Position numbers and translations under genes: made by a program | Part shown: positions 1 through 64,000 of the stretch, in pieces | Layout of the letters: every line of letters begins with the position of its first letter | How positions within the stretch are numbered: the stretch's first letter is position 1 | The notes under the pieces: generated by a model | Seen by the model: only the letters and a program-made list of their open reading frames with translations | What the model was told of the DNA's origin: nothing | The model's database searches: none | Assembly (NCBI GenBank): GCA_030374765.1 | Contig: JARGXX010000013.1 | Span: 620,001-684,000 of the forward strand | DNA from: Agarophyton chilense | Lineage: Eukaryota; Rhodophyta; Florideophyceae; Gracilariales; Gracilariaceae | DNA length: 64,000 nt | Direction of reading: 5' to 3'

Positions 1-688
1 GAAACGCAAATGAGCTTTTTCGCAACGCTGAAATGACAGCTGGAAACTCGCCTGACAGCAGAGCCATCGGAATTATGGGAATGATGGAAAGCAAGTTGGA
101 ATGAAAGGTCTTGTCCAGGGCGGAAACTTCCGGGTCACGAAGATAGATACGTAACGAAGCGAGGTAGGAAACATTGGAAAGGACGTTGAGGGCAGCCCAG
201 GAATAACCAATAGGAGAGTACTCGAGATCGTTAATGGCAGTGACAAAGGCGGACAGCACGATGAGAAACATGGAGAGGTAAACTTTGATAGAGAAGCGAT
301 CTCCAAAATAAAAGCGTTCAAAAAGAGTGACAAACATTGGGCCCAGAGATTTCCAAACGGTGAGCACGGGAAGATTGACGTAGCGCAGAGACTGGGCGTT
401 GGTGAAGATGAAGAAGACAAAGTATAAGATTGGAATGGGCATGCTGCGCACGAGAGGCGGTTTCAAAGAACCGGCGGTGGTGTGACCGAGTTTGCGCGAG
501 GCGAGAATGACGAGAATGGAGACGACGTTTTGAAAGGCGAGGGTGAACCACGGGAAATGAAAGTGAGCGTGGGAGAAAACGACCTTGTTCATGATGGTGA
601 CCAGCGTGGATGCGACGGCATATGAGATACACGCCTGAATGGCGCGCGGCTGCAAAGGCGCGGAAGGAGAGCGCGACCGGGCCGTCAT
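1..688 (-). CDS. Nucleotide-sugar transporter (GDP-mannose transporter-like), 3' end beyond the window
   Basis: The reverse strand is open from the ATG at 688 to position 1, giving 229 N-terminal residues of a hydrophobic protein; the C-terminus lies outside the window. It has repeated membrane segments, including TIMNKVVFSHAHFHFPWF near residues 31-48, which is the LNK...P...Q opening of the triose-phosphate/nucleotide-sugar transporter superfamily. Residues ~102-125 (SLRYVNLPVLTVWKSLGP and the following FVTLFERFYF) align by eye with the SL+Y+NVPM...K...GE segment of Golgi GDP-mannose transporters of the VRG4/GONST type. Proteins of this family exchange cytosolic nucleotide sugar for lumenal GMP or UMP in the Golgi and supply cell-wall glycan synthesis. 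The fold assignment is firm; the substrate is inferred. The start is preceded by a pyrimidine-rich leader. Confidence 0.8.
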   Translation of the reverse strand, partial: MTARSRSPSAPLQPRAIQACISYAVASTLVTIMNKVVFSHAHFHFPWFTLAFQNVVSILVILASRKLGHTTAGSLKPPLVRSMPIPILYFVFFIFTNAQSLRYVNLPVLTVWKSLGPMFVTLFERFYFGDRFSIKVYLSMFLIVLSAFVTAINDLEYSPIGYSWAALNVLSNVSYLASLRIYLRDPEVSALDKTFHSNLLSIIPIIPMALLSGEFPAVISALRKSSFAF

Positions 689-1089
689 GGTGGGTAACGG
701 GGGGGGAGGGATGAGCGTTTATGATGGCAGCGACGAGAGCGCACGGGGAAGGGACGTATGGAAAATTGACGCGTCTCGTGCCCGTAGCTCTGGCTGCACG
801 GTTGCGTAGACGAAGCTTTGAAGCAGAAAGCGCCAAGCGCGTATGCACGGCAAGCAGCAGCGGCGCTTTCCAAGCAGCGGCGGTGCACAGTCGGGTGCGG
901 GAAGGCGCATTCGTTCGCATTCGGCAACGGCCCGAAACAGCTGCGCGTCACGTGCCGCAATTTGGCAGTTTGCACTTGGGTGATTTTGCACGTCACACGT
1001 GGCCACCCGGCCCCGTGGCGCTGCTTACAGAGCGCGTCCGCGCCGTTACTATGCATGTGAGACATCTTCGAGTGCACTGCCAATGTGCC
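689..1089. promoter_or_regulatory. Spacer upstream of the transporter gene, with two CACGTG boxes
   Basis: About 400 nt between the end of the actin-related gene and the transporter start. On the coding strand the last ~20 nt before the ATG are CT-rich with a C8 run (699-706 as G). CACGTG palindromes lie at 949-954 and 996-1001. No convincing ORF is seen. Promoter function is inferred from position. Confidence 0.35.
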
Positions 1090-2090
1090 TCACCTTATTC
1101 GGTCTTCGTCGTCGTCCCCGGCGAAGCCGGCCACGGCTAGCGCGGCCGCGCCTACCCACAGAACGATGGCGCCCTCGAAGTCGCTATGTACTGCCTTCAG
1201 CTCCAGTCTCACCCCGAACCTGTGTCGACATTGTTCAAACTCCTGCGTCTTTGTCAGCGTTCCGGGGCGCGCACGGAGGCACACGTGCTCTATCGGAGGG
1301 GAGGGGGGGGCCTATCGTACCTGTTTCAATCTTTCCATCACGCCGGGCAGGGCGCCCTCGCCGATGCAAAACACCCATCTCGCTTGCTCCCTCGCGTATA
1401 CGTCGCGTGCATCGCGCACAAATCTCGCCACTGCGCATGCCAGGTTTTGTTCGTCTGCCAGATGACGTCAGAGCGTGCTGTGACGGGTGATGAACACTTG
1501 TACTTACCGTCGTCGCCGAACAGCACGTGTGCTGCCTTTTTGCGATGTTCAGCTGTGAGCGTGCCCGACCGACAGCTGAGATGGCCGAGCGGTTGTTGTT
1601 CGGAATGCGCGATGACACCGGCTGTTGTGAGGAGGCGCACGCCGTCTTCGTCTGGCGAAATGGCGTGCCGCACGCTTTCTGCCATGTGTGTGAGTCCGAC
1701 CGCAATAGCTTCGACGCGACAGTGGTCAAAAATGACGGTGTGATTGAAGCCGATGTGCACAATGGTGCAATCTCGAGTGGCGACAGTTCTAGCGCAGTAG
1801 TACGGCGCGAAGAAGCGAATGTCGATGTGCAAGAGATCTGCAGCATGTCGAAGGATGCATCGCTTGTCGAAGGGTAGACCGGTGCTCGGGCACGCCACGG
1901 CCAGCTCGTAGGCGCTGAGCTGCGATTTGGTGAGCGACAGATGCTGCGCGCAGACGAGGAGCAGGCGTGTGGCGAAGGTGAGCGCGGGTTGTAGCGGAAG
2001 TTGGGCGGAGGGCAAGATGACCTGCGGGAAGGACTTTGCCACGCCAAGTTGAACGATGTTGGCGGATGGTGCCAGAACGATGAAGGGCAT
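1090..2090 (-). CDS. Actin-related protein (Arp), three exons
   Basis: Three exons are read on the minus strand: 2090-1508, 1454-1321 and 1242-1090. They are joined by introns 1507-1455 (53 nt, GTAAGT...CAG, phase 1) and 1320-1243 (78 nt, GTACGA...CAG, phase 0). The spliced protein is 289 residues. Actin-fold hallmarks appear in order: an N-terminal VLAPSANIVQLGVAK (phosphate-loop 1 equivalent), a central DCTIVHIGFNHTVI (phosphate-loop 2, V-x-IG form), then CIGEGALPGVMERLKQ (the GG..L.PG..ERL adenosine motif) just before intron 2, and a C-terminal IVLWVGAAALA (the WIGGS segment). The catalytic Asp-Gly of true actins is not preserved, and the protein is shorter than actin (~375). It is therefore an Arp, possibly Arp10-like (dynactin) or a nuclear Arp. 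An alternative start at 2138 would read through a poly-C run and is less likely. The last exon ends in an acidic GDDDED tail. Confidence 0.62.
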
Positions 2091-2093
2091 CTT

Positions 2094-2157
2094 GGGGGGG
2101 GGGGGGGGGTTGAGGCGGGGGCGTGGAACAGAACGCATAGTGGGGGGGGGGGGGGGG
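2094..2157. repeat. Two 16-nt G (C on the minus strand) homopolymer runs in the Arp leader
   Basis: G16 at 2094-2109 begins four bases outside the Arp start codon, and a second G16 lies at 2142-2157. On the transcribed strand both are C16 runs, so the 5' leader is extremely C-rich. Homopolymers of this length are prone to sequencing error. Confidence 0.9.
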
Positions 2158-2339
2158 CAGTTTTATTGGTGTAATAGCTGGTGGTGGTCGAATAGATTGT
2201 AGAGAGGTTTTATTATTTGCACGGTGTGATGCACAGCCAGCCAGCTGCGTAGCGTGGCGCTACGGTAGAGATACCATACAGTGGAGCAGTGGTGAGTCGC
2301 GAAACGAAAAGGCGGAGAGACGTATAGTTACAAGGAGAA

Positions 2340-3089
2340 TCAGAGCAACGATGCGGGCGGCGACGAAGAGGGCGACGGCGAAGCGGGCGACGGCGTCGAA
2401 GTGGGCGAAGCGGGCGACGGCGACGGCGATGATGGTGAGGAAGACGAAGAGTTGTGAGGGTAGTAGAGCTTGAGCAGGTCTGTGAACCACTCGGCCCAGG
2501 TCTGGTGCGGGGTGAGGTCGATGAGCTGAACGCTCGGCCACGGCGGGCGGTGGGTAGGGTGGTGGTGGTCGTCGCGCACATCTGGGCGGTCTGGCTGGAA
2601 GGGCAGCGCGCACGGCGCCACAAGCGCGACATTACAAACGGGACAAGCGCATGCATGCGCGGTGAGAGCGCGCGGAAAGCACAGCCAGCCGTCAATGCAC
2701 GTCTGGTGGAAGCAGTGCGCGCACGGCTCCAGCATGCGTAGACGGTCGCCCGGCAAGTACTCCTCCAGACAAATGGCGCAGGCGCGCAACGACGAGCCGA
2801 ACACAAACGAACGCGACGACGACGACGACTCCAGTGCCGTGAGGTCGTGAGTTGACGACGCGGCTGCCATGCCCATGGTGGCCAGTGGCGCCGCCAACGG
2901 CGCCGCTAACAGCGGCAGTAACGCCGACAGCGGCTCGGGCGCCGCCTGCGGCAGCAGTCGTGCCCACAGCGGTGTGCGACCGGTGCGTGCGCGACGGCTC
3001 ATTGCGCCAGCGCCCTTCCGCGCGCGCTTCTTCTGCTGCGCGCATCTTCCGCAGTGCATGACACGATGTGTTAACCACCCTGCTCGCAT
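2340..3089 (-). CDS. RING-H2 finger protein (probable E3 ubiquitin ligase)
   Basis: A 249-residue ORF with a canonical RING-H2 domain: C104-x2-C107-x15-C123-x-H125-x2-H128-x2-C131-x17-C149-x2-C152, including the diagnostic ICLEEY, HCFHQTCIDGWL and CPVC segments. Such domains bind E2 enzymes and transfer ubiquitin to substrates. The second loop (x17) carries extra residues compared with compact ATL-type RINGs. The N-terminal ~100 residues are Ala/Leu-rich, then acid/Ser-rich. The C-terminus, after an aromatic WAEWFTDLLKLYY stretch, is a long Ser/Pro repeat encoded by a GGCGAC-rich microsatellite. The start could be 3089 or the internal ATG at 3002. The gene is divergent from the heme oxygenase gene. 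No transmembrane helix is clear. The substrate is unknown. Confidence 0.8.
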   Translation of the reverse strand: MRAGWLTHRVMHCGRCAQQKKRARKGAGAMSRRARTGRTPLWARLLPQAAPEPLSALLPLLAAPLAAPLATMGMAAASSTHDLTALESSSSSRSFVFGSSLRACAICLEEYLPGDRLRMLEPCAHCFHQTCIDGWLCFPRALTAHACACPVCNVALVAPCALPFQPDRPDVRDDHHHPTHRPPWPSVQLIDLTPHQTWAEWFTDLLKLYYPHNSSSSSPSSPSPSPASPTSTPSPASPSPSSSPPASLL

Positions 3090-3424
3090 GCATAGCTCGC
3101 CGCTGTCAGCCCGCGTAAGCCTGCGTAAGCCTGGCCAACCAACTTCGCCCCCTCTCTTCGTGGCCCCGTGGCCCGGTGGCCCGGTGGCCCCGTGGCCCCG
3201 TGTTTCATCACGAGTCGGAGATCTTTAGCTCGGGTGGTGCCCGAGAGATGCCGCGGCGGCTCCTTGTGGTCTCGTCAAAACCCTTCTCCGAGCGTTCACC
3301 ATCACCGAATCGCGCCACACTTCGTCCGCTAAAGCCGTTCCGTCCGCTTCGCCGTTTTCGCCGCCTCCTCCCACCGCCGCCACCTCCAGCTACGCGCCCT
3401 CCGCCTACCCGTGCCCTCCTCGCC
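3090..3424. promoter_or_regulatory. Divergent spacer between the RING and heme oxygenase genes
   Basis: About 335 nt separate the RING start (3089, minus) from the likely heme oxygenase ATG (3425, plus). It contains a short imperfect GGCCC(C/G)GTG tandem repeat at 3162-3201 and a CT/CG-rich leader. The heme oxygenase frame stays open back to 3176, but that part is Arg/Pro-rich low complexity, as expected of leader sequence. Shared promoter function is inferred. Confidence 0.4.
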
Positions 3425-4246
3425 ATGACGCCCGCTTTCGCCACGCCAGCCGCGCTCCGCGCCCCCGTGCCCCTGCGCTCCGCGCTGTGCAGCAGCGCCC
3501 GCCACGCCACACAGCCCGTGCGCCCGGTCGCCGCGCGCGCCCCGCTGCGCATGAATGCGCCCTCGCCTAGCGCCCCCACCATGCGCCGCCCCGGGGAGCA
3601 CAAGGGCTTTGTCGAGGAGATGCGCTTCGTCGCCATGCGTCTCCATACCAAGGATCAGGCGCCGCGTGAGGGCAAGCAGGAGGCCTCGGCCCTCCCGATC
3701 CAGGATTGGGCCCCGTCCAAGCACGACTTCATGCAGTTTTTGGTCGACAGTCGCGCTGTGTATACCTACTTTGAACGTGAGCTTGCCGTCGCTCAACACG
3801 CAGCCCATCCCATGTTTACGCGCTTCGCTGACACTGGTCTGGAGAGGCTGCAGTCCCTGGACGACGACATTGCCTTTCTTAATGCGCGCGGTGTTGACAC
3901 TCCGACGGCGACTAGTGCCGCCACCAAGTATGTTGGGTACCTTCGCGACCTGCTCAAAGAAAAGCCGGAGAGTGTGTTGTGTCATTGGTACAATTACTAC
4001 TTTGCTCACTCGGCGGGTGGTAGGATGATCGGCCGTCTCATGCAAGACCGCCTGTTCGAAGGCCATGAGTTTGAATTTTACAAATGGGAGTCAGACGTCA
4101 AGGAGATTCTCAACAAGGTTCGAGTCATCATCGACCAGGTTGCCAGCGAGTGGTCGAGGGAAACAAAGGACGAATGCCTCAAGGAGACAGGACTTGCCTT
4201 TGGCTACTCGGGCACCGTATTGCAGAATTTAGCAAAAGCCTCGTAA
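3425..4246 (+). CDS. HO1: Plastid-type heme oxygenase (ferredoxin-dependent)
   Basis: A 273-residue protein that opens heme to biliverdin IX-alpha using reduced ferredoxin, the first committed step to phycobilins and the phytochrome chromophore, in the plastid stroma. Residues 1-45 are Ala/Arg/Pro/Ser-rich without acidic residues, as in a chloroplast transit peptide. The mature part has EEMRFVAMRLHTKDQAPREG at residues 64-83, with H74 in the position of the heme-ligating histidine, and CHWYNYYFAHSAGGRMIG at 186-203, the distal-helix glycine signature. FEFYKWESDVKEIL at 216-229 is typical of the plant HY1/HO1 branch rather than of animal HMOX. The ATG at 3425 was chosen because the in-frame extension to 3176 is low complexity. 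Length matches plant HO1 (~280). No intron. Confidence 0.95.
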   Translation: MTPAFATPAALRAPVPLRSALCSSARHATQPVRPVAARAPLRMNAPSPSAPTMRRPGEHKGFVEEMRFVAMRLHTKDQAPREGKQEASALPIQDWAPSKHDFMQFLVDSRAVYTYFERELAVAQHAAHPMFTRFADTGLERLQSLDDDIAFLNARGVDTPTATSAATKYVGYLRDLLKEKPESVLCHWYNYYFAHSAGGRMIGRLMQDRLFEGHEFEFYKWESDVKEILNKVRVIIDQVASEWSRETKDECLKETGLAFGYSGTVLQNLAKAS

Positions 4247-4455
4247 CCCTGCGTCTTCAAGCCCTACTCACCCTTTTTGCGCTCTCGCTTCACTCTCCGT
4301 AAGCCGCCACGCCTCCCTTCAGCGTCGATTCTCCTGCCTGTCATAAAACAACCCACTCAATATTTTTTCCTTCAGTGCACTTTTGCATGTCGCTCGCCGG
4401 CCTTTGCGGTTGTGTCATTGGTACAGTTACTCTTTTTTCTACCAAGTAATAGATA

Positions 4456-4548
4456 GCAATCACACCGGCTTAATTTGGGGCAGATAGTTTTTGGATTCTG
4501 AAGGCGTCTCAAAGAAACCCCGGTCCCAAATTAAGCCGTTGAGATTGC
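4456..4548. repeat. Long hairpin/foldback, 24-nt arms, downstream of heme oxygenase
   Basis: The left arm 4456-4479 and right arm 4525-4548 are reverse complements at 22 of 24 positions; the inner 14 bp (CGGCTTAATTTGGG) are perfect. The loop is 45 nt. It lies ~210 nt past the heme oxygenase stop, so it could be a 3'-UTR element, a foldback or a very short MITE. Confidence 0.75.
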
Positions 4549-5326
4549 CCTCTTACCCTCCCTATTGTCGATCTGCAATTGAACTTTCTGTGCATGTCTT
4601 GCGAAAATAGTGCCTACACGCCTCACACGTTTACAAAAGCAATTCACTTGCTCTGTCCGAGTGTTCTACACGCATCCCTGTCCAAGCTACTCTTCGACGT
4701 GCGTGCGGTGTACTCCGCCTATATCCAAAAAGTCAACCATGTTTCCCAGAATGGTTCCAAGTTTCGAATTATTGGGTCCCAAAACGCTATCACTGACCAC
4801 GGGAGCAAGGCAACTAAATAAGTGATACATACGAATGCAACGTTGTCACTGCTGGTGTCACAGAATCCCATCCGGAAGGTATGGGGATGAAGGATGTTGT
4901 GACGACAAACAGATTCCTTTGGTACCGGAAACGGGACTGCGAGGACGAACAGGGGCTCGCGAACATGCATCACGCTAGGTATGTGGGTAAGGTTAGGCAG
5001 GAAACAGATTCAACTTTTGCGTTGTCATACGGCTCGAATGAGGTCGCCCTATAGAGTTCTCTCTTATCAATAAACTGAAGTGGGAGGCAATGCAAGAGAG
5101 AGAGCGAGAGAAATGACACCTCATTCCTAGTTTAGATTAGCTTCCTTCCAAAACCATAACCCTTTGACTTGTTCTCTCTCTGTCTATGGTTCTTTTGTTG
5201 TGGTGAACGAGGTTCCTTTCTCATTTAGAGTGAGGTTTCTATACCACGATCTGCAGCAACGAAAAGTATGATAGATGCTCTTGAAACACAGAATTTTGGA
5301 CTGTTTTACACATACCTAGCCGAAGT
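4549..5326. other. Intergenic region, no gene seen
   Basis: Between the heme oxygenase 3' flank and the 3' end of the FHA gene. Only short uncharacteristic ORFs occur. There are purine/pyrimidine runs near 5090-5115 and 5170-5185. The two genes are convergent, so both 3' UTRs should end here. Confidence 0.4.
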
Positions 5327-6583
5327 TTAGTACCCATCACTTCTTCGAGAACGAGGTCCTCTCTGACGGCCACGGTCACCATCGTAGCCGCCGCGGCCAC
5401 CCCCCCTTCGATTGTAATCATCTTGTGCTCTATCATAATCGTAAGCCTGGCCACCTCTTCCGCGGTAGTTGGCAGGAGGGGGGTGACCTCCCCTGCCGTC
5501 AAAGTCTCTCATCGGTGGTCTTTGCGGATCATAGTCCCTGTAATCGTCGGGGTGAGCATCCGGTGGCCCGGGACGGCGCGGTGGATATGGCAGCGGAGGA
5601 GGCACAGGACGGTCCAAGTAATCACCAGGGGGCAATGGACGCCTATCAAAGCTTCGGTGGTCATGTGGGGGCGGGGGCATACCTGGTGGGTCGTCATACC
5701 TGTCATCTCTACGATCTCTCCTGGCCAACGGTTCATTCGGGCCTCGTTCGGGTGTGTAACGACCTGAATTTGGGGGCGGTGGTAGTGGTGGTGGTGGTGG
5801 TGGTGGTGAGTAACTTCTACGCCCACCCATAGGCTCTCCCCTTCCCATCGGCCGGTCCCGCCAACGACTGTCCATTCCGCGATCGCGGTCATCTGGTCTT
5901 GAAAACTCGTGATCCCTACTAGGAGACATCCTCGGCCCTACCGAAGGGGTGCCTTGGGGCGGTGGTGCCATTCTTGATGGATAAAGACTTTGGCGCCCAA
6001 TAACTTCGGATCCCGGCGTGGAACGAGATGGTGGGGTCGGTCCCCTTGAGGGTGAGCCACCTGACAGTCTTCGCGGAGGCGGCGGAAGACCCGATGCTTC
6101 TGTGCGTGCATCCGTGGAAGATGGCCGCGCATTCGCGGGCTCCTCATCACGGTATTCCATTGGAAGGTACCCAAAAACGTAGACGTGAGCAGAGGTTCCG
6201 AAACGAATAGTATCATCGATATTCAAGATTGTTGGTTCCAAATGAGATACAACTTGGCCGTTTACATGCGTCCCGCTCTCAGATTCCAGATCTTGAATCA
6301 TACAATAGCCAGTTCTGCGATCCCAAAAGGAAACCGCATGTTGATTTGATACCGATGGGTGTCCTACGAAGACGTGGGAGGCTCCGAGGTCACGACCGAA
6401 GAGCAAAAACGGGATGGGATCCATGAACTTGATCCAACCCACCGTTTCTTGGCTTCTCGCGCGTACTTCTTGAAACCCATGAATTCTGGACGGTTCCGCG
6501 AGTGATTCTGCGTTGGGCTTGTACTTCAATTTGGAAGGCACAAGGCAGACAGGTAAACCCATCTGAGTCGGCAAAACGGACAT
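5327..6583 (-). CDS. FHA-domain protein, SNIP1/NIPP1-like, with Pro/Arg/Gly-rich tail
   Basis: A 418-residue protein from the ATG at 6583; an in-frame ATG at 6562 is also possible. The FHA domain (~residues 60-145) shows the strand pattern FLLFGRD, HPSVSNQHAVSFWD, MIQDLESESGTHVNG and DDTIRFGTSAHVYVFGY. The LFGR...HPS.S.QHAV...DL.S..GT.(V)N...FG.S.. pattern is that of the NIPP1/SNIP1/DAWDLE branch, nuclear phosphothreonine-binding proteins tied to splicing and small-RNA processing. From ~150 on it is low complexity: Ser/Pro, RD/RE, poly-Pro with His, then RGG-type repeats (GRGG, RRGGGRGGYDG). This suggests RNA binding. Nuclear location is inferred. The coding run of GGTGGT trinucleotides near 5780-5810 is a microsatellite. 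Confidence 0.82.
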   Translation of the reverse strand: MSVLPTQMGLPVCLVPSKLKYKPNAESLAEPSRIHGFQEVRARSQETVGWIKFMDPIPFLLFGRDLGASHVFVGHPSVSNQHAVSFWDRRTGYCMIQDLESESGTHVNGQVVSHLEPTILNIDDTIRFGTSAHVYVFGYLPMEYRDEEPANARPSSTDARTEASGLPPPPRRLSGGSPSRGPTPPSRSTPGSEVIGRQSLYPSRMAPPPQGTPSVGPRMSPSRDHEFSRPDDRDRGMDSRWRDRPMGRGEPMGGRRSYSPPPPPPPLPPPPNSGRYTPERGPNEPLARRDRRDDRYDDPPGMPPPPHDHRSFDRRPLPPGDYLDRPVPPPLPYPPRRPGPPDAHPDDYRDYDPQRPPMRDFDGRGGHPPPANYRGRGGQAYDYDRAQDDYNRRGGGRGGYDGDRGRQRGPRSRRSDGY

Positions 6584-7616
6584 TACAAAACACAAGATGG
6601 TAACCTACTAATGCGTGAGCTTGTTTGGAGCAGCTGACTTCGCCTTTCAATGCGTAAAGCTGCCAAGGGCTGATTGATCACGCACAGAGAATTTCAAACC
6701 AATGCACGTCGCATGGAAGGGAAAGCTTTTTATGCCGTGAGGCGTTCCTGGGCTGGGCGCCGGTTTGGTACGGTGTCACAGGTCAAAGTTCGAAACTCGC
6801 TTGAAGTTCTTTATGTCCCACGTAGAAGCCCTTCGTACACTACCTATGTACAAACAAGTTGAGGGATAACATTTACCCCAGCACCGTACGAAGAAGGCGA
6901 AGAAAGCAAACCAACATGTGACGGGAACGATGAACGCATGCTTAAAACGAATTACAACGAAAACCTGAAATTTTATTTTCATTTTCCCATCAACGGTTTC
7001 TTGCAATCCAATCTACACATGTTCTTTGCAAGCTTGACGCAGTGCTGCCGTGTCTTTGCATCTATCCCTTGTCTACTTGGAACGATTGAGCCAGACGACA
7101 CGTCTTGGTCCAATATGATTTTGGAAGTCTTCCTCAACGTAGAATGGTACAACTTCAACATGCGCAGATCTGATAATCTTGCAAATACTGCATATCTGGC
7201 GGTGTAGATTCTTTCGACTCGGGAAACAAGCCCCCCACTAAAAACTGTATTGGGCCAAAAAAAGTGCAGTGGACAATTGAATAAAACGCAAGTGTCCTGC
7301 TGCCCAATGTGTCTCCGCACCTGTAGAGGCCTTATAACACGCATAAAACTCAATGCAGGCACGACACTCGGTATGTTAGCTAGAGGGTCGCGGTAGCGCC
7401 GATATCTCAGACGGAGACACGCTCAGGCAAACGTCATCGCCGATCATGTCAACATACGTACAGTATTAGTCGCAGGCGCGGTTCGAGCCAGATGAGCATT
7501 TGATTCTCGTGCGAAAATCATTACAGCACAGTTTTGATGTGAAGTTGGCGCACGCAGCTCGGTGAACATTAGCTTTTCGACGCAGTGTTGGAGTGCATTT
7601 TTCGCCCTTTCTTGAC
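6584..7616. other. Spacer between the divergent FHA and SET genes; one weak minus ORF
   Basis: About 1 kb. The longest frame, 7362-6979 on the minus strand (127 codons), has no recognisable domain and only modest protein character (Lys/Arg-rich C-terminus). It may be a chance ORF or a small unrecognised gene. The rest carries no clear signal. Both flanking promoters should lie here. Confidence 0.3.
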
Positions 7617-8510
7617 ATGTTCCCAAGTCTCCTGCGCCGTTTACGCTCAATAATCTCCCCAGCTACAGCCGCAACAGGGCGGTCCCTCCAGCTTCAACTA
7701 GACTCCAAACGCCTCTGTGGCGTCCTTCCCGACAAAAACCTGAAGGATGCGCCACCAGAAGCACAGGCGCAAGCGCTGAACGCGCATCTCACAAGGCAAG
7801 TGTATCAGACTCTCCATGCAACGCATGGCGCGCTGATTGACGCTTCATCGAAGCCAATTTGTGAACTTGTACAATCCAGGTTGGGTTACGTTCCTGTGAT
7901 CGCACGCTCGTCAATCGCGGACGCTGGGAATGGACTGTTTATATCAGGAACAGCGCCAGCAGGCTGTATGGTGGCACTGTTCCCTGGTTTATTCTACAAG
8001 CCGAGTGAACTCCCAGAGCACATATCTGATCTAGCCATTTCTCGTTATGACGGCGTGATTGTTGATTCTTCGCATGATGTTTGTATAAACGTCACGTTGG
8101 CGGATGATGAGAAAGAGCTGTACCATCCTTTCGGCACGGCGCATTATGCAAACCATGGTCCGCCAAACACTCTACAATTCCTGCTTGATATACAGGCCAA
8201 CAGTTTGCCGAGCCACGTTCGTGGTCTGATCCCCGTGCAAGAGGCGGTGACGTCAAGCATACCGTTGTTCAGTGGGTGGGCAGATCTGGCAGCTCGGCAG
8301 CGTGTTCCAGGGGTGGGGTTATACACAAAAGAGGGCAAGAATGTGCTACGAACGGTAGCGTTAATGGCACTGCGCGACATTGACAATGACGAGGAAGTGC
8401 TTTTTAATTACCGTTTCAATCCGAAGGTATGCTTGCCAGACTGGTATAAAGATCCAGAGCCGGATATCTCCGAAAGACGTTGGCACACGTCTTCTGGGAT
8501 GTTGTTTTGA
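7617..8510 (+). CDS. SET-domain protein, SETD9-like
   Basis: A 297-residue protein. The ATG at 7617 follows eight in-frame non-Met codons. A basic N-terminus (MFPSLLRRLRSI) could be a mitochondrial-type leader. From residue ~100 it matches the SETD9 form of SET: SSIADAGNGLFISGTAPAG, ALFPGLFYKPSE, YDGVIVDSS, then HYANHGPPNTLQF (the N-H-S core, here NHG) and LMALRDIDNDEEVLFNYRFNP (the EE.L..NY terminal SET motif). SET proteins transfer methyl groups from S-adenosylmethionine to lysine. The post-SET cysteine cluster is absent, as is usual for SETD9. The substrate is unknown. Intronless. Confidence 0.85.
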   Translation: MFPSLLRRLRSIISPATAATGRSLQLQLDSKRLCGVLPDKNLKDAPPEAQAQALNAHLTRQVYQTLHATHGALIDASSKPICELVQSRLGYVPVIARSSIADAGNGLFISGTAPAGCMVALFPGLFYKPSELPEHISDLAISRYDGVIVDSSHDVCINVTLADDEKELYHPFGTAHYANHGPPNTLQFLLDIQANSLPSHVRGLIPVQEAVTSSIPLFSGWADLAARQRVPGVGLYTKEGKNVLRTVALMALRDIDNDEEVLFNYRFNPKVCLPDWYKDPEPDISERRWHTSSGMLF

Positions 8511-9321
8511 CTTGCTGGCATTGATGGCGATCACAGCGATTCTTTTTAGAGTTGGATATATGCATGTTGCACTTGATTGGCTGGCGTGCACAGTGCACAG
8601 TTTATGTGGTATGGACAAGGGTGGGCATTGGTATTGTTCGGTGTAGGTAGAATACATTTACATTATGCGTAGGGTTGATGATTCGTATGTAATATGTACA
8701 TGTACCAAGTGTGATGTTGGCTGTGGTATGTGGGTTGGTGCGAAGCAAGGAGTGAATCGTTTTGGTAATTGATATTATGCTTTTGTTGCGGAGTATGTAT
8801 GAGCAGCACTCGCGCGTGGAGGTTTGTGAGGTAGCGAAGAGCGAGAAAACAGTGCAGGAAGGGGGGGGGTGATATGAATTAGCGTTAAAACATGGGGAAT
8901 GGGTGCGGGTGAACAATGATGAATGAAAATATGAAGAATGGAATGGTAGCGATTCGCTCATGTGCGACTGTTTACAGAAGAGTAGTTGTGTGGTTGAAAG
9001 GAAAGTGGGAGAAGGAGCAACATGTGAAGCATGTGAACCAAAAAGGGCTTTTTTTTCATTTATTCTGTGTGTCTGTGTGTGACATACGATGCGAAGCGTA
9101 AGTGAACGAAGAGAAAGTTGAGCAAAAGGTTAAGTGATACACGAGTATCGCTGCGCGTACATTAAAAATAGTAAGGTGTATCAATGCCTCTTCACTATTT
9201 GGCAAGCAACGGTAAGCGTGCTTTGCAAGCGCTAGCTACCTTGGTAGTAGAAGAGGTGTGGGTGGCAATGTACCGCTGTTCGTTTCGGGCTTTCTCGCTG
9301 GGCGCGTTGCTTGCTACATTA
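8511..9321. other. Convergent spacer between the SET gene and MCTS1
   Basis: About 810 nt between two converging genes. TG-rich, moderately AT-rich DNA with short unremarkable ORFs on both strands and a G9 run near 8860. No RNA gene or repeat is seen. Confidence 0.4.
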
Positions 9322-9867
9322 TCAAAGCTGCGCACATTTCCACAGGCAGTCCGAAACAAAGTGAACATTCTCCACGGCAATTCCCTTGTCGGTAGCTCTC
9401 ATCTGCGCAGATGACATGCGCGCAATACCGACAGCAATGGGGTGTTGCTTGGTGTCAGCGAAGACGGCAACGGCGGTGCCGGCCTCAACCTCGCTCTCAA
9501 TGACGGCGCGCTCGGAGCGAAGCCCCGGAACCATAACATCGGCGCCGTTGATGACATGTTTGATGGCGCCGCGATCGACGCGAAGCGACGGCAGTAGGAA
9601 GGGATATTTGTGCAGCGTGCGCAGCGTAGGGAAGTATTCACCATTCCTGGTCTGGAAGAACATGGGGTTTCCGTTTGCGTTGCATAGCACGGACAAATGA
9701 CCGGCACACTTGACGAGGATGGTCTTTTCCTTCTTGGGAAAGAAATGCTCGCTATACGGCTGGATAGACGGCATTTGACGAATGATATTTGCGCGCGCCG
9801 CGCGCTGCTGCGACGACTTCATGGCCGACTGCCCGGAGGCGCTTTCGGGGGAGAAGCGCTTGAACAT
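9322..9867 (-). CDS. MCTS1: MCTS1/Tma20 homologue (MCT domain + PUA)
   Basis: A 181-residue protein starting MFKRFSPES at 9867. The ATG at 10023 would add 52 residues of Cys/Arg-rich leader and does not fit the family. Conserved blocks: FFPKKEKTILVKC, GNPMFFQTRNGEYFPTLRTL, LHKYPFLLPSLRVDRGAIKH, VINGADVMVPGL and KGIAVENVHFVSDCLW. The first ~90 residues are the MCT domain and the rest is a PUA RNA-binding domain. With DENR, MCTS1 recycles post-termination 40S subunits and supports re-initiation after uORFs, in the cytoplasm. Length equals the human protein (181). The C-terminal residues KCAQL differ from the usual HMKTYK-type end. The gene is divergent from the bHLH gene. Confidence 0.95.
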   Translation of the reverse strand: MFKRFSPESASGQSAMKSSQQRAARANIIRQMPSIQPYSEHFFPKKEKTILVKCAGHLSVLCNANGNPMFFQTRNGEYFPTLRTLHKYPFLLPSLRVDRGAIKHVINGADVMVPGLRSERAVIESEVEAGTAVAVFADTKQHPIAVGIARMSSAQMRATDKGIAVENVHFVSDCLWKCAQL

Positions 9868-10277
9868 GGTGGTGCGGCCGCAGGCACACGACGTGGCGCC
9901 GACAACATCACCGCCGCTCGTCCAAGAGCGCAAAACGCAAAGCGCTAGCAGAGCAGCACCAGCAATCTGGCACGGCCGACGCGCGCGCGTGCACACGCGC
10001 GCACCCGCGCAAGCGCTGGCCACAAAAAAATGCTCGAAAAGCGCAAAAAAGCCAAAACGAAAGTTTGCAGCCGCGAGAATTCACGTTTTGGCGCGCGGCT
10101 ATAATTAGCGGACGCGCGCCGCTTCGATGGCGTGCTGCTGTGGCGGCGGCGACGGTTGCGTGCGCGCGGGTGCCGCCGCGGAGCGGAGCGAGGCTAGCGA
10201 ACGAAGGAGAGCGCCGCCGCCGCGAGCGGTGGGAGCGATGATGATGCGGCGGCAGCGGGCGGGCAGCGGGCGCGTCT

Positions 10278-10288
10278 CAGTGGTGGTG

Positions 10289-10335
<47 letters not shown>

Positions 10336-10380
10336 CGTCGTCGTCGCCGTCGTCGTCGCCGTCGTGGTGGTGGTGGTGGT
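10278..10380. repeat. (GTC)n/(GTG)n trinucleotide microsatellite
   Basis: About 100 nt of near-pure GTC with GCC and GTG interruptions, read from the sequence. It gives poly-Val or poly-Asp/Arg in different frames and is unlikely to be translated. Confidence 0.95.
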
Positions 10381-10755
10381 GGCGACGACGGGCGGCGCGG
10401 GGGGCGGTGCGCAGCGGTGGCGCACCTCGCCGGCGTGCGTTCGACGGCGGCGTTGCCAACGGCGCGGCGACGGCGCAGCGGCGCAGAATCTCGCGCGTTG
10501 GAACGCGCAGACGCTCGCCGCGACACGCGTCCAACACGCGTCGACCTGAATGCCGCGCTCGCTGAGTGCGTCACTCGCGTGACGCAGCGTGCTGTGGCTA
10601 CCGGCCTCCATTATTAACTCTGGTCTGGCGGCGGCGCGTTGGATTGCCACCTCCTCTAACGACGCTTTGCTCCGCTTTTATTTGGCTCTCTTAAAAGCTC
10701 AGCTCCGCTTCCGACGCGCGCTTCGTGTGCCACCTGCACGCTCCCTTCTTTCCCC

Positions 10756-10802
10756 CTCTCTCTCTCTCTCTCTCTCTTTCACACACACACACACACACAC
10801 AA
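10756..10802. repeat. (CT)n(CA)n compound dinucleotide repeat
   Basis: A CT run followed directly by a CA run, about 150-200 nt upstream of the bHLH start codon and probably within its promoter or leader. Confidence 0.95.
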
Positions 10803-10958
10803 CCTCGCTCTATCGCGCTCCTCTCATCCTATCGTCCGCTCTCCCGCTCTCCCGCCCTTCTGCCCTCCCCTTCGTACCACCACCTCCCACCTCCTCCCTC
10901 CCACCTCCTCCCTCCTCTCCCTCCTCCCTCCTCTCCCTCCTCCCCCCCCTCCGCCCCC

Positions 10959-11129
10959 ATGACCGCCGCCATCATGCAGCATCCCTCCCCTCACTCGTCG
11001 CTACCACCCGCCTTCTCCGCCCCTCCTCCTTACTCCGATTCTCACCACTCGTCCGCCGCCAATTCCTTCCCCCCTCATTCGCACCACACACACGCGCTCG
11101 TTTCCGTCAACAACGCCAACAACAACAAC

Positions 11130-11161
<32 letters not shown>

Positions 11162-12209
11162 CAACAACAAGCACGCCAGCGCCCATCTGCCCGCAAACTC
11201 CAACGCCCAAACCGCCCCGCCACTGCCGCACCACTCCGCACCGCAGTCGCACACCCAAGTGTCCGCACAGCTGTCGCAACAACCGCCCGTCTCGCCGCAC
11301 ACCCACCACACTCTGCCGCCCCCGCGCGATGACTTGCACCTCAAAGTGCCCCACTCGCACCCGTTCGCCCCGCGCCCGTCCTACATGCCCTCCGCTCTCC
11401 CGCAAATGCCCAAGCTGCATCACTCCTCGTTACAGCTCATCAGCCCGCCCCAGGCGCACCATCGCTACCCGCCCGCGTACCCGCGCAAGTCCGAGTCCAT
11501 GCCGCTGCCGCTTCATCCCGATCCCACCGTGCACACGTTTGCGCCCTCGCACGACACCGATGAACGATTTTCGTTTGCACGTCATACTTTTTTCGATGAC
11601 ATTGCGCATGATGATGCTGCTGCTGCTGCTGCCGCCGCCGCCGCTGCTGCCGGTGCTCACGCCCAGTTACATGCGCCTAGCACCGCCGATTCCAACGACG
11701 GTACGGCCACCCTATCGGGCGTGGAAACGCTGCACGCGCCGTTGGCCATCTCGTCCGTGCCGCCCATTCCCAACCTGTCGTTGCCAAACATGGCGCACGC
11801 CTCCGGGCCGCCCGGCGCCCAAATGGCATCCGTCGTCATCAACCCGGCCGCCATGGGCAACGCCTCCATTGTGGGCGGCGCCTCCGAGATTGAGGACGCG
11901 CTTTCCGTGGACAGAAAGTGCGCCGCGCGCCGAATGAGACCGTTGTCTCGCTCGCGCTCGCAGCAAATGACCGAATCTCAGCGCAAGCAGCGACACAACG
12001 AACACACGCGCGCCAGTCGCTCGCGCATTGATCGCGGGCTGGAACGGCTCAAGAGCGTCATCAAGAAGGTTCGCCCGCACCAAAAGGTCACCAAGAAGGC
12101 GGATGTATTGCAGGAGGCCGTGAAGCTTCTAAAAGAAGGATTCAGAATCCCGGCCACCGACTCAGATGAGGAGCGCGAGGATGCACCTGGTAGCACATTG
12201 ACCGTGTAG
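10959..12209 (+). CDS. bHLH transcription factor with atypical basic region
   Basis: A 416-residue protein. The ATG at 10959 follows a CCTCC leader; the frame is open further upstream but only through CT/CA repeats. Residues 1-330 are low complexity: His/Ser/Pro-rich, Asn/Thr runs encoded by AAC/ACC repeats (~11120-11170), and an Ala run (~11617-11652). Residues ~340-396 form the bHLH: basic part RKQRHNEHTRASRSR, helix 1 IDRGLERLKSVIKKV, loop with Pro, helix 2 VTKKADVLQEAVKLLKEG. Aligned on the Ile of helix 1, His5 and Arg13 of canonical factors are kept, but Glu9, the residue that reads CA of the E-box, is Thr, and Arg12 is Ser. DNA specificity may therefore be altered or lost. An acidic tail (DSDEERED) follows. 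Nuclear; targets unknown. Confidence 0.85.
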
Positions 12210-14254
12210 AACTTTTTTTTTTTTTTTTTTTTTTATTTATTTATTTAATTAATTGCCTCCCTCTTTATGCACACTTTTTTTTAATTTTTTAATTATTATT
12301 ATTAGTTTTTGCTCTTCAGTGCTGTGTGCAAAATTTTTTGTGGAGGTGTTCATTATTAGTCAACACATGATATATGAAGACTATTTTTTGATTTTTTGTT
12401 ATTTGTTTTGGTGGTCTAGTGTCTATACGCCCGAGTTTTTGACCTCAGAAGAGGCCAACTTGGCGTGCTATGAGGCCAAAAATTCTCTTAAAAAGTAACT
12501 GAAATTCATTCAAGATATGAATTTTCAAATTTAGAGCGTAAAGGAAGAAAACAAAAATAAAAACCGTACATCTTAATGGTTGACGAAAAGCCTCGGGAAT
12601 TTAGAGTAGCAAACTTAAGTAGTCGCAGAAAAAACAACCACCAAATATTTTTGGCCTCAACCGATCCAAAGAAAACAAGTCGAAAGAAAATATCTGTTTC
12701 AATCATCTAGTAATGCATACTTCAAGTGTTGAGGCCATCAAAGAAAGATTGTTCAGCAATATGTTGCAGTTATGCAGAGCTTGTAGATTGCATTTATTGC
12801 TTAACATATGAGGCCAATTGACCTCACACATGAGGCCATCGGTCGTAAAGTAGACTTTGGCGTGTGTGCCGTGCCGAGCGAGCTTCGGCGTGCGCCACGC
12901 GACGCGCTGCCGGCGCACTGGCGCGCGTGATGCGCCATAGCGCACGCGTTTAATTTGTTAAATCGCTTTTATTTGCTTGTCGCCAGGCTGCTTTTCATAC
13001 GCCGCTCCGCTTATGATACCGCCGCTGCTGCCGAGAGGTTGTTGTTCTGTACTCTCCCCTCCCCCTCCCAACACCGCTCTTGAGACTCGCTCTTCATCAA
13101 GGCGGGACGCCACTTGTGTGAAGGCTCAACACCGGTCGTCTGTTTTACCCCAGTCTGGTACAGCCGCCCATCTCCCTCACAGCTCTTGCTCACCGCTCCC
13201 TCTTTCCTCCTTCCTCCTTTCTTTTACTCAGTGCCGCACACCCCCGTTCACGGTGGACTTGCCCGCAGCCTGCTTGCATCTGAGCTGTACATGTCCAGCC
13301 TTGTCCAGCTTGGACTGCTTGTTATAATGCAAATATCCACTACCTATAACCTCAGTCAGCGCCCACCTTCTGGACCGCCGCCCTCATAACGCTTGTAATG
13401 CGCTTCTTTCATCGTGGAATCATCAATAACATGCGCTTTCTGTACTCATCATTGACCACCCATGTTTCGTCGTTTGTTATCGTTCTACCAGTAAGGGTTT
13501 GGCGTGCATACGAGGCATGCACACCCGCTTTGATTGCTCTCAGTTGTCGGTCACATTTGCACAATAGTCCTCTCAAACCCGAACCCCACGCACTGCTGGT
13601 TTCCCGTTTGGGTCTTTTTTTTTTTTTTTTCCTTGGTCGCCCTGTCATGCTTATAGATAGATATCGTTCCAACTCAAGCATGCACAGTTTTTTTTTCAGA
13701 GCACGTTTCCACGCTGAGCCACAGCTGCATCAGAGGTTGAAAAAATCTGCGTCTGGTTCTTGGAAAAAAACAAAAAAAAAACAAAAAACCGTTACACTAA
13801 ACAGAGCCAGGTTGTGTTTAACGAATTAAGATCGCGCACGTTTCTTGTCTGACAAGCAGCATCATGGAATCATCGGACGTGGTCAAGGGGGAAAATGTAC
13901 GACCAAAAAGCAGTCGCCAACGTTGTTGTTGTTTGAGGCCTTGAAAACATCATCGACTCCCACCATCGCAGCCCTCATAGTGATAATAAAAGAAAAAAAA
14001 CAACTCTCTCTCCTCTCCGCGAGCAAATGTGTATGTTGGATGCTCCATCGCTCGGCATGCATCTCCTGAGTTTGTGTTCAAGTATGCGGCATTTCTTGTT
14101 TGGTTCTTGTGCTTCGGTGGAGCATGATTAGCTTACACACACGCGAACGCCAAAAACATGAGGCGTTGACGAATTTACGTAGTACTCATGTTTTGACCTC
14201 AAGACTTGGGGACGAAGGCCTGAAAGGTTGCTCATTGTTTCTGTGCAAAAAATC

Positions 14255-14276
14255 AAAAAAAAAAAAAAAAAAAAAA
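14255..14276. repeat. A22 homopolymer
   Basis: An uninterrupted run of about 22 A, with more A-rich blocks downstream to ~14450. Confidence 0.95.
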
Positions 14277-14703
14277 GACTGCGTGGGAAAGACGAGAAGA
14301 GCATGTTTATTTTTCTCGGGCCTGGGCAGCGATGCAAGGAAGAGCATGAGACAGTTGCAACAAGAAGAGGAAGAAGGAAGAAGATAAGGTGTACGGGACA
14401 TGATGAGTGAGATAGAGAAGAAAAAAAAGAGAGAAAAAAAAAATGGGAAGGAAGGAGGTAACAAAAGGACAAGTTGATGCAAGGGGTATCGAGCCATTGA
14501 CCAAGAAGCAAGAGAGGCACATAGAGAAGGTATTTTGATTCCATAGTATTTTTGGTGGGCGGTGTGTATTGTGTTGGAAGCGAACAAACGGAAAAGGTTA
14601 TGTTTGACGAGAGATGCGGCGTTCCACCGAAAATAAGAAACAGCACACGAAGCGGTGTCGGTGTGGATGTGGATGGGACAGCTGCGGATCGGGATGACAA
14701 TGA

Positions 14704-14726
14704 GGGGGGGGGGGGGGGGGGGGGGG
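14704..14726. repeat. G23 homopolymer
   Basis: An uninterrupted run of about 23 G in the bHLH-bZIP spacer; a potential quadruplex or slippage site. Confidence 0.95.
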
Positions 14727-15076
14727 CTCATTGTGATGAGCAATAAATGCTTGAACGCACGGCGGCGGTTAAAGCGGGGGGACGGAGCAGCGGTCCAAGC
14801 GACTACGCGGGAGACAGAGGGCCGCAACGGTGTTGGTTAATGGAGGCCGACGGTGTGAAGCGCGTCTCTCCAAATAGTCCGCCGCCAGTTGGGTCTCGAG
14901 TGCGGCGGCGAAGATGGCGACTGGGACAGCACCGTTTTTGGCGGCTGTTTGTTTTCCTTGACTTTTTTTTTGCTTTTGTTCAAAAGTGCGCCATACGATC
15001 ACGCCGCGCAGCAAGCGGCGTATAACCGCCTCCGCGTGACTCGGCGCCCGTCCGGCTACTTGCAGCCGTGTACACG

Positions 15077-15118
15077 CGATGGAAGGTGCACGATGGAAGG
15101 TGCACGATGGAAGGTGCG
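15077..15118 (+). repeat. 14-bp tandem repeat, three copies
   Basis: CGATGGAAGGTGCA is repeated at 15077, 15091 and 15105; the last copy ends in CG instead of CA. Confidence 0.95.
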
Positions 15119-15295
15119 CGTTCCATCCACAGAAGAGTCACGCTTTTCTTTGCGCCCGTTTTCAAAACAAAGCACCTATTTTACCTTGTGTTTCGCCACA
15201 CCCCCTGCCCCGTCTTTTTGTGCCGAGTACACGCACCATTCTGTCCAACACACAGCATTGGTGTTTCTCGCCCAAACAGCGCCATCCAGCACATA

Positions 15296-15422
15296 CACGT
15301 GGAAACGTGGATACTTTTCCACGTGGATACTTTTTCCACGTGGATACTTTTCCACGTGAATACTTTTCCACGTGAATACTTTTCCACGTGAATACTTTTC
15401 CACGTGAATACTTTTCCACGTG
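15296..15422. promoter_or_regulatory. Array of eight CACGTG (G-box/E-box) sites on a 16-bp tandem repeat
   Basis: CACGTG occurs at 15296, 15320, 15337, 15353, 15369, 15385, 15401 and 15417. The last six are spaced exactly 16 bp apart within the unit CACGTGAATACTTTTC. CACGTG is the palindromic core bound by many bHLH and plant-type bZIP factors. The array lies between genes for one factor of each class, which converge on this spacer, so it is ~3 kb past the bHLH stop and ~0.9 kb past the bZIP stop. A regulatory role is inferred; a neutral minisatellite is the alternative. Confidence 0.7.
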
Positions 15423-15765
15423 AATGCTTTTCCACGTCGCCACGCGTCCACGTCGCCCCATGCCCCCCATGCGCAGCTTACTTGCTTGCTCCTTCGTCGC
15501 TTCACCATGGTGCTGCTGAGCAATGCACGCGCTGGAAGGCTGAGAGATGTCTTTTTGTGCCATTGCTATGACGTCAGTGTTTTGGCACAATCAGCCACTT
15601 TTTTTTTTATTTTACTCAGTTTCTACTGCTGTAGATGCCACAATTCAATCGTGCCTCCACTCAAAAGCACCCTCGTCCATTCAAAGCGAAGCGCCCGTTT
15701 CAGCATGCTTTTCTGCTTCGTACCTGCTCAACAACGTGATGATCACCATGCGTGCTCATCAACGA

Positions 15766-15826
15766 AGCATGCATGCATGCATGCATGTACGCATGCACGC
15801 ATGCACGCATGCACGCATGCACGTAC
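15766..15826. repeat. GCATGC/GCATGCAC minisatellite
   Basis: Alternating GCAT units pass into a GCATGCAC 8-bp-like repeat, self-complementary at the GCATGC cores. Confidence 0.9.
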
Positions 15827-16221
15827 ACGCAAACATAGAACAAGCCAGTTGAAAGCTCACCAGCGAATGTATGAGTCGTTCTAATCTTTCATCGCCACTT
15901 GCCCAATGGCATTAATCATTTATTATGCCACACTCCATCGCACCATGGTACACGTCGCCTCCCGCGTGTGTAAGACAATACAAATAACACACGCGTTTTG
16001 TACTTTACATGATTGTTTAAACCGCCCCGCCGAAATATGATCGCAAATTAGGCGCGCTTCCAAAGCGAACCCTTTTTTTCGTTTTCCCTCAGCTGCCCCG
16101 CGCCGCTGCATTTACGCGTCCCTCTCCAGACGTGGAGCCGTCGTTGCTTGCCGTCGTCATTTTTATTCTTTTCTTTGTGGGAACCCTTTATCCAAAACCG
16201 TCTCCATCCAAAACCAACGCA

Positions 16222-16261
16222 ACAAAACAAACAAACAAACAAACAAACAAACAAACAAAAA
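16222..16261. repeat. (CAAA)n tetranucleotide repeat
   Basis: About nine CAAA units just beyond the bZIP stop codon, within its likely 3' UTR. Confidence 0.95.
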
Positions 16262-16278
16262 TTAAAAACATACCACGT

Positions 16279-17283
16279 TTATACCCACGTACTGTGTGGG
16301 ATCATGTGATCCATAAAGCTTCCAAACAGCTCCGACTCAACGGCAAAGCTGGGCTGTTGTTCCGGCTGTGGTTGAGTTTGGGCATTGTGTGAGCCAAGTG
16401 CACTTGGTTGCGGTTCAGGTGGTTGCGGATGCGGCTGGAGCTGAGGCTGAGGCTGAGGCTGAGGCTGCGGCTGCGGCTGAGGCTGAGGCTGAGGCTGCGG
16501 CTGCGGCTGAGGCTGCAGCTGCGCTTGTGCTTGTGCTTGTGCTTGGTGTTCTGTGGTGTGGATAGATTCAGTTTCACTCTCGGTTTGGTTGCGACGCGGC
16601 ACGTGAGGCACAAGGTACGGGGACGGTCGGTGCGGCTGTTGCACGGAAGGCGAGAGTGGCGGCTGCAATGGGAATGCCAGCGGCATGGGCAGCGCATACT
16701 TGGCACACAACGTCTTGATGACATTCTCCAGCTGACGGCAGCGTGTGTCTCTTAAGCGCAGCTCTTGTTTGAGCTGTGCCACCTGTTTTCTCTGGCGCAT
16801 TCTGGATCGAACAGCGGCGCCGCGGTTGGTGACAGTGCGCACAACACGTCGCTCAAACACGGACAGCTGGCCGCGACGGATGCGATCGGCGTCGTTGAGG
16901 TGGAGTTGTTCCATGGCCAGCGCCTCGATGACGACGTGACGCACCTTTGCCGGGTCGTCATAAGTGCTCAGTTTAGACGGGCCTCCCACTTTTCTGTGGA
17001 TCTTGCGCACAAGCTCCTCCTCGGCCGGGGAGGGCTTGACGACGGGTGCGCGCGTGTAATGCGAGCGGGAGGACTTGGTGGTGGCAATGGTGGGCGCTAG
17101 CATGGGCTTGATGTCTGGTGCGGTCGAGAGTGACGTGTTGACGAGCGGGGTGGTGGCTGATATTGGAGAGCCCATTGCTCGGGTAATCTCCTGGGCAAGA
17201 TTGAAATGTATGTCCTCCAGTGACTGCGAGGGTGAGATGGCGCAGAAGGGCAGGGCGGTGGGGGCGTGGGCCGACGCAGTCAT
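16279..17283 (-). CDS. bZIP transcription factor with Gln/Pro-rich tail
   Basis: A 334-residue protein from the ATG at 17283; the frame is open upstream to 17997 only through C-run and Pro-rich leader. The bZIP domain is at residues ~145-195. Its basic region RRVVRTVTNRGAAVRSRMRQ keeps the invariant N153-x7-R161 spacing. The zipper heptads sit at L171, R178, L185 and L192, so one heptad position is not Leu. N-terminal regions are Ser/Thr/Pro-rich with conserved-looking patches PSPAEEELVRKIHRKVGG and STYDDPAKVRHVVIEALA. The C-terminus is an Ala-Gln then Pro-Gln run (residues ~247-290), coded by a compound GCTGAG/GCTGCG repeat, and resembles an activation domain. Nuclear DNA-binding role is firm; targets are unknown. 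A TATAAA lies on the same strand at 17520-17515. Confidence 0.85.
   Translation of the reverse strand: MTASAHAPTALPFCAISPSQSLEDIHFNLAQEITRAMGSPISATTPLVNTSLSTAPDIKPMLAPTIATTKSSRSHYTRAPVVKPSPAEEELVRKIHRKVGGPSKLSTYDDPAKVRHVVIEALAMEQLHLNDADRIRRGQLSVFERRVVRTVTNRGAAVRSRMRQRKQVAQLKQELRLRDTRCRQLENVIKTLCAKYALPMPLAFPLQPPLSPSVQQPHRPSPYLVPHVPRRNQTESETESIHTTEHQAQAQAQAQLQPQPQPQPQPQPQPQPQPQPQPQPQLQPHPQPPEPQPSALGSHNAQTQPQPEQQPSFAVESELFGSFMDHMIPHSTWV
16434..16541. repeat. Compound GCTGAG/GCTGCG hexanucleotide repeat inside the bZIP coding region
   Basis: About 100 nt of 6-bp units encode the Pro-Gln/Ala-Gln run. Length variation would change the tail without a frameshift. Confidence 0.9.
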
Positions 17284-17520
17284 ACTCGGGAGAGAGGCAA
17301 GCGGTGAGCGATAACGGTGAGCGGGGCGGGATGAGTGGGGGGGGGGGTGGGGGGGGGGGGGGGGGGGGGGGGGGGGATGGTGGCGACGGGTTGGGTTGGG
17401 TTGGGAAGGGAAGGGGGAGGGGAGGGGGGGGGGGGGGGGGTCTGGCAGCAAAATCAGTTGAAGTGCACAAGGGCGCGAGGTAGCTGCGGGACACGATGAA
17501 GCACGCGCGCGCACTTTATA
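17284..17520 (-). promoter_or_regulatory. bZIP leader with long C runs and a TATA box
   Basis: On the coding strand the 5' region has several C runs (G on the plus strand from ~17338 to 17376 and ~17417-17440) 55-160 nt upstream of the ATG. CTATAAAG occurs at 17521-17514, ~235 nt upstream, a plausible TATA box. A further G23 run lies at 17615-17637. Confidence 0.5.
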
Positions 17521-20500
17521 GCGCAGCGACGGCACAAAAAAGACATGCGCAGCAAGCGGAAGCGACACAAAAAGGCGCCAAATGCGACAGCGCGCCATTT
17601 GCGCACGCGACGACGGGGGGGGGGGGGGGGGGGGGGGATGTAGAACACGCGCGTCACACGCGCATCTCTCGAACGAAAAGGAAGGAAAGGCCCAGCAACA
17701 GCAACAACAAAGCGCCGATTGCCACACGCCAGCGCACACGACGGCGGCGGATGGGCGCACAGAACAAGGACACGTGTGACGGTCCGTACGCGTTTGAGGG
17801 CGTGTGTCCCTCAGGAGAGAGAGGGAATAGGGCGGCGGCGGGAGCGCGAGCGCGCACGTGGTGCTGCGCTGTTTCTTTGCAGCAGTGGTGTACATATATG
17901 TGTACCCGGTGTATTTTTCGCCACGTGCGCGTCGCACGCGCCCGACTTGCGTCCTGCGACCGGCGTGCTCTCTTGCGACGCAACAAACCACACACACGCG
18001 CGTCCCACTATCTCCCTTGCACGCACGTCCGAAAAAGCACGCGCACTCAAAGCAAGCAACTCATCCAAAATCACAAAACTCAAAAAAACAAAAAAAAATC
18101 GCTTTTCTTCCAGACGGTCCGCACGCAGACGCGTGTGGCGCGACACGCACAAAACACGCGCCACAGCGCGTGCGTGTGCGCCACAAAGGCGGCAAGTTTT
18201 CAGCATGTCAAACTGATAGCGTTCGCTTGCTTGCGCAACGCAAGCGCGCCGCACGGCACAGACGACGGACACTGCGTGCGGACCGCGGCCATTATTTTTG
18301 GCACGCGTGTGTGAGTGTGTGTGTGTGTGCTCCGGAAATAGCGCGACGACGGAGATGAGATGAGGGTGGGTGGGAGGGGGATGGTCGGGGCGTTGTGTGT
18401 GTGGCGCTTGGTGCCAGAGGTCGAGTGTTACTACTTGTATTAAATGCATGCGCGTCGACGCGCCGTGAGCTTTTGTCCATCACGCACACGCGCGCGCGCG
18501 CGCGCGCGTTGAACGCAGTGCGAGCTGGCGCGACGACGCACTACTGTGGGCTGTGGGCGGACGCTTGGGCGCGCGTGGCCGGGCGAAAACGCCGATGGCA
18601 ATGGGGAATCAAGTATAAACGGCGTGTCACTGCGCAGCTGCGTTATGACGAGATTGCGCCGCTGCCTTGCGTCCGTAACAGAGCGCGCGCGCGCGCGCGC
18701 ATTAACCGTCGTCGTTGTGTACGCAAAGCGGCCGTCAGTGGCCGCCCGCCAAAGCGCGGGAAAGGCTGTTGTGTGTGCGTAAAAAGAAAAAGACGTGTGC
18801 GCGCCGGTCGTGAGACCCCGCCATGTCGGCACCATGTGAAAGGAGGTACTAAAATGTGGCCGCCGTGTCCCGTCGCTCATGGCGCACTTTCGAACAGCAC
18901 ACATGCATGCAGCCTTGCTCTTTTCACTACTCGCCGCTGCGCATATAAAAACGAACAAGCCGTCTCGAGACGGGTGCGCCCCCGAGACGTCCCACAGTAG
19001 TTTGTCTCGTCTGTTTCACATGGTGTAAATAGGCGATCAAAGCCAACGCTAATTGAACAAGCGCGCACGCACTCAATCTGCACAAACTGCTGAGCGGTGG
19101 AGCTCACCCCACCATTCACGTTCATCGTATCTTCATTCAATCCCAATCTCTGTCCCTGCCGTGCCACACATGTGCGCACTCGAGATATGTCCCCGCCCCA
19201 CCCCTCCGCCTCCCGCCCACCGCCTTGTGCGTACCAAAAATAGACCGCACCATACCGCACCGCCCGCCTCTTCAACCCCCCGCACCCCCACCACCACCAT
19301 CCCGATCCTACCTAGAAAAAAAAAAAAAAAAACCTCTTTCCACGTCAACCGCCCTACTCGTCTCGTCACCACGCTCCGTTCCCTTCAAACATCCCTGTAC
19401 GTTATCGTTCGTCTCGTCCCGCCCACCCCAAAACCCCACAAAATGCTCCCGAGACAATCTCTTAACACCCGCCAAGCAACAGGCAACTTTCAGCTTTCAT
19501 CATCCCCGAGGTCGTGAGTCTCTGAATAAAAGGGGCAAAAAAAACACTCCAATCCCCGCGCATGTGAATTTCTTTATCTTGACGGCTTTCCTGTACCTAC
19601 TCAAACAAATACACACACGCACTCACACGCACTCACACACACACACACACACACACTCTCTCTCTCTCTCTCTCAAGTCCCAAACGCAGCACAGCACATG
19701 AAATCACACACGAGCTTGTTCCTCTCAGCAATAATAATATGCCCCCGCACACTCTCCCAAAGTAGACAAATTAAAGAGCCCACAACCCCCCACCCCTCGC
19801 AGCGGCGGAGAACCACCGTCACAATTCGTCTCTTACTCATCAGTACATATGACGAGTGAATGACTGTCATTTTGCTGATGAACGCTCTCGAGTGCAACAC
19901 GCACATCAACTCTTTATGACACGGTTTATAAATGCAGCCTTCGAGAGCAGCCTAGCTTCAGATGTAATGAGAGTTCTCATGTTTTCACTCCATCCCGCAA
20001 TTTCCTCTTCACCAAACATAACTCATATGCACGTTCGGTTAGCGTCATACCATTCATCATTCGTTTGTTCGTGCCGTCATTGCTCATTGTTCCATTCATG
20101 CAGCTGCTCATGCTGCGGTCTGGCCTCCTCATCAACAACGCGTTTTGCACCCGCCATTGAGCTTATTTCGTTGCGCTTCTTGCACGTGTATCTACCTCAG
20201 GTAAGCATACCCCCTCTCCTTCGCAGCACTCAACATTTGGGTGCCGTCGCTTTGCGTTTGAACACTTTTGAATGATGGCACACATGAATTGCAAACCCTT
20301 ACCGTTTGGCACTGCGCACTTGTTCTTAGCCCTGTCGTTGTACTGTGTTGCTGCGCACAGCTTGTTGAATGGATGACGACCCAAGTCCACGTCCAAACAA
20401 CATTGCAGCCTCCTGCTGTACATACACACATATCTACAGTGTAGCCACCACCAAACAGAAAACAGCATGTTGTGTGTGGTGGGTGCAAAGTGCAGCAGCG

Positions 20501-21538
20501 ACATCAAACGCGTCTAGCAACGTGTCGGGTAGACTAGCCGACGCGATTGCGAAACATTCAACAGCTTTTGATTAAATACTTGCCTGTGAATCAGAGCGAA
20601 ATGGATTTGACAAAGCAGAAATGAAGCAATACCAAAGGCTGAGAAGAAGCAACAGCTGGATATTGTGATTTGGGCAACGCTCACTCAAAAGCCACCTACA
20701 CCAGTAGATAGAGCGCGCACACATGTGATTTGTTCGGAATATCCCTCTTGGGCGCATACATTTGCGTTTGCTAACAGCCATCAACACTGCGCTGTATAGA
20801 TCTGTCAGGTAGTCGATTCTTGTCGCGAGTGCCGCAGATGCGTTTTTTGCCGATTCGGCTGCGAATGGTTCGCATGGCCTCCAGGCGGCGATGTGGGGCG
20901 GCGAAGAAGGACGAGGAAGAACGAACGGCTGTTGGGTGCGAGCGGAAGAACACAATTCACGTGGCCAGGAGAGACACATGTTCTCGGAAGGCGCCCACAT
21001 TTCTCCGACGAAACCACGCGCACGCGCGCATTCGTGCGACGCAGCAAGGAGCGGTTTAAGGCACCGGGCGCTTGCCAAAAAAAAAAAAAAAAAAAAAAAG
21101 GTCCAAAGTTGATCCGAAAATAGTTGCGTTTCGAGGCAATGGTATCAAACGCAATCGAATTTACAGACAAGCTTTTCTCCAAAAGCTTCTGCGAAACGCA
21201 TGCATGCGACGTGGAATCTCGCAATCAAGATCGCGACAGAGGAACACAGCCTTGCAGCAACTTCCACTGCCCTTCACCGCGCTCTTGCTCCCATATCATT
21301 GGATGCGCTCCACTGCCCCCGGTTTCTGCGCAATGTCCTTCGCCAGCAGTTTCCAATCACCGTCAGCAACATCGTCACTCATGTTGATTTCGACTCTGTA
21401 CTGTACAACCAAACCCAAACCTGCTCAAAAGCTTTTTGTTCCGCCGACCCCCGTCGTCTCTTATCCCGAAACTGCCCATCCTCAGAGCGCAAATCCCCAT
21501 CCGTTTCGCCAAAACGCCGCGCTTAACGTCGCGCCGTC
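17521..21538. other. Long spacer between the divergent bZIP and malic enzyme genes
   Basis: About 4 kb. (GC)n tracts at ~18488-18510 and ~18681-18701, (CA)n(CT)n at ~19635-19675 and a poly-A run at ~21077-21100. A plus-strand TATAAAA stands at 18944-18950 with no convincing ORF downstream. CACGTG occurs near 17769 and 17855. ORFs here are Cys/His/Arg-rich readings of GC-rich DNA and lack domains. An unrecognised non-coding or spliced transcript cannot be excluded. Confidence 0.4.
21200..21526 (+). other. Upstream ORF in frame with malic enzyme
   Basis: A 108-codon ATG-initiated ORF ends at the TAA at 21524-21526, in the same frame as and only 12 nt before the malic enzyme ATG. It has no recognisable domain; its N-terminal part is Ala/Leu/Arg-rich. 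It may be chance, a uORF, or a former N-terminal extension cut off by a stop codon. Confidence 0.3.
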
Positions 21539-23182
21539 ATGACACACCCCGTTCTTTCCAACCCTCGATCCAATCGAAATCGCCGCTTCACGCTCGCAGA
21601 GCGAGAGAAGCACAACTTGGTCGGTCTCGTACACCCTGCCAACCCGCGAACTCTAGAGCATGAGATTCATCGCCTCGTCAAAGCCCTTCAGCACCTCCCC
21701 GACTCCCTTTCGCGCTATCAGTTTCTCATGCATGTACTGGCAAACGATGAACAGCTCTTCTTCGCTGCTGTGCAGAGCAACGTGCGGAAGCTTTTGCCAA
21801 TGATCTATACCCCGACTGTGGGCGAAGCGTGTCAGCATTACTCTGATCTGCATATCCCTCTCCGCGGTTTGTGGATCGGCATTGATCAGCGCGGCCGCGT
21901 GGATCAGGTGCTCGCCAACTGGCCTGAAACCGATGTCAGAGCAATCGTCGTCTCGGATTGTGAGCGCATTCTCGGCCTGGGTGATCTTGGTGCCAATGGC
22001 ATGGGAATTCCAGTCGGAAAGTTGTTGCTGTACTCTGCTTGCGGAGGTATTCGTCCAGAGCATTGTTTGCCTGTCGTGCTTGATGTCGGGTGCAACACGC
22101 CTTCTATTCGAAACAATGAGAATTACATTGGTCTCGATCACCATCGTGTCACTGGCGCCGAATATGACGACTTTGTGCAAGAATTTATTGACGCTGCCGT
22201 GAAACGCTTTGGAAACAGCTGCTTAATCCAGTTTGAAGACTTCGGAAACTCCAATGCCTTGCGCTTGCTCAAACAATACCGCAACAACGTGTGTTGCTTC
22301 AACGACGATATCCAAGGCACTGCCGCTGTCGGGCTTGCCGGTATTCTCACTGCATTGCGTGTGGATGGCGTACCTTCCTCGCTACTGCACCACAAGTTCT
22401 TATTCTTAGGCGCCGGTAGTGCCGGTATTGGCATTGCTAGACTCATCGTTCTCGCATTGCAGAGGGAAGGGATGGAAGAAAAGGAAGCTCTTCAAAAATG
22501 CTGGTTTGTAGACTCAAAAGGTCTTGTGTACAACGGACGTGAGCACATCAGCGAAGCAAAACGAGATTTCGCGCACAAAGTCAGCCCTGACATCGCTCAG
22601 GTGGGCAACGGCGGGCTGTTGAAAGTTATCAAGGCCGTCAAACCTACTGCCTTGATCGGCGTTAGTACAATTGCAGGCTCGTTTACTGAAGACGTGATTC
22701 GCGAGATGGCAAACATCAACAAGAGGCCAATTATATTTGCATTAAGCAACCCCACGAGTAAGTCGGAGTGCACTGCAGAGGAAGCTTATAAGTACAGCGA
22801 CGCTAGAGTTATCTTCGCCTCAGGTTCTCCGTTCCCATCCGTAAAGTTAGGAGATGGACGTATGATGGTGCCCGGGCAGGGAAACAACGCGTACATATTC
22901 CCTGGCATGGGTTTGGGAGTCTTGCTCTCGCAAACAACCAGCGTTCCAGATTCAATGCTCCTTGCCGCTGCAGATACGTTAAGTCAAATGGTGGAGATGG
23001 AACAGTTAGCAACGGGATGCATGTATCCAGACTTGTCGAGTTTGTTGGATATTTCAGCGGCTGTAGCGAAAGCGGTTTGCGACGAGGCAAAACGGTTGGG
23101 CCTTAACCAGGTCGATGTATCGGATTTGGACGTGTCGAAAATTCGCCAGGGCATGTACGAACCAGGTAGGACCTTGAATTAG
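21539..23182 (+). CDS. NADP-dependent malic enzyme
   Basis: A 547-residue enzyme that decarboxylates malate to pyruvate with reduction of NAD(P)+. The start is fixed by an in-frame TAA 15 nt upstream. Family landmarks: LPMIYTPTVGEACQ with catalytic Y90; LGDLGANGMGIPVGKL with K161; QFEDFGNSNA with metal ligands E233 and D234; CFNDDIQGTAAV with D256/D257; then the dinucleotide-binding GAGSAGIG at 291-298 and FALSNPTSKSECTAEEAY. The length and the absence of a clear leader suggest a cytosolic form. NADP rather than NAD preference is the usual eukaryotic case and is not proved by sequence. It would supply NADPH and pyruvate. Intronless; all catalytic residues are intact. Confidence 0.95.
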   Translation: MTHPVLSNPRSNRNRRFTLAEREKHNLVGLVHPANPRTLEHEIHRLVKALQHLPDSLSRYQFLMHVLANDEQLFFAAVQSNVRKLLPMIYTPTVGEACQHYSDLHIPLRGLWIGIDQRGRVDQVLANWPETDVRAIVVSDCERILGLGDLGANGMGIPVGKLLLYSACGGIRPEHCLPVVLDVGCNTPSIRNNENYIGLDHHRVTGAEYDDFVQEFIDAAVKRFGNSCLIQFEDFGNSNALRLLKQYRNNVCCFNDDIQGTAAVGLAGILTALRVDGVPSSLLHHKFLFLGAGSAGIGIARLIVLALQREGMEEKEALQKCWFVDSKGLVYNGREHISEAKRDFAHKVSPDIAQVGNGGLLKVIKAVKPTALIGVSTIAGSFTEDVIREMANINKRPIIFALSNPTSKSECTAEEAYKYSDARVIFASGSPFPSVKLGDGRMMVPGQGNNAYIFPGMGLGVLLSQTTSVPDSMLLAAADTLSQMVEMEQLATGCMYPDLSSLLDISAAVAKAVCDEAKRLGLNQVDVSDLDVSKIRQGMYEPGRTLN

Positions 23183-24223
23183 AGCAATGCAATGGATGAA
23201 GCTCGTGCGCAAGTAACGTACATGGCCGGTTGGGAGGGAAGAAGTGGCTGTACTGGTGTGATCATTGTTGCATTCAGTGGTAGAATGACAGTGGTGGATG
23301 GCTGCCTGGTGCGAATCGGGGCACGAGAGCGATGAAGACGTGGGGGTTGTCGCGTTCGGGAGCGACCTCGACGTCGCTGGGAACTCGGCTGCGAGTCTGT
23401 GTGCGGTTGTTCGACATTCATGTTCATGTTCATGTTAGTGTGCGGGGTTTTATACCGTCACTTTTCTCAGACCTCAGCAGTATTAGTATTATATAGTCTC
23501 GGTTTCTGGAGGCTCCGAGCATTGAAAACATGTTGAATATGACTCGTCGAGATGGTTGCTTTGGAGAATGTGGCCTTAGATAGGTATAGCTGACAGTGAG
23601 TATTGCATTTGATAGCTGGAATGCTGGGCACGCAGCTGTTGGCTAAGATGAGAGTGGTGCTCGATTCGGGACCGAAGGTTTTCGCCACGGACTTTCCGAC
23701 CCACTTTTTGGCCTTGCAACCTTGTTGCTTGTCAACAGTGTTGAAGACCCATGGTCCAACCGTTGGAATTGCCCTGTGAGGTGAATGAGATATGAGGGCG
23801 AAGCACTTACACTGCCGTTTACAAAACTTTGCCGTTGTCGGCAATCGTCTAAACGTATGTAACGAAGCGTAGGTTCAAGGGTATGTCACCGCGCTGGTGA
23901 GATGACAGCCCGCGATTGCTGATTGCCAGGCTAGCGGCTAAGGTAGGAAGCGAAGACTGGTCTCGAAGCGAGAAAGCAGATAGTTTGCACTGCAAGCCTT
24001 GCAGGGCTCTTGGTTGGTGTTGGTACCTGAGCGTTGTTTTTTGGGAATAAAACACCTTGCTCAGCAATTGGTAAATCGTCGCATCGCTAATCGATGCTCC
24101 CAGAAGCATAGAGTGCTTGGTGACGAACAGATCGCCGGCGTTGGTGCATCGAAATCCCTCCACGGTGTCGGTGTTGGTATGACGACGACGACAGATGCTC
24201 TGAGCAACACCGACGGCAACGCC
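23183..24223. other. Spacer with an unresolved minus-strand coding candidate
   Basis: Past malic enzyme. On the minus strand there are open stretches at 24226-23849 (starting MGVAVGVAQSICRRRHTNTD, 125 codons) and 23844-23467. A GTAAGT...CTCACAG intron-like segment lies near 23813-23777. No family is recognised and the frames could not be joined into one convincing model. The 24226 ATG overlaps, within CCATGG, the ATG of the plus-strand gene that follows. Confidence 0.35.
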
Positions 24224-24224
24224 C

Positions 24225-24914
24225 ATGGTTCGTGCGTTTCATGAACTACTGGAGATACTGCGTCGCCTACAAGACAGAAAATTGCTGCTCTTCGACCATG
24301 AGCAACGCAAAATGGTACACGCAGCGATGGTGATGGCAATAGATACGCCGCGGCGCGCGGCACCGTGCGACGTAGCAGACCGGTGAGCAGCACTGCAGAA
24401 TGCACCACGCGCGTGCGATCGCAAGCCGCGCTTCCCGCATCGGAGTCGCCATCGTCGCTCCGCGCGGCTTCGATCCACACGTGATGCGACGCAGCGCTGG
24501 GGAACCACTGACCTTTCTGCTCGCGTGGCGCTTAGCGCTTGTCTCCCAGCAGGCGCCGCTCTTGTCGTTGGCGCCTATACAGTCTCCGCTGTCCTCCCCG
24601 CTCTCGCAATCGAAAGCTCCGCCGCCCACGTGCAGAAGTCTGCCCTGCTGGGCTGTGTCAGCGGCACGTACAGACCCTGCCAGCGGCCACGTCATGTGCA
24701 AATTGGTCAAGTGCAAGGGTAACTCTCAACCGTGCAAATCGGTTCCCGAGTACTCGTTCAACACTTTCCCCCCCGGTCACGACCTTTAACTCCCGGCCCG
24801 TCGTTGCCCTACGTCCCCGTCACCATCTTCCAATCCACCTCCCACCCCGTCTCCCACCACTACTCCGGCTCGCCCAGCTCGCCGAGTGAGCTACAGCGCG
24901 TTGCCTCGCGCTAA
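24225..24914 (+). CDS. Small spliced gene, predicted single-pass membrane protein of unknown function
   Basis: Exon 1 (24225-24382) encodes 52 residues beginning MVRAFHELLEILRRLQDRKL, a basic amphipathic helix-like segment; an in-frame TGA at 24201 fixes the start. A GTGAGC donor follows. A CTGAC branch-like site and TTAG acceptor at 24535 close a 153-nt intron in the right phase. Exon 2 (24536-24718) carries one hydrophobic segment (AALVVGAYTVSAVLPALAI), then a Cys-containing tail, and ends at a second donor-like G/GTAACT. A final short exon from ~24877 with an in-frame TAA at 24914 is plausible but uncertain. Protein ~120-130 residues. No family is recognised; an organellar or endomembrane protein is one possibility. 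Confidence 0.5.
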
Positions 24915-26370
24915 ACCCTCAAAGCGCTACTATACAAGCAACACTGCACTAAGCAAGAGCACACTCTCTTCGCTGCGAGCTTGCACTGGTCGGCAACTAG
25001 TCATCACCTTTCGCTCAAGGACCATCACCCACTTCCGATCACACCCGTAGTACTTTGAGCCAACGCCCAGACAGCATCTGTCTGTGATATTTGAGGTCAT
25101 GGATCGAGCATTTGAACTTGCTTGACATGAGCTTTCACTCAAACACTTTTACACATTTGACTAGACACGGCTTCTGGTCCTTAAGCGAGCGATTTATTGC
25201 GCGGTTTGATCTTTCGCTCAAGAGTACTTCAGTATGTTCTACCATCTCTTTCTGCAGCGTCTCAACTTATACAGCGCAGCAGGTGGAACCATAGATTAAA
25301 CTGTAACATCTTCAGGGCATCGATTACGTGTTTGTACTAATGCAGCCTTGTGCTTGTGACCGTTCAATTATGCGTACCCGTGTGTATTTGGGCACTCTAG
25401 TCTACTTGAACAAATGAGAAGACGGACGATTCTTCCTTAACAGAAAGACTATTGCTTCAACAAGATCCGAATGTTTGCCACGGCAGTCAGAAGGGTCCCA
25501 GGATGCATTTGTGGTTCTTCAACCTGTTTGCGGACATTGATGCTCTCTTGTAGGTCCTCGACCTAGGAGGAAATCTGGGTAATCAAATCTGCAGTTTGTA
25601 TCCAAGCTACTGTGTGCTGAACAGAAAACCATCAGATCCCAACGTTTTTAGTCTGTGTGAGCATTTCGTTCATTGTAAACATTGCCATTTATCTTGTTTC
25701 TCCCCTTCTGACTCTATTTCATTCCTGGAAAGCACTCGAAGAACTCTAAACGTGACATGTCCCCGTTGGAACAGCACGCAGTGCAGAAGTCTGCAAACCT
25801 TTTTTTATGTCCCAATTCAAGCATCTCTTCCGGGTAATTCTATACTGCTATTTTATCATACACATGCAAGTCTATCATTGGATCACTTCTAAGTTTGTAA
25901 CTGTTACGTTATGATAGTTTCGCCATACCCTACCCCGCGCTTCTTAAAATGTCTCTACAGTGTCGTGCTTTCACGCGATCTCAAATAATACCTGATGGAA
26001 GTTGTGGATGGATGATTTTCCCTACAAACTCAGTGTGGAAGTGATTGTACCAAAACATGGGGTTGAGTGAAGCCCGATCCAGTTTGTTGTCACAACGCTT
26101 GTGTCCACGAAGCACACAACACGGAGACGCGAATGCCGCCGCCACTGTTGGAAACTTGGAGTAACCAGCGTCTTCCTTTTCACAAATAAACTGTTCCCTT
26201 CACGGATACGAGTAATTGTGGTAACACAGTTGACGGCTGTTTCGCGTTTATACCGCCGAAACTTAGCCAATGGTATCGCACTGCTTGGCAATCCTTTTGA
26301 ATAGAAGAGCAGGCGATCTGGGCCTATCGAGGCCTCCGTTACCGAAAAACTATTCGATTACTAACCGATG
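24915..26370. other. Intergenic, transition from gene island to repeats
   Basis: About 1.45 kb of falling GC content. Short ORFs (for example 25596-25892 plus and 26291-26022 minus) have no recognisable features. No repeat is evident before 26371. Confidence 0.35.
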
Positions 26371-26868
26371 CTATGCTTGAGCTTTTAGTAGCGTTTGTAG
26401 CTCTAAGCGTAGCCTTTTGCAGAGATATAAGGCCAAACTTGCTAAAGATTCTATTATTGACAGTGTCGACGTACAGTGATGGATCACAGCAGGTTATCGG
26501 CTACTAGGAGCGCTGTGCCGTTTAGAATTAGCTGGTGCACGATATATTAAAGATATATCGTGAAACGAGCTCTGAAATGTATGGTGAGCTTGGTTAAGGA
26601 CATTTTATTTTAAAAGCAATGGGGCAGTTGTAGCATATTATGCCGTTCAAACTGCCTCCGAAACTGTAACTTGCAGTGTCGACGTACAGGCGCAAACTTA
26701 GCAACTTGACTGCCGCTAGTGGCGCTGCGCGCCTTAGCAGCGGCCGCGGCACGCACATATTTCCGTTTGAACTGCCTCCAATACTATTACTTGCAGTGTA
26801 GACTTAAAGTGACGGACTTTGCAACTTGACGGCCGCTAGCGACATACAAGCAAGTACTTTGCAACTTG
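26371..26868. repeat. ~497-bp dispersed repeat, copy 1
   Basis: Matches 27069-27565 in the same orientation at an offset of 697-698 nt, with scattered substitutions (estimated >90% identity by eye). It starts CTATGCTTGAGC and ends GCAACTTG. It contains a perfect 10-bp hairpin (26538-26547/26553-26562, loop TAAAG) and two diverged internal units with the shared core CTTGCAGTGT...GCAACTTGAC(T/G)GCCGCTAG. Non-coding. Confidence 0.85.
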
Positions 26869-26875
26869 TGCACTC

Positions 26876-26982
26876 AATAATTATTGGGTGGGAGTGCATT
26901 TTTGTGCCACGGGTCAGACGTGTAGAGAAATTTGGCGCGAGGTGGCCCCCCCTCATACCGATGACAATCATTACTAGGGAGA
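26876..26982. repeat. ~107-bp repeat, copy 1 (MITE-like)
   Basis: Begins AATAATTATTGGGTGGGAGT and ends near CAATCATTACTAGGGAGA. Almost the same as 33711-33818. The ends are imperfect inverted repeats (AATRATTATTG versus GACAATCATTA). No coding capacity. Confidence 0.8.
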
Positions 26983-27068
26983 CAAAAGAAAGCGGCCTTC
27001 GGCCGCAGGCGGCGCTGCGCGCCGCGGTCGTTCTGCTCGACTATTTCGTTTCTATGAAGCTTATTATA

Positions 27069-27565
27069 CTATGCTTGAGCTTTTAGTAGCGTTTGTAGCT
27101 CTAAGCGTAGCCTTTTGCAGAGATATAAGGCCAAGCTTGCTGAAGATTCTATTATTGACGGTGTCGACGTACAGTGATGGATCATAGCAAGTTATCGGCT
27201 ACTAGGAGTGCTGTGCCGTTCAGCATTAGCTGGTGCACGAAATATTAAAGATATATCGTGAACCAGCTCTGAAATGTATGGTGAGCTTGTTTAAGGACAT
27301 TTTATTTTAAAAGCAATGGGGCAGTTGTAGCATATTATGCCGTTCAAACTGCCTCCGAAACTTTAACTTGCAGTGTTGATGTACAGGCACGGACTTAGCA
27401 ACTTGACTGCCGCTAGCGGCACTGCGCACCTTAGCAGCGGCTGCGGCACGCACATATTTCCGTTTGAACTGCCGCCAATACTATTACTTGCAGTGTAGAC
27501 TTAAAGTGACGGACTATGCAACTTGACGGCCGCTATCGACGTACAGGCAAGTACTTTGCAACTTG
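27069..27565. repeat. ~497-bp dispersed repeat, copy 2
   Basis: Second copy of the 26371-26868 repeat. Its hairpin (27236-27260) carries one mismatch. It continues into a further GCCGCTAGCGGCGCTGCGCGCC...GCACGCACA motif at ~27569-27613 that also occurs inside both copies. Confidence 0.85.
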
Positions 27566-27805
27566 ACGGCCGCTAGCGGCGCTGCGCGCCTTAGCAGCGG
27601 CCGCGGCACGCACAGTGGCGCCGGATATCTCTTTGTAGCACGAGAATGCATTGGTTACAAACTATCTTGGTGATTTGGCTTTTTATGGCTCTGTGCCTCT
27701 CTAATCCGGAATGGGAAAAAGTTTGAAGTTCAAAACAGGTTTACACGCAAAAAAATAGAAAATAATAACATTCTTTTGGCTGATTGTTTGAGCACTGATG
27801 CATAT

Positions 27806-30679
27806 CTACGTAGTGGGGTGAGGATTGCAAAACTCTATAGCCTCAGGAAGCACTGGATTGATTAGTAGAACTGGCATCGGATGTATCGTCTGTGGATTGT
27901 CAGGCGTAAGGCTAGAGTCGTGCAGTAACAACACATGCTCGTTCCTTCGCACTCGTGACAGCGCCACATACAGCTGACCTGCACAGAAGAAATTTGATCG
28001 CACATCAACAACTAAACCGTTCAGAGTTTTGCCCTGTCCTTTGTGAACTGTTGCTGCAAATTCAAGTCGAATGGGGAACTGTCTTCGAATCATAGGAATG
28101 TCTGCAAAGGAAAACTCAAAATCAATGCGATGCAGCACTTGTGACTCGATTCCTTGACCGTTTTCGTTGAACCTTGCCACATGCATCGTAAACTGATCCA
28201 CACGAACTACGACAAACATTTTTCCATTTACCAACACTGGATGCAGAACGTTTCGAATAACCATCACAGGAATACCAATTTTGAGGCACAGGTTGTTTGG
28301 AGGGATACCAGTAGGAGCATATTCATAGGCAAACTCAGGCACAATAGTGTCCGAAATATCCGACTCGGCAGTCTGCGCTCGAATTGGCTGTACTGTAGTT
28401 GCGGATTGCAAAGTGATTTGCTCACCCGGAAAAAGATTCAGGGCAGCAGTATTGTGTTCATCCACCAAATGATTTGTGGATGCAATTATCATTTTGCTGA
28501 GATCTACATCTTCTTTGCGCCGCGTCGTGACCCACTTCCACACAAACGTATATGCGGTTTGCATCACTCCAGTAGACTGCAGTGGAGGTGGTATAGTACT
28601 CGAGATGGTGTTGCGCGCAACGGCACGCAAAAACGCCGCAAACCCCGGATCATCTTCTTGGCGAACTTGTTCTGTGAGATAAAGAACTTGCACAGAGGAA
28701 TCTGTCCAGAGATTGCTTTTCCATGGCAGCTCGTTCAAAATGTTTGTATACACTCTTCGAACGTTCCCACCCGCCTCAGGCTCCATGTACGACTGAGGCA
28801 CAACAGGAAGCAACTGTGAGTAGTCGCCGGCGAACACTATAGACAGTCCACCGAAACATGGCGGTTGCGTTTGTGTTTGAGAACTTCGCAAGTCTTTGAG
28901 TAGCACGTCCATGAGCTCAAACAACCTTCTAGAGAGCATCGAAACCTCGTCAAGTACGAGTAGCTGTAGATTGCGCAAAAGTTCCGCTCGTTGAGACCGA
29001 GGACCGTACTTGGACAACAGTGAAAGTTGTGTAGTAGTACTGTCTTTATCTCCCACACCCAAACCAAGCAGACTGTGCAATGTGCGACCTCCCTCGTAAA
29101 GGGATGCAGCGATTCCCGTTGTAGCTGTCAATTCAACTAGCATTCCTTTTGATTCACATATATCCCGCAACAAATTCAACATATACGTCTTTCCAGTGCC
29201 TGCAGATCCTTGTATAAAGAAAACGTTTCCAGGAGTGGTCAGACGATCTTGATCGGATTGCTGTCGGAGTTCTAAAGCATTCACAATCGTATCCAGGACG
29301 TGTTTTTGTGTTGGTTTCAATGTATTATACCTGGATTGCAGTGTGCTTGCATTTCGCACCACTCTTAATTGGCGAGTGACTACTGCACGATCAGTCTCAG
29401 TTTGTTCCTCATTTTGCTGGATATATTGAACAAAGAAGCTATGCTTACGGAGCAAACGACCTCCATGGTGGTTAGATATGCTAATAATTCGTCGATACAT
29501 TTCCAGCTTTCGCTGTTGTTCATCCCCGGCGTGAATATCGCTGCACAGCGCCTCCCAGTGATCAACAACCATTTTCTCTGCATCTGCGCCTTGCTGATAC
29601 AGCGTAACTACCAAGCGCCGCAGTTCAGATGAAGTGCTGTATATTTGAACTGCCTCTTCAAACGCAATGGAAAACTCGGTACCGTCACTGAGCAGCCCGC
29701 TTGCGATCGCTGCTTCCCGAAATGTGGAAAGCTGCTGTCCGTCAATGGTCCTCGCATCTTCGTAAGAACTTGAGGCGCGATTCATAAGTAATAAACGCAG
29801 TGAAAAAAGCTCTATTTCGGCAGGAATGACGGCTCGAATTCTGGCGACGCACTGATTCTCTTCTGACCTCTCCACGACATACATCGACGGATCACAATCG
29901 TCTCTCGGCACTTGAGTACTGTCTCCATCAAACTGATTGAGTACACTAGTTGGGAGGGTTCGATACAGGCGCACCTTTTCATAGTAGGAGAGGTAATCAA
30001 GACTGGCATATGTCTCAGGTCTCTGAAAGTACCGTTCCAGTGTTGATGGCTGTGAAGCCGTGTGAATGTCATTAGGGCTGCGAAGAACAAAAGTTCTCTC
30101 TCCCTCCAAATGTATTGCAAGTCGCTCCACAGTGGGCAGAATGGAGACGTGACGAAACTCAAAGATTCGCCAAGCAGCATTCACGGCACCCACCACACGT
30201 GCCCGCATGTAGGCACGGATTTCATTCTGCACCACAGCTGGTTGTTGGGTATCTGTACCCGATTCATTCTGGTTGCTAACATTCAGAGCAACTTCTTGTG
30301 CTTTGGGCTGCTTAAAAGCATACTTCATGTGGTACGCTACCGCTCCTCCACCCTGCGTGCGCTCTACATTGATGTGTGAGCGGTACTTCTTAGTGAGTGT
30401 AGGATTGTATGGCACGATTTTGAGATCTTCTTCATTTCTTCTTCGGTAAACAACACGGTTTGTTCCTTCTTCGATGTATGTTTCTTGGACAATCATTGTG
30501 CTATCGTACCCAAATCGGCAACGACCTGCACGATTACGACAATATGAAGAGTGGCGGTGGCGGTGCATAGATAAAACGAGGGCGCGCAGTTCGTCATCTT
30601 CCCCTGGACTTGGTACTTCGGCTCGAATCAGACTGTCAATGGCATCTACGTCTTCTATTATACACCTCCTTCTAACCAT
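27806..30679 (-). pseudogene. Helitron RepHel, helicase-side reading frame
   Basis: 957 codons forming the C-terminal two-thirds of a rolling-circle Helitron transposase. It begins just after the HUH motif of the preceding frame, with the EDVDAIDSLIRAEVP segment typical of Helitrons. The two-tyrosine nicking motif region is AVAYHMKYAFK. The Pif1-family helicase then shows Walker A GSAGTGKT, Walker B LLVLDEVSMLSRR, FAGDYSQLLPV, and the C-terminal VHKGQGKTLNGLVVDV and GQLYVALSRVRR. Rep nicks one strand and the helicase unwinds it during transposition. All helicase motifs look intact. The frame is offset from the upstream one by a frameshift near 30660-30680, so the element as read is not autonomous unless that is a sequencing error. 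Confidence 0.9.
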
Positions 30680-31233
30680 AGCAGGATGTGATGGTGCGGC
30701 ACGTTTCGTTCTTGAAACTCCAGCTTAGCTGCAAGTCCCAAGCACTTGGACCCAAAAAACTGTTCTGAATTCTTTTCGAGGTCTTTCACAATATCGTTGA
30801 TGTACTGGTTGTAAACTCTGGAAATCAAGTCTGGGCGGTCAAACGGGCGTGGACGATTAGCTGGTGCTGTGAAAGCACTCCGATGAGTCGTATCCATGCC
30901 TAAACGCTTCACATCCGCTCGCCATACGTTCATTGTGACGGTGATGAATAGCGAAGGGGGTCCTTTTCTTGCCACAATCGCTTGCACATCCTGTCGTTTA
31001 CTTTTCCAGTACTTAGAAGAGTTCACTGAGTCATCAGGAAGCAAAATGCGTCCCATAAGCCTGAATTGCGCGTCAGTCATTCCGCCAGTCGATTGATTTT
31101 GCGCTTGAACGATTTCCGTCTCTTGAACTATGCGTGCTTGCTGCTGCCGTTCTAGGTATTGAAGTCGCATGTCTTCAATGTTCGTTTGTGTGCGAAGCAA
31201 CCACATTTGCATTAATGGACCACTATTAAGCAA
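30658..31233 (-). pseudogene. Helitron RepHel, Rep (HUH) reading frame
   Basis: 191 codons, first codon TTG rather than ATG, so an internal fragment. It carries the Helitron_like_N features: the Gly-Pro-Pro block GPPSLFITVTMNVWRADVKRL, RPDLISRVYNQYINDIVKDL, and the HUH motif VPHHHILLWLEGG at its end. It stops at 30658, and the protein continues in the next frame at 30679. Upstream continuity with the N-terminal frame is lost at ~31314, where the reading frame shifts again while homologous-looking sequence (WNLQKLTWAQNAKRRLYSDN) continues. Confidence 0.85.
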
Positions 31234-31313
31234 AAAGTTATCTGAATACAGTCGTCGCTTTGCATTTTGTGCCCAAGTAAGCTTCTGAAGATTCCACTGA
31301 TCGAAACCGAGCC

Positions 31314-32918
31314 CTAAGCTTCTTGCGTACCATTTCGTGCTTGCAGATACAAACGCAGGTCAAACGGTTTATGCTCGTCGCCATACGGGTACAGAAGGGG
31401 AAATGTACCTCTCTCTGCTAGCATAGAAGACGGTTTCAGCAATTTACCCCGCACTCGGGGGTTGCTGTTTGAGTTTACTGCAGCCCCTGCTTGCTCCGTG
31501 TCTCCTGTGATAGCTGCGTGTTCTTCCGTACCTGTGCCCTTAGTCAACTGAGGCACCTGGGCCTCGACATGGTACAGACCGCCTGGATCGACTACGAAGG
31601 TTCTCATCATGGATGGTCCAGCTCCAGGAGCATCTTCAGACATCGGACCTGCACCTTCGTTGTCACCAGACACTGTTGCAGTTCTGGTGCCCTCATATCC
31701 GCGCACTATCACTCCCTCGTTCGCAGCTTGCGAGCTTACGTCAACCGTATTTTCTTCTTGTGCCTGCATTTGCTCCGTTGTCAGCATCGCTCGATACCGC
31801 TCTCGCACCACATCAGGTTTGGGCTGAATCACCTCGTAAAGTCTCGGAACCATGTGTTTCACGTTGATGTCTTGGATAAACGCTCGCAGGTTTGCTCGTG
31901 TATAGTGAGCAGGATCCAGAGAAGGAGGCCCTGCGCCCCAAAGAAAACTATACCGCGTGCTGCTCTGTCTGTGTGCCGGGAGCGCGAGTGCTGCAGTTCC
32001 TTCTAGTCTGAGAAACGAAGGGCCACATCCTGTGACATAGGACATGTCCATAAACGCTTGAGTGGTGGCAAAAAGCGTATTCAAGTTTAAGGAGTTCGAG
32101 TGGAATGCTCTTGAACGGTATATGCTTCGTATTTCTTCATTAGTATGGCGTCTACGAAATGTGACCCCCCATCCTGACTTTCGTTTCATGCCACAACAGA
32201 CTCCATGTACCTCTTTTCCTAAAAGCACACACCCACACCACTTGCAACTATGAATTCGTAACGTCCAGTCTTCGTACGGACACGAACCATAGGTGTGTGA
32301 AAACTCACCGCATCTTCTGCATCTGCGGGTTCCTACGGTAGACAACGTCTCAAACTCAGGAATGTTTGCACGAGTGGCTGGATCAATCCATGCTTGAGCA
32401 GCATCGGAATCCCATGCGTAGTAAACGCGATACAATCCACGATCTGGACGTCCGGCAAACAGCATGACGGTCGAATCAAGCTCTTGGAGCGATTGTTGTT
32501 CTTCTGAATGAATAGCAAAAGTAGGAACCTGCTGAAGCTCTGACTCAGCGGATGGTGCAGGAGCTGGAGTGATCACATCTTCTTCAACTTCCATCGGAGC
32601 AGGCATCTCTTCTTCGACATTATTAGCCAGAGGATGGTTTTCAGTGGTTCTCGTGGTACTTGGAAGTGATCCACCGATGATTGTTGGAGCTGTAATGATT
32701 TCATCTTCGTTCAAATCCGCGACGACGACTGGATCTTGCACATGCTGACCAGTTTCGTTTACTTGTACTTCATCTGGAGCATCTTCGACAGTAACCGTTA
32801 CTCTTTCGGGTCCTTCCACTCCTGCGATTGTCGCGCCTCTGTTTTCTCCAGAACCTCTTCTTCTTCGTCTCCATCTCACGCCTCCATAGTTTTGTCTCTC
32901 TTCTTCTTCTTTATTCAT
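31314..32918 (-). pseudogene. Helitron RepHel, N-terminal region with zinc-finger cluster
   Basis: 535 codons from the ATG at 32918 (the frame is open to 32987). The N-terminal ~150 residues are acidic and low complexity. In the middle is a Cys/His cluster, CRRCGEFSHTYGSCPYEDW followed by CKWCGCVLLGKEVHGVCCG, likely a zinc-binding domain as in many Helitron N-termini. Near the end comes LAERGTFPLLYPYGDEHKPF, the FP.L.PYG motif that opens the Rep region of Helitrons. The frame ends at 31314 by frameshift. The element therefore spans at least 27806-32918 on the minus strand. Confidence 0.8.
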
Positions 32919-32987
32919 TTTATTTTGAGCTTGTGCTAGCTCTTCGAATCTACGACAAAGTTTATGTAATATAAAAAACAAACACAA

Positions 32988-33710
32988 CTAAACCGTGTGT
33001 GAAGAAAAATGTTTGATCTTTGGTTGCAGTTTGTTGCTTTGCACCCACCGGGGCTGGTTGCATGCAGCTGTCTTAATTATAAAAAGCTGCAAGACTTATA
33101 TATTACCCAATGCAACTCATGCGCAGCACAGGGACTCTTGATACACCTCTGTTGAAAAGTGACGGACGAAGTGTGCCCAGCCGGTTTTCAAGCCGTATGC
33201 CGTTTAACCCGCGTCCGGTTGTTAGGATGGGTTTGCTATTACTCACGGCAATACTCCCTGACACGCAGTGGAGCAAGCGCTTTCCAGCCCCCAGAGGTAC
33301 GACACGGCGGCCGCCCCAGACCCTGCACAGCAAGGCCTGCTGGTATATAAGGTCTGGGAAACCCTCAAGACTTTTTGAATCGCCGTCAAACGATCAGTGT
33401 ACCACGCAGCACCTGACTTTTCCCAGATCCGTGGTACTCAGTGGGTTACTACGATGGCGGCCTGCACACGAGCTCGGCCTTGCCTAGGTCCCAGGGCAGT
33501 CACAGCACTCAGTCTCTTGTCATATAGAGTGCTGTGGCCCATGCCTGAAATTTGGAGGTTCTTTTGTGGTTAGGGTCAAGATCCGAGTTGTCTGACTGAC
33601 CCGGTTCATCATCATCAGTGCACCATATATGCTGTTTTGGAGCCTGAGGGTCGGAGGTGCCGTAACGTATTCTGATTGGTCGGCACTTGGGCGGCGCACG
33701 GCAATCTAGT
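32988..33710. other. Non-coding flank upstream of RepHel
   Basis: About 720 nt, GC-richer than the surrounding repeats, with a TATATAAGG at ~33340. ORFs (33110-33487 and others) have no domains. It may be the 5' non-coding part of the Helitron; no TC...terminus could be set. Confidence 0.3.
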
Positions 33711-33818
33711 AATGATTATTGGGTGGGAGTGCATTTGCGTGCCACGGGTCAGACGTGTAGGGAGATTTGGCGCGAAGGGGCCCCCCCCTCATACTGATGA
33801 CAATCATTATAAGGGAGA
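33711..33818. repeat. ~107-bp repeat, copy 2 (MITE-like)
   Basis: Second copy, same orientation as 26876-26982, with the terminal pair AATGATTATTGGG and GACAATCATTAT. It directly abuts the truncated 5' LTR of the Copia element at 33821. Confidence 0.8.
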
Positions 33819-33820
33819 TT

Positions 33821-34149
33821 AGTATCCTAGTTTAGTAGACGTTGAATTAAAATGAAGCTGCTTACTTGGCACGGTAAAAACCGCCACAAAGCACCCAGTC
33901 AATATAAAAACAAGCTCAAAACATGAGAACTAGTTCTTTTTTCCGACAACAATCTATCGATCAACCTTCACCCTCTTGAACTCCAAGTTATCCATCAGAC
34001 TTTCCGTCCTTTACGCCCTTCTTGTTTTTATTTCGCTTTCTACGCTACTTACGCCGATTCCGCCGCACCGCCGCTTTCTACGCCCCTTACGCGCGTTTCG
34101 CCGCACCGCCTTTTTTACACCTGCTACGCCAAATCTTCTTTTGCACAAC
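33821..34149 (+). repeat. 5' LTR remnant (truncated at its start)
   Basis: From AGTATCCTAGTTTAGTAGA to CTTTTGCACAAC, matching 41236-41522. The first ~105 nt of the LTR seen at 41130-41235 are missing; the ~107-bp repeat ends where the homology begins. Confidence 0.75.
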
Positions 34150-35199
34150 TTTCCAGAATTCATGTGCACGTGTTGAAGAAATTTTTTGAGAAGAATTGTT
34201 TTTGGAATTTTTTCAAACGTTATTTTTCAACCTCGATCTTTCAAGTTTGGACAACCAAGATGTGGTTTTGAAGTTAAATACGTGTAATATGTTTTGGGTT
34301 TTACTTTGTGGTACTGTTCTGTCACTCACTTCTGGTTACTTTGCATCCGTCGTTGCTAGTGGTCAGAGTTCATACAGTTAATAAATTTAAAAAGTTTATT
34401 AAGCCAAGAGTGGCGTAGTAATAAGTAAAATTTTATAACTACTTCTTGGTATTGTGTGTAACATTTTCTAGCCGATTTTTTCTTAAATAAAATTCCAACG
34501 ACTCAATCATCTTCCGAATACTGGTCCGATTCTGGAGCCAAGCATGTGCGCGATAACACCCGCAATAAAACCAGCCACCGACATATCTATTCCACGCGAA
34601 TACCGAGTGTTGTCAAACACGAAGCGATTGAAGCTGGCGAAAGACTAAGCGGTGAAAGCATGCAACAAACCAGCAACACCGAAGGTCTTCCTATTACTAC
34701 AAGTACGCTTTCTATCTCTTGTTTTCTTTCTGAAGAGTTTCTCTCCCTGAGACGCTCGCGACATATTCTCCGTGTTTTTACTAAAGCAGAACGTCGTATA
34801 CAGAAGCCCGCTCCTAGGAAAAGAACTTTTTAGTGGTGTGCTGTTTGAAGCATTTCTGTTAGCAGTATTCAGCCGTTCGAAGCGCATCAGAAAGACAAGC
34901 ATCACCAGCGCAAGCTTCGCCCAACCAACTATACGCGTGAAGATATTCACTGCCGCGTTTGAAAAATTTCATTTACTGAAGCTCACGACTGCAGGGCTCA
35001 TCTTCATTGCCGCCGTTATTGTTCTACTCCTAGGACTAAGAAAAATGCTTTTTGAGTAAATGATGCTTTGTTGTTAAGAAAATATTTCTTTCCCGCAAAA
35101 GAACTTTATTCTCTGCAAAGGAGCTGAATATATAACCAATCAAGATAGTATTCATACATGAACATATTGTTGTCGTACAATCACCTCTGGGTCTGCTAC

Positions 35200-35720
35200 T
35201 GTTTTGTCTCGGGAGCGTGGTGACGCTCAACCTTAGAAGATAGACGTAATAAACCTCGATGGTAACCGGGCACCGTGAAAACCCGCAGGGGCAAACGGCT
35301 GGGTAAATAGCCTATACCGTGTAGTTGAACGATGGTAGGCGTCGACGCGCGGTAAAACCTATGTGGTGGTTGAGAAACAATGAACCAAAAGGTATAGTTG
35401 TGACCCAAGTGGTGCCTGTCCTTATCAGACTAGGGTGAAGGAGGTGCATTTCCCTATATGCAGTGGACTGCACTCTCCAGACTACCCGGGAGGTGCCAGC
35501 AAGGCACGGTCTCTGACCTAGTGTCAGAGACCTGGTGGCAAGCACTGGCTACAGTGCCAGGTGGCCACTCCACTACTGTACTAGAATAAATATAATTACA
35601 ATTATAATTACTCAACCAGAAGGTACATGTCAACACTACACGTGGGTGACAACACCTAGATGGTAGCTCTCCCGGAGCTGCGTGGCCGATGATCCCTCGC
35701 ATCCATCACCTAGAAGGTCA
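35200..35720. other. Insertion-like non-coding segment in the Copia leader
   Basis: GC-richer than its surroundings, with internal complementary blocks (GGTCTCTGACCTAGTGTCAGAGACC near 35508-35533). It shows only faint similarity to the 37.2/48.2-kb repeat family (shared CCACGTGT and CCACTCCACT words in inverse orientation). It could be a diverged solo LTR. Confidence 0.3.
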
Positions 35721-35957
35721 GTGTAGTATATCGACAACCTTACAGGTCAGACCTTCTGCCACTATACGACAATTGTTATTACTAGATCTCAAGGATCCAC
35801 AAGGAACCAACCGAATACCTTTGGTGCTCAACCGTCTGCTTCTAATACGCCATAACAGACACCAGCCAGAAATGGGCTTCCATTTTCTCCTGCAGGACGC
35901 TCGATTCCTTTTGAAATACCGGGTGTTAATTTTTCGGCGTTTTCGACTGTTTGCAAC

Positions 35958-37205
35958 ATGTCCAGTGGTGCAGGTAATGTGTTTGGAAGTTCTCTGGAGA
36001 TCCGTCATTCATCTCAGAAGCGTCTGTTGGACACTACTCGGAGATTCTTTGCCGATCTAACTGATGTCACTGGAAATCAGCTCGTGAATCTCATTAGAGG
36101 AGACTTTTCACCTGATATATAATTCAATCACCAAGTATCATCCAACGTGGCTTTGTTCAGCTCTATTTCTAGTATTCTACAGAAAATGGGTGTCGAATTG
36201 GCCCATCATCCTTCAGGAAGAACTATGAACCGTCTATCATTTACGCTTTACGTCAAAAACGAAGACCGTACCGTTGCTGGAGAAGGTATTCAGGCTTCAA
36301 AAGCGTCTTTAACCCTTTCTCCGTATTCAAAGCAAAGTTCTGTCTCTGAAGTCAACCAGAAAGTCGAAAACCCTATTCTGACTATGATTAATCACTCTAA
36401 TATGCCTTTGCAAACGATCAGAGTGAGCACTAACAACGTAGATATTTCCGAAATCTCACACAATCTGGCAATGCCTTCAAGGACATAAACTTTAGTTTTC
36501 CCAGAGCCATTGGAGAAATTTGGATGGATTTTTATAACTAATATCGTATCGCACTAGAACATTACATGGTACCCGATTACAAACATGTTCAGCTTATGCA
36601 TAATCGATGACCATGTCGTTCAAAAAGCTCAATCACTGGATGATGCTACAAACCTCATCGAAGAACCTTTTCATTCCACCTCTAAAATAAAGCGCATTGA
36701 AATTTGTTTGATGAACATACGAATCGATACTTTCCAATCAGAAGAATGTACGACAACTAAGGCCATTGAGAAATTGGATTCAGAAATATCGAAATTAGCT
36801 TCTCAAGGTCCACCGCATTGTCGTACTGAGGCAAACAAGATATCTTATCTTAGGAAATCAGTCATTTGACATTCATGGGCTAGTAATCCAATTAGCAGAT
36901 TGGACTCAGAAACCCTTTCCTATCAAGAATTATACACACAGCTATAATTTGCTATTCAGCACGTCAAGCAAGAAGCCACCGCACGAAAGTCCATGAATGT
37001 ATTCAAGTTCTCTAAAAATGCAAAATCCGCAGATGTTCTCTATCAGTTTTCATCGAAACGCTACCTTCCTCCTGCTAGATATGGCCGTTACAACAAAAAT
37101 ACAAAGCCTATGATGAATGAGAGAACTTGCTTCAATTATGGTAAAAAAGGACATATATTGCAGTATTGTCGGCATCCTGTACTATGTTACTACTGTCAGA
37201 ATGCC
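35958..37205 (+). pseudogene. Copia gag remnant with zinc knuckle
   Basis: Broken frames: 35958-36119 (ends in a stop), 36147-36488, 36585-36869 and 36993-37205. The last contains CFNYGKKGHILQYC, a CCHC knuckle in which the second Cys has become Tyr, followed by the start of a second knuckle (CRHPVLCYYCQN). That second knuckle is interrupted by the inserted repeat. Confidence 0.7.
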
Positions 37206-37269
37206 GATGGAATATATATTTTGTCTGGGTACGATGGTACTCATACGTTAGTGCAACGGCTAGGATGAA

Positions 37270-37794
37270 GTTATGAAGCGGCACCCCGCAGATAGTCCGT
37301 GAGGTGGTATGTTACACTTGGGATCTCGGTCTGCCACGGCGCATCCGATACGACCCTTTGTAGAGAAATACCGGATTGACAACGGCGCATATACTGTATT
37401 GAGTAGCCACGTGGCAACCATTATCCCGTACTATGAAGGGGTTAATCGGCTAACTAAGTTTATATCTAGATATTATTGTGTGCGGCGCTCACCCCTGTGC
37501 ACTGTACTCAAGGTACAGAGGAGAGCGCCGACTCCAAAGTAAAGGAGACAATAAACGGGTTCACAACTCACTTGTTCCTTGTTCAGGATTCCTTAACCGG
37601 AGATTCGGATAAGCTACGACAAGTAGTTGTCCGTTCCATAGTACCAACCACCCTCATTGGCGAGTCGGGCCCTATAATCTCCAGTCTAGCTCGCTAGTGT
37701 TGGGCTCTACCACATCTTCCCGTTAGCCGCAAGCACCCATTCGACAGTCCCGAACACTGTCGCAGGTGTCTGCTCTCTCCGTTAGAGCGGATAC
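37270..37794 (+). repeat. ~580-bp dispersed repeat nested in gag (copy A)
   Basis: Sequence from about AAGTTATGAAGCGGCACC to CTCTCTCCGTTAGAGCGGATAC. It is the reverse complement of 48198-48772 in blocks: GTATCCGCTCTAACGG, TCTCCGGTTAAGGAATCCT, GTCTCCTTTACTTGGAGTCG and CAACGGCGCAT. After it the gag frame resumes (ADTAHPKKLAAIAARK), so it is a nested insertion, perhaps a solo LTR. The left border is uncertain by ~50 nt. Confidence 0.7.
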
Positions 37795-38089
37795 TGCACA
37801 TCCAAAGAAATTAGCCGCCATCGCTGCAAGAAAAGTACAGCTTTATCAGAAATCCAAGCAATACTCTGATCAGAACCATGCTCTGAACCAGGTACTATAC
37901 GAACTATGCGAACAGGTTGATGATGATTCAGAAACCGAAGATGTCGACACATTCCTCAACACCGAACAGAAAACAGAAGACAAGAATGACTCAAGTTCAG
38001 AAGACTCAACCTATGATGCTGTTTAAAACCTTTTTACAAGCATTGAAGCAGAGACTTCAACCTCTATGCGTGTATTTTTGAACAAAATT

Positions 38090-41071
38090 CGAGAAGTTCC
38101 CAAAGGCTTATTGCAAGCGTTATGGCTAAAAGTCTAAGAAAAAGCCTTCGAAAATTCGTTTTCGCCTTGGCAGTTCCACTTTCTGCAGTATTGGCCAGAT
38201 ACACATTCGAATCTGCTCCCCGGACAGTAGAGTACTCATTCTCACCGTGGACGTGATCAACTGCAATGTTCCATTACTGCTTGGACTAGTTTTTCTTGAC
38301 AGAGAAAGAATCTATGTTGAAAATGTAGAGAACTTTCAGATCTGTAAGAATAGATGGATGATACCTGTCATTCGGAAATTGGTCATCTCTATATCGACTG
38401 GAACGAATAAAGATATTTCCCATTTTACAAAGGCAGAACTAAACAAAGACACCTAGATTTTTATCACCCCTCGGTACAAAATCTGTTTAACCTTAAACGA
38501 GCAAAACCCGAAGAAGCCAATGCTGAAACAAGAAATTTGCTAGAAAACATATCACAGTCTTGCCAAACGTGTCAACGTTTTACCCCAAAACCACAACAAT
38601 TTTGGGTTTTATTTCCTTAAGGTGTTGTTTTTTACAAAGATCTCGCTATGAATCTAATTTTCATTGGCAGAAAACCGGTGTTGCACGTTGTTGATATACA
38701 TACCCATTTCGGAGCTGCTCGCTTTTTAGAGGGACAATCTATTAAAGATAGTCGGAACACTATTTTAGAATTTTGGGCAATCGTATACACCGGATACCCC
38801 GACACAATCCTTTGTGACCAAGGATCAGTGTTTACATCGTCTCGATGGAAGGAAATTATGAATGAATTTGGCATCGGTTTTATTCAGTCTGGAGTGGAAT
38901 GTCATAACTCCATCTGTGCTGGCGAACGATATCATGATCCCCTGAGACCAATATATCCCAAAATCAAGTTCGATGCCAACATTCCAAACGAGAACTTAAT
39001 CCTTGCAACAGCTGTAAAAGCTATGAATGACACCATGAACCGGAAAGGTCTGGTTCCATCGCTCCTATCCTTCGGCACTTTACCAAGATTTCTTGTCATT
39101 CATACAAAGTTACCTGATCAAGAGGGTCTTATGCAAGCTCTCTTGACTGTTCGTTCTGAAATGGAAATCATGGCCTATGAAACAAGACTGAAACTGGCCC
39201 TCGAATCACGCCTTCCAAAAATCGTTCACCACGAATTCGAAGCAGGACAAAAAGTTTTGATCTATAGAGAAAAAGAGCTACCTCGATTAACTGGACAGTT
39301 TGAAGTAATCAAAGTTACAGGCAGAAAATTTTTCGTGAAAAAGAAACATGGCGAGGAAGTACAACATAGTATTACACAAACCAAACGTTATATTTCCGAA
39401 AATTATGAAGTCAATTCTAAAATACCGATTCCTCATGGTTTCGAGAATATCCTTAATTGCATGTTAAAAGGGATCTCAGACGGATATGATGGAATCACGG
39501 GCAACGATGAAGAATCAATATATATTAATGAAACCCCGAAACCAAGTTATCCTAGTTGTAATTCTCCAAAGTTCTCAGAAGTCAAGAAGAAAGAAATTGA
39601 TGGTTTAAAGCGATTAGATACTTGGAAAGTTGTTACACGTAGTGAAGTTCCAAAAGATGCTAATATTATAAGATCTAGATTTGTGTTAGAAATCAAGAAT
39701 CCAGAAACGAAGGAAGAAATTCATGAGGCCAGACTTGAGGCCCAAGGGTTTTCCGATAAGGAACAGAACTACTTAGTGCATACTTTCACTACCGTTCGCA
39801 ATAGTCCAGTTCGACTTATTATGAAAATCGCTGCAATGTTCGACTACAAGTTATGGAGTCACGATGTTACCCAAGCCTCCATTCCGAGTAATCAAGATCT
39901 TACTCGAAAGGTATACATACGACCTCCCAAGGACATGGATGTATCCAAAGATTGTCTCCTTTTTCTTATCAAACCACTGTGTGGTTTAGCAGATGCGTGT
40001 GATTATTGGAATTTGACCATTATGTCACATCTACGAGGGGAACTTGAAATGACCGCAATGAAGGGTGGCATTTCCTGATTTTTCAATAAATCTAAAGGTA
40101 TTCTCTTTGGAATCATTGCATCATATGTTGATGACTCAGTTATTATTGGTGCAGATGAATTTATGAAGTTCACAAACAAAACTCTAAAACGTTTCAAATC
40201 ACGAGACAGAGTTGTTGGTTCTTTCAAATTCGCTGAAACTCAAGTTACGGCCGACCGATAACAGTACGAAATTCATCAAAAAGGTTTCAAGAATAGAATG
40301 ATGCCATTGGAAAACAACAATGACTATGATGAGTTCACCAGGCAAGTTGAGCTTTTTTGGATATGAAGATCCAAAAGAGCTCAACTTGCCTGGCTTGTGG
40401 ACACAATTCCAAACACGTGTTTCTTTGTGAACAAAACTGCTCACGTCACAGAGAAAGTGTTTACGAAATCCATCGGACGAAAAATGAACAAGGTCATTAA
40501 GGATATTCAAGAACAAACAAATACTTTGAAGTATGTGAAGCTAGACCCAGACTCCCTCGCCATACGAGCATACAGTGATTTTTCATTAGCGAAAAATTAA
40601 GACAGTACTTCCCAACTTGGTTTTCTCATTCTAATAGCTGATCTTTTCAATCGATGTAACATTATTCATTAGAACAGTTACAAGAGCCGTGGAGTTGTGT
40701 GGTATGTATTAAGAGGTGATGTTTTTGCTTTTGCAGCAGATGCTTTTGATTTTGCATACATGCTTAAAATGGACTTGGAAACTTTACTCGACCGAGTGAT
40801 TCCAATTAGAATGTTCACAGATTCCAAGAGCCCTTTCAGTGTCATCACGAAAGCTTCATCTACAGCTGAAAAACGACCAGTAATCGATATTTCGGCAGCC
40901 CATGAAGCTTATGAAAGAAATGAAATATCTGACTATGTATTCGTAAATTCTGAAAACAATCCTGCCGACATTTTTACGAAGCGAACAATAAACAAAGCAT
41001 ACGGAAATATTTGGGAAAACCACCAGTGTGATCACGAAATTGAACAATGGATAATACTGCAATATGCTTGA
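38090..41071 (+). pseudogene. Copia pol remnant: protease, integrase, reverse transcriptase, RNase H
   Basis: 38247-38456 ends a protease-like region (NVPLLLGLVFLDRER). A pre-integrase zinc finger follows (YHPS...CQTCQRF, to ~38590). In 38648-40078 (476 codons) the integrase shows D,D,E (VVDIHTHFGA, CDQGSVFTSSRW, GVECHNSICAGERYH) and the first half of a Copia reverse transcriptase (LDTWKVVTRSEVP, DVTQASIPSNQ, KPLCGLADACDYW). A TGA at 40076-40078 interrupts it. The YVDD catalytic motif (SYVDDSVIIGADEF) continues in the same frame after the stop. RNase H (FTDSKSPFSVI, NPADIFTKRT) ends at 41071. Further stops near 40260 and 40600 confirm decay. Confidence 0.85.
40338..40393. repeat. 25-bp near-perfect inverted repeat with 6-nt loop
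   Basis: Arms 40338-40362 and 40369-40393 differ at one position (loop ATGAAG). It lies in the Copia coding region, where the right arm reads as expected protein and the left arm replaces it with an inverted copy. Confidence 0.9.
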
Positions 41072-41129
41072 ACAATTGTTTCGCTTAAAAAAAAAGTATG
41101 AATGTTGACAACGTCTCGCGAGAGGAGAA

Positions 41130-41522
41130 TGTAGAATTAAAACACGCAATCTGTTTCAGGTAGTTGCGTAGATTGCACTACAAATCCATCTAGCGAACGT
41201 TAGATAGACACGAAATGGAATATTTAATTTGAAATAGTAGTCTAACTTAGTAGATGTTGAATTAGAATGAAGCTGCTTACTTGGCTCGGTAGAGACCCAC
41301 ACCAAGCTCCCAGCCACTAAAAAACGCTTGGAACAAGAGAACTTCTTCTTCTGACGACAACAATTTATCGAACAACCTTCACTCTCTTTAACTCCAACTT
41401 CTCCCTCAGCATCACCGTCCTTCCCGCCCGTCTTGTTCTTCTTTCGCTTTCTACGTCGCTTACACCGTTTCCGCCACACCGCCGTTTCTACACCGCCTAC
41501 GCCGAATCGTCTTTTGCACAAC
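41130..41522 (+). repeat. 3' LTR of the Copia element
   Basis: Begins TGTAGAATT right after a purine-rich GAGAGGAGAA (polypurine-tract-like, 41119-41129) and ends at CTTTTGCACAAC. 41236-41522 matches the 5' remnant. It is followed at ~41523 by AGTATCACAGCTTGG, which resembles a Copia primer-binding site (initiator-Met type TGGTATCAGAGC). Confidence 0.7.
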
Positions 41523-41899
41523 AGTATCACAGCTTGGAGCCCCACTTCTTTTGAACTTCCCAGTTTCAGGAAGTCTCATAATCTTGCTTCATGGACCGAT
41601 TTTGTTCCAAATTAAACTGACATTAATATTAGTAATATGTTTTGGGCATGATTTAAATTACCCTGTGTTTCCAGATTCCCTTCTCAAGAAGGGTACATCA
41701 ATCGAGCTGATAAAAACTCAATGCAAAATCGGCATTGCCTCATTCATCTCAACGTTTCATTAACTGCTCTGAATAAGTAGCGGCACAAACCATTGCCCTT
41801 TGTGAATCCACAGTAAAGAGTCACGGTGCAAAAACAATCGGTCAATATCTGATGCAATCTGGGTTCATTTTCCTACGCAAACTTCTAGCGGAACATATC

Positions 41900-43400
41900 G
41901 TACGGCTCAAGCAAAGTGCAACCATTTCCAGACGCCTGTGTCAGCAACTCCAACAAACCTCCGGACCCATCTGGTCAACGTTCAGCAGATGGCGTGCTCA
42001 ATAAGGTCTCTTCCAGCTTGCATACTAGTGGGGATTATCAGTACGTCAGCCACAACAGCGACCTTCACTCCCAATCTTGGAGCGGCTGATTCCAACAAAT
42101 TAGGCGAGCGATCGTTGTCTTCTGATACAATCAATGGTCCCATGTCCTCATTTTGCCTTAAAATTATCATTTCACACCGAAACGGCCACACAATTTGACT
42201 TTTTTGACCATCCCGCCTGATGTACATTCAGGCATTTTTCCGTTCTCCATGGAGGCCCCAGCTCCTTCGTATATTAGCAATGAACTTCTGGAAGGCTTCT
42301 ATATACAGGCTATGAAAGATGTTATCAAGAATATACAGCATGAAGAGGGAGTTGTTCTGGGTATGGACGGGGCCACAAGTATACTTTCAAAGTCTATGAG
42401 CCATGAATATTTTCACACGCCACTGCCTCTCTTTCTGGAGTACCTTCGATCATATTTAGAACGTGAGACTACCCCTAACCTTCTGCGGAAGCTTTCGGAA
42501 TTTGAGAACAGAATCAAAGACAGAGTTCGTTTTAAATGCTGTACTGCATTTATATCGGATTTGTGCAACAGTATGAGAGATCTTCGAAACGCTTCTGCTC
42601 AATCTGGTCTATTTAAATGGGCCTATGGGTGCGGTACACATTGCCTTCACAACATCTGTGAAGATTAAGGAAAAGAGAGAATTTTCTCCCGGTGTGTGAA
42701 AAAGAGCCTTTACGTATGTAAGACTATCAAGAATAATGGACTGGTCAGAAAAAGATTCGAGTGCATATGTAAGTAGAAGGGCGGCAAATTGTACGCCATG
42801 GTGTTGTACTATTAAAAGAGGTGGTCCACAGTGAACTTAATGTTAAGCAGATTGAAACTCGTACGTTCTGCGATCATGTATATGCCTCATGCTTTGTTGC
42901 ATGAACGAGCAGCTCGTGGAATTGAAAGCTCATTCTAGTTTCCAGCTGAGTTCACTACCATTATCTCAGACCCATCGTATTGGTCGTTTGTCAATAGTGC
43001 TGTCGATTTATTTGATCTAATTTGAAGATTCATTGGCGTGCTCGAAGCAGATACGTCCATATTATCGCTCGATTACGCTATCTTCTTGTTTGTTCGTGCA
43101 CGTATCTTTTCTGACCTCTCTCTGAATCCTATCACTACCATTGTTAGAGATGAACGAATTTTGTACTGCTGGAAGAGAATATGGTCCCCTGTGCACATTC
43201 TGGCATTCGCTTACGACCCACTTTTTCGCTGTGCGGCAGAGAACAGAGACTGCTTTTGGCATTGCATTCTTCGAGTTGTGGAATTGAAACATTCAAAATC
43301 CATGCCACACTGCCTTATTGCTGCTTTCAGACGGTACTGAGCATTTCAATGGGCTGATGGAAGAATAAATACAGTTTTGCGTCTCACCTCATTCGTTGCT
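41900..43400 (+). pseudogene. hAT/DUF659-type transposase remnant
   Basis: Pieces in several frames: a BED-finger-like start (a Cys followed by NLRTHL...C near 41930-42000); 42195-42668, containing GVVLGMDGATSILSKS, PLPLFLEYLRSYL, CTAFISDLCNSMRDLRNA and FKWAYGCGTHCLHNICED; and, after stops, YMPHALLHERAARGIE, ISDPSYWSFVNSAVDLFDLI and 43038-43340 (SPVHILAFAYDPLF). The DG...H...FL...C.SM..LR...GCG.H...N pattern is that of DUF659/hAT-family transposases. Stop codons and frameshifts make it a pseudogene. Terminal inverted repeats were not identified. Confidence 0.65.
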
Positions 43401-45154
43401 CATAAATCTAAAATATTGGCATTCTCGTCTTCTTTAGAGGCAGGTTGGAAATTCTTACCCTCGTTTGTCTATATTGCTCATCGTAGTATACATAGCAACA
43501 GGTTCTACTGCAGGGATGGAAATGAATCACAAAATTGGAAAAAGGGTGCTTACAAACAAGGGGGCGCGGACGGGGGAGAACAAGGTTGAGAATCATCAAT
43601 GTAATTAACAATTCTGCGGCATTTTTCCGGCCTCTGTCGCTTTGATTTATTCGGTTACCAACAATAGTTGACGTCTCTCTTCCCCGTCAGCCTACAACTC
43701 AACGATTTTCTTCTCTTCGTGTTCAGGAAGCTTTGATGCAGTGTATTTGTGAAAGCTTCGCCGAACTAAATAGAGGTCGGTAACCGTGTGAACGTGATAT
43801 ACCCCTTGCAGATGGTGAGCGTCAGCAGTGCCTCGTCTGCTTCCAGCCGGTGTAATATATTCCCGTGGTATTTGGTTTTGCCCCGTAATTCTACTTTTTA
43901 AGGTGTCATTGCTAGCAAACTCAATATCGTTTTGATCTCTATTCTCCTGGTATCGACGTCTTGCGTTGCGGTTATCCCTTCCTCCATGTCTGGCACGGCA
44001 TTTTTGGATCTTTTCCGCATTTTTTTGACGCTTATCAATCACAAGCTGAGTGTCGATACAGTATACCTTGTGCGGAGTTCTTGGGAGAAGTAAGCGAGCA
44101 TGAAAAAAGGCAGAGCTTTCGGCACGAAGATTCCTAGCAACACACTAGTAGTGCACTTGTGAATTGAAAACTCTCCTTTCCGGAGAGTCTCGAGTTTCAA
44201 CATATACCAATGCCTTTACATCGGATAGAACTAATTCTCCAATGAATCTACTTGGTTTTTGATCATCTGTTTTGTCTCGTCTTTGCTTCCCCTCAGTGGC
44301 ACTGTACACACCTCTCGCTCCGTCACTTGCACCGCCTGGAGTTATATATACACGGCAAATGACGCAGCCCTCTAAGGACATGTCTGAACCTTACTTTTCC
44401 ATTATCGATGTCACCGGTGATGTGCCACAAATGACATGAATTGGTTCCTTGAATATGAGACAGAAATGATTAAGATCAGAGCCGATCACTCCGTCCTTTA
44501 CCCGACATTTCTTTCGTTCATTTTCAATGCAAGAAAACTGCTTCGGCATGTCTGGAAGATCTCAAAACTGTTAGGGAATTTCAACGGAGCTCAACCATGT
44601 GCGGGTGAAGATCTCGCGATTATGGCCGTCGTATCTGAAAAGCTACCGGTCGGATGTCCACAACTTGAGACTTCTTTCACGTGACCTCATTCAACCAATG
44701 GATTTTCCTCTTTCATATAACCTCATTCATCCAATAAATTTCCTTCTTGGACGTAACCTTGCTGCATATATCAACCCATCATCCCTTGCGGAATACATCG
44801 GTAGGGCATTACGTGGACTCAGATTTGCAACTGGAGTAGGCGTACTATCCGTCTTCTGTTATCGAAACAAGATCTTCGATTTTTTGTACGTCAATCACAA
44901 CATCTGTGACAATACCGAGTGGATGAGAGAATTGTTTCCTGAGTTTTTTCTTATCCTTCTTATCTTTGGTCGATGATCACAATTTGAGAACACCTTATTA
45001 TTGGTGTATGCGGAAACTAACAGTTTTACTAAGAAAGTCTCTCACAGTATTATGTTGTACTCACTATCGGTATATGAGATATTGGATTTCATTGCCGATA
45101 GAAGCTCTTGGAGGTTCGTTAATTCTTGTCTATACCTTTAACAATGATTCTATG
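43401..45154. other. Transposon debris, unrecognised ORFs
   Basis: Minus frames 44042-43692 (Arg/Asn-rich; contains REYITPAGSRRGTADAHHLQG) and 44381-44145 (contains CRVYITPGGASDGARGVYSA) share the peptide word YITP-x-G, coded in different frames ~500 nt apart. Plus frames 44599-44976 and 44966-45205 have no domains. Confidence 0.3.
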
Positions 45155-45949
45155 CTAAATAACCGTTCTTCTTCGCTCTGGATACAGAAAGTAGTGTCTG
45201 ATTGAAATTTCCAAATATGCCACGACCCGTTGGATACAATTTGCTATTTCAGTGCTGACAAACGTATGCTTTCGGTTTTTGACAAATGGAAGATCCAGTC
45301 CTTCTTCATATACGTAACCGTACTGCCACTTTACATCTATAAAAACTGATCTTAATTGCTGTACTGTTTCTTCTCTTTCAATTTCGAGATGGATTTCGAG
45401 AATCTTTGTCAAATCACCATAGTACATGTCTTTGGTCGACTCCGCTTTGCCCTTCGTAGTATCACTGGATCGAGAACTATCTGCATCTTCTTCATCTTCG
45501 TCTTGGACAAACTCAGCAACAATACAAAATTTCTGGCGAGCATTTTGCTGTCTTGCTGCCCTTTTTCTGTACCATTTTACAGTTTCAATCGAAACCTTTT
45601 TCGCTAAACTCGAGATAAAAGCTGACTTGTACTGCTTTGACTTGATGATCTCGAACTTTTGTTCATGAGATGGAAACATGGAAATTACAAATCGCGACAC
45701 TGCTGCTTCTTGGCTCTCGGAGAATTGGTAACGACTTCCTGAGCCGCTGCATTCAACATTGACATCAAGTTCAAAGCAAGTTTGTATTTCTGCAGAGCTG
45801 TTTTCATCCAACGCGTCCATCGTTATGCTAATCTCCACACTCGTACTAGGGTCAATTCCTTCATTCAAAACGCGAAGACAAAATAGCTTATGGTTCCTGT
45901 GGAACAAATGCGATTCCATGTTTCTCTTTGCGTGCATTCTTCTCCCCAT
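45155..45949 (-). CDS. Unrecognised 264-residue ORF in the transposon zone
   Basis: Opens with an ATG (MGRRMHAKRNMESHLFHRNH), is mixed charged with an Asp/Glu/Ser-rich stretch (VQDEDEEDADSSRSSDTTKG), and is predicted soluble. The frame has normal amino-acid variety, so it is likely a real, or recently real, coding sequence, possibly one exon of a transposon-borne gene extending through minus ORFs at 46249-46067 and 48023-47607. No family is recognised. Confidence 0.4.
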   Translation of the reverse strand: MGRRMHAKRNMESHLFHRNHKLFCLRVLNEGIDPSTSVEISITMDALDENSSAEIQTCFELDVNVECSGSGSRYQFSESQEAAVSRFVISMFPSHEQKFEIIKSKQYKSAFISSLAKKVSIETVKWYRKRAARQQNARQKFCIVAEFVQDEDEEDADSSRSSDTTKGKAESTKDMYYGDLTKILEIHLEIEREETVQQLRSVFIDVKWQYGYVYEEGLDLPFVKNRKHTFVSTEIANCIQRVVAYLEISIRHYFLYPERRRTVI

Positions 45950-47606
45950 TTCTCCGAGAAGCCTTTCAATTAGAAAATTTGATGTGATTGGAAGAGGGCC
46001 AAACTCTAGCAGAAGCTCAGGAAGGCGTAAAATGGCGTGCGTGGAAAGCGTTAAGCAGTATGCGTCCTAGTCCGACTTGTAAAACTTGTCGACAAACCGA
46101 ATGTACATTTCTTCAACTACAGATTTCATCTCTGTGACTGTTTCAGAGCTGCAATCATATCCAAAACTAGTTTCGACGAGCCTTGTTGTTAGTCTCCCCA
46201 TTGATATAATCTCTGGATTTACGTCGAACTTGTGCAAAAACGGAAGCAACTACAGCTCTGCCGCTCTCTTTAGTTCCTTAGCCTTTTAATTTCCAATTTC
46301 ACTGACATTTATTGGAGAAGGTCCCCAAGTGGCTGGGATTCCGCTTGAAGAAGTTGCCAGTGATTTATCAATTCTATGGAAGAGTTTTCTTGGGAGGCAT
46401 TCTGCCGGTGCTTAGGAGAGCCGTTTATGCCGGTAATGTAGTCCAAATATCAATTTCAGAAGATATTTTGTCCATTCCAACAGCACGAGGTGCATAAAGG
46501 CGTGTGAAAATGTGTATTCCTCATCAATAGAAGGTCTTCTCAGAAAACAGGCTGACTTGATTCCAGTGCTCTTCACTAGTTTTTTATATTACTCTTTGAG
46601 ATGGAGCTGTTGGAGACCTTTTTCCAGGTGTCAATATTTTCCGTTCTGTACCGTGTTGCACAGCACTATATGTTGATAACATCACCAACTCTATACACTG
46701 GTGTTTTTCTCAACACAGTCTTCCACACACGCCTTGGAGTTTTATGAGTAACACATGAACACTTGAGCTCTCTTACATGTTCCTTACACTTCAGCTGAAT
46801 CTGCAAGACAGGTTGCCAGTGTGTCGCACGTACCTCAATACCTTTGTAGTGGCTGTCAAATCAACAGTCAAGAACACGACAAAAGCTTTCAGCGTACAAG
46901 TTTTCTCATCAGAACAAACAACTCATATCTCTTGCTCAAGACGTTTTAGATCTTCTACAATCACATGTAGAAACGTTTCAAAATGTATACCCGAGTGAGA
47001 TCCTGGAACGATGGCAAGAATGAGAGCGTTGTTGGCCCGAGATCTTTCTAGGGCATTGAAATTCAGAATAGTCCTCCAAATCGACAATGTGGCCACTGGT
47101 TCTCCCTTTCTATTCTTATAACACTCGAAACCATCGTTGGAAAGAGAGAGGAACAAATAGATCTCGTCAGAGGCTTCGTTCTAGCGCTGCATATCCTCGA
47201 AAAACATTTTTCTAAACATCTGTCGGTGAAAGAAATCTTGATGAAATAAGTCATTGCTAGGATCCAAGCACCCCTTCTTCGAACGGAAGCAACCTTAACT
47301 GATTTCTTTAAATGAAACCGGAGCGGTAGAGAGTGATTTAAGGGCAATGGATGGTTTCATAAAACAAAAGCTTGTGCTTTGCGGCCCTTTAGTTGGCATT
47401 GAGCAAACTGGACAACTTGGTGAGTTTTTCAATCTTTCAGCAGATACTGCATGACCCGAAAAAAACATATTCCAAAACGACTTGGATGCAAACGAATGCC
47501 CTGCAAAGTAGGACTCAAGGCTCCCGTACAAAATATTTGAACAAACCGGTTCTACGACGAGGGGCTCCTCAATTGTTCTTTGTGATACATTAGAAAGTTC
47601 TGCAGT

Positions 47607-48023
47607 CTACAAAAAAGTGCTCAACTTGCGAAACTCCAAATCATTCGGGCCCAGTTCGAAATCTTCGTCTCTCTCTTCATAATATGAGTATCCAGAAACA
47701 ACATCTGAGTTTTGCTCTTCATCTGGGGGAGTTCTGAAACTTTGGAGGAGACTCCTTATGGATATGTCGGATCTACATGACCCCTGCGGCAGTTCGGCCT
47801 TTCGTATGGCTTCCGAGACGCAACGGCTTTCCAGCACATTATTTGTGATGAGTAGCAGATCTTCATAGACACCCTCTTCATCAGGATAGTGCTCAAGAGG
47901 ATTCTCGAGTGAGGAACGGAGCTCATTTTCACAGTTTACGTCTTCCTGATGGTCTTCCTCACGGTTGTGGGCTCCAGGGCTACGAACGTGTCCAACAGAG
48001 TTCTTAGAAAGTGTACCCATCAT
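47607..48023 (-). CDS. Unrecognised acidic ORF, same strand as 45155-45949
   Basis: 138 codons beginning with two Met codons, rich in Glu/Asp/Ser, no domain seen. It may be the first exon of the same decayed minus-strand gene; the intervening 46.3-47.5 kb holds only short broken frames. Confidence 0.3.
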   Translation of the reverse strand: MMGTLSKNSVGHVRSPGAHNREEDHQEDVNCENELRSSLENPLEHYPDEEGVYEDLLLITNNVLESRCVSEAIRKAELPQGSCRSDISIRSLLQSFRTPPDEEQNSDVVSGYSYYEERDEDFELGPNDLEFRKLSTFL

Positions 48024-48197
48024 CGGGAAGTGAGTGCGCTTAATCTCTCACCTCCATCTTCTTTTCTGACCTGAAGAACGCCACGTTTCTTGTTCTTGAA
48101 CACCTTCAGGTCTCTATGGTTGTGGTATTAGTATCGATGGGGTTTGCTCGTTTCCTATGTTTCATCTCTTTATTCGCTGTCTACCGCAACAATTGTA

Positions 48198-48772
48198 GTA
48201 TCCGCTCTAACGGAGAGAGCAGACACCTGCGACAGCGTTCTGACTGCCGATGGGTCGCTTGCGGCGAAGGAAAAGGGGTGGTAGAGCTACAACACCAGTG
48301 AGCTGGAAGTGGGGTGTAAGGCCACTACTCGCCAGCGAGGGTGGACAGTGCAACTGTAGAACGTTGACGGAACGTAGGTACGAGACGGCTCGTGAAGTGG
48401 TTGGGGGCTGATTATCTATTATAGCTCGTCCGGATCTCCGGTTAAGGAATCCTAAGCGAGGAACAGAATAGTCATGATGCCCATGTTGTCTCCTTTACTT
48501 GGAGTCGGCGCTCACCTCTGGTGCACTATTACTGTGTGCCAGGGTGAGGGCCCAAATAAAAATATAAATAATACCCAGTGGTCAGCCACTTAGCCAAACC
48601 ACTGTATGGGTATGGTCCCTAATGGACTTCTAGCTACAAAGGGTGGTAAAACCAGCCACGTGGATCGCCACTACATGCGCCGTTGCAAGCCACTCCACTC
48701 GTGATACCACGTGTCTCAACACTGTACCCTGCCTCCTGGCATTCTACGCGGTGTGCCGTTTCATATCACAAG
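48198..48772 (-). repeat. ~580-bp dispersed repeat (copy B, inverted relative to copy A)
   Basis: Reads GTATCCGCTCTAACGGAGAG at its left edge and ends near TGCCGTTTCATATCACAAG. It is homologous to the reverse complement of 37270-37794, with moderate divergence and indels. Confidence 0.7.
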
Positions 48773-51700
48773 TTTGATGACATCACTCACTTATGAGTTC
48801 CAACCGCGACTTCGCGAAAAACCAAACTATCGGATTCCCCGACATAGTAGAATACTACAATAATCAATATTGTCGCTCATTTTTGTTCCTAATGACACCG
48901 GAAACCGGAGTCTTTTTTTCTCTCTTTCAGATGTACCCCAGAAGAGACCAAAATGGTGGTTCAAAGAAGCCAACATAGGCTCCTCTCATTCATTTTCTCA
49001 AAAACATTAAAACTTTATCAGAAATTAGTCTTATTGATATATCGACATCGATATCTAGCTCTCGCGGGCCCTTGCACTCGCTGACCTGACCTTCAATCAC
49101 AGCATCTTGGACAAAACAAAACTTGAGAACCTTTTGGAGTTTTCGTGCTCCGTTTTCTTTCACTCAGAGAAGCTTTCGCTTCAAGTAGAGCGCGCGGACA
49201 TATGGAGTTCTCATTCCGATGACGGTTCTTAGGGCTCTCTCCTTCCACGCTTTCTTCTCCCTTAGTCTCAATCATATCGCTTTGCCTTCCTTGTGAAGTT
49301 TGGGTTCTGCCACCCAAATTACGCACTTCGCTTTCACTGGTTTCTCGTATTTCCCTCTAGACCTAAGATGAGACATCTAGAAGCGTACAAGTTCTTGTCT
49401 AATTCTCTCTTTCTTTGGTTCCCGTGAGTAATTCTCAATTCCAACCAATACGATTGTGATTGAAACCATTTCCGTTCTCTACTACGATCCATCGCAACTG
49501 ATTCGTGCATTTCCATGCATATTATCTTTTGCAACAATACCAAGATATTTTTCTCGACGGTAAGCTTGATTCCATCAATACTAGAAGTTTCAGAACCATT
49601 CACTAAATTATCTACTGTCCATTCCGCATTATCTTAGCTGGAATCCCTCGCTTCTTTCTCCACTCTAGGAGAAAGACCTGCATAGTAAGTCAAACCGGGT
49701 TTCACATCTTGTTCTGGACTCTGGATGGTCACGCCAACTCAAACATTCCACGTCATAGGACTGCCTCATTCCCTTGAAAGTATCACTCCCAAAATGGGTT
49801 CTCGCGTTTAGCAAGGAGTGACCGTCGACAGCCAGCCGGCGCCGACGAAAGGAAGCTTCGTCAATCATTCTGGCGCCGAGTCATCTGGGATTGCGCCTTA
49901 TTCTATTAATTTTCCTCGCCCTGCCTACAATCGAAAGATGAAAGATACAAATAGGCCAGGAGCCCTTGGAGCAGCGCTTTTCGCTCCATTGATATTCAAC
50001 CGTCTACACCGTCAACAAATGAGCTGCGGTGTGTTCTCCAATGAGAATTTTCCTGTATATAAAGAGATGGCCAATGCGATAAAGGATTTAATCAGGCAAT
50101 ATATCTATCAGAAGCTGTAACTGAGGACAGGAGAACGCACATAAACTTCGACAAAGATTGAGTATGCCTCTAAACTATCCCATCTGAAAAAAGGTCGTCG
50201 AAACGTTTTCGGTTCTTTCTGCAGCCCAGAACTTCTGGATTGATACCGAGTTCATTAAGGAGGCTATGCGGAGGGATAGAAAGGCAAATGTCGAAGCGTC
50301 GAACAGGGAGTCCAAGAAAAGGACCTGGAATGAAACTGGATCCAGCTTAGCAGGATGTCAGAGTCAGCAACAGCCATCCGAAATCGAAAGACGAGTTTCG
50401 AATAAGACAGGCGCCTCATTGAATGAAGGCAACAGAGATGAGGTGACAATTGCCCCATCTGATCGTCGTGGTTAACTTCATGCCCAACAGAATTCTGAGG
50501 AGGGTATTGATCCGCGTGAAATAGTTCAGGAAGCTCCGCAACGCAACCAAGAGACGACCATAAATCGTTTTGATGCCGTACACGCAATTCGCCAACCAAG
50601 TACGAAGAGCGGGTATCAAAACACATCTGACGAAAATAGTATCTTGGAAAAGGATAGTACCAGTCAGAGGGGACCCATTCAAGGCCAGGAAGTTTCGAAG
50701 AAACACTCGTACTCCGACTATGAGGCGGCCGAATCGGATTCTGGTGAGGAGGAAGAAAAGGAGTCTCTCAAACTTCCCCAGCGCAAGGCAATGAGAATGG
50801 AGGAGAAGCGCAGAAGCAACAGAGTTGAACCATCGCGCTCTCGAGCTCAACGTCATCGAAATTATGATGACATCGAAGCCTCGGAGGAAAGCGAGTCCTT
50901 TGAGAGAAGCGGATCCCCTTAGCACAGAGACATATCATCCATGAGAAGAAGCTCGCCAACTAGGAAGAAGGAATCAGGAGGTTTCCGACGTCACAGTATT
51001 GTTTCTCAGACAGGCAAATCCAAGTAAAAGACCTCCAGCTTTCGCCCACAGCGTTCGAGGAAACCGAAAAAATCGTAAGCAGCGTCGTTTAGTCTCCAAT
51101 CTCTGTTTGCAACTTTTCAACTAGTGGCATCCATTGTATGCCCTAGTTCCGTGATTGATGGTAGCATTAATGGTAGCAGAAGGCAAAAATGCCCCGCAGC
51201 AGCGCTACTGTCCATTTCGTCTTAATCCATCTTTCTTTTCCTCTTCTGTGAGTTATCCATATTCGATCCTCAGCTCTCCTATTTGCTAACAGTTGGATTT
51301 CTTCCCAAACAGGTTGTGTGTTTGTTTGTTTTTATGGGGTTGCATGATGCAACATGTACCATCGTGTCTAAGAATATTTTGATTTCTCGAAGTCATAATT
51401 ACGATCTGGAAGCTGTAAGCGGGACAGATCTAAAAGCCTTCATATTTCTTTACCCTTTTGAATTGTTAAGTTTTTTTGAAAACTTTTGTTTTCGTATGTG
51501 TTGCATTTTGTTTTCTGTTCTAATCCACTTTTGCGCCCCAAAACCGCTACCATTTCTGTTATTTATTCGACGATTATGGCCCTTTTCAGGAATCCAGACT
51601 ACTCGAGTCAAGTCAATATTGAACTAAATCCGTTCAAATTCTGTACTACTTTCGAATTTTTACAAGTGATATTACGTACAGAAGAAGAACCAATTTCGAA

Positions 51701-51940
51701 TAACAACTGAGTACTTCTGGCACATTTTCTTTGCATAAATCGGACCATGTTTTGTACCTAGCTTGTATCCAAATTGTTCCCTCCTAGTAGTCCAGCTTCG
51801 GTACTATGTTAAAAGGCACAAAACAGGGCATGTTTTGGCCATGTACGGACCATATCTGGTGATAAAATTAAGGCGCGTAGTGGTTTTAATCTAAACCTAT
51901 TTTTGGCCTTTTTTTGCCCAACCTCATTGCACACTGGGAG
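48773..51940. other. Degenerate repeat DNA, unassigned short ORFs
   Basis: Contains 49818-50120 (plus, 100 codons, ends LIRQYIYQKL) and Glu/Arg/Ser-rich frames 50266-50475 and 50644-50922 that look like fragments of one charged, disordered protein. No catalytic motif is seen. AT-rich non-coding DNA follows at 51060-51940. Confidence 0.3.
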
Positions 51941-51949
51941 CCACCCCCG

Positions 51950-54240
51950 TCACTGTTGTAAAGACAGGCACATACTAGGCTACTTTTACCCCTTTTGAGT
52001 TACACAGTCGAGAATAAAGGTCAGCCTAGTATCCTTATGATTTTCCGGACCAGCATGCGCTGTGCATCATCATCTACCGACGTGGTCTCAGTACGCCCGC
52101 CGTTCCCGTTGCACCCTTCAGTGGCTGGTGGTGCCACAACTTAGAGGTACCTTCAATCTTCGCCTCCTAGGTCGAGCACATTCCGCGCTCCCTAAAACCG
52201 ACAGGTGTTACACCCCCGCTACCGTTTTGGTTTATACCACATTTTGGTTTCCCGACTTAGAATTTGGTGTTCACCGCGTTTGGAATTGAAAAGGAGTATT
52301 TATATTGAATCCGTACTATTTGGTGCAGGAGTCACTGGTATAGAAATTGCTGACTCTTTAGTTTACCTTAGTAGAGAAATCATCGAGAAAAGCGCCGAGA
52401 CGCGTCACTAGGGCGCCTAGTGCACCAGTTGGTGGTCTCCCCCCACGCGAAGGCCTTCCACAACCAATCCTGGAAATCCCAGAGGAACTTCTTCGGAACC
52501 ACTCAGGTCGATAAGGCAGAACGGGAGATAGGAGGTCCCTCGACAGAAGGCCGAAATACCAATGTGCTTAGAAAACAGGACGAACCCTCTTTTTTGTCTG
52601 GATGGCGATTCAATTACCCGTGTGGTCGTTGATCGGGCCTGTCAGGAAGTGATGGATGCCGGTATTTATCGTCAATTACTTCGAGAACGAGTTAGAGAGA
52701 CAAAACGACCCATTGCTGATGCTATCCTACGGAATCATGGGGTTTTCCAACCCGGAGTCAAGGCAAAAGCAACCACCGTCAAGATGGAAGCCCAAGCCCC
52801 TCTTCAGAAACTTCATGAGGGTGATCTGCAATACAACCTTCCAACTTCGCAAACTATTGAGAATCCGAATGTCCAAATTCGGAGAGGGGCAGAGCCTCCA
52901 GCGATCGAGGGCCGAGGGTATTATTACCTACCATAACCTGCTCGTAAAGCTGCGGAGGGAACCATTGGCGGTGACCCTGATGGTAAAGGTGAGTCGTCGA
53001 GCTCTGAATAAGAGCCACACCGACGACCATCTGGTAAGTAAAAGAAGAAAACCAAAAAGCCAAAGAGAAAGGGGGACTGTTCGGACCATTACTCTTTGAG
53101 CTCGGAAACCGAATCAGGTTGGTCAACGGATGAAAGTCGAAAAGGTTCACGGAAACGAAGAAAAGATTCCCGTCGTAAGGGAGAGAAAGATGACGGCAAG
53201 GGTAAAATCCAACGGTTTGACTCGTCGTAGTCATATTACGACAGCGATCTGGATCTACAGGTGATCGTTTCGTTGAAACACCTTTTTTCAAAGGCGGCCG
53301 ACTCCCACACCTACAGTTTTGAGCACAAGATCTCTGAGTATAGCAAATAGATTGCTCAGACGATGACAAAGCATCACCAGAAGCTTAGTTTCCATATGGA
53401 GGATATCCGTTCGTCGGGAGATGAGCCCATCGCCATCATAGACTTGCTTCAGAAGTTCGAAATAGCATGTGATCAAAATGGGTTTTCAGAAGGTGCGGCG
53501 ATGTGATTATTTCAGTTTTACCTAAGACATCAGGCCGCCTACTTGTTACACAGCCACTTACACGGCAATAATATGGAGGTCGATGACTAACAGACAGGGA
53601 TGCTGACTACATACCCACAGATGGTGAAATTTCTTTTGGAAACCTATGCCACCGATGAGATGATTCAAGAAACATACCCTTAGGTGCTCTCACACCGTCA
53701 AAGAGCAGAGCAAACCGAATCGGGTTACGCACGATCGCTCCGGGAGACGGAGTTCCGATACAGTAACGTTTTTACGACCACAAAGTTAAGTTAATGTATG
53801 CTGATAACATCGACAAACCAATAAGTACTCAGGTAAGGGATTACCTTGGTACAAACCGTAAGGTGGTCTTTAACGCACTGGGCTGTTATGAACAGGATCT
53901 AGGGGATACGCTACGAATAGGGAAAAGGACTGTGGCCCCCACAACGAAAGAGACAAAGGATATAACGAAATAGTGAGTCTTTGGCATCAAAGAAGCATCC
54001 ATGACCGATGGCGGGTCAGATGGGCACACATCTCAGACTCTGTGGTCTCGGAAAGCTAATATTCGCAGCTAGTTTAGTATGCGGCAAGATATCTGGCAAA
54101 GAATCTGCGAAAAGTGACGGATCGCAGATGCAGAAGCAATTTCTGTTAATTTTTTAGAGTACCAGCTAGTTTTGGCTTTCGGATCTTTATCAAATTCCTG
54201 CACATTATGAAAGGGAAACGAATGCAGAAGCCCCTGCTAG
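51950..54240 (+). pseudogene. Degenerate LTR-retroelement gag-like region
   Basis: Broken frames 52420-52632, 52562-52936, 52656-53099, then 53220-53780 with several stops. The last reads like a retrotransposon capsid (DEPIAIIDLLQKFEIACDQN, then AYLLHSHLHGNN and FLLETYATDEMIQETYP), the pattern of Ty3/gypsy-type gag. GGTGGTGCCACAAC at ~52128 resembles a primer-binding site. No pol motifs were recognised downstream. Assignment is tentative. Confidence 0.4.
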
Positions 54241-55925
54241 TTAACCGCCTATATTTGGATGCCATACGCTAGATGTGAATGACCAACGTCCGTCTCAAAC
54301 ACCCTCACACCAACCCATAACACAATGATACCTCCCAGAACCACCATCCACATTACGACCTGGTTTCGTCCTCCCTCCCCTTGCACCCCTCATCCTCCTC
54401 CCCACTCCCCGAAATCCCTGCTACAAACCCTCCTTCACCCTTCTCCTCTTCCCTATCAACCCCCCTAACCCCAGCTCCAAAAACCGTCCCACCTACCCTC
54501 CCAATCTGCAACCTACACCACCCATCCACACGCGTCACACCTCAACCCCGCCCGCCTCCACTCTTCTCCCAAACACCCTTCCAGTCCTCCACCTCCATAG
54601 CTTCGCCTCACAACCCTCTTCAAGATAGCAATGAAGACATTGCTGTCGTTTCAATCTCCGGCACAACCTCTTCCTAGGTGACTGCGAACCCGCAGGTTTC
54701 CACAAACGTCTACTATACTACTGCTCCTTCGATGGACACTCAGCTTGCCGCCTATCTTCAGATTTCGTGAGGGTATGGATTCCGAGCGTGTTTCAAAGAC
54801 ATAGAGCATCCAGTTCATTGAACAAAATATTTACCATGTGTCACATTCGAAGCGAAACACGTCCCAGAGTAAGCGACAAACCTTCTGAACACAAGTAGCG
54901 CAACATATGAACGTGAAATGATTTGTAAGAAAGTATCGCTGCGGCGTGTCATCGTCGGGGTTGCTTACTCTAGCATGCACGCACGAAGCTTTTGTAACAC
55001 AGCGTTTCGAAGTAACTCAGCCGCATTCGAATGTGTCCACCTCACTCTGTCGCACAATGATTAGTGTGTGGAATTTCCTCTCCATTCGTGCGCGTCAAAG
55101 AGATTGGACTGACACTACATCATGCACTTCTGCCTTTGTTTGGGGGGGGGGGCTTTGCTCTAATTGCTACAAAAAATCGGTCCTCTAACGCACTCTTCGC
55201 TTCCCTATAAAATTCACCCGTCCCATCCCGCCCCCTGCTCTCGTCTCGATCCCATGGAATGGCCAACCCCCCTCCCTCCGCCTACCTCAAAGACAGGATT
55301 AGAAAATTTTTTCAGGTTTCACACATAGTCAACGCTGCTGGCTAGTCGTACGTATTTCGTTCTTCTCGCGTGTATTTCGACCCATCGCCACAATGAATCT
55401 TGCACTAACCAATGCCTCCTTTTCCTTCTTTGTGCAGGATTAAGTCGTAACAAGTCACCGAGACCATCTGTCTCCAGGAGTAGCGGAGGTTGGACGTCAC
55501 CAGAGGCTGATCAAAATGGAGAGGAAGTATGAAAGGGCTCGTGATCGGCGCCAGTCGATAGTCCCAAGAAGAAGTGCCCTCTGTACACCTCTGAGGTCGG
55601 GTGTATAGGGGGGTACTGTCCACTACCCGGCGACTCTTTTGTAGTTGTTTGACGCAGGCTGTCGACAGGATGGGCTAAAAAGCATTAAATAAAGAAGGAA
55701 AGTCACAGGGATAGGTTCTCATCGTCAAGCTGCAATCTTTCGACTCGACCTAGAACTGGATTTATGAATCGTCTGTGTTCTCGGAATGCTAGATAAGTGT
55801 GCTAGATAGCTAGTTTTGTAAATAAAAATCCAAAAAAATCTAAGAATTTTGCAGATTGCGCTAGTTCGGCACCTGAAAAAAATTTTTGGAAATAAGAACT
55901 CCATGCATCTTAGTGTTTTGACCAA
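54241..55925. other. Unassigned, low-complexity C-rich patch and degenerate DNA
   Basis: 54345-54560 is CCT/CCA-rich in both flanks, G9 at 55141-55149, with short ORFs of no recognisable family. The AAGTCGTAACAAG word at 55442-55454 matches the conserved 3' end of small-subunit rRNA but the match does not extend. Confidence 0.3.
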
Positions 55926-56019
55926 TTAATGCAGTTTAATCTGCATTTGCAGTTTACTGGTCACTTTTGACCGCTCTAGGTGGAGATCCATACCAAGGCA
56001 ATCGTCAGTACCTTCTACC

Positions 56020-56674
56020 TCATTACTGGCCCTTTTGCTTACTAGGCTCCAGCGATCCACCGGGAGGGTATTTGAGGTTGAAGAAGTCCACCACCGCATT
56101 CTCAACCTCGTCCACCTCCCCACTGCTCAAGTTCCTCACACCCAGCTGCCCCATCACACACACATTCCCACCCTTCTTCTCCACATCCTTACCAACCCTC
56201 CTCTTCTTCAGCCGACTCTCTCCAACTCCTCCCCCTTTCCATTCCTCTCTCCCCTTCTTCATCCCAGCCGGCTCCCCGCGTCTCCCTGGCGTCACCGGCG
56301 ACCCTTTCGCTCTCCCCCTCTCCTCTCCCACCTCCTTCAACACCTTCCGCGCACCCCAAATCTCCCCCACCCCTTCCATGTGCACTTCCCACACCTTCAC
56401 ACGCCTCTTCAGTTCCTCATTCGCTCTCCACAGCTTCCCCATCTCCAGCCCCATGGGGATCCGCTCGACATCGCCAACGCCCGCGAAAGCTATCGACGAG
56501 AGCCACCGCAAGCGCAAGCGCACTCACCTTAGTGCGGACAGTAGTACCCGCAGCCTCCCAAACAGCACCCATCCTCGAAAATCCTCTCGCCCACCTCTGG
56601 CCTTTTATCTCCTTTTTTTGACCCGCTTTTCGCGCGCCCTCGCCCAATTTCAGTACCCTCGTACACCCCTGCAT
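56020..56674 (-). CDS. Candidate spliced gene with a charged coiled-coil-like protein
   Basis: The minus frame 56523-56023 encodes a Lys/Glu/Gly-rich protein with a helical stretch (MGKLWRANEELKRRVKVWEV). A minus-strand AAG/GTGAGT donor lies at ~56532 at the end of another open stretch (56674-56533). A first exon ending there is possible, but the downstream acceptor and phase could not be fixed. No family recognised. The opposite strand is an equally long Pro/Ser/His-rich frame, judged a shadow. Confidence 0.35.
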
Positions 56675-57065
56675 CTACGCTCCGGATGCCCTTCACCCCA
56701 CTCATTGCTCACTCACACACTCCCATCCATATTCCTACACCTTCTATCATGTTCAGCGCTCCCTCACTACTCCCAATTTCATAGCCTTCTCATTTATAAT
56801 AAATCACACTCATTCGTAACACAAACCGCCGATTACTCATAAGCCCTCTTTCCCGTTATGACTTCCATAACAACACAAACTCCTACACTTTTAACACAAT
56901 AAACACCATTCAATATCATAAATCTAACCTCCTCCCCAAAAACCCCTAACACCCATTCCTCCACGACCATACTCCTTCTCTATTTAATCACATCTCCACA
57001 CTCGCCACCCCCACCACTTCTTCAATTCCAAGCACACCGCACTCCAAACACCTTTCGCAATCAAC

Positions 57066-57890
57066 ATGACCGACTCTCTCACTGCCATCCCTTGCACCTC
57101 CGACCCAGCCGTTATTGTCGGCAGAGGCCGAATCGGCACTTTGCTTCGCAACAACGGCACCCCACAAGATGCTTTTCTCTCAACTCAAGAATTCATCTCC
57201 GCGCAATACATTCCCGACGGCCCCATTTTCTTCTGCGGCAGAAATCATTCACTCGAAGACGTCATTCAATTCTGCCCTTCCTCCCGCAGAGAGGATCTGG
57301 TCTTCCTTCAGAACGGAAACATTCTCCCTCTTCTTTCAACCTATGGGCTCCAAAACTGCACCAAAGCCGTTCTCTTCCTCGCCGTCCCCTCCCTTAACGC
57401 ACCCCGCGAGGACGGTGTCACCCTCCTCAGTCCCCATGGTCTCACAACTGCCACCGGCAAATGGGCTCCCGCACTCGCCAATCGCCTCAGTAACGCAGGC
57501 CTCACTTGTCATGTCGTCGACCAGCCCTCCTTTTCTAAAGCTTACTACGAAAATCTCGTATGGATATCAGCTTTTAATCTCGTCGGCTCCTCTTATGGCT
57601 TTATCACAATGCACGAAGTTGCAGTACAACACCGCACAATCGTTTCAACCAAAATGAAAGAGCTCCTCGCCATCGTCACATCCGAAACAGGAATCGCCTA
57701 CAATAAAACAGAAACACTCCAAAAACTTCTGGCCCACGGAAAAACACTTACACTGTTCCCCACCTCGTTCTCAGACTTTGAGTTACGGAATGTCTACTTC
57801 TACAACGTTTCTAACGCCCAAAAATCCATTGGAAACCGTGACCCCGCCTCTTTCCATACGAACTTCTTGAACGTCCTCCTCAATGGGTAG
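57066..57890 (+). CDS. Rossmann-fold dehydrogenase-like protein (ketopantoate reductase-like)
   Basis: 274 residues, ATG at 57066 after an AT-rich leader. The N-terminal AVIVGRGRIGTLL (residues ~15-27) is a Gly-rich dinucleotide-binding turn (G-R-G-R-I-G). Then IFFCGRNHSLEDVI and EDLVFLQNGNILPLL follow the V.QNG.......G pattern of ketopantoate reductase/6-phosphogluconate-type enzymes. The catalytic-domain part (NLVWISAFNLVGSSYGFITM) keeps a K/N-rich helix but no clear catalytic Lys could be assigned. It may reduce a keto acid with NADPH, or be a diverged relative. Intronless. It lies beside unusual genes in the accessory block. Confidence 0.55.
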   Translation: MTDSLTAIPCTSDPAVIVGRGRIGTLLRNNGTPQDAFLSTQEFISAQYIPDGPIFFCGRNHSLEDVIQFCPSSRREDLVFLQNGNILPLLSTYGLQNCTKAVLFLAVPSLNAPREDGVTLLSPHGLTTATGKWAPALANRLSNAGLTCHVVDQPSFSKAYYENLVWISAFNLVGSSYGFITMHEVAVQHRTIVSTKMKELLAIVTSETGIAYNKTETLQKLLAHGKTLTLFPTSFSDFELRNVYFYNVSNAQKSIGNRDPASFHTNFLNVLLNG

Positions 57891-58270
57891 TACTTCATTC
57901 ATATACCCCTTCCAATAAAAACAAGTCCTCCTTTCTAAAGCATATGTCCATCTCCTTCGCTGCTTTGATAAAGACTGCTATCCGCACGACACCACGTCAG
58001 AATATACGAAACGATATTAGGAATTGCTTCGTACATCACAAATCATCACTAAAACCACTCTTCATAAATCTTCCAACTTTGCAATTAAGTCTGTACCCAA
58101 TAACCGCTCCTACAGCCTATCAAAGGTTTTCATTCATAACAATTATTCATACTCCGCGACAGAGATACGGCAACAACCTAACAACTACTTTGATCACTAC
58201 ATATATATAACCACCGATGACCACCCTACTTCATTGCGCTCAACATACTGTATCCAGTCCCTCACAAATA
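57891..58270. other. Spacer, AT-rich
   Basis: 3' flank of the dehydrogenase-like gene and leader of the next coding region; no distinct signals. Confidence 0.35.
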
Positions 58271-58650
58271 CCTTTCTACACAACACTCTCCTCTCCTTCT
58301 CAAGCCTGCAGCGCTACGAAGCACGTCTTTCCCTACCCCCTGGTTCTTCTGTCCAATGCTCAGCAGCTGTGGATATTCTTCCACAACGAACGGTTATCAC
58401 CATCGACGAAGTCCTTCAAATCAAACTTCCAACCACCCAGAATGTGGTCGAAGTCAGAGGGTTCCAGAATCATATCACCAACGAGCTCATGGACGAGATT
58501 CGTGACATTTGTACGGCCACGAGGAGGCTCCCCACTCGCAACTCCCTACAGCAGCAAGATACTCTGAAACAACTGTTCAAAGAGCGGTATCATATCGTTA
58601 TCTATGTGCAGCGTACAAGGAAGACTAGCAAACCGGAACGCCTTTACTAA
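58271..58650 (+). CDS. Unrecognised coding stretch upstream of the membrane protein
   Basis: An open frame (entered at ~58024 without an ATG) with protein-like content: LSLPPGSSVQCSAAVDILPQ, TVITIDEVLQIKLPTTQNVV, ELMDEIRDICTATRRLP. It lacks a credible start and stops at 58650, 14 nt before the next frame. The two may be exons of one gene joined across a short intron ending TTCAGTTAG at 58663. Confidence 0.35.
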
Positions 58651-58663
58651 GATATTCAGTTAG

Positions 58664-59491
58664 CAAACACTCTTCACATCGACCTTAACGTTCACAATCA
58701 CACTAACTACACTCTTTGGAGTTATAGACCCAGCTCTGCAATATACGCTTCCATTCAGATTCAACTCTCTCCTTCGGTTCATTCTCATAACGCTATTGAG
58801 ATGTTCTATCCAAAGCCTGCTACACATTCTCATAATCGAAGGAGGCGTACAATGTATAAACGCGTTATACGGGTCTCTACAAACTACGCCGTTCAATCCA
58901 AACCAGCGATATACCTGGAAAAAACGAGCCTTTCTGGAATTCGGGGCTCTACTCCTTACTCTACTCATCCCCCTCAACCCCATATTTTTCCTCGTTCACC
59001 GCTTCATTCCAGTCAGCGGTACCCTTTCATCAGACGTGAAGACAAATTGTATCGCCTTCTCCACAGGAGGGGCTGCAGTTGGCGCTTTGGCATATCTTCT
59101 CCAGCTTGTTTCTATATCCTTCTTTCCAGAGTCCTATCTTAACACAAAGTTCACAATGACCCCGGAACCACGGAGAACCTCTTTTATGAACCTCGTGCTT
59201 GGCGCTTTCTCCCACTCTTTTCAACAGGCTTTATTCATATCCAGTCCGGATGTAACCTTCCGACTACTCGGTATGAGGCTGTCGGCATGCACTTTCGCTG
59301 CACTCTCTTCAACTGCCTTCTCCACCTCTCGTATTGAGGGACCTGGTGTTCCTATACTGCTTGGTAACACAGTGGATGTCGTAATCTTGATATCTTCGAC
59401 AGTTGTCATTCACTATGAAAAAGTGAAAGCAAGTGCTACTCTCACGCGTTTCAATCCAGTTGTTCAGGAGTTTCTACTGAAAGACGACTGA
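58664..59491 (+). CDS. Multi-pass membrane protein of unknown function
   Basis: 275 codons open from just after a TAG; no ATG occurs near the start, so it is probably a downstream exon. Hydrophobic segments include FTSTLTFTITLTTLFGVI, FGALLLTLLIPLNPIFFLV, AAVGALAYLLQLVSISFF, LSACTFAALSSTAF and LLGNTVDVVILISSTVVIHY, suggesting 5-6 membrane passes. The C-terminus is soluble. No family is recognised. Confidence 0.45.
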   Translation, partial: QTLFTSTLTFTITLTTLFGVIDPALQYTLPFRFNSLLRFILITLLRCSIQSLLHILIIEGGVQCINALYGSLQTTPFNPNQRYTWKKRAFLEFGALLLTLLIPLNPIFFLVHRFIPVSGTLSSDVKTNCIAFSTGGAAVGALAYLLQLVSISFFPESYLNTKFTMTPEPRRTSFMNLVLGAFSHSFQQALFISSPDVTFRLLGMRLSACTFAALSSTAFSTSRIEGPGVPILLGNTVDVVILISSTVVIHYEKVKASATLTRFNPVVQEFLLKDD

Positions 59492-59572
59492 TCACTATTA
59501 CAAGAAAAGGGGACTACTCCACATATTACCTCAAATTGTACTCTTTATTGTTCAATAGGTAACAGATACTAT

Positions 59573-60229
59573 CTAGTCGTCGTCGTCATCCATTATCATA
59601 CCGCCGTCTTCATAGTCTCCATCTGTGTTAGCCGAGTTGAGACCCATCCCAGGTTCATCATCCTCTTCTTCATACTCCTCTTCCCCACTTTCAACAACTT
59701 CCATTTTATAATCTTCATCCAACTCCTCATCCTCATCTACCTTGACGTCTTCATCATCACCCTTGTTGGAATCATCCTCTTCGAACTTAGGCCGAAATGC
59801 TGGTTGCCTATGCACTGCGTCCGGTAGCTTGTACCCATCCGGTACTAAGTACATGTGATACCTCATGCAAACTTCCTTTACCAATGCATCCTCGTATCCA
59901 GCTCCAGCATGAAACACATCTCCTCTTCCAATAAAAATGGAGTACGGCGGAATCCTGAACTTCCTCACTACCATCGTCCGAGACAGCCGCTTCAAGCTCC
60001 TGTCGTCGGGCACGTACATGTTATGTGACCTCTCACAAACCCAAAGCATAAACGAACTCGCTCCCGACGCCATCATGAAGAACCCTGGAACCTCTACGAC
60101 GTTCTTCTCGGCATCGGTCAGTCCTCGAAAGTCCGTATGTAACACCTGCCTTGGACAGCCCTCCGCCGTACACAGCACTCGCCCCCCTGTTTCAGGGGCA
60201 TCCTCTTCTTCCCCGACCTGTTGTTGCAC
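59573..60229 (-). CDS. C-terminal block of a giant protein: 2-oxoglutarate/Fe(II) oxygenase-like domain
   Basis: 218 codons, first codon GTG inside the preceding frame, so a continuation rather than a separate gene. RQVLHTDFRGL supplies an H-x-D pair and SIFIGRGDVFHAGAGYED the distal His, followed by CMRYHMYLVPDG with a candidate 2-oxoglutarate-binding Arg. Between them, FFMMASGASSFMLWVCERSH has the expected strand pattern. This HxD...H double-stranded beta-helix arrangement is that of 2OG/Fe(II) dioxygenases and related cupins; the substrate is unknown. A strongly acidic tail (DEDEELDED..., ending DDDDD) follows. Confidence 0.6.
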   Translation of the reverse strand: MQQQVGEEEDAPETGGRVLCTAEGCPRQVLHTDFRGLTDAEKNVVEVPGFFMMASGASSFMLWVCERSHNMYVPDDRSLKRLSRTMVVRKFRIPPYSIFIGRGDVFHAGAGYEDALVKEVCMRYHMYLVPDGYKLPDAVHRQPAFRPKFEEDDSNKGDDEDVKVDEDEELDEDYKMEVVESGEEEYEEEDDEPGMGLNSANTDGDYEDGGMIMDDDDD

Positions 60230-62330
60230 AACCGAAGAGCGGCCGCAATCTGTCCAAACCTCGCATCCAACAATGCCCTTTTCCTCAGCATTAAAACGTT
60301 GTTCTCGTCCCCCTCCACAGAATCCACAATCCCCACCTTCGTCGTAATGTACCGCCCAACTCCCTCCATTCTATCTCCAGCATCTCTGTCCTCACCAGCG
60401 TTGATTATAGGGTCCCATTTCTTTCTATTCCCTTCAATCGTCAAGTCCGGCTGGTTCAAGAAATCCGTCTGGAAGAACTCTAGCAAAGCCCCAGTCACAT
60501 CCCTATCGAAGTTTACACCCCTCTTCTTCGCCTCATCCGCCATCCCCTCGTCCGTGGCAAACTCTTCCAGCACACAAAATCCTTTCTCCATCAGCTCACT
60601 TCTCTTAGTCGCGAAGTACTCGCGGGCCAAGTCATCCCTCTCCATTGCTGCCATCCATATCGCCTGCTCTTCATTCACAGGGTGGTCCTTCGTTGGTAGA
60701 ATCACCCCAAGAACCGGTTCTTTCGTGGAACACAGTTCCTTGTGCCTGTTATGAGCAGCACGCCAATAAACCGCATGGTGCACACTTTTCAAGTCTTCTA
60801 CCCTCAAGCACTGCGCCCTGTGCTTGTTCCGTAGGTAAATCATCTGCATCCAGAGGTGCTGATGCTTCACTCCATTTTCACCTGCCGGCCACTCGCTCGG
60901 AAGTGCATTCACCAAGTACACCCACGACATACCCGACCCCCCCGCATACGGTCCCGCCCCCTTCAGCCCCTTCGGAACACCCTCCGGAAAATTGTCTTCG
61001 AAGCCACGCATTTGCACACCTTCCTCCTCTTCGTCCCCTACAAATGCACCCTGCCCCCCGTCATCATCCAGTTCATCCTCACTCGATGAGAAAACATTGA
61101 GTACATGTTCCTTCAAGAAGCGCTTCAGCTCTTTCCTGCTCATATTCTTGAACACATCCACCACGTCAGCCGGTATTTGAGCCGCAGATGTGCCCACCGT
61201 CTTTCTTCTCTTCCTCTTCCGCTTTAAAGGCTGTTCATACTCGCGTTCATCATCACTAATGACCACAGCTTTTCTCTTCCCCTTTCTCTGTCTAGGTTCC
61301 ATCACCCTCTCACCCGCAGCATCCAGCCCGCGCTCAGTACCTTTTCTAGTTCGTGTGATGCGTCTGGGAACCACGGTTTCCTGGTGGGGTACAGACTCCC
61401 CAGCACTAGACGAAGGAACATTCACAGAAGGTGGCACCTCCACCACATCCTTCTCCGCACTTGGGGACGCCAGACTCACTTTAAGACCGCCTTCAATCCG
61501 CCTTTGTGCGATTTTCATCCTCTTCGACACCAACCCCGGCCACAACCGCTTCGGACCACTGAGCTCCATCTTCGCCGTTTGCATGCAAAGGTACTCCCTT
61601 AAAGACACATCGTTCTTTCCCATCACAATTGTGCTGTCTAGAACCTTCCCCGCCGTCAGACCCTTCTCCTTTCCCGCCCTTTCGCATAGTTGGAACATTC
61701 CTATGGCGCATTGGAAGAACTGCTTTCGCGTCTCCTGGAAACGTCCCATATTTCCCGTAGAACCCATCCCCACCCTCACATGTAGCTGCAAACAACGGAT
61801 TGCGAAACGGAATATTTCGTCTTCGAGTCCTAACAACAAGTCACTCGACACATGCGCAAGCGTTAGCACTGGACCCTCCTTGCATACGTTCTCAAAGAAC
61901 TCCAGGAGACCTTCGCTCCTGACGAATTTCAACCCAAGAGTCGCATAGCGATTCAAGTGGCGCAAGCTGTAGATTCCTATAGCTTCGCTCGTCTTCAGCG
62001 CCCCAGCTATCCGTGTCGGAGTAAGGTCAGCCAACTTGGTTCTCTTATCGTCAATCAAGTTGCAAATGAAGGACACTGTCGAATGAACCTTGTCGGCGAC
62101 ACTCATCTTCAACACATTTGAACTCATTTCATTGAGTACATTACCAAGACCGAGCACTTCGTTCAGCGATAAAGGCTTCCGGTCCTTTCGTCTCCAAAGA
62201 ACGACATCAAGAGACCGCACAATTTCCAACCACTTTCTCCCTTCAGAGGGATCATTCTTCAGATCTCGCAGAACCAAGACGCGGTGATGACCGTCAATGA
62301 GTATATGACAGGCACCACTACCCTCCCATT
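60118..62330 (-). CDS. Central block of a giant protein, with a ParB/sulfiredoxin-like DGHHR motif at its start
   Basis: ORF 62277-60118 (719 codons, first codon TTG) is open further upstream in the same frame to ~62330, where it reads CHILIDGHHRVLVLRDL (DGHHR at 62295-62281). That is the nucleotide-binding motif of ParB-N/sulfiredoxin-like domains. After an all-helical region come a nuclear-signal-like basic stretch (RQRKGKRKAVV, KRKRKRRKTVG), acidic linkers, and a region with conserved-looking Trp/His (KHQHLWMQMIYL, VYWRAAHNRHKEL). The end (WDPIINAGEDRDAGDRMEG... RKRALLDARFGQIAAALRL) is the usual front half of the oxygenase domain completed in the next frame. It overlaps the next block by ~110 nt through a frameshift near 60220. 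Confidence 0.55.
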
Positions 62331-63257
62331 GTGAACAATTTCACTGAAATCTAATTCCATGCCCCCGACGATGGCAACAGCAATCGACCCTGCCGACGCA
62401 ACCCAGCCAAACGTTTTGCACTTTGCCATCGCCGCCGCCTTGTGTTCCGCATTCAAACTTCTGACAGTCTTCTCGGGGATTTGTATGTCATCTATGTCCA
62501 CTATCAAGCGGCACTGGTCATAGTCTGAAACAGAGATCTTCTTTTCCACGAGAGTCCTATCCCCTTCCTGCGAAGGAACGGCATCGCCATCATCGAACAA
62601 CTCCAACTCGGGACCGGTGTGCGAATCCCTGCGTACATTCACCGCTGACCCCACCTCCACAACATCTTCATCAGAATCATCCACTATCGTCACCCTCTTT
62701 TTCGGCTTGACGGGTTGCTTCATGGCCGGCGGCACTGTTGTTGGCTGTGCCCTCTTCCCCCTCAAAGGCGTAGCAGACTCCTTCGAGGGGGTCGCGCTTT
62801 TGGGAGTCTCCGGCCGAGGAGGCCCTGGAGTCAGCACAGAGGAGACGCGTGTCATCATCGAGGTATCCCATGCGTATATACCTGCCGACACCATATCCTT
62901 CAGCAACTCCGGCGGCTCCTCTGCTCCCTTGAAGGAGTACGGATACTTGGAGTTGATCCCCTCCTTAATTTCAGTCCTCCAGATGGCCACCGAGTCCTCT
63001 CCCGGCTTCGCAGACTCGCGCAACGAATGGCCATGCATCGCTCTGCAAAGCGCCTTCCCGGCCGCTCCACTGCCCCCAACACCTCTCAACTCCGCAGTGC
63101 CAACCATAGTACCCTTCTTCATCCCTGTCCCATCCGCCAGGAACAACGCCACCCTATCCCCATCAGCCAGATTGTTTCCCGATGTAGCTTTTCGCGGAGT
63201 GGCGCGTGGAGTACCCCGCGGAGTACCCCTCGCTTCCGCTTTGCCTCGAGTCATCAT
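62259..63257 (-). CDS. N-terminal block of a giant protein: first part of a ParB-like domain
   Basis: 332 codons from the ATG at 63257 (MMTRGKAEARGTPRGTPRAT). The basic Thr/Pro/Arg repeats at the start resemble chromatin-binding tails. Middle: a Ser/Pro linker and an acidic patch (DDSDEDVVEVGS). Residues ~245-310 (SVSDYDQCRLIVDIDDIQIP, then LNAEHKAAAMAKCKTFGW) have the layout of a ParB-N domain: a strand, a target-residue strand with IP, and a helix. The DGHHR motif that should follow is in the next frame, reached by a one-base shift near 62320-62330. That continuity is the main evidence for one protein. A short intron could also explain the shift, but no clean donor/acceptor pair was found. 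Confidence 0.55.
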   Translation of the reverse strand: MMTRGKAEARGTPRGTPRATPRKATSGNNLADGDRVALFLADGTGMKKGTMVGTAELRGVGGSGAAGKALCRAMHGHSLRESAKPGEDSVAIWRTEIKEGINSKYPYSFKGAEEPPELLKDMVSAGIYAWDTSMMTRVSSVLTPGPPRPETPKSATPSKESATPLRGKRAQPTTVPPAMKQPVKPKKRVTIVDDSDEDVVEVGSAVNVRRDSHTGPELELFDDGDAVPSQEGDRTLVEKKISVSDYDQCRLIVDIDDIQIPEKTVRSLNAEHKAAAMAKCKTFGWVASAGSIAVAIVGGMELDFSEIVHNGRVVVPVIYSLTVITASWFCEI

Positions 63258-63551
63258 TTGAATCGGATCGTAGTCGGTCGAGGTTGCAAATGGTCGCAGA
63301 GCGCTTTGAGCCTTTTATGGTATACAGACTAAGACGTATTAGATCGAGCTTTTTTGGTGGCGACTATCCGGAACATTCCCGAGAGCAGTTCGTTGCAATC
63401 AGCCTGAATTACGTCCGCTTAGTTTCAACCTGAGCTACGTCCGCATTAGTTTCAAACTCAAGAAACTCCTTGTCTCTTTCCATCACAAACACGCCTATTG
63501 GCTTGGTAGGCGATACAAGAAAATAAAAATAAAAAATTAAAAATATCCTCA
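63258..63551. other. Upstream flank of the giant gene
   Basis: No gene is seen. It holds a near-duplicate phrase (CTGAATTACGTCCGCTTAGTTTCAA / CTGAGCTACGTCCGCATTAGTTTCAA at 63404-63454) and an A/T-rich stretch before the hairpins. Confidence 0.4.
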
Positions 63552-63620
63552 CGGCCGACAGAGGTGCGCTCCGACTTCATCGGGGGTCCCGATGAAGTCC
63601 CCGCGCACCTCTGTCGGCCG
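63552..63620. repeat. 69-bp hairpin, unit 1
   Basis: Arms 63552-63584 and 63588-63620 (33 nt each) are reverse complements at 30 of 33 positions around a 3-nt loop (GGT). The mismatches are clustered (TCCG opposite CCCC). Ends are CGGCCGACAGAGGTGCGC. Confidence 0.95.
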
Positions 63621-63679
63621 ACATAATACATATAATTTTGTAATTTTTGGAACGCTCAGGTGTACACGGTGCACTCTGT

Positions 63680-63748
63680 CGGCCGACAGAGGAGCGCGGG
63701 GACTTCATCGGGACCCCCGATGAAGTCGGAGCGCACCTCTGACGGCCG
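63680..63748. repeat. 69-bp hairpin, unit 2 (inverted copy of unit 1)
   Basis: Arms 63680-63712 and 63716-63748 around loop ACC. The whole unit is nearly the reverse complement of unit 1, and 59 nt of AT-rich spacer separate the two. Confidence 0.95.
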
Positions 63749-63924
63749 ACAGAATGCAACCAGGATAGCTGCGAAGTCGTTCCGCAACAACCGTTCTTCC
63801 GTGCGCGCTCCTCAACCGTACTCACAATCTTTCCGTACCCACCCGCACCCACCCGCACCCGCTGCTCTCTTTCACTCAGGCTCTCGTGACGACCGCCCGT
63901 GAGGTTGTTTGAACATGTACATAA

Positions 63925-64000
63925 ATGGCTCCAGAACCCACGAGAACTTCTTCATCGCCTGCGGCAGACACCTTCGAAATGGGTAAACTGTTTGGTACGG
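63925..64000 (+). CDS. Possible start of a gene running off the right edge
   Basis: An ATG at 63925 opens a frame (MAPEPTRTSSSPAADTFEMG...) that stays open to the window end, 25 codons. Ser/Thr/Pro-rich start; too short to identify. Confidence 0.25.
   Translation, partial: MAPEPTRTSSSPAADTFEMGKLFGT

Follow-up and report, generated by a model that had tools for sequence, protein, structure and literature searches.

DNA transposons carrying DNA-modification genes have been reported from fungi, in which some Plavaka elements encode TET/JBP dioxygenases (Kojima 2025, PMC12730594). In the same report, the Plavaka transposase is defined by catalytic-region motifs of the form C(2)C and H(3-4)H, and phage sets of methyltransferase and TET/JBP genes are given as a precedent for base hypermodification (PMC12730594). 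Retrotransposons of dinoflagellates and charophytes are described with C5 DNA methyltransferases (PMC5890265), bdelloid rotifers have the host gene N4CMT, whose product reportedly makes 4mC (PMC8885841), and the giant Plavaka repeats of Amoebidium contain many tyrosine recombinases and form clusters of up to 50 kb (PMC11244446).

The 64,000-nucleotide stretch of Agarophyton chilense DNA analysed here (the window) contains part of an element that resembles fungal Plavaka transposons in its Plavaka transposase, its short target duplications (2-3 bp) and a cargo gene of DNA-modification type (PMC12730594). Its termini (CGTCAG) contrast with the fungal TGT..ACA or CATCA..TGATG (PMC12730594), and it is therefore not filed under fungal subgroup A or B. 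Whereas the fungal elements described there carry TET/JBP genes, the present one has no TET/JBP match and combines a palindrome array with genes for a methyltransferase-SET fusion and a 1,228-aa protein in an apparently non-fungal setting (PMC12730594). Like the dinoflagellate and charophyte retrotransposons, it encodes a predicted DNA methyltransferase, but as a DNA transposon with an amino-methyltransferase-SET fusion rather than a retrotransposon with a C5 enzyme (PMC5890265). N4CMT likewise joins a bacterial-type N6_N4_MTase to a eukaryotic chromatin domain; there, however, the partner is a chromodomain and the gene belongs to the host, whereas here it is SET and transposon cargo (PMC8885841). 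The Amoebidium repeats are also large, multigene and linked to a Plavaka transposase, and their genes reportedly have relatives in red algae or dinoflagellates, but the methyltransferase-SET/large-protein pair goes without mention among the genes described in the accessible text (PMC11244446). Our searches of the open-licence literature found no such pairing among the papers listed.

Results

The window copy of the large ORF is spread over three overlapping minus-strand frames, 62259-63257 (332 aa), 60118-62277 (719 aa) and 59573-60229 (218 aa) (Table 1). The original prediction took these for one protein, possibly transposon-borne, for which uninterrupted and multiple copies should be sought. 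Both exist in the window's own genome, which holds many loci matching each of the three blocks, 57 near-identical copies of the large ORF among the matches listed, and a single 1,228-aa ORF from an ATG in 7 of the 16 main-family loci fetched (L009-L024, a non-random sample that contains the window copy and was picked mostly for the length of its open frames). By this comparison, the three frames are one predicted protein. Over the 3,683 bases that align with the intact copy C117, the window copy differs by 40 substitutions and by a small indel at each of two places, around 62305 and 60202; both indels change the frame in the same direction, as the prediction had it. Since the intact copies are continuous and the window copy shows other decay besides the small indels, introns, programmed shifting and assembly error are rejected as causes of these changes. 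Judged from the alignment, the window copy is the product of ordinary decay of a single gene copy, which makes introns or programmed shifting unnecessary and also explains why neither the second nor the third frame begins with ATG.

Table 1. Coordinates of features of the element within the window
Position	Strand	Feature	Basis
59573..63257	-	1,228-aa gene, decayed copy, with DGHHR (ParB-like) and HTDF...FHAG (2OG-like) motifs and two small frame-changing indels	ORFs, genome matches, intact-copy comparison
59573..60370	-	Open frame; 2OG-like region (C-terminal half, HTDF...FHAG...RYHMY) and acidic tail, both from ~60205 downwards	ORF, paralogue alignment
55770..55792	+	Right-hand terminal inverted repeat, CGTCTGTGTTCTCGGAATGCTAG; one-base difference from the left terminus	Match ends; termini of 11 copies
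57066..57890	+	ORF of 274 aa within the element, in a stretch common to copies; best Pfam E only 0.17	ORF
58024..58650	+	ORF of 208 aa within the element; may not be a gene; no Pfam match	ORF
58796..59491	+	ORF of 231 aa within the element; hydrophobic stretches by eye; no Pfam match	ORF
63551..63758	.	Pair of long palindromes (motif TGTCGGCCGACAG..) from the array that separates the divergent genes	Palindrome scan (L024)
63925..64000	+	Divergent DNA methyltransferase-SET gene, first 25 codons; continues beyond the window	tblastn, 100% identity over 25 aa; full gene in the C117 copy (L052)

The large ORF is almost certainly cargo of a cut-and-paste DNA transposon of about 18.8 kb and of the Plavaka type. 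The predicted transposase matches PF18759 (1.2e-22, 81 bits against a Pfam cut-off of 26.3), and 41 of its 44 listed matches cover at least 976 of 1,087 residues. Its translation contains CHRC, HLLDH and then E, judged by eye to represent the Plavaka-defining motifs. The element ends in inverted termini of 23 bp, which read CGTC[A/T]GTGTTCTCGG in the 11 copies compared. The left terminus, CGTCAGTGTTCTCGGAATGCTAG, lies outside the window for the window copy (about C13:693903) and marks the start, to within 5 bases, of 38 of the 40 listed matches; at the right terminus (window 55770), 30 of 34 listed matches stop within 4 bases. Fourteen end pairs are 14.7-18.8 kb apart. Of 11 copies, 9 are flanked by a 2-bp target duplication, a match seen in 12 of 110 mismatched pairs; the window copy is one of the two that lack a matching flank. 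A stand-alone gene is ruled out by the shared ends, the transposase and these duplications. Relatives of the large protein were absent from IMG/VR, GTDB contigs, phages and plasmids, as were those of the methyltransferase-SET protein from IMG/VR; such collections of viruses, prokaryotes and plasmids are little informative on algae.

Divergent from the large ORF, the element carries a gene for a DNA N6/N4 methyltransferase-SET fusion, both parts of which are very probably enzymes. The methyltransferase domain is well above threshold (PF01555, 3.4e-18, 66.9 bits against 26.7), and SET passes by a narrow margin (PF00856, 8.2e-5, 23.4 bits against 22.4). The N6/N4 class has the motif DPPY, and DPPYNI is found in the methyltransferases of this family and of the second one described below; in the PDB, the best relatives are two adenine methylases, DpnA and CcrM. 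It is through this neighbour that the predicted role in DNA or chromatin modification gains a link, the large protein itself contributing none.

The region between the two divergent genes is the sole location of long palindromes (arms of at least 25, loops of up to 6) in all 16 pieces scanned (8-10 kb, a non-random sample), with 2-8 in each. Their motif is plentiful in the genome, at 653 sites. A deleted derivative of the element keeps both ends and the palindrome array while its two genes are gone. Together, these comparisons show an element carrying a predicted Plavaka transposase, inverted termini, 2-bp target duplications, a divergent gene pair and a palindrome array. CpG was undepleted in the stretches measured (observed/expected 0.88-1.19) and thus gives no hint of strong CpG methylation to escape.

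As a separate observation, about a dozen palindrome clusters stand away from copies of the large ORF, as counted by eye in the 100 of 653 sites listed; two of these were fetched (L071 and L072).

The ParB and 2OG labels of the large protein rest on motifs. The originally predicted ParB/Srx and 2OG folds are not confirmed, although the motifs are conserved. DGHHR and HTDF...FHAG both occur in the intact copy P0001, and of the putative metal triad H-x-D...H, each of H, D and H is present in 14 of 16 paralogous rows and all three in 12, with an arginine at +16 in 10 (broken copies and some closely related ones are among the rows). Profile searches and modelling gave the folds no support. Pfam, NCBIfam, PHROGs and PDB sequences returned chance-level, unrelated matches only, which were set aside (Peptidase_C93 and DUF6887 in Pfam, PHROGs at E 0.011 to 0.4, PDB chains at E of at least 0.38), and an AlphaFold single-sequence model was unusable (pLDDT 41). 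PF02195 (ParB_N) had no match in the whole genome at E up to 10, with 11 of 14 control genomes positive. An hhalign comparison with nine plasmid ParBs gave a probability of 0.4% from a thin profile (Neff 1.9), for which three broken paralogues were read and one used. ParB membership is therefore unsupported, within the low power of that profile. Another profile of the large protein drew on 9 of the 16 paralogous rows. TET/JBP membership is ruled out at the sequence level, PF12851 having no match in the whole genome at E up to 10 (the control was positive in 1 of 14 genomes, below cut-off). We regard a 2OG-like fold as probable and place the odds for a ParB-like fold at about even.

A relative of the large ORF, 37% identical, lies among other palindromes near contig ends. 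This second family sits within tandem units of ~773 bp, every one of which contains an inverted repeat of 33-36-bp arms, and the start of C95 has telomere-like repeats. On C92, one of the four loci checked, the divergent order recurs around different inverted repeats, with a methyltransferase-SET gene of 38% identity (PF01555, 6.3e-17, 62.7 bits; PF00856, 1.2e-5, 26.2 bits, again a narrow margin over the cut-off of 22.4); in the other three, a methyltransferase gene was absent within 3.3-3.7 kb upstream. When the two families are compared, pN is lowest, among seven regions, in the 2OG-like one (dN 0.38, with dS saturated).

Discussion

We consider it an even bet that the methyltransferase-SET gene and the large protein form a self-marking or anti-silencing module of the Plavaka transposon. 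The ParB-like part of the large protein, with its DGHHR motif, would bind the palindromes, a putative contact to which we give slightly less than even odds, and the protein's C-terminal part would act as an iron/2-oxoglutarate oxygenase. The methyltransferase-SET protein would mark element DNA, with adenine a likelier substrate than N4-cytosine, and may also mark histones or other proteins. The large protein might then erase or further oxidise marks around the docking array, and the pair together could keep the element expressed and mobile despite host silencing.

The strongest competitor, though unlikely, is that the transposon carries the pair, of host or foreign origin, by chance, and that neither gene plays a part in its life. 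It finds support in pN/pS, which is near neutral among young copies (pooled 0.84, pairs 0 to 1.46, in the 7 of 16 main-family loci with full ORFs); at such values, present selection on single copies is invisible. Chance carriage sits poorly with the deleted derivative, which keeps both ends and the array though its two genes are gone, and with the second family, in which a divergent pair with intergenic inverted repeats and both frames open was found once at 37-38% identity. Open frames in both genes at that distance imply that the pairing is long-lasting.

Somewhat less probable still is a scheme in which the methyltransferase and the oxygenase carry out consecutive steps towards an unusual modified base on element DNA, as has been proposed for the phage sets. 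The linkage of a methyltransferase gene to an oxygenase-like one speaks for it, but TET/JBP has no match here and the oxygenase fold is putative. We consider improbable an addiction or restriction-like module in which the palindromes are protected by the methyltransferase and, when unmethylated, are cut or blocked by the large protein. Palindromic sites do adjoin the methyltransferase gene, some ParB-superfamily members are nucleases, and a PHROG match named endonuclease spans the DGHHR stretch at chance level (E 0.4); yet profile searches, Pfam and PHROGs among them, found no significant nuclease domain, and the motif's abundance across the genome also counts against such a module. Least probable of all, by a little, is a segregation or subtelomere-organising system of ParB-like protein and palindromic satellites that the transposon acquired later, for which the tandem units near contig ends and the telomere-like repeats of C95 speak, but whose ParB fold is putative, with neither the PF02195 search nor hhalign in its favour.

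Beyond the element itself, the self-marking reading can be widened to a self-addressed epigenetic module, in which a methyltransferase-SET and ParB-like/oxygenase-like pair surrounds its own palindromic docking array, as Plavaka cargo and at a subtelomere-like satellite locus alike, palindrome and binding protein changing together while the architecture stays constant. We advance this generalization tentatively and think it rather unlikely.

To conclude, the presence on the element of an enzyme predicted to methylate both DNA and protein points to a transposon in charge of its own chemical marks. If true, this would be an independent case outside fungi with another toolkit, in which a palindrome array and a second large protein accompany an amino-methyltransferase-SET fusion. 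With this element, it becomes testable whether a transposon is able to write its own marks on DNA and protein, and to edit them.

RESULTS

The gene in question, a 1,228-aa ORF bearing DGHHR and HTDF...FHAG motifs, was originally predicted to be possibly transposon-borne, and its sequence context indicates that it is cargo of a Plavaka-type transposon. The type assignment comes from the transposase encoded by the element's left-hand gene (PF18759, E 1.2e-22), which has at least 44 matches in the genome. With window 40001-59500 as the query, 30 of the 34 matches listed stop no more than 4 bases away from window 55770; one of the remaining four ends 11 bases short at a contig start, and three fall in other parts of the query. 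At the left, a 10-kb stretch of C117 served as query: of the 40 matches listed, 38 start at its positions 7525-7532. The termini are inverted repeats, CGTC[A/T]GTGTTCTCGGAATGCTAG, and 14 end positions, among the matches listed, pair as copies 14.7-18.8 kb long. Among 11 copies with both ends fetched, equal 2-bp flanks occur in 9, all but C71 and the window copy, versus 12 of 110 mismatched end pairs; none matches over 3 bp, and one matches over 4 bp with a palindromic flank. An insert-free related sequence lies at about C117:1462600-1463240, its flanks agreeing by eye over 1 bp only.

The three minus-strand frames at 59573-63257 are present as predicted, and their reading as one protein is borne out by a continuous ORF from ATG in 7 of 16 main-family loci (L009-L024, the last being the window copy), picked largely for long open frames. 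Multiple copies and uninterrupted versions were also found by a tBLASTn-type check in the alga's own genome (79.8 Mb in 135 contigs, with the window at C13:620001-684000). Searched block by block, this genome holds at least 122 N-terminal, 66 middle and 126 C-terminal matches, lower bounds in that the best candidates alone were scored; by eye, 57 of the 126, window copy included, are at least 90% identical over at least 171 of 218 residues. The window and C117 copies differ by 40 substitutions over 3,683 aligned bases and by two small indels. Since these indels sit at both frame junctions and intact copies are continuous, the frame changes are decay of the window copy. Pooled pN/pS among the 7 intact main-family copies is 0.84, which indicates nearly neutral evolution of single copies.

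Eleven relatives at 39-46% identity carry 3-6 in-frame TAG stops versus 0-2 TGA and 0-2 TAA. The TAG excess may reflect common ancestry in a single dead copy, a mutational bias or TAG read-through.

The predicted ParB/Srx and 2OG labels hold as conserved motifs and lack fold or profile support in our searches. DGHHR of the main family is DGLHR in a second, diverged family. In 16 aligned rows, which include broken copies and near-duplicates, the putative 2OG triad keeps H, D and H in 14 each and all three in 12, and an arginine 16 residues further on in 10. The C-terminal region also has the lowest pN of seven regions between families. Pfam, NCBIfam, PHROGs and PDB gave chance-level matches only, for single sequences, two-row and nine-row profiles and a consensus; PF02195 and PF12851 had zero matches in the genome, hhalign against nine plasmid ParBs returned 0.4% with a thin profile, and the AlphaFold model has a pLDDT of 41. 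In our judgement, the C-terminal part is probably 2OG-like, and the case for a ParB-like DGHHR part is evenly balanced.

Divergent from this gene lies one for a 1,043-aa protein with N6_N4_Mtase (3.4e-18) and C-terminal SET (8.2e-5) domains, both exceeding Pfam cut-offs, and at least 44 genome matches. Among solved structures, adenine methylases match it best, followed by the N4-cytosine enzyme PvuII (E 0.0033). Its motif is DPPYN, a form that suggests adenine as the putative substrate.

An array of 2-8 palindromes per copy separates the two genes (arms of 33-94 bp, loops of 1-5 bases, spacing often 128 bp) and is confined to this intergenic region in 16 of 16 main-family pieces of 8-10 kb (arms of at least 25, loops up to 6). 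With loops up to 60, the 64-kb window holds four, three intergenic and one at 40362. The motif TGTCGGCCGACAGRGGTG, allowing one mismatch, has 653 genome sites versus 0 for the reversed control. Some of the first 100 sites listed fall outside copies of the 1,228-aa gene; of two such sites inspected, one (L072) bears a right-hand terminus and the other (L071 92-4284, on C1) is a 4.2-kb internally deleted derivative that retains palindromes, both termini and part of the transposase and gives no match to either cargo protein.

Fifteen C-terminal-block matches at 52-56% identity define the second family, a relative of ~1,297 aa that is 37% identical to the first across most of its length. The distance to the contig end is at most ~31 kb for thirteen of them and at most ~62 kb for the remaining two; the C95 start (L026 1-900) has irregular telomere-like CCCCTAAA/CCCTAAA repeats of varying length. 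Tandem units of ~773 bp flank the gene on both sides at all four loci read (L025-L028), each unit containing an inverted repeat with 33-36-bp arms, unlike the first-family palindromes in sequence; single such repeats also occur in L055 and L060. The C92 locus, ~50 kb from its contig's end, has a methyltransferase-SET gene divergent from the second-family gene, with two of these repeats in between; its product aligns at 38% identity over 994 residues and has both domains (PF01555 6.3e-17, PF00856 1.2e-5). Two diverged families thus show this pairing, the second at one of four loci. At C95, C31 and C106, the 3.3-3.7 kb upstream contain no methyltransferase-SET gene. The second-family pieces examined gave no transposase match; a more distant relative (L058) gave a weak one, 37% over 73 residues.

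Features of the window, the element and related loci
Feature	Location	Strand	Remarks
FHA-domain protein	window 5327-6595	-	7.9e-13
Malic enzyme gene	window 21539-23182	+	PF03949 3.4e-93; single open frame, ordinary host gene
PIF1-like helicase ORF, 957 aa	window 27806-30679	-	PF05970 7.5e-39; with the next two ORFs, could be a Helitron
Two ORFs beside the helicase	window 30658-31233, 31314-32987	-	557-aa one without Pfam match
Copia-type retrotransposon fragment	window 38648-40078	+	RVT_2 2.3e-12; integrase below cut-off
Methyltransferase-SET gene, first 25 codons	window 63925-63999
Element copy, 18,774 bp	C117 1463530-1482303
Element ORF, 410 aa	L029 1396-2628	-	No Pfam match; possibly spliced or non-genic
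Element ORF, 385 aa	L029 2996-4153	-	No Pfam match; highly basic by eye; possibly spliced or non-genic
TAG-rich eleven relatives	C16, C25, C68, C7, C77, C103, C135, C75		C-terminal-block matches

DISCUSSION

Fungal Plavaka elements form two subgroups whose termini differ from those described here, and no cargo like this one was found in the open-licence literature searched. In fungi, several DNA-transposon superfamilies, including Plavaka, have members that carry TET/JBP dioxygenases, which are proposed to relieve silencing (PMC12730594). The anatomy of the red algal element can be read from its sequence, and we infer every step of its action by analogy with the fungal cases: the methyltransferase-SET protein would be a writer carried by the element, and the 1,228-aa protein a possible eraser or oxidiser docking on the element's own palindromes. 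Both the near-neutral evolution of single copies and the lack of CpG depletion in the stretches measured count against such an anti-silencing role. According to a review, the red seaweed Gracilariopsis chorda has ~8% methylation, mostly outside CG, and another red alga bears H3K27me3 on repeats (PMC8566409). Red algae therefore have silencing that such a transposon might escape.
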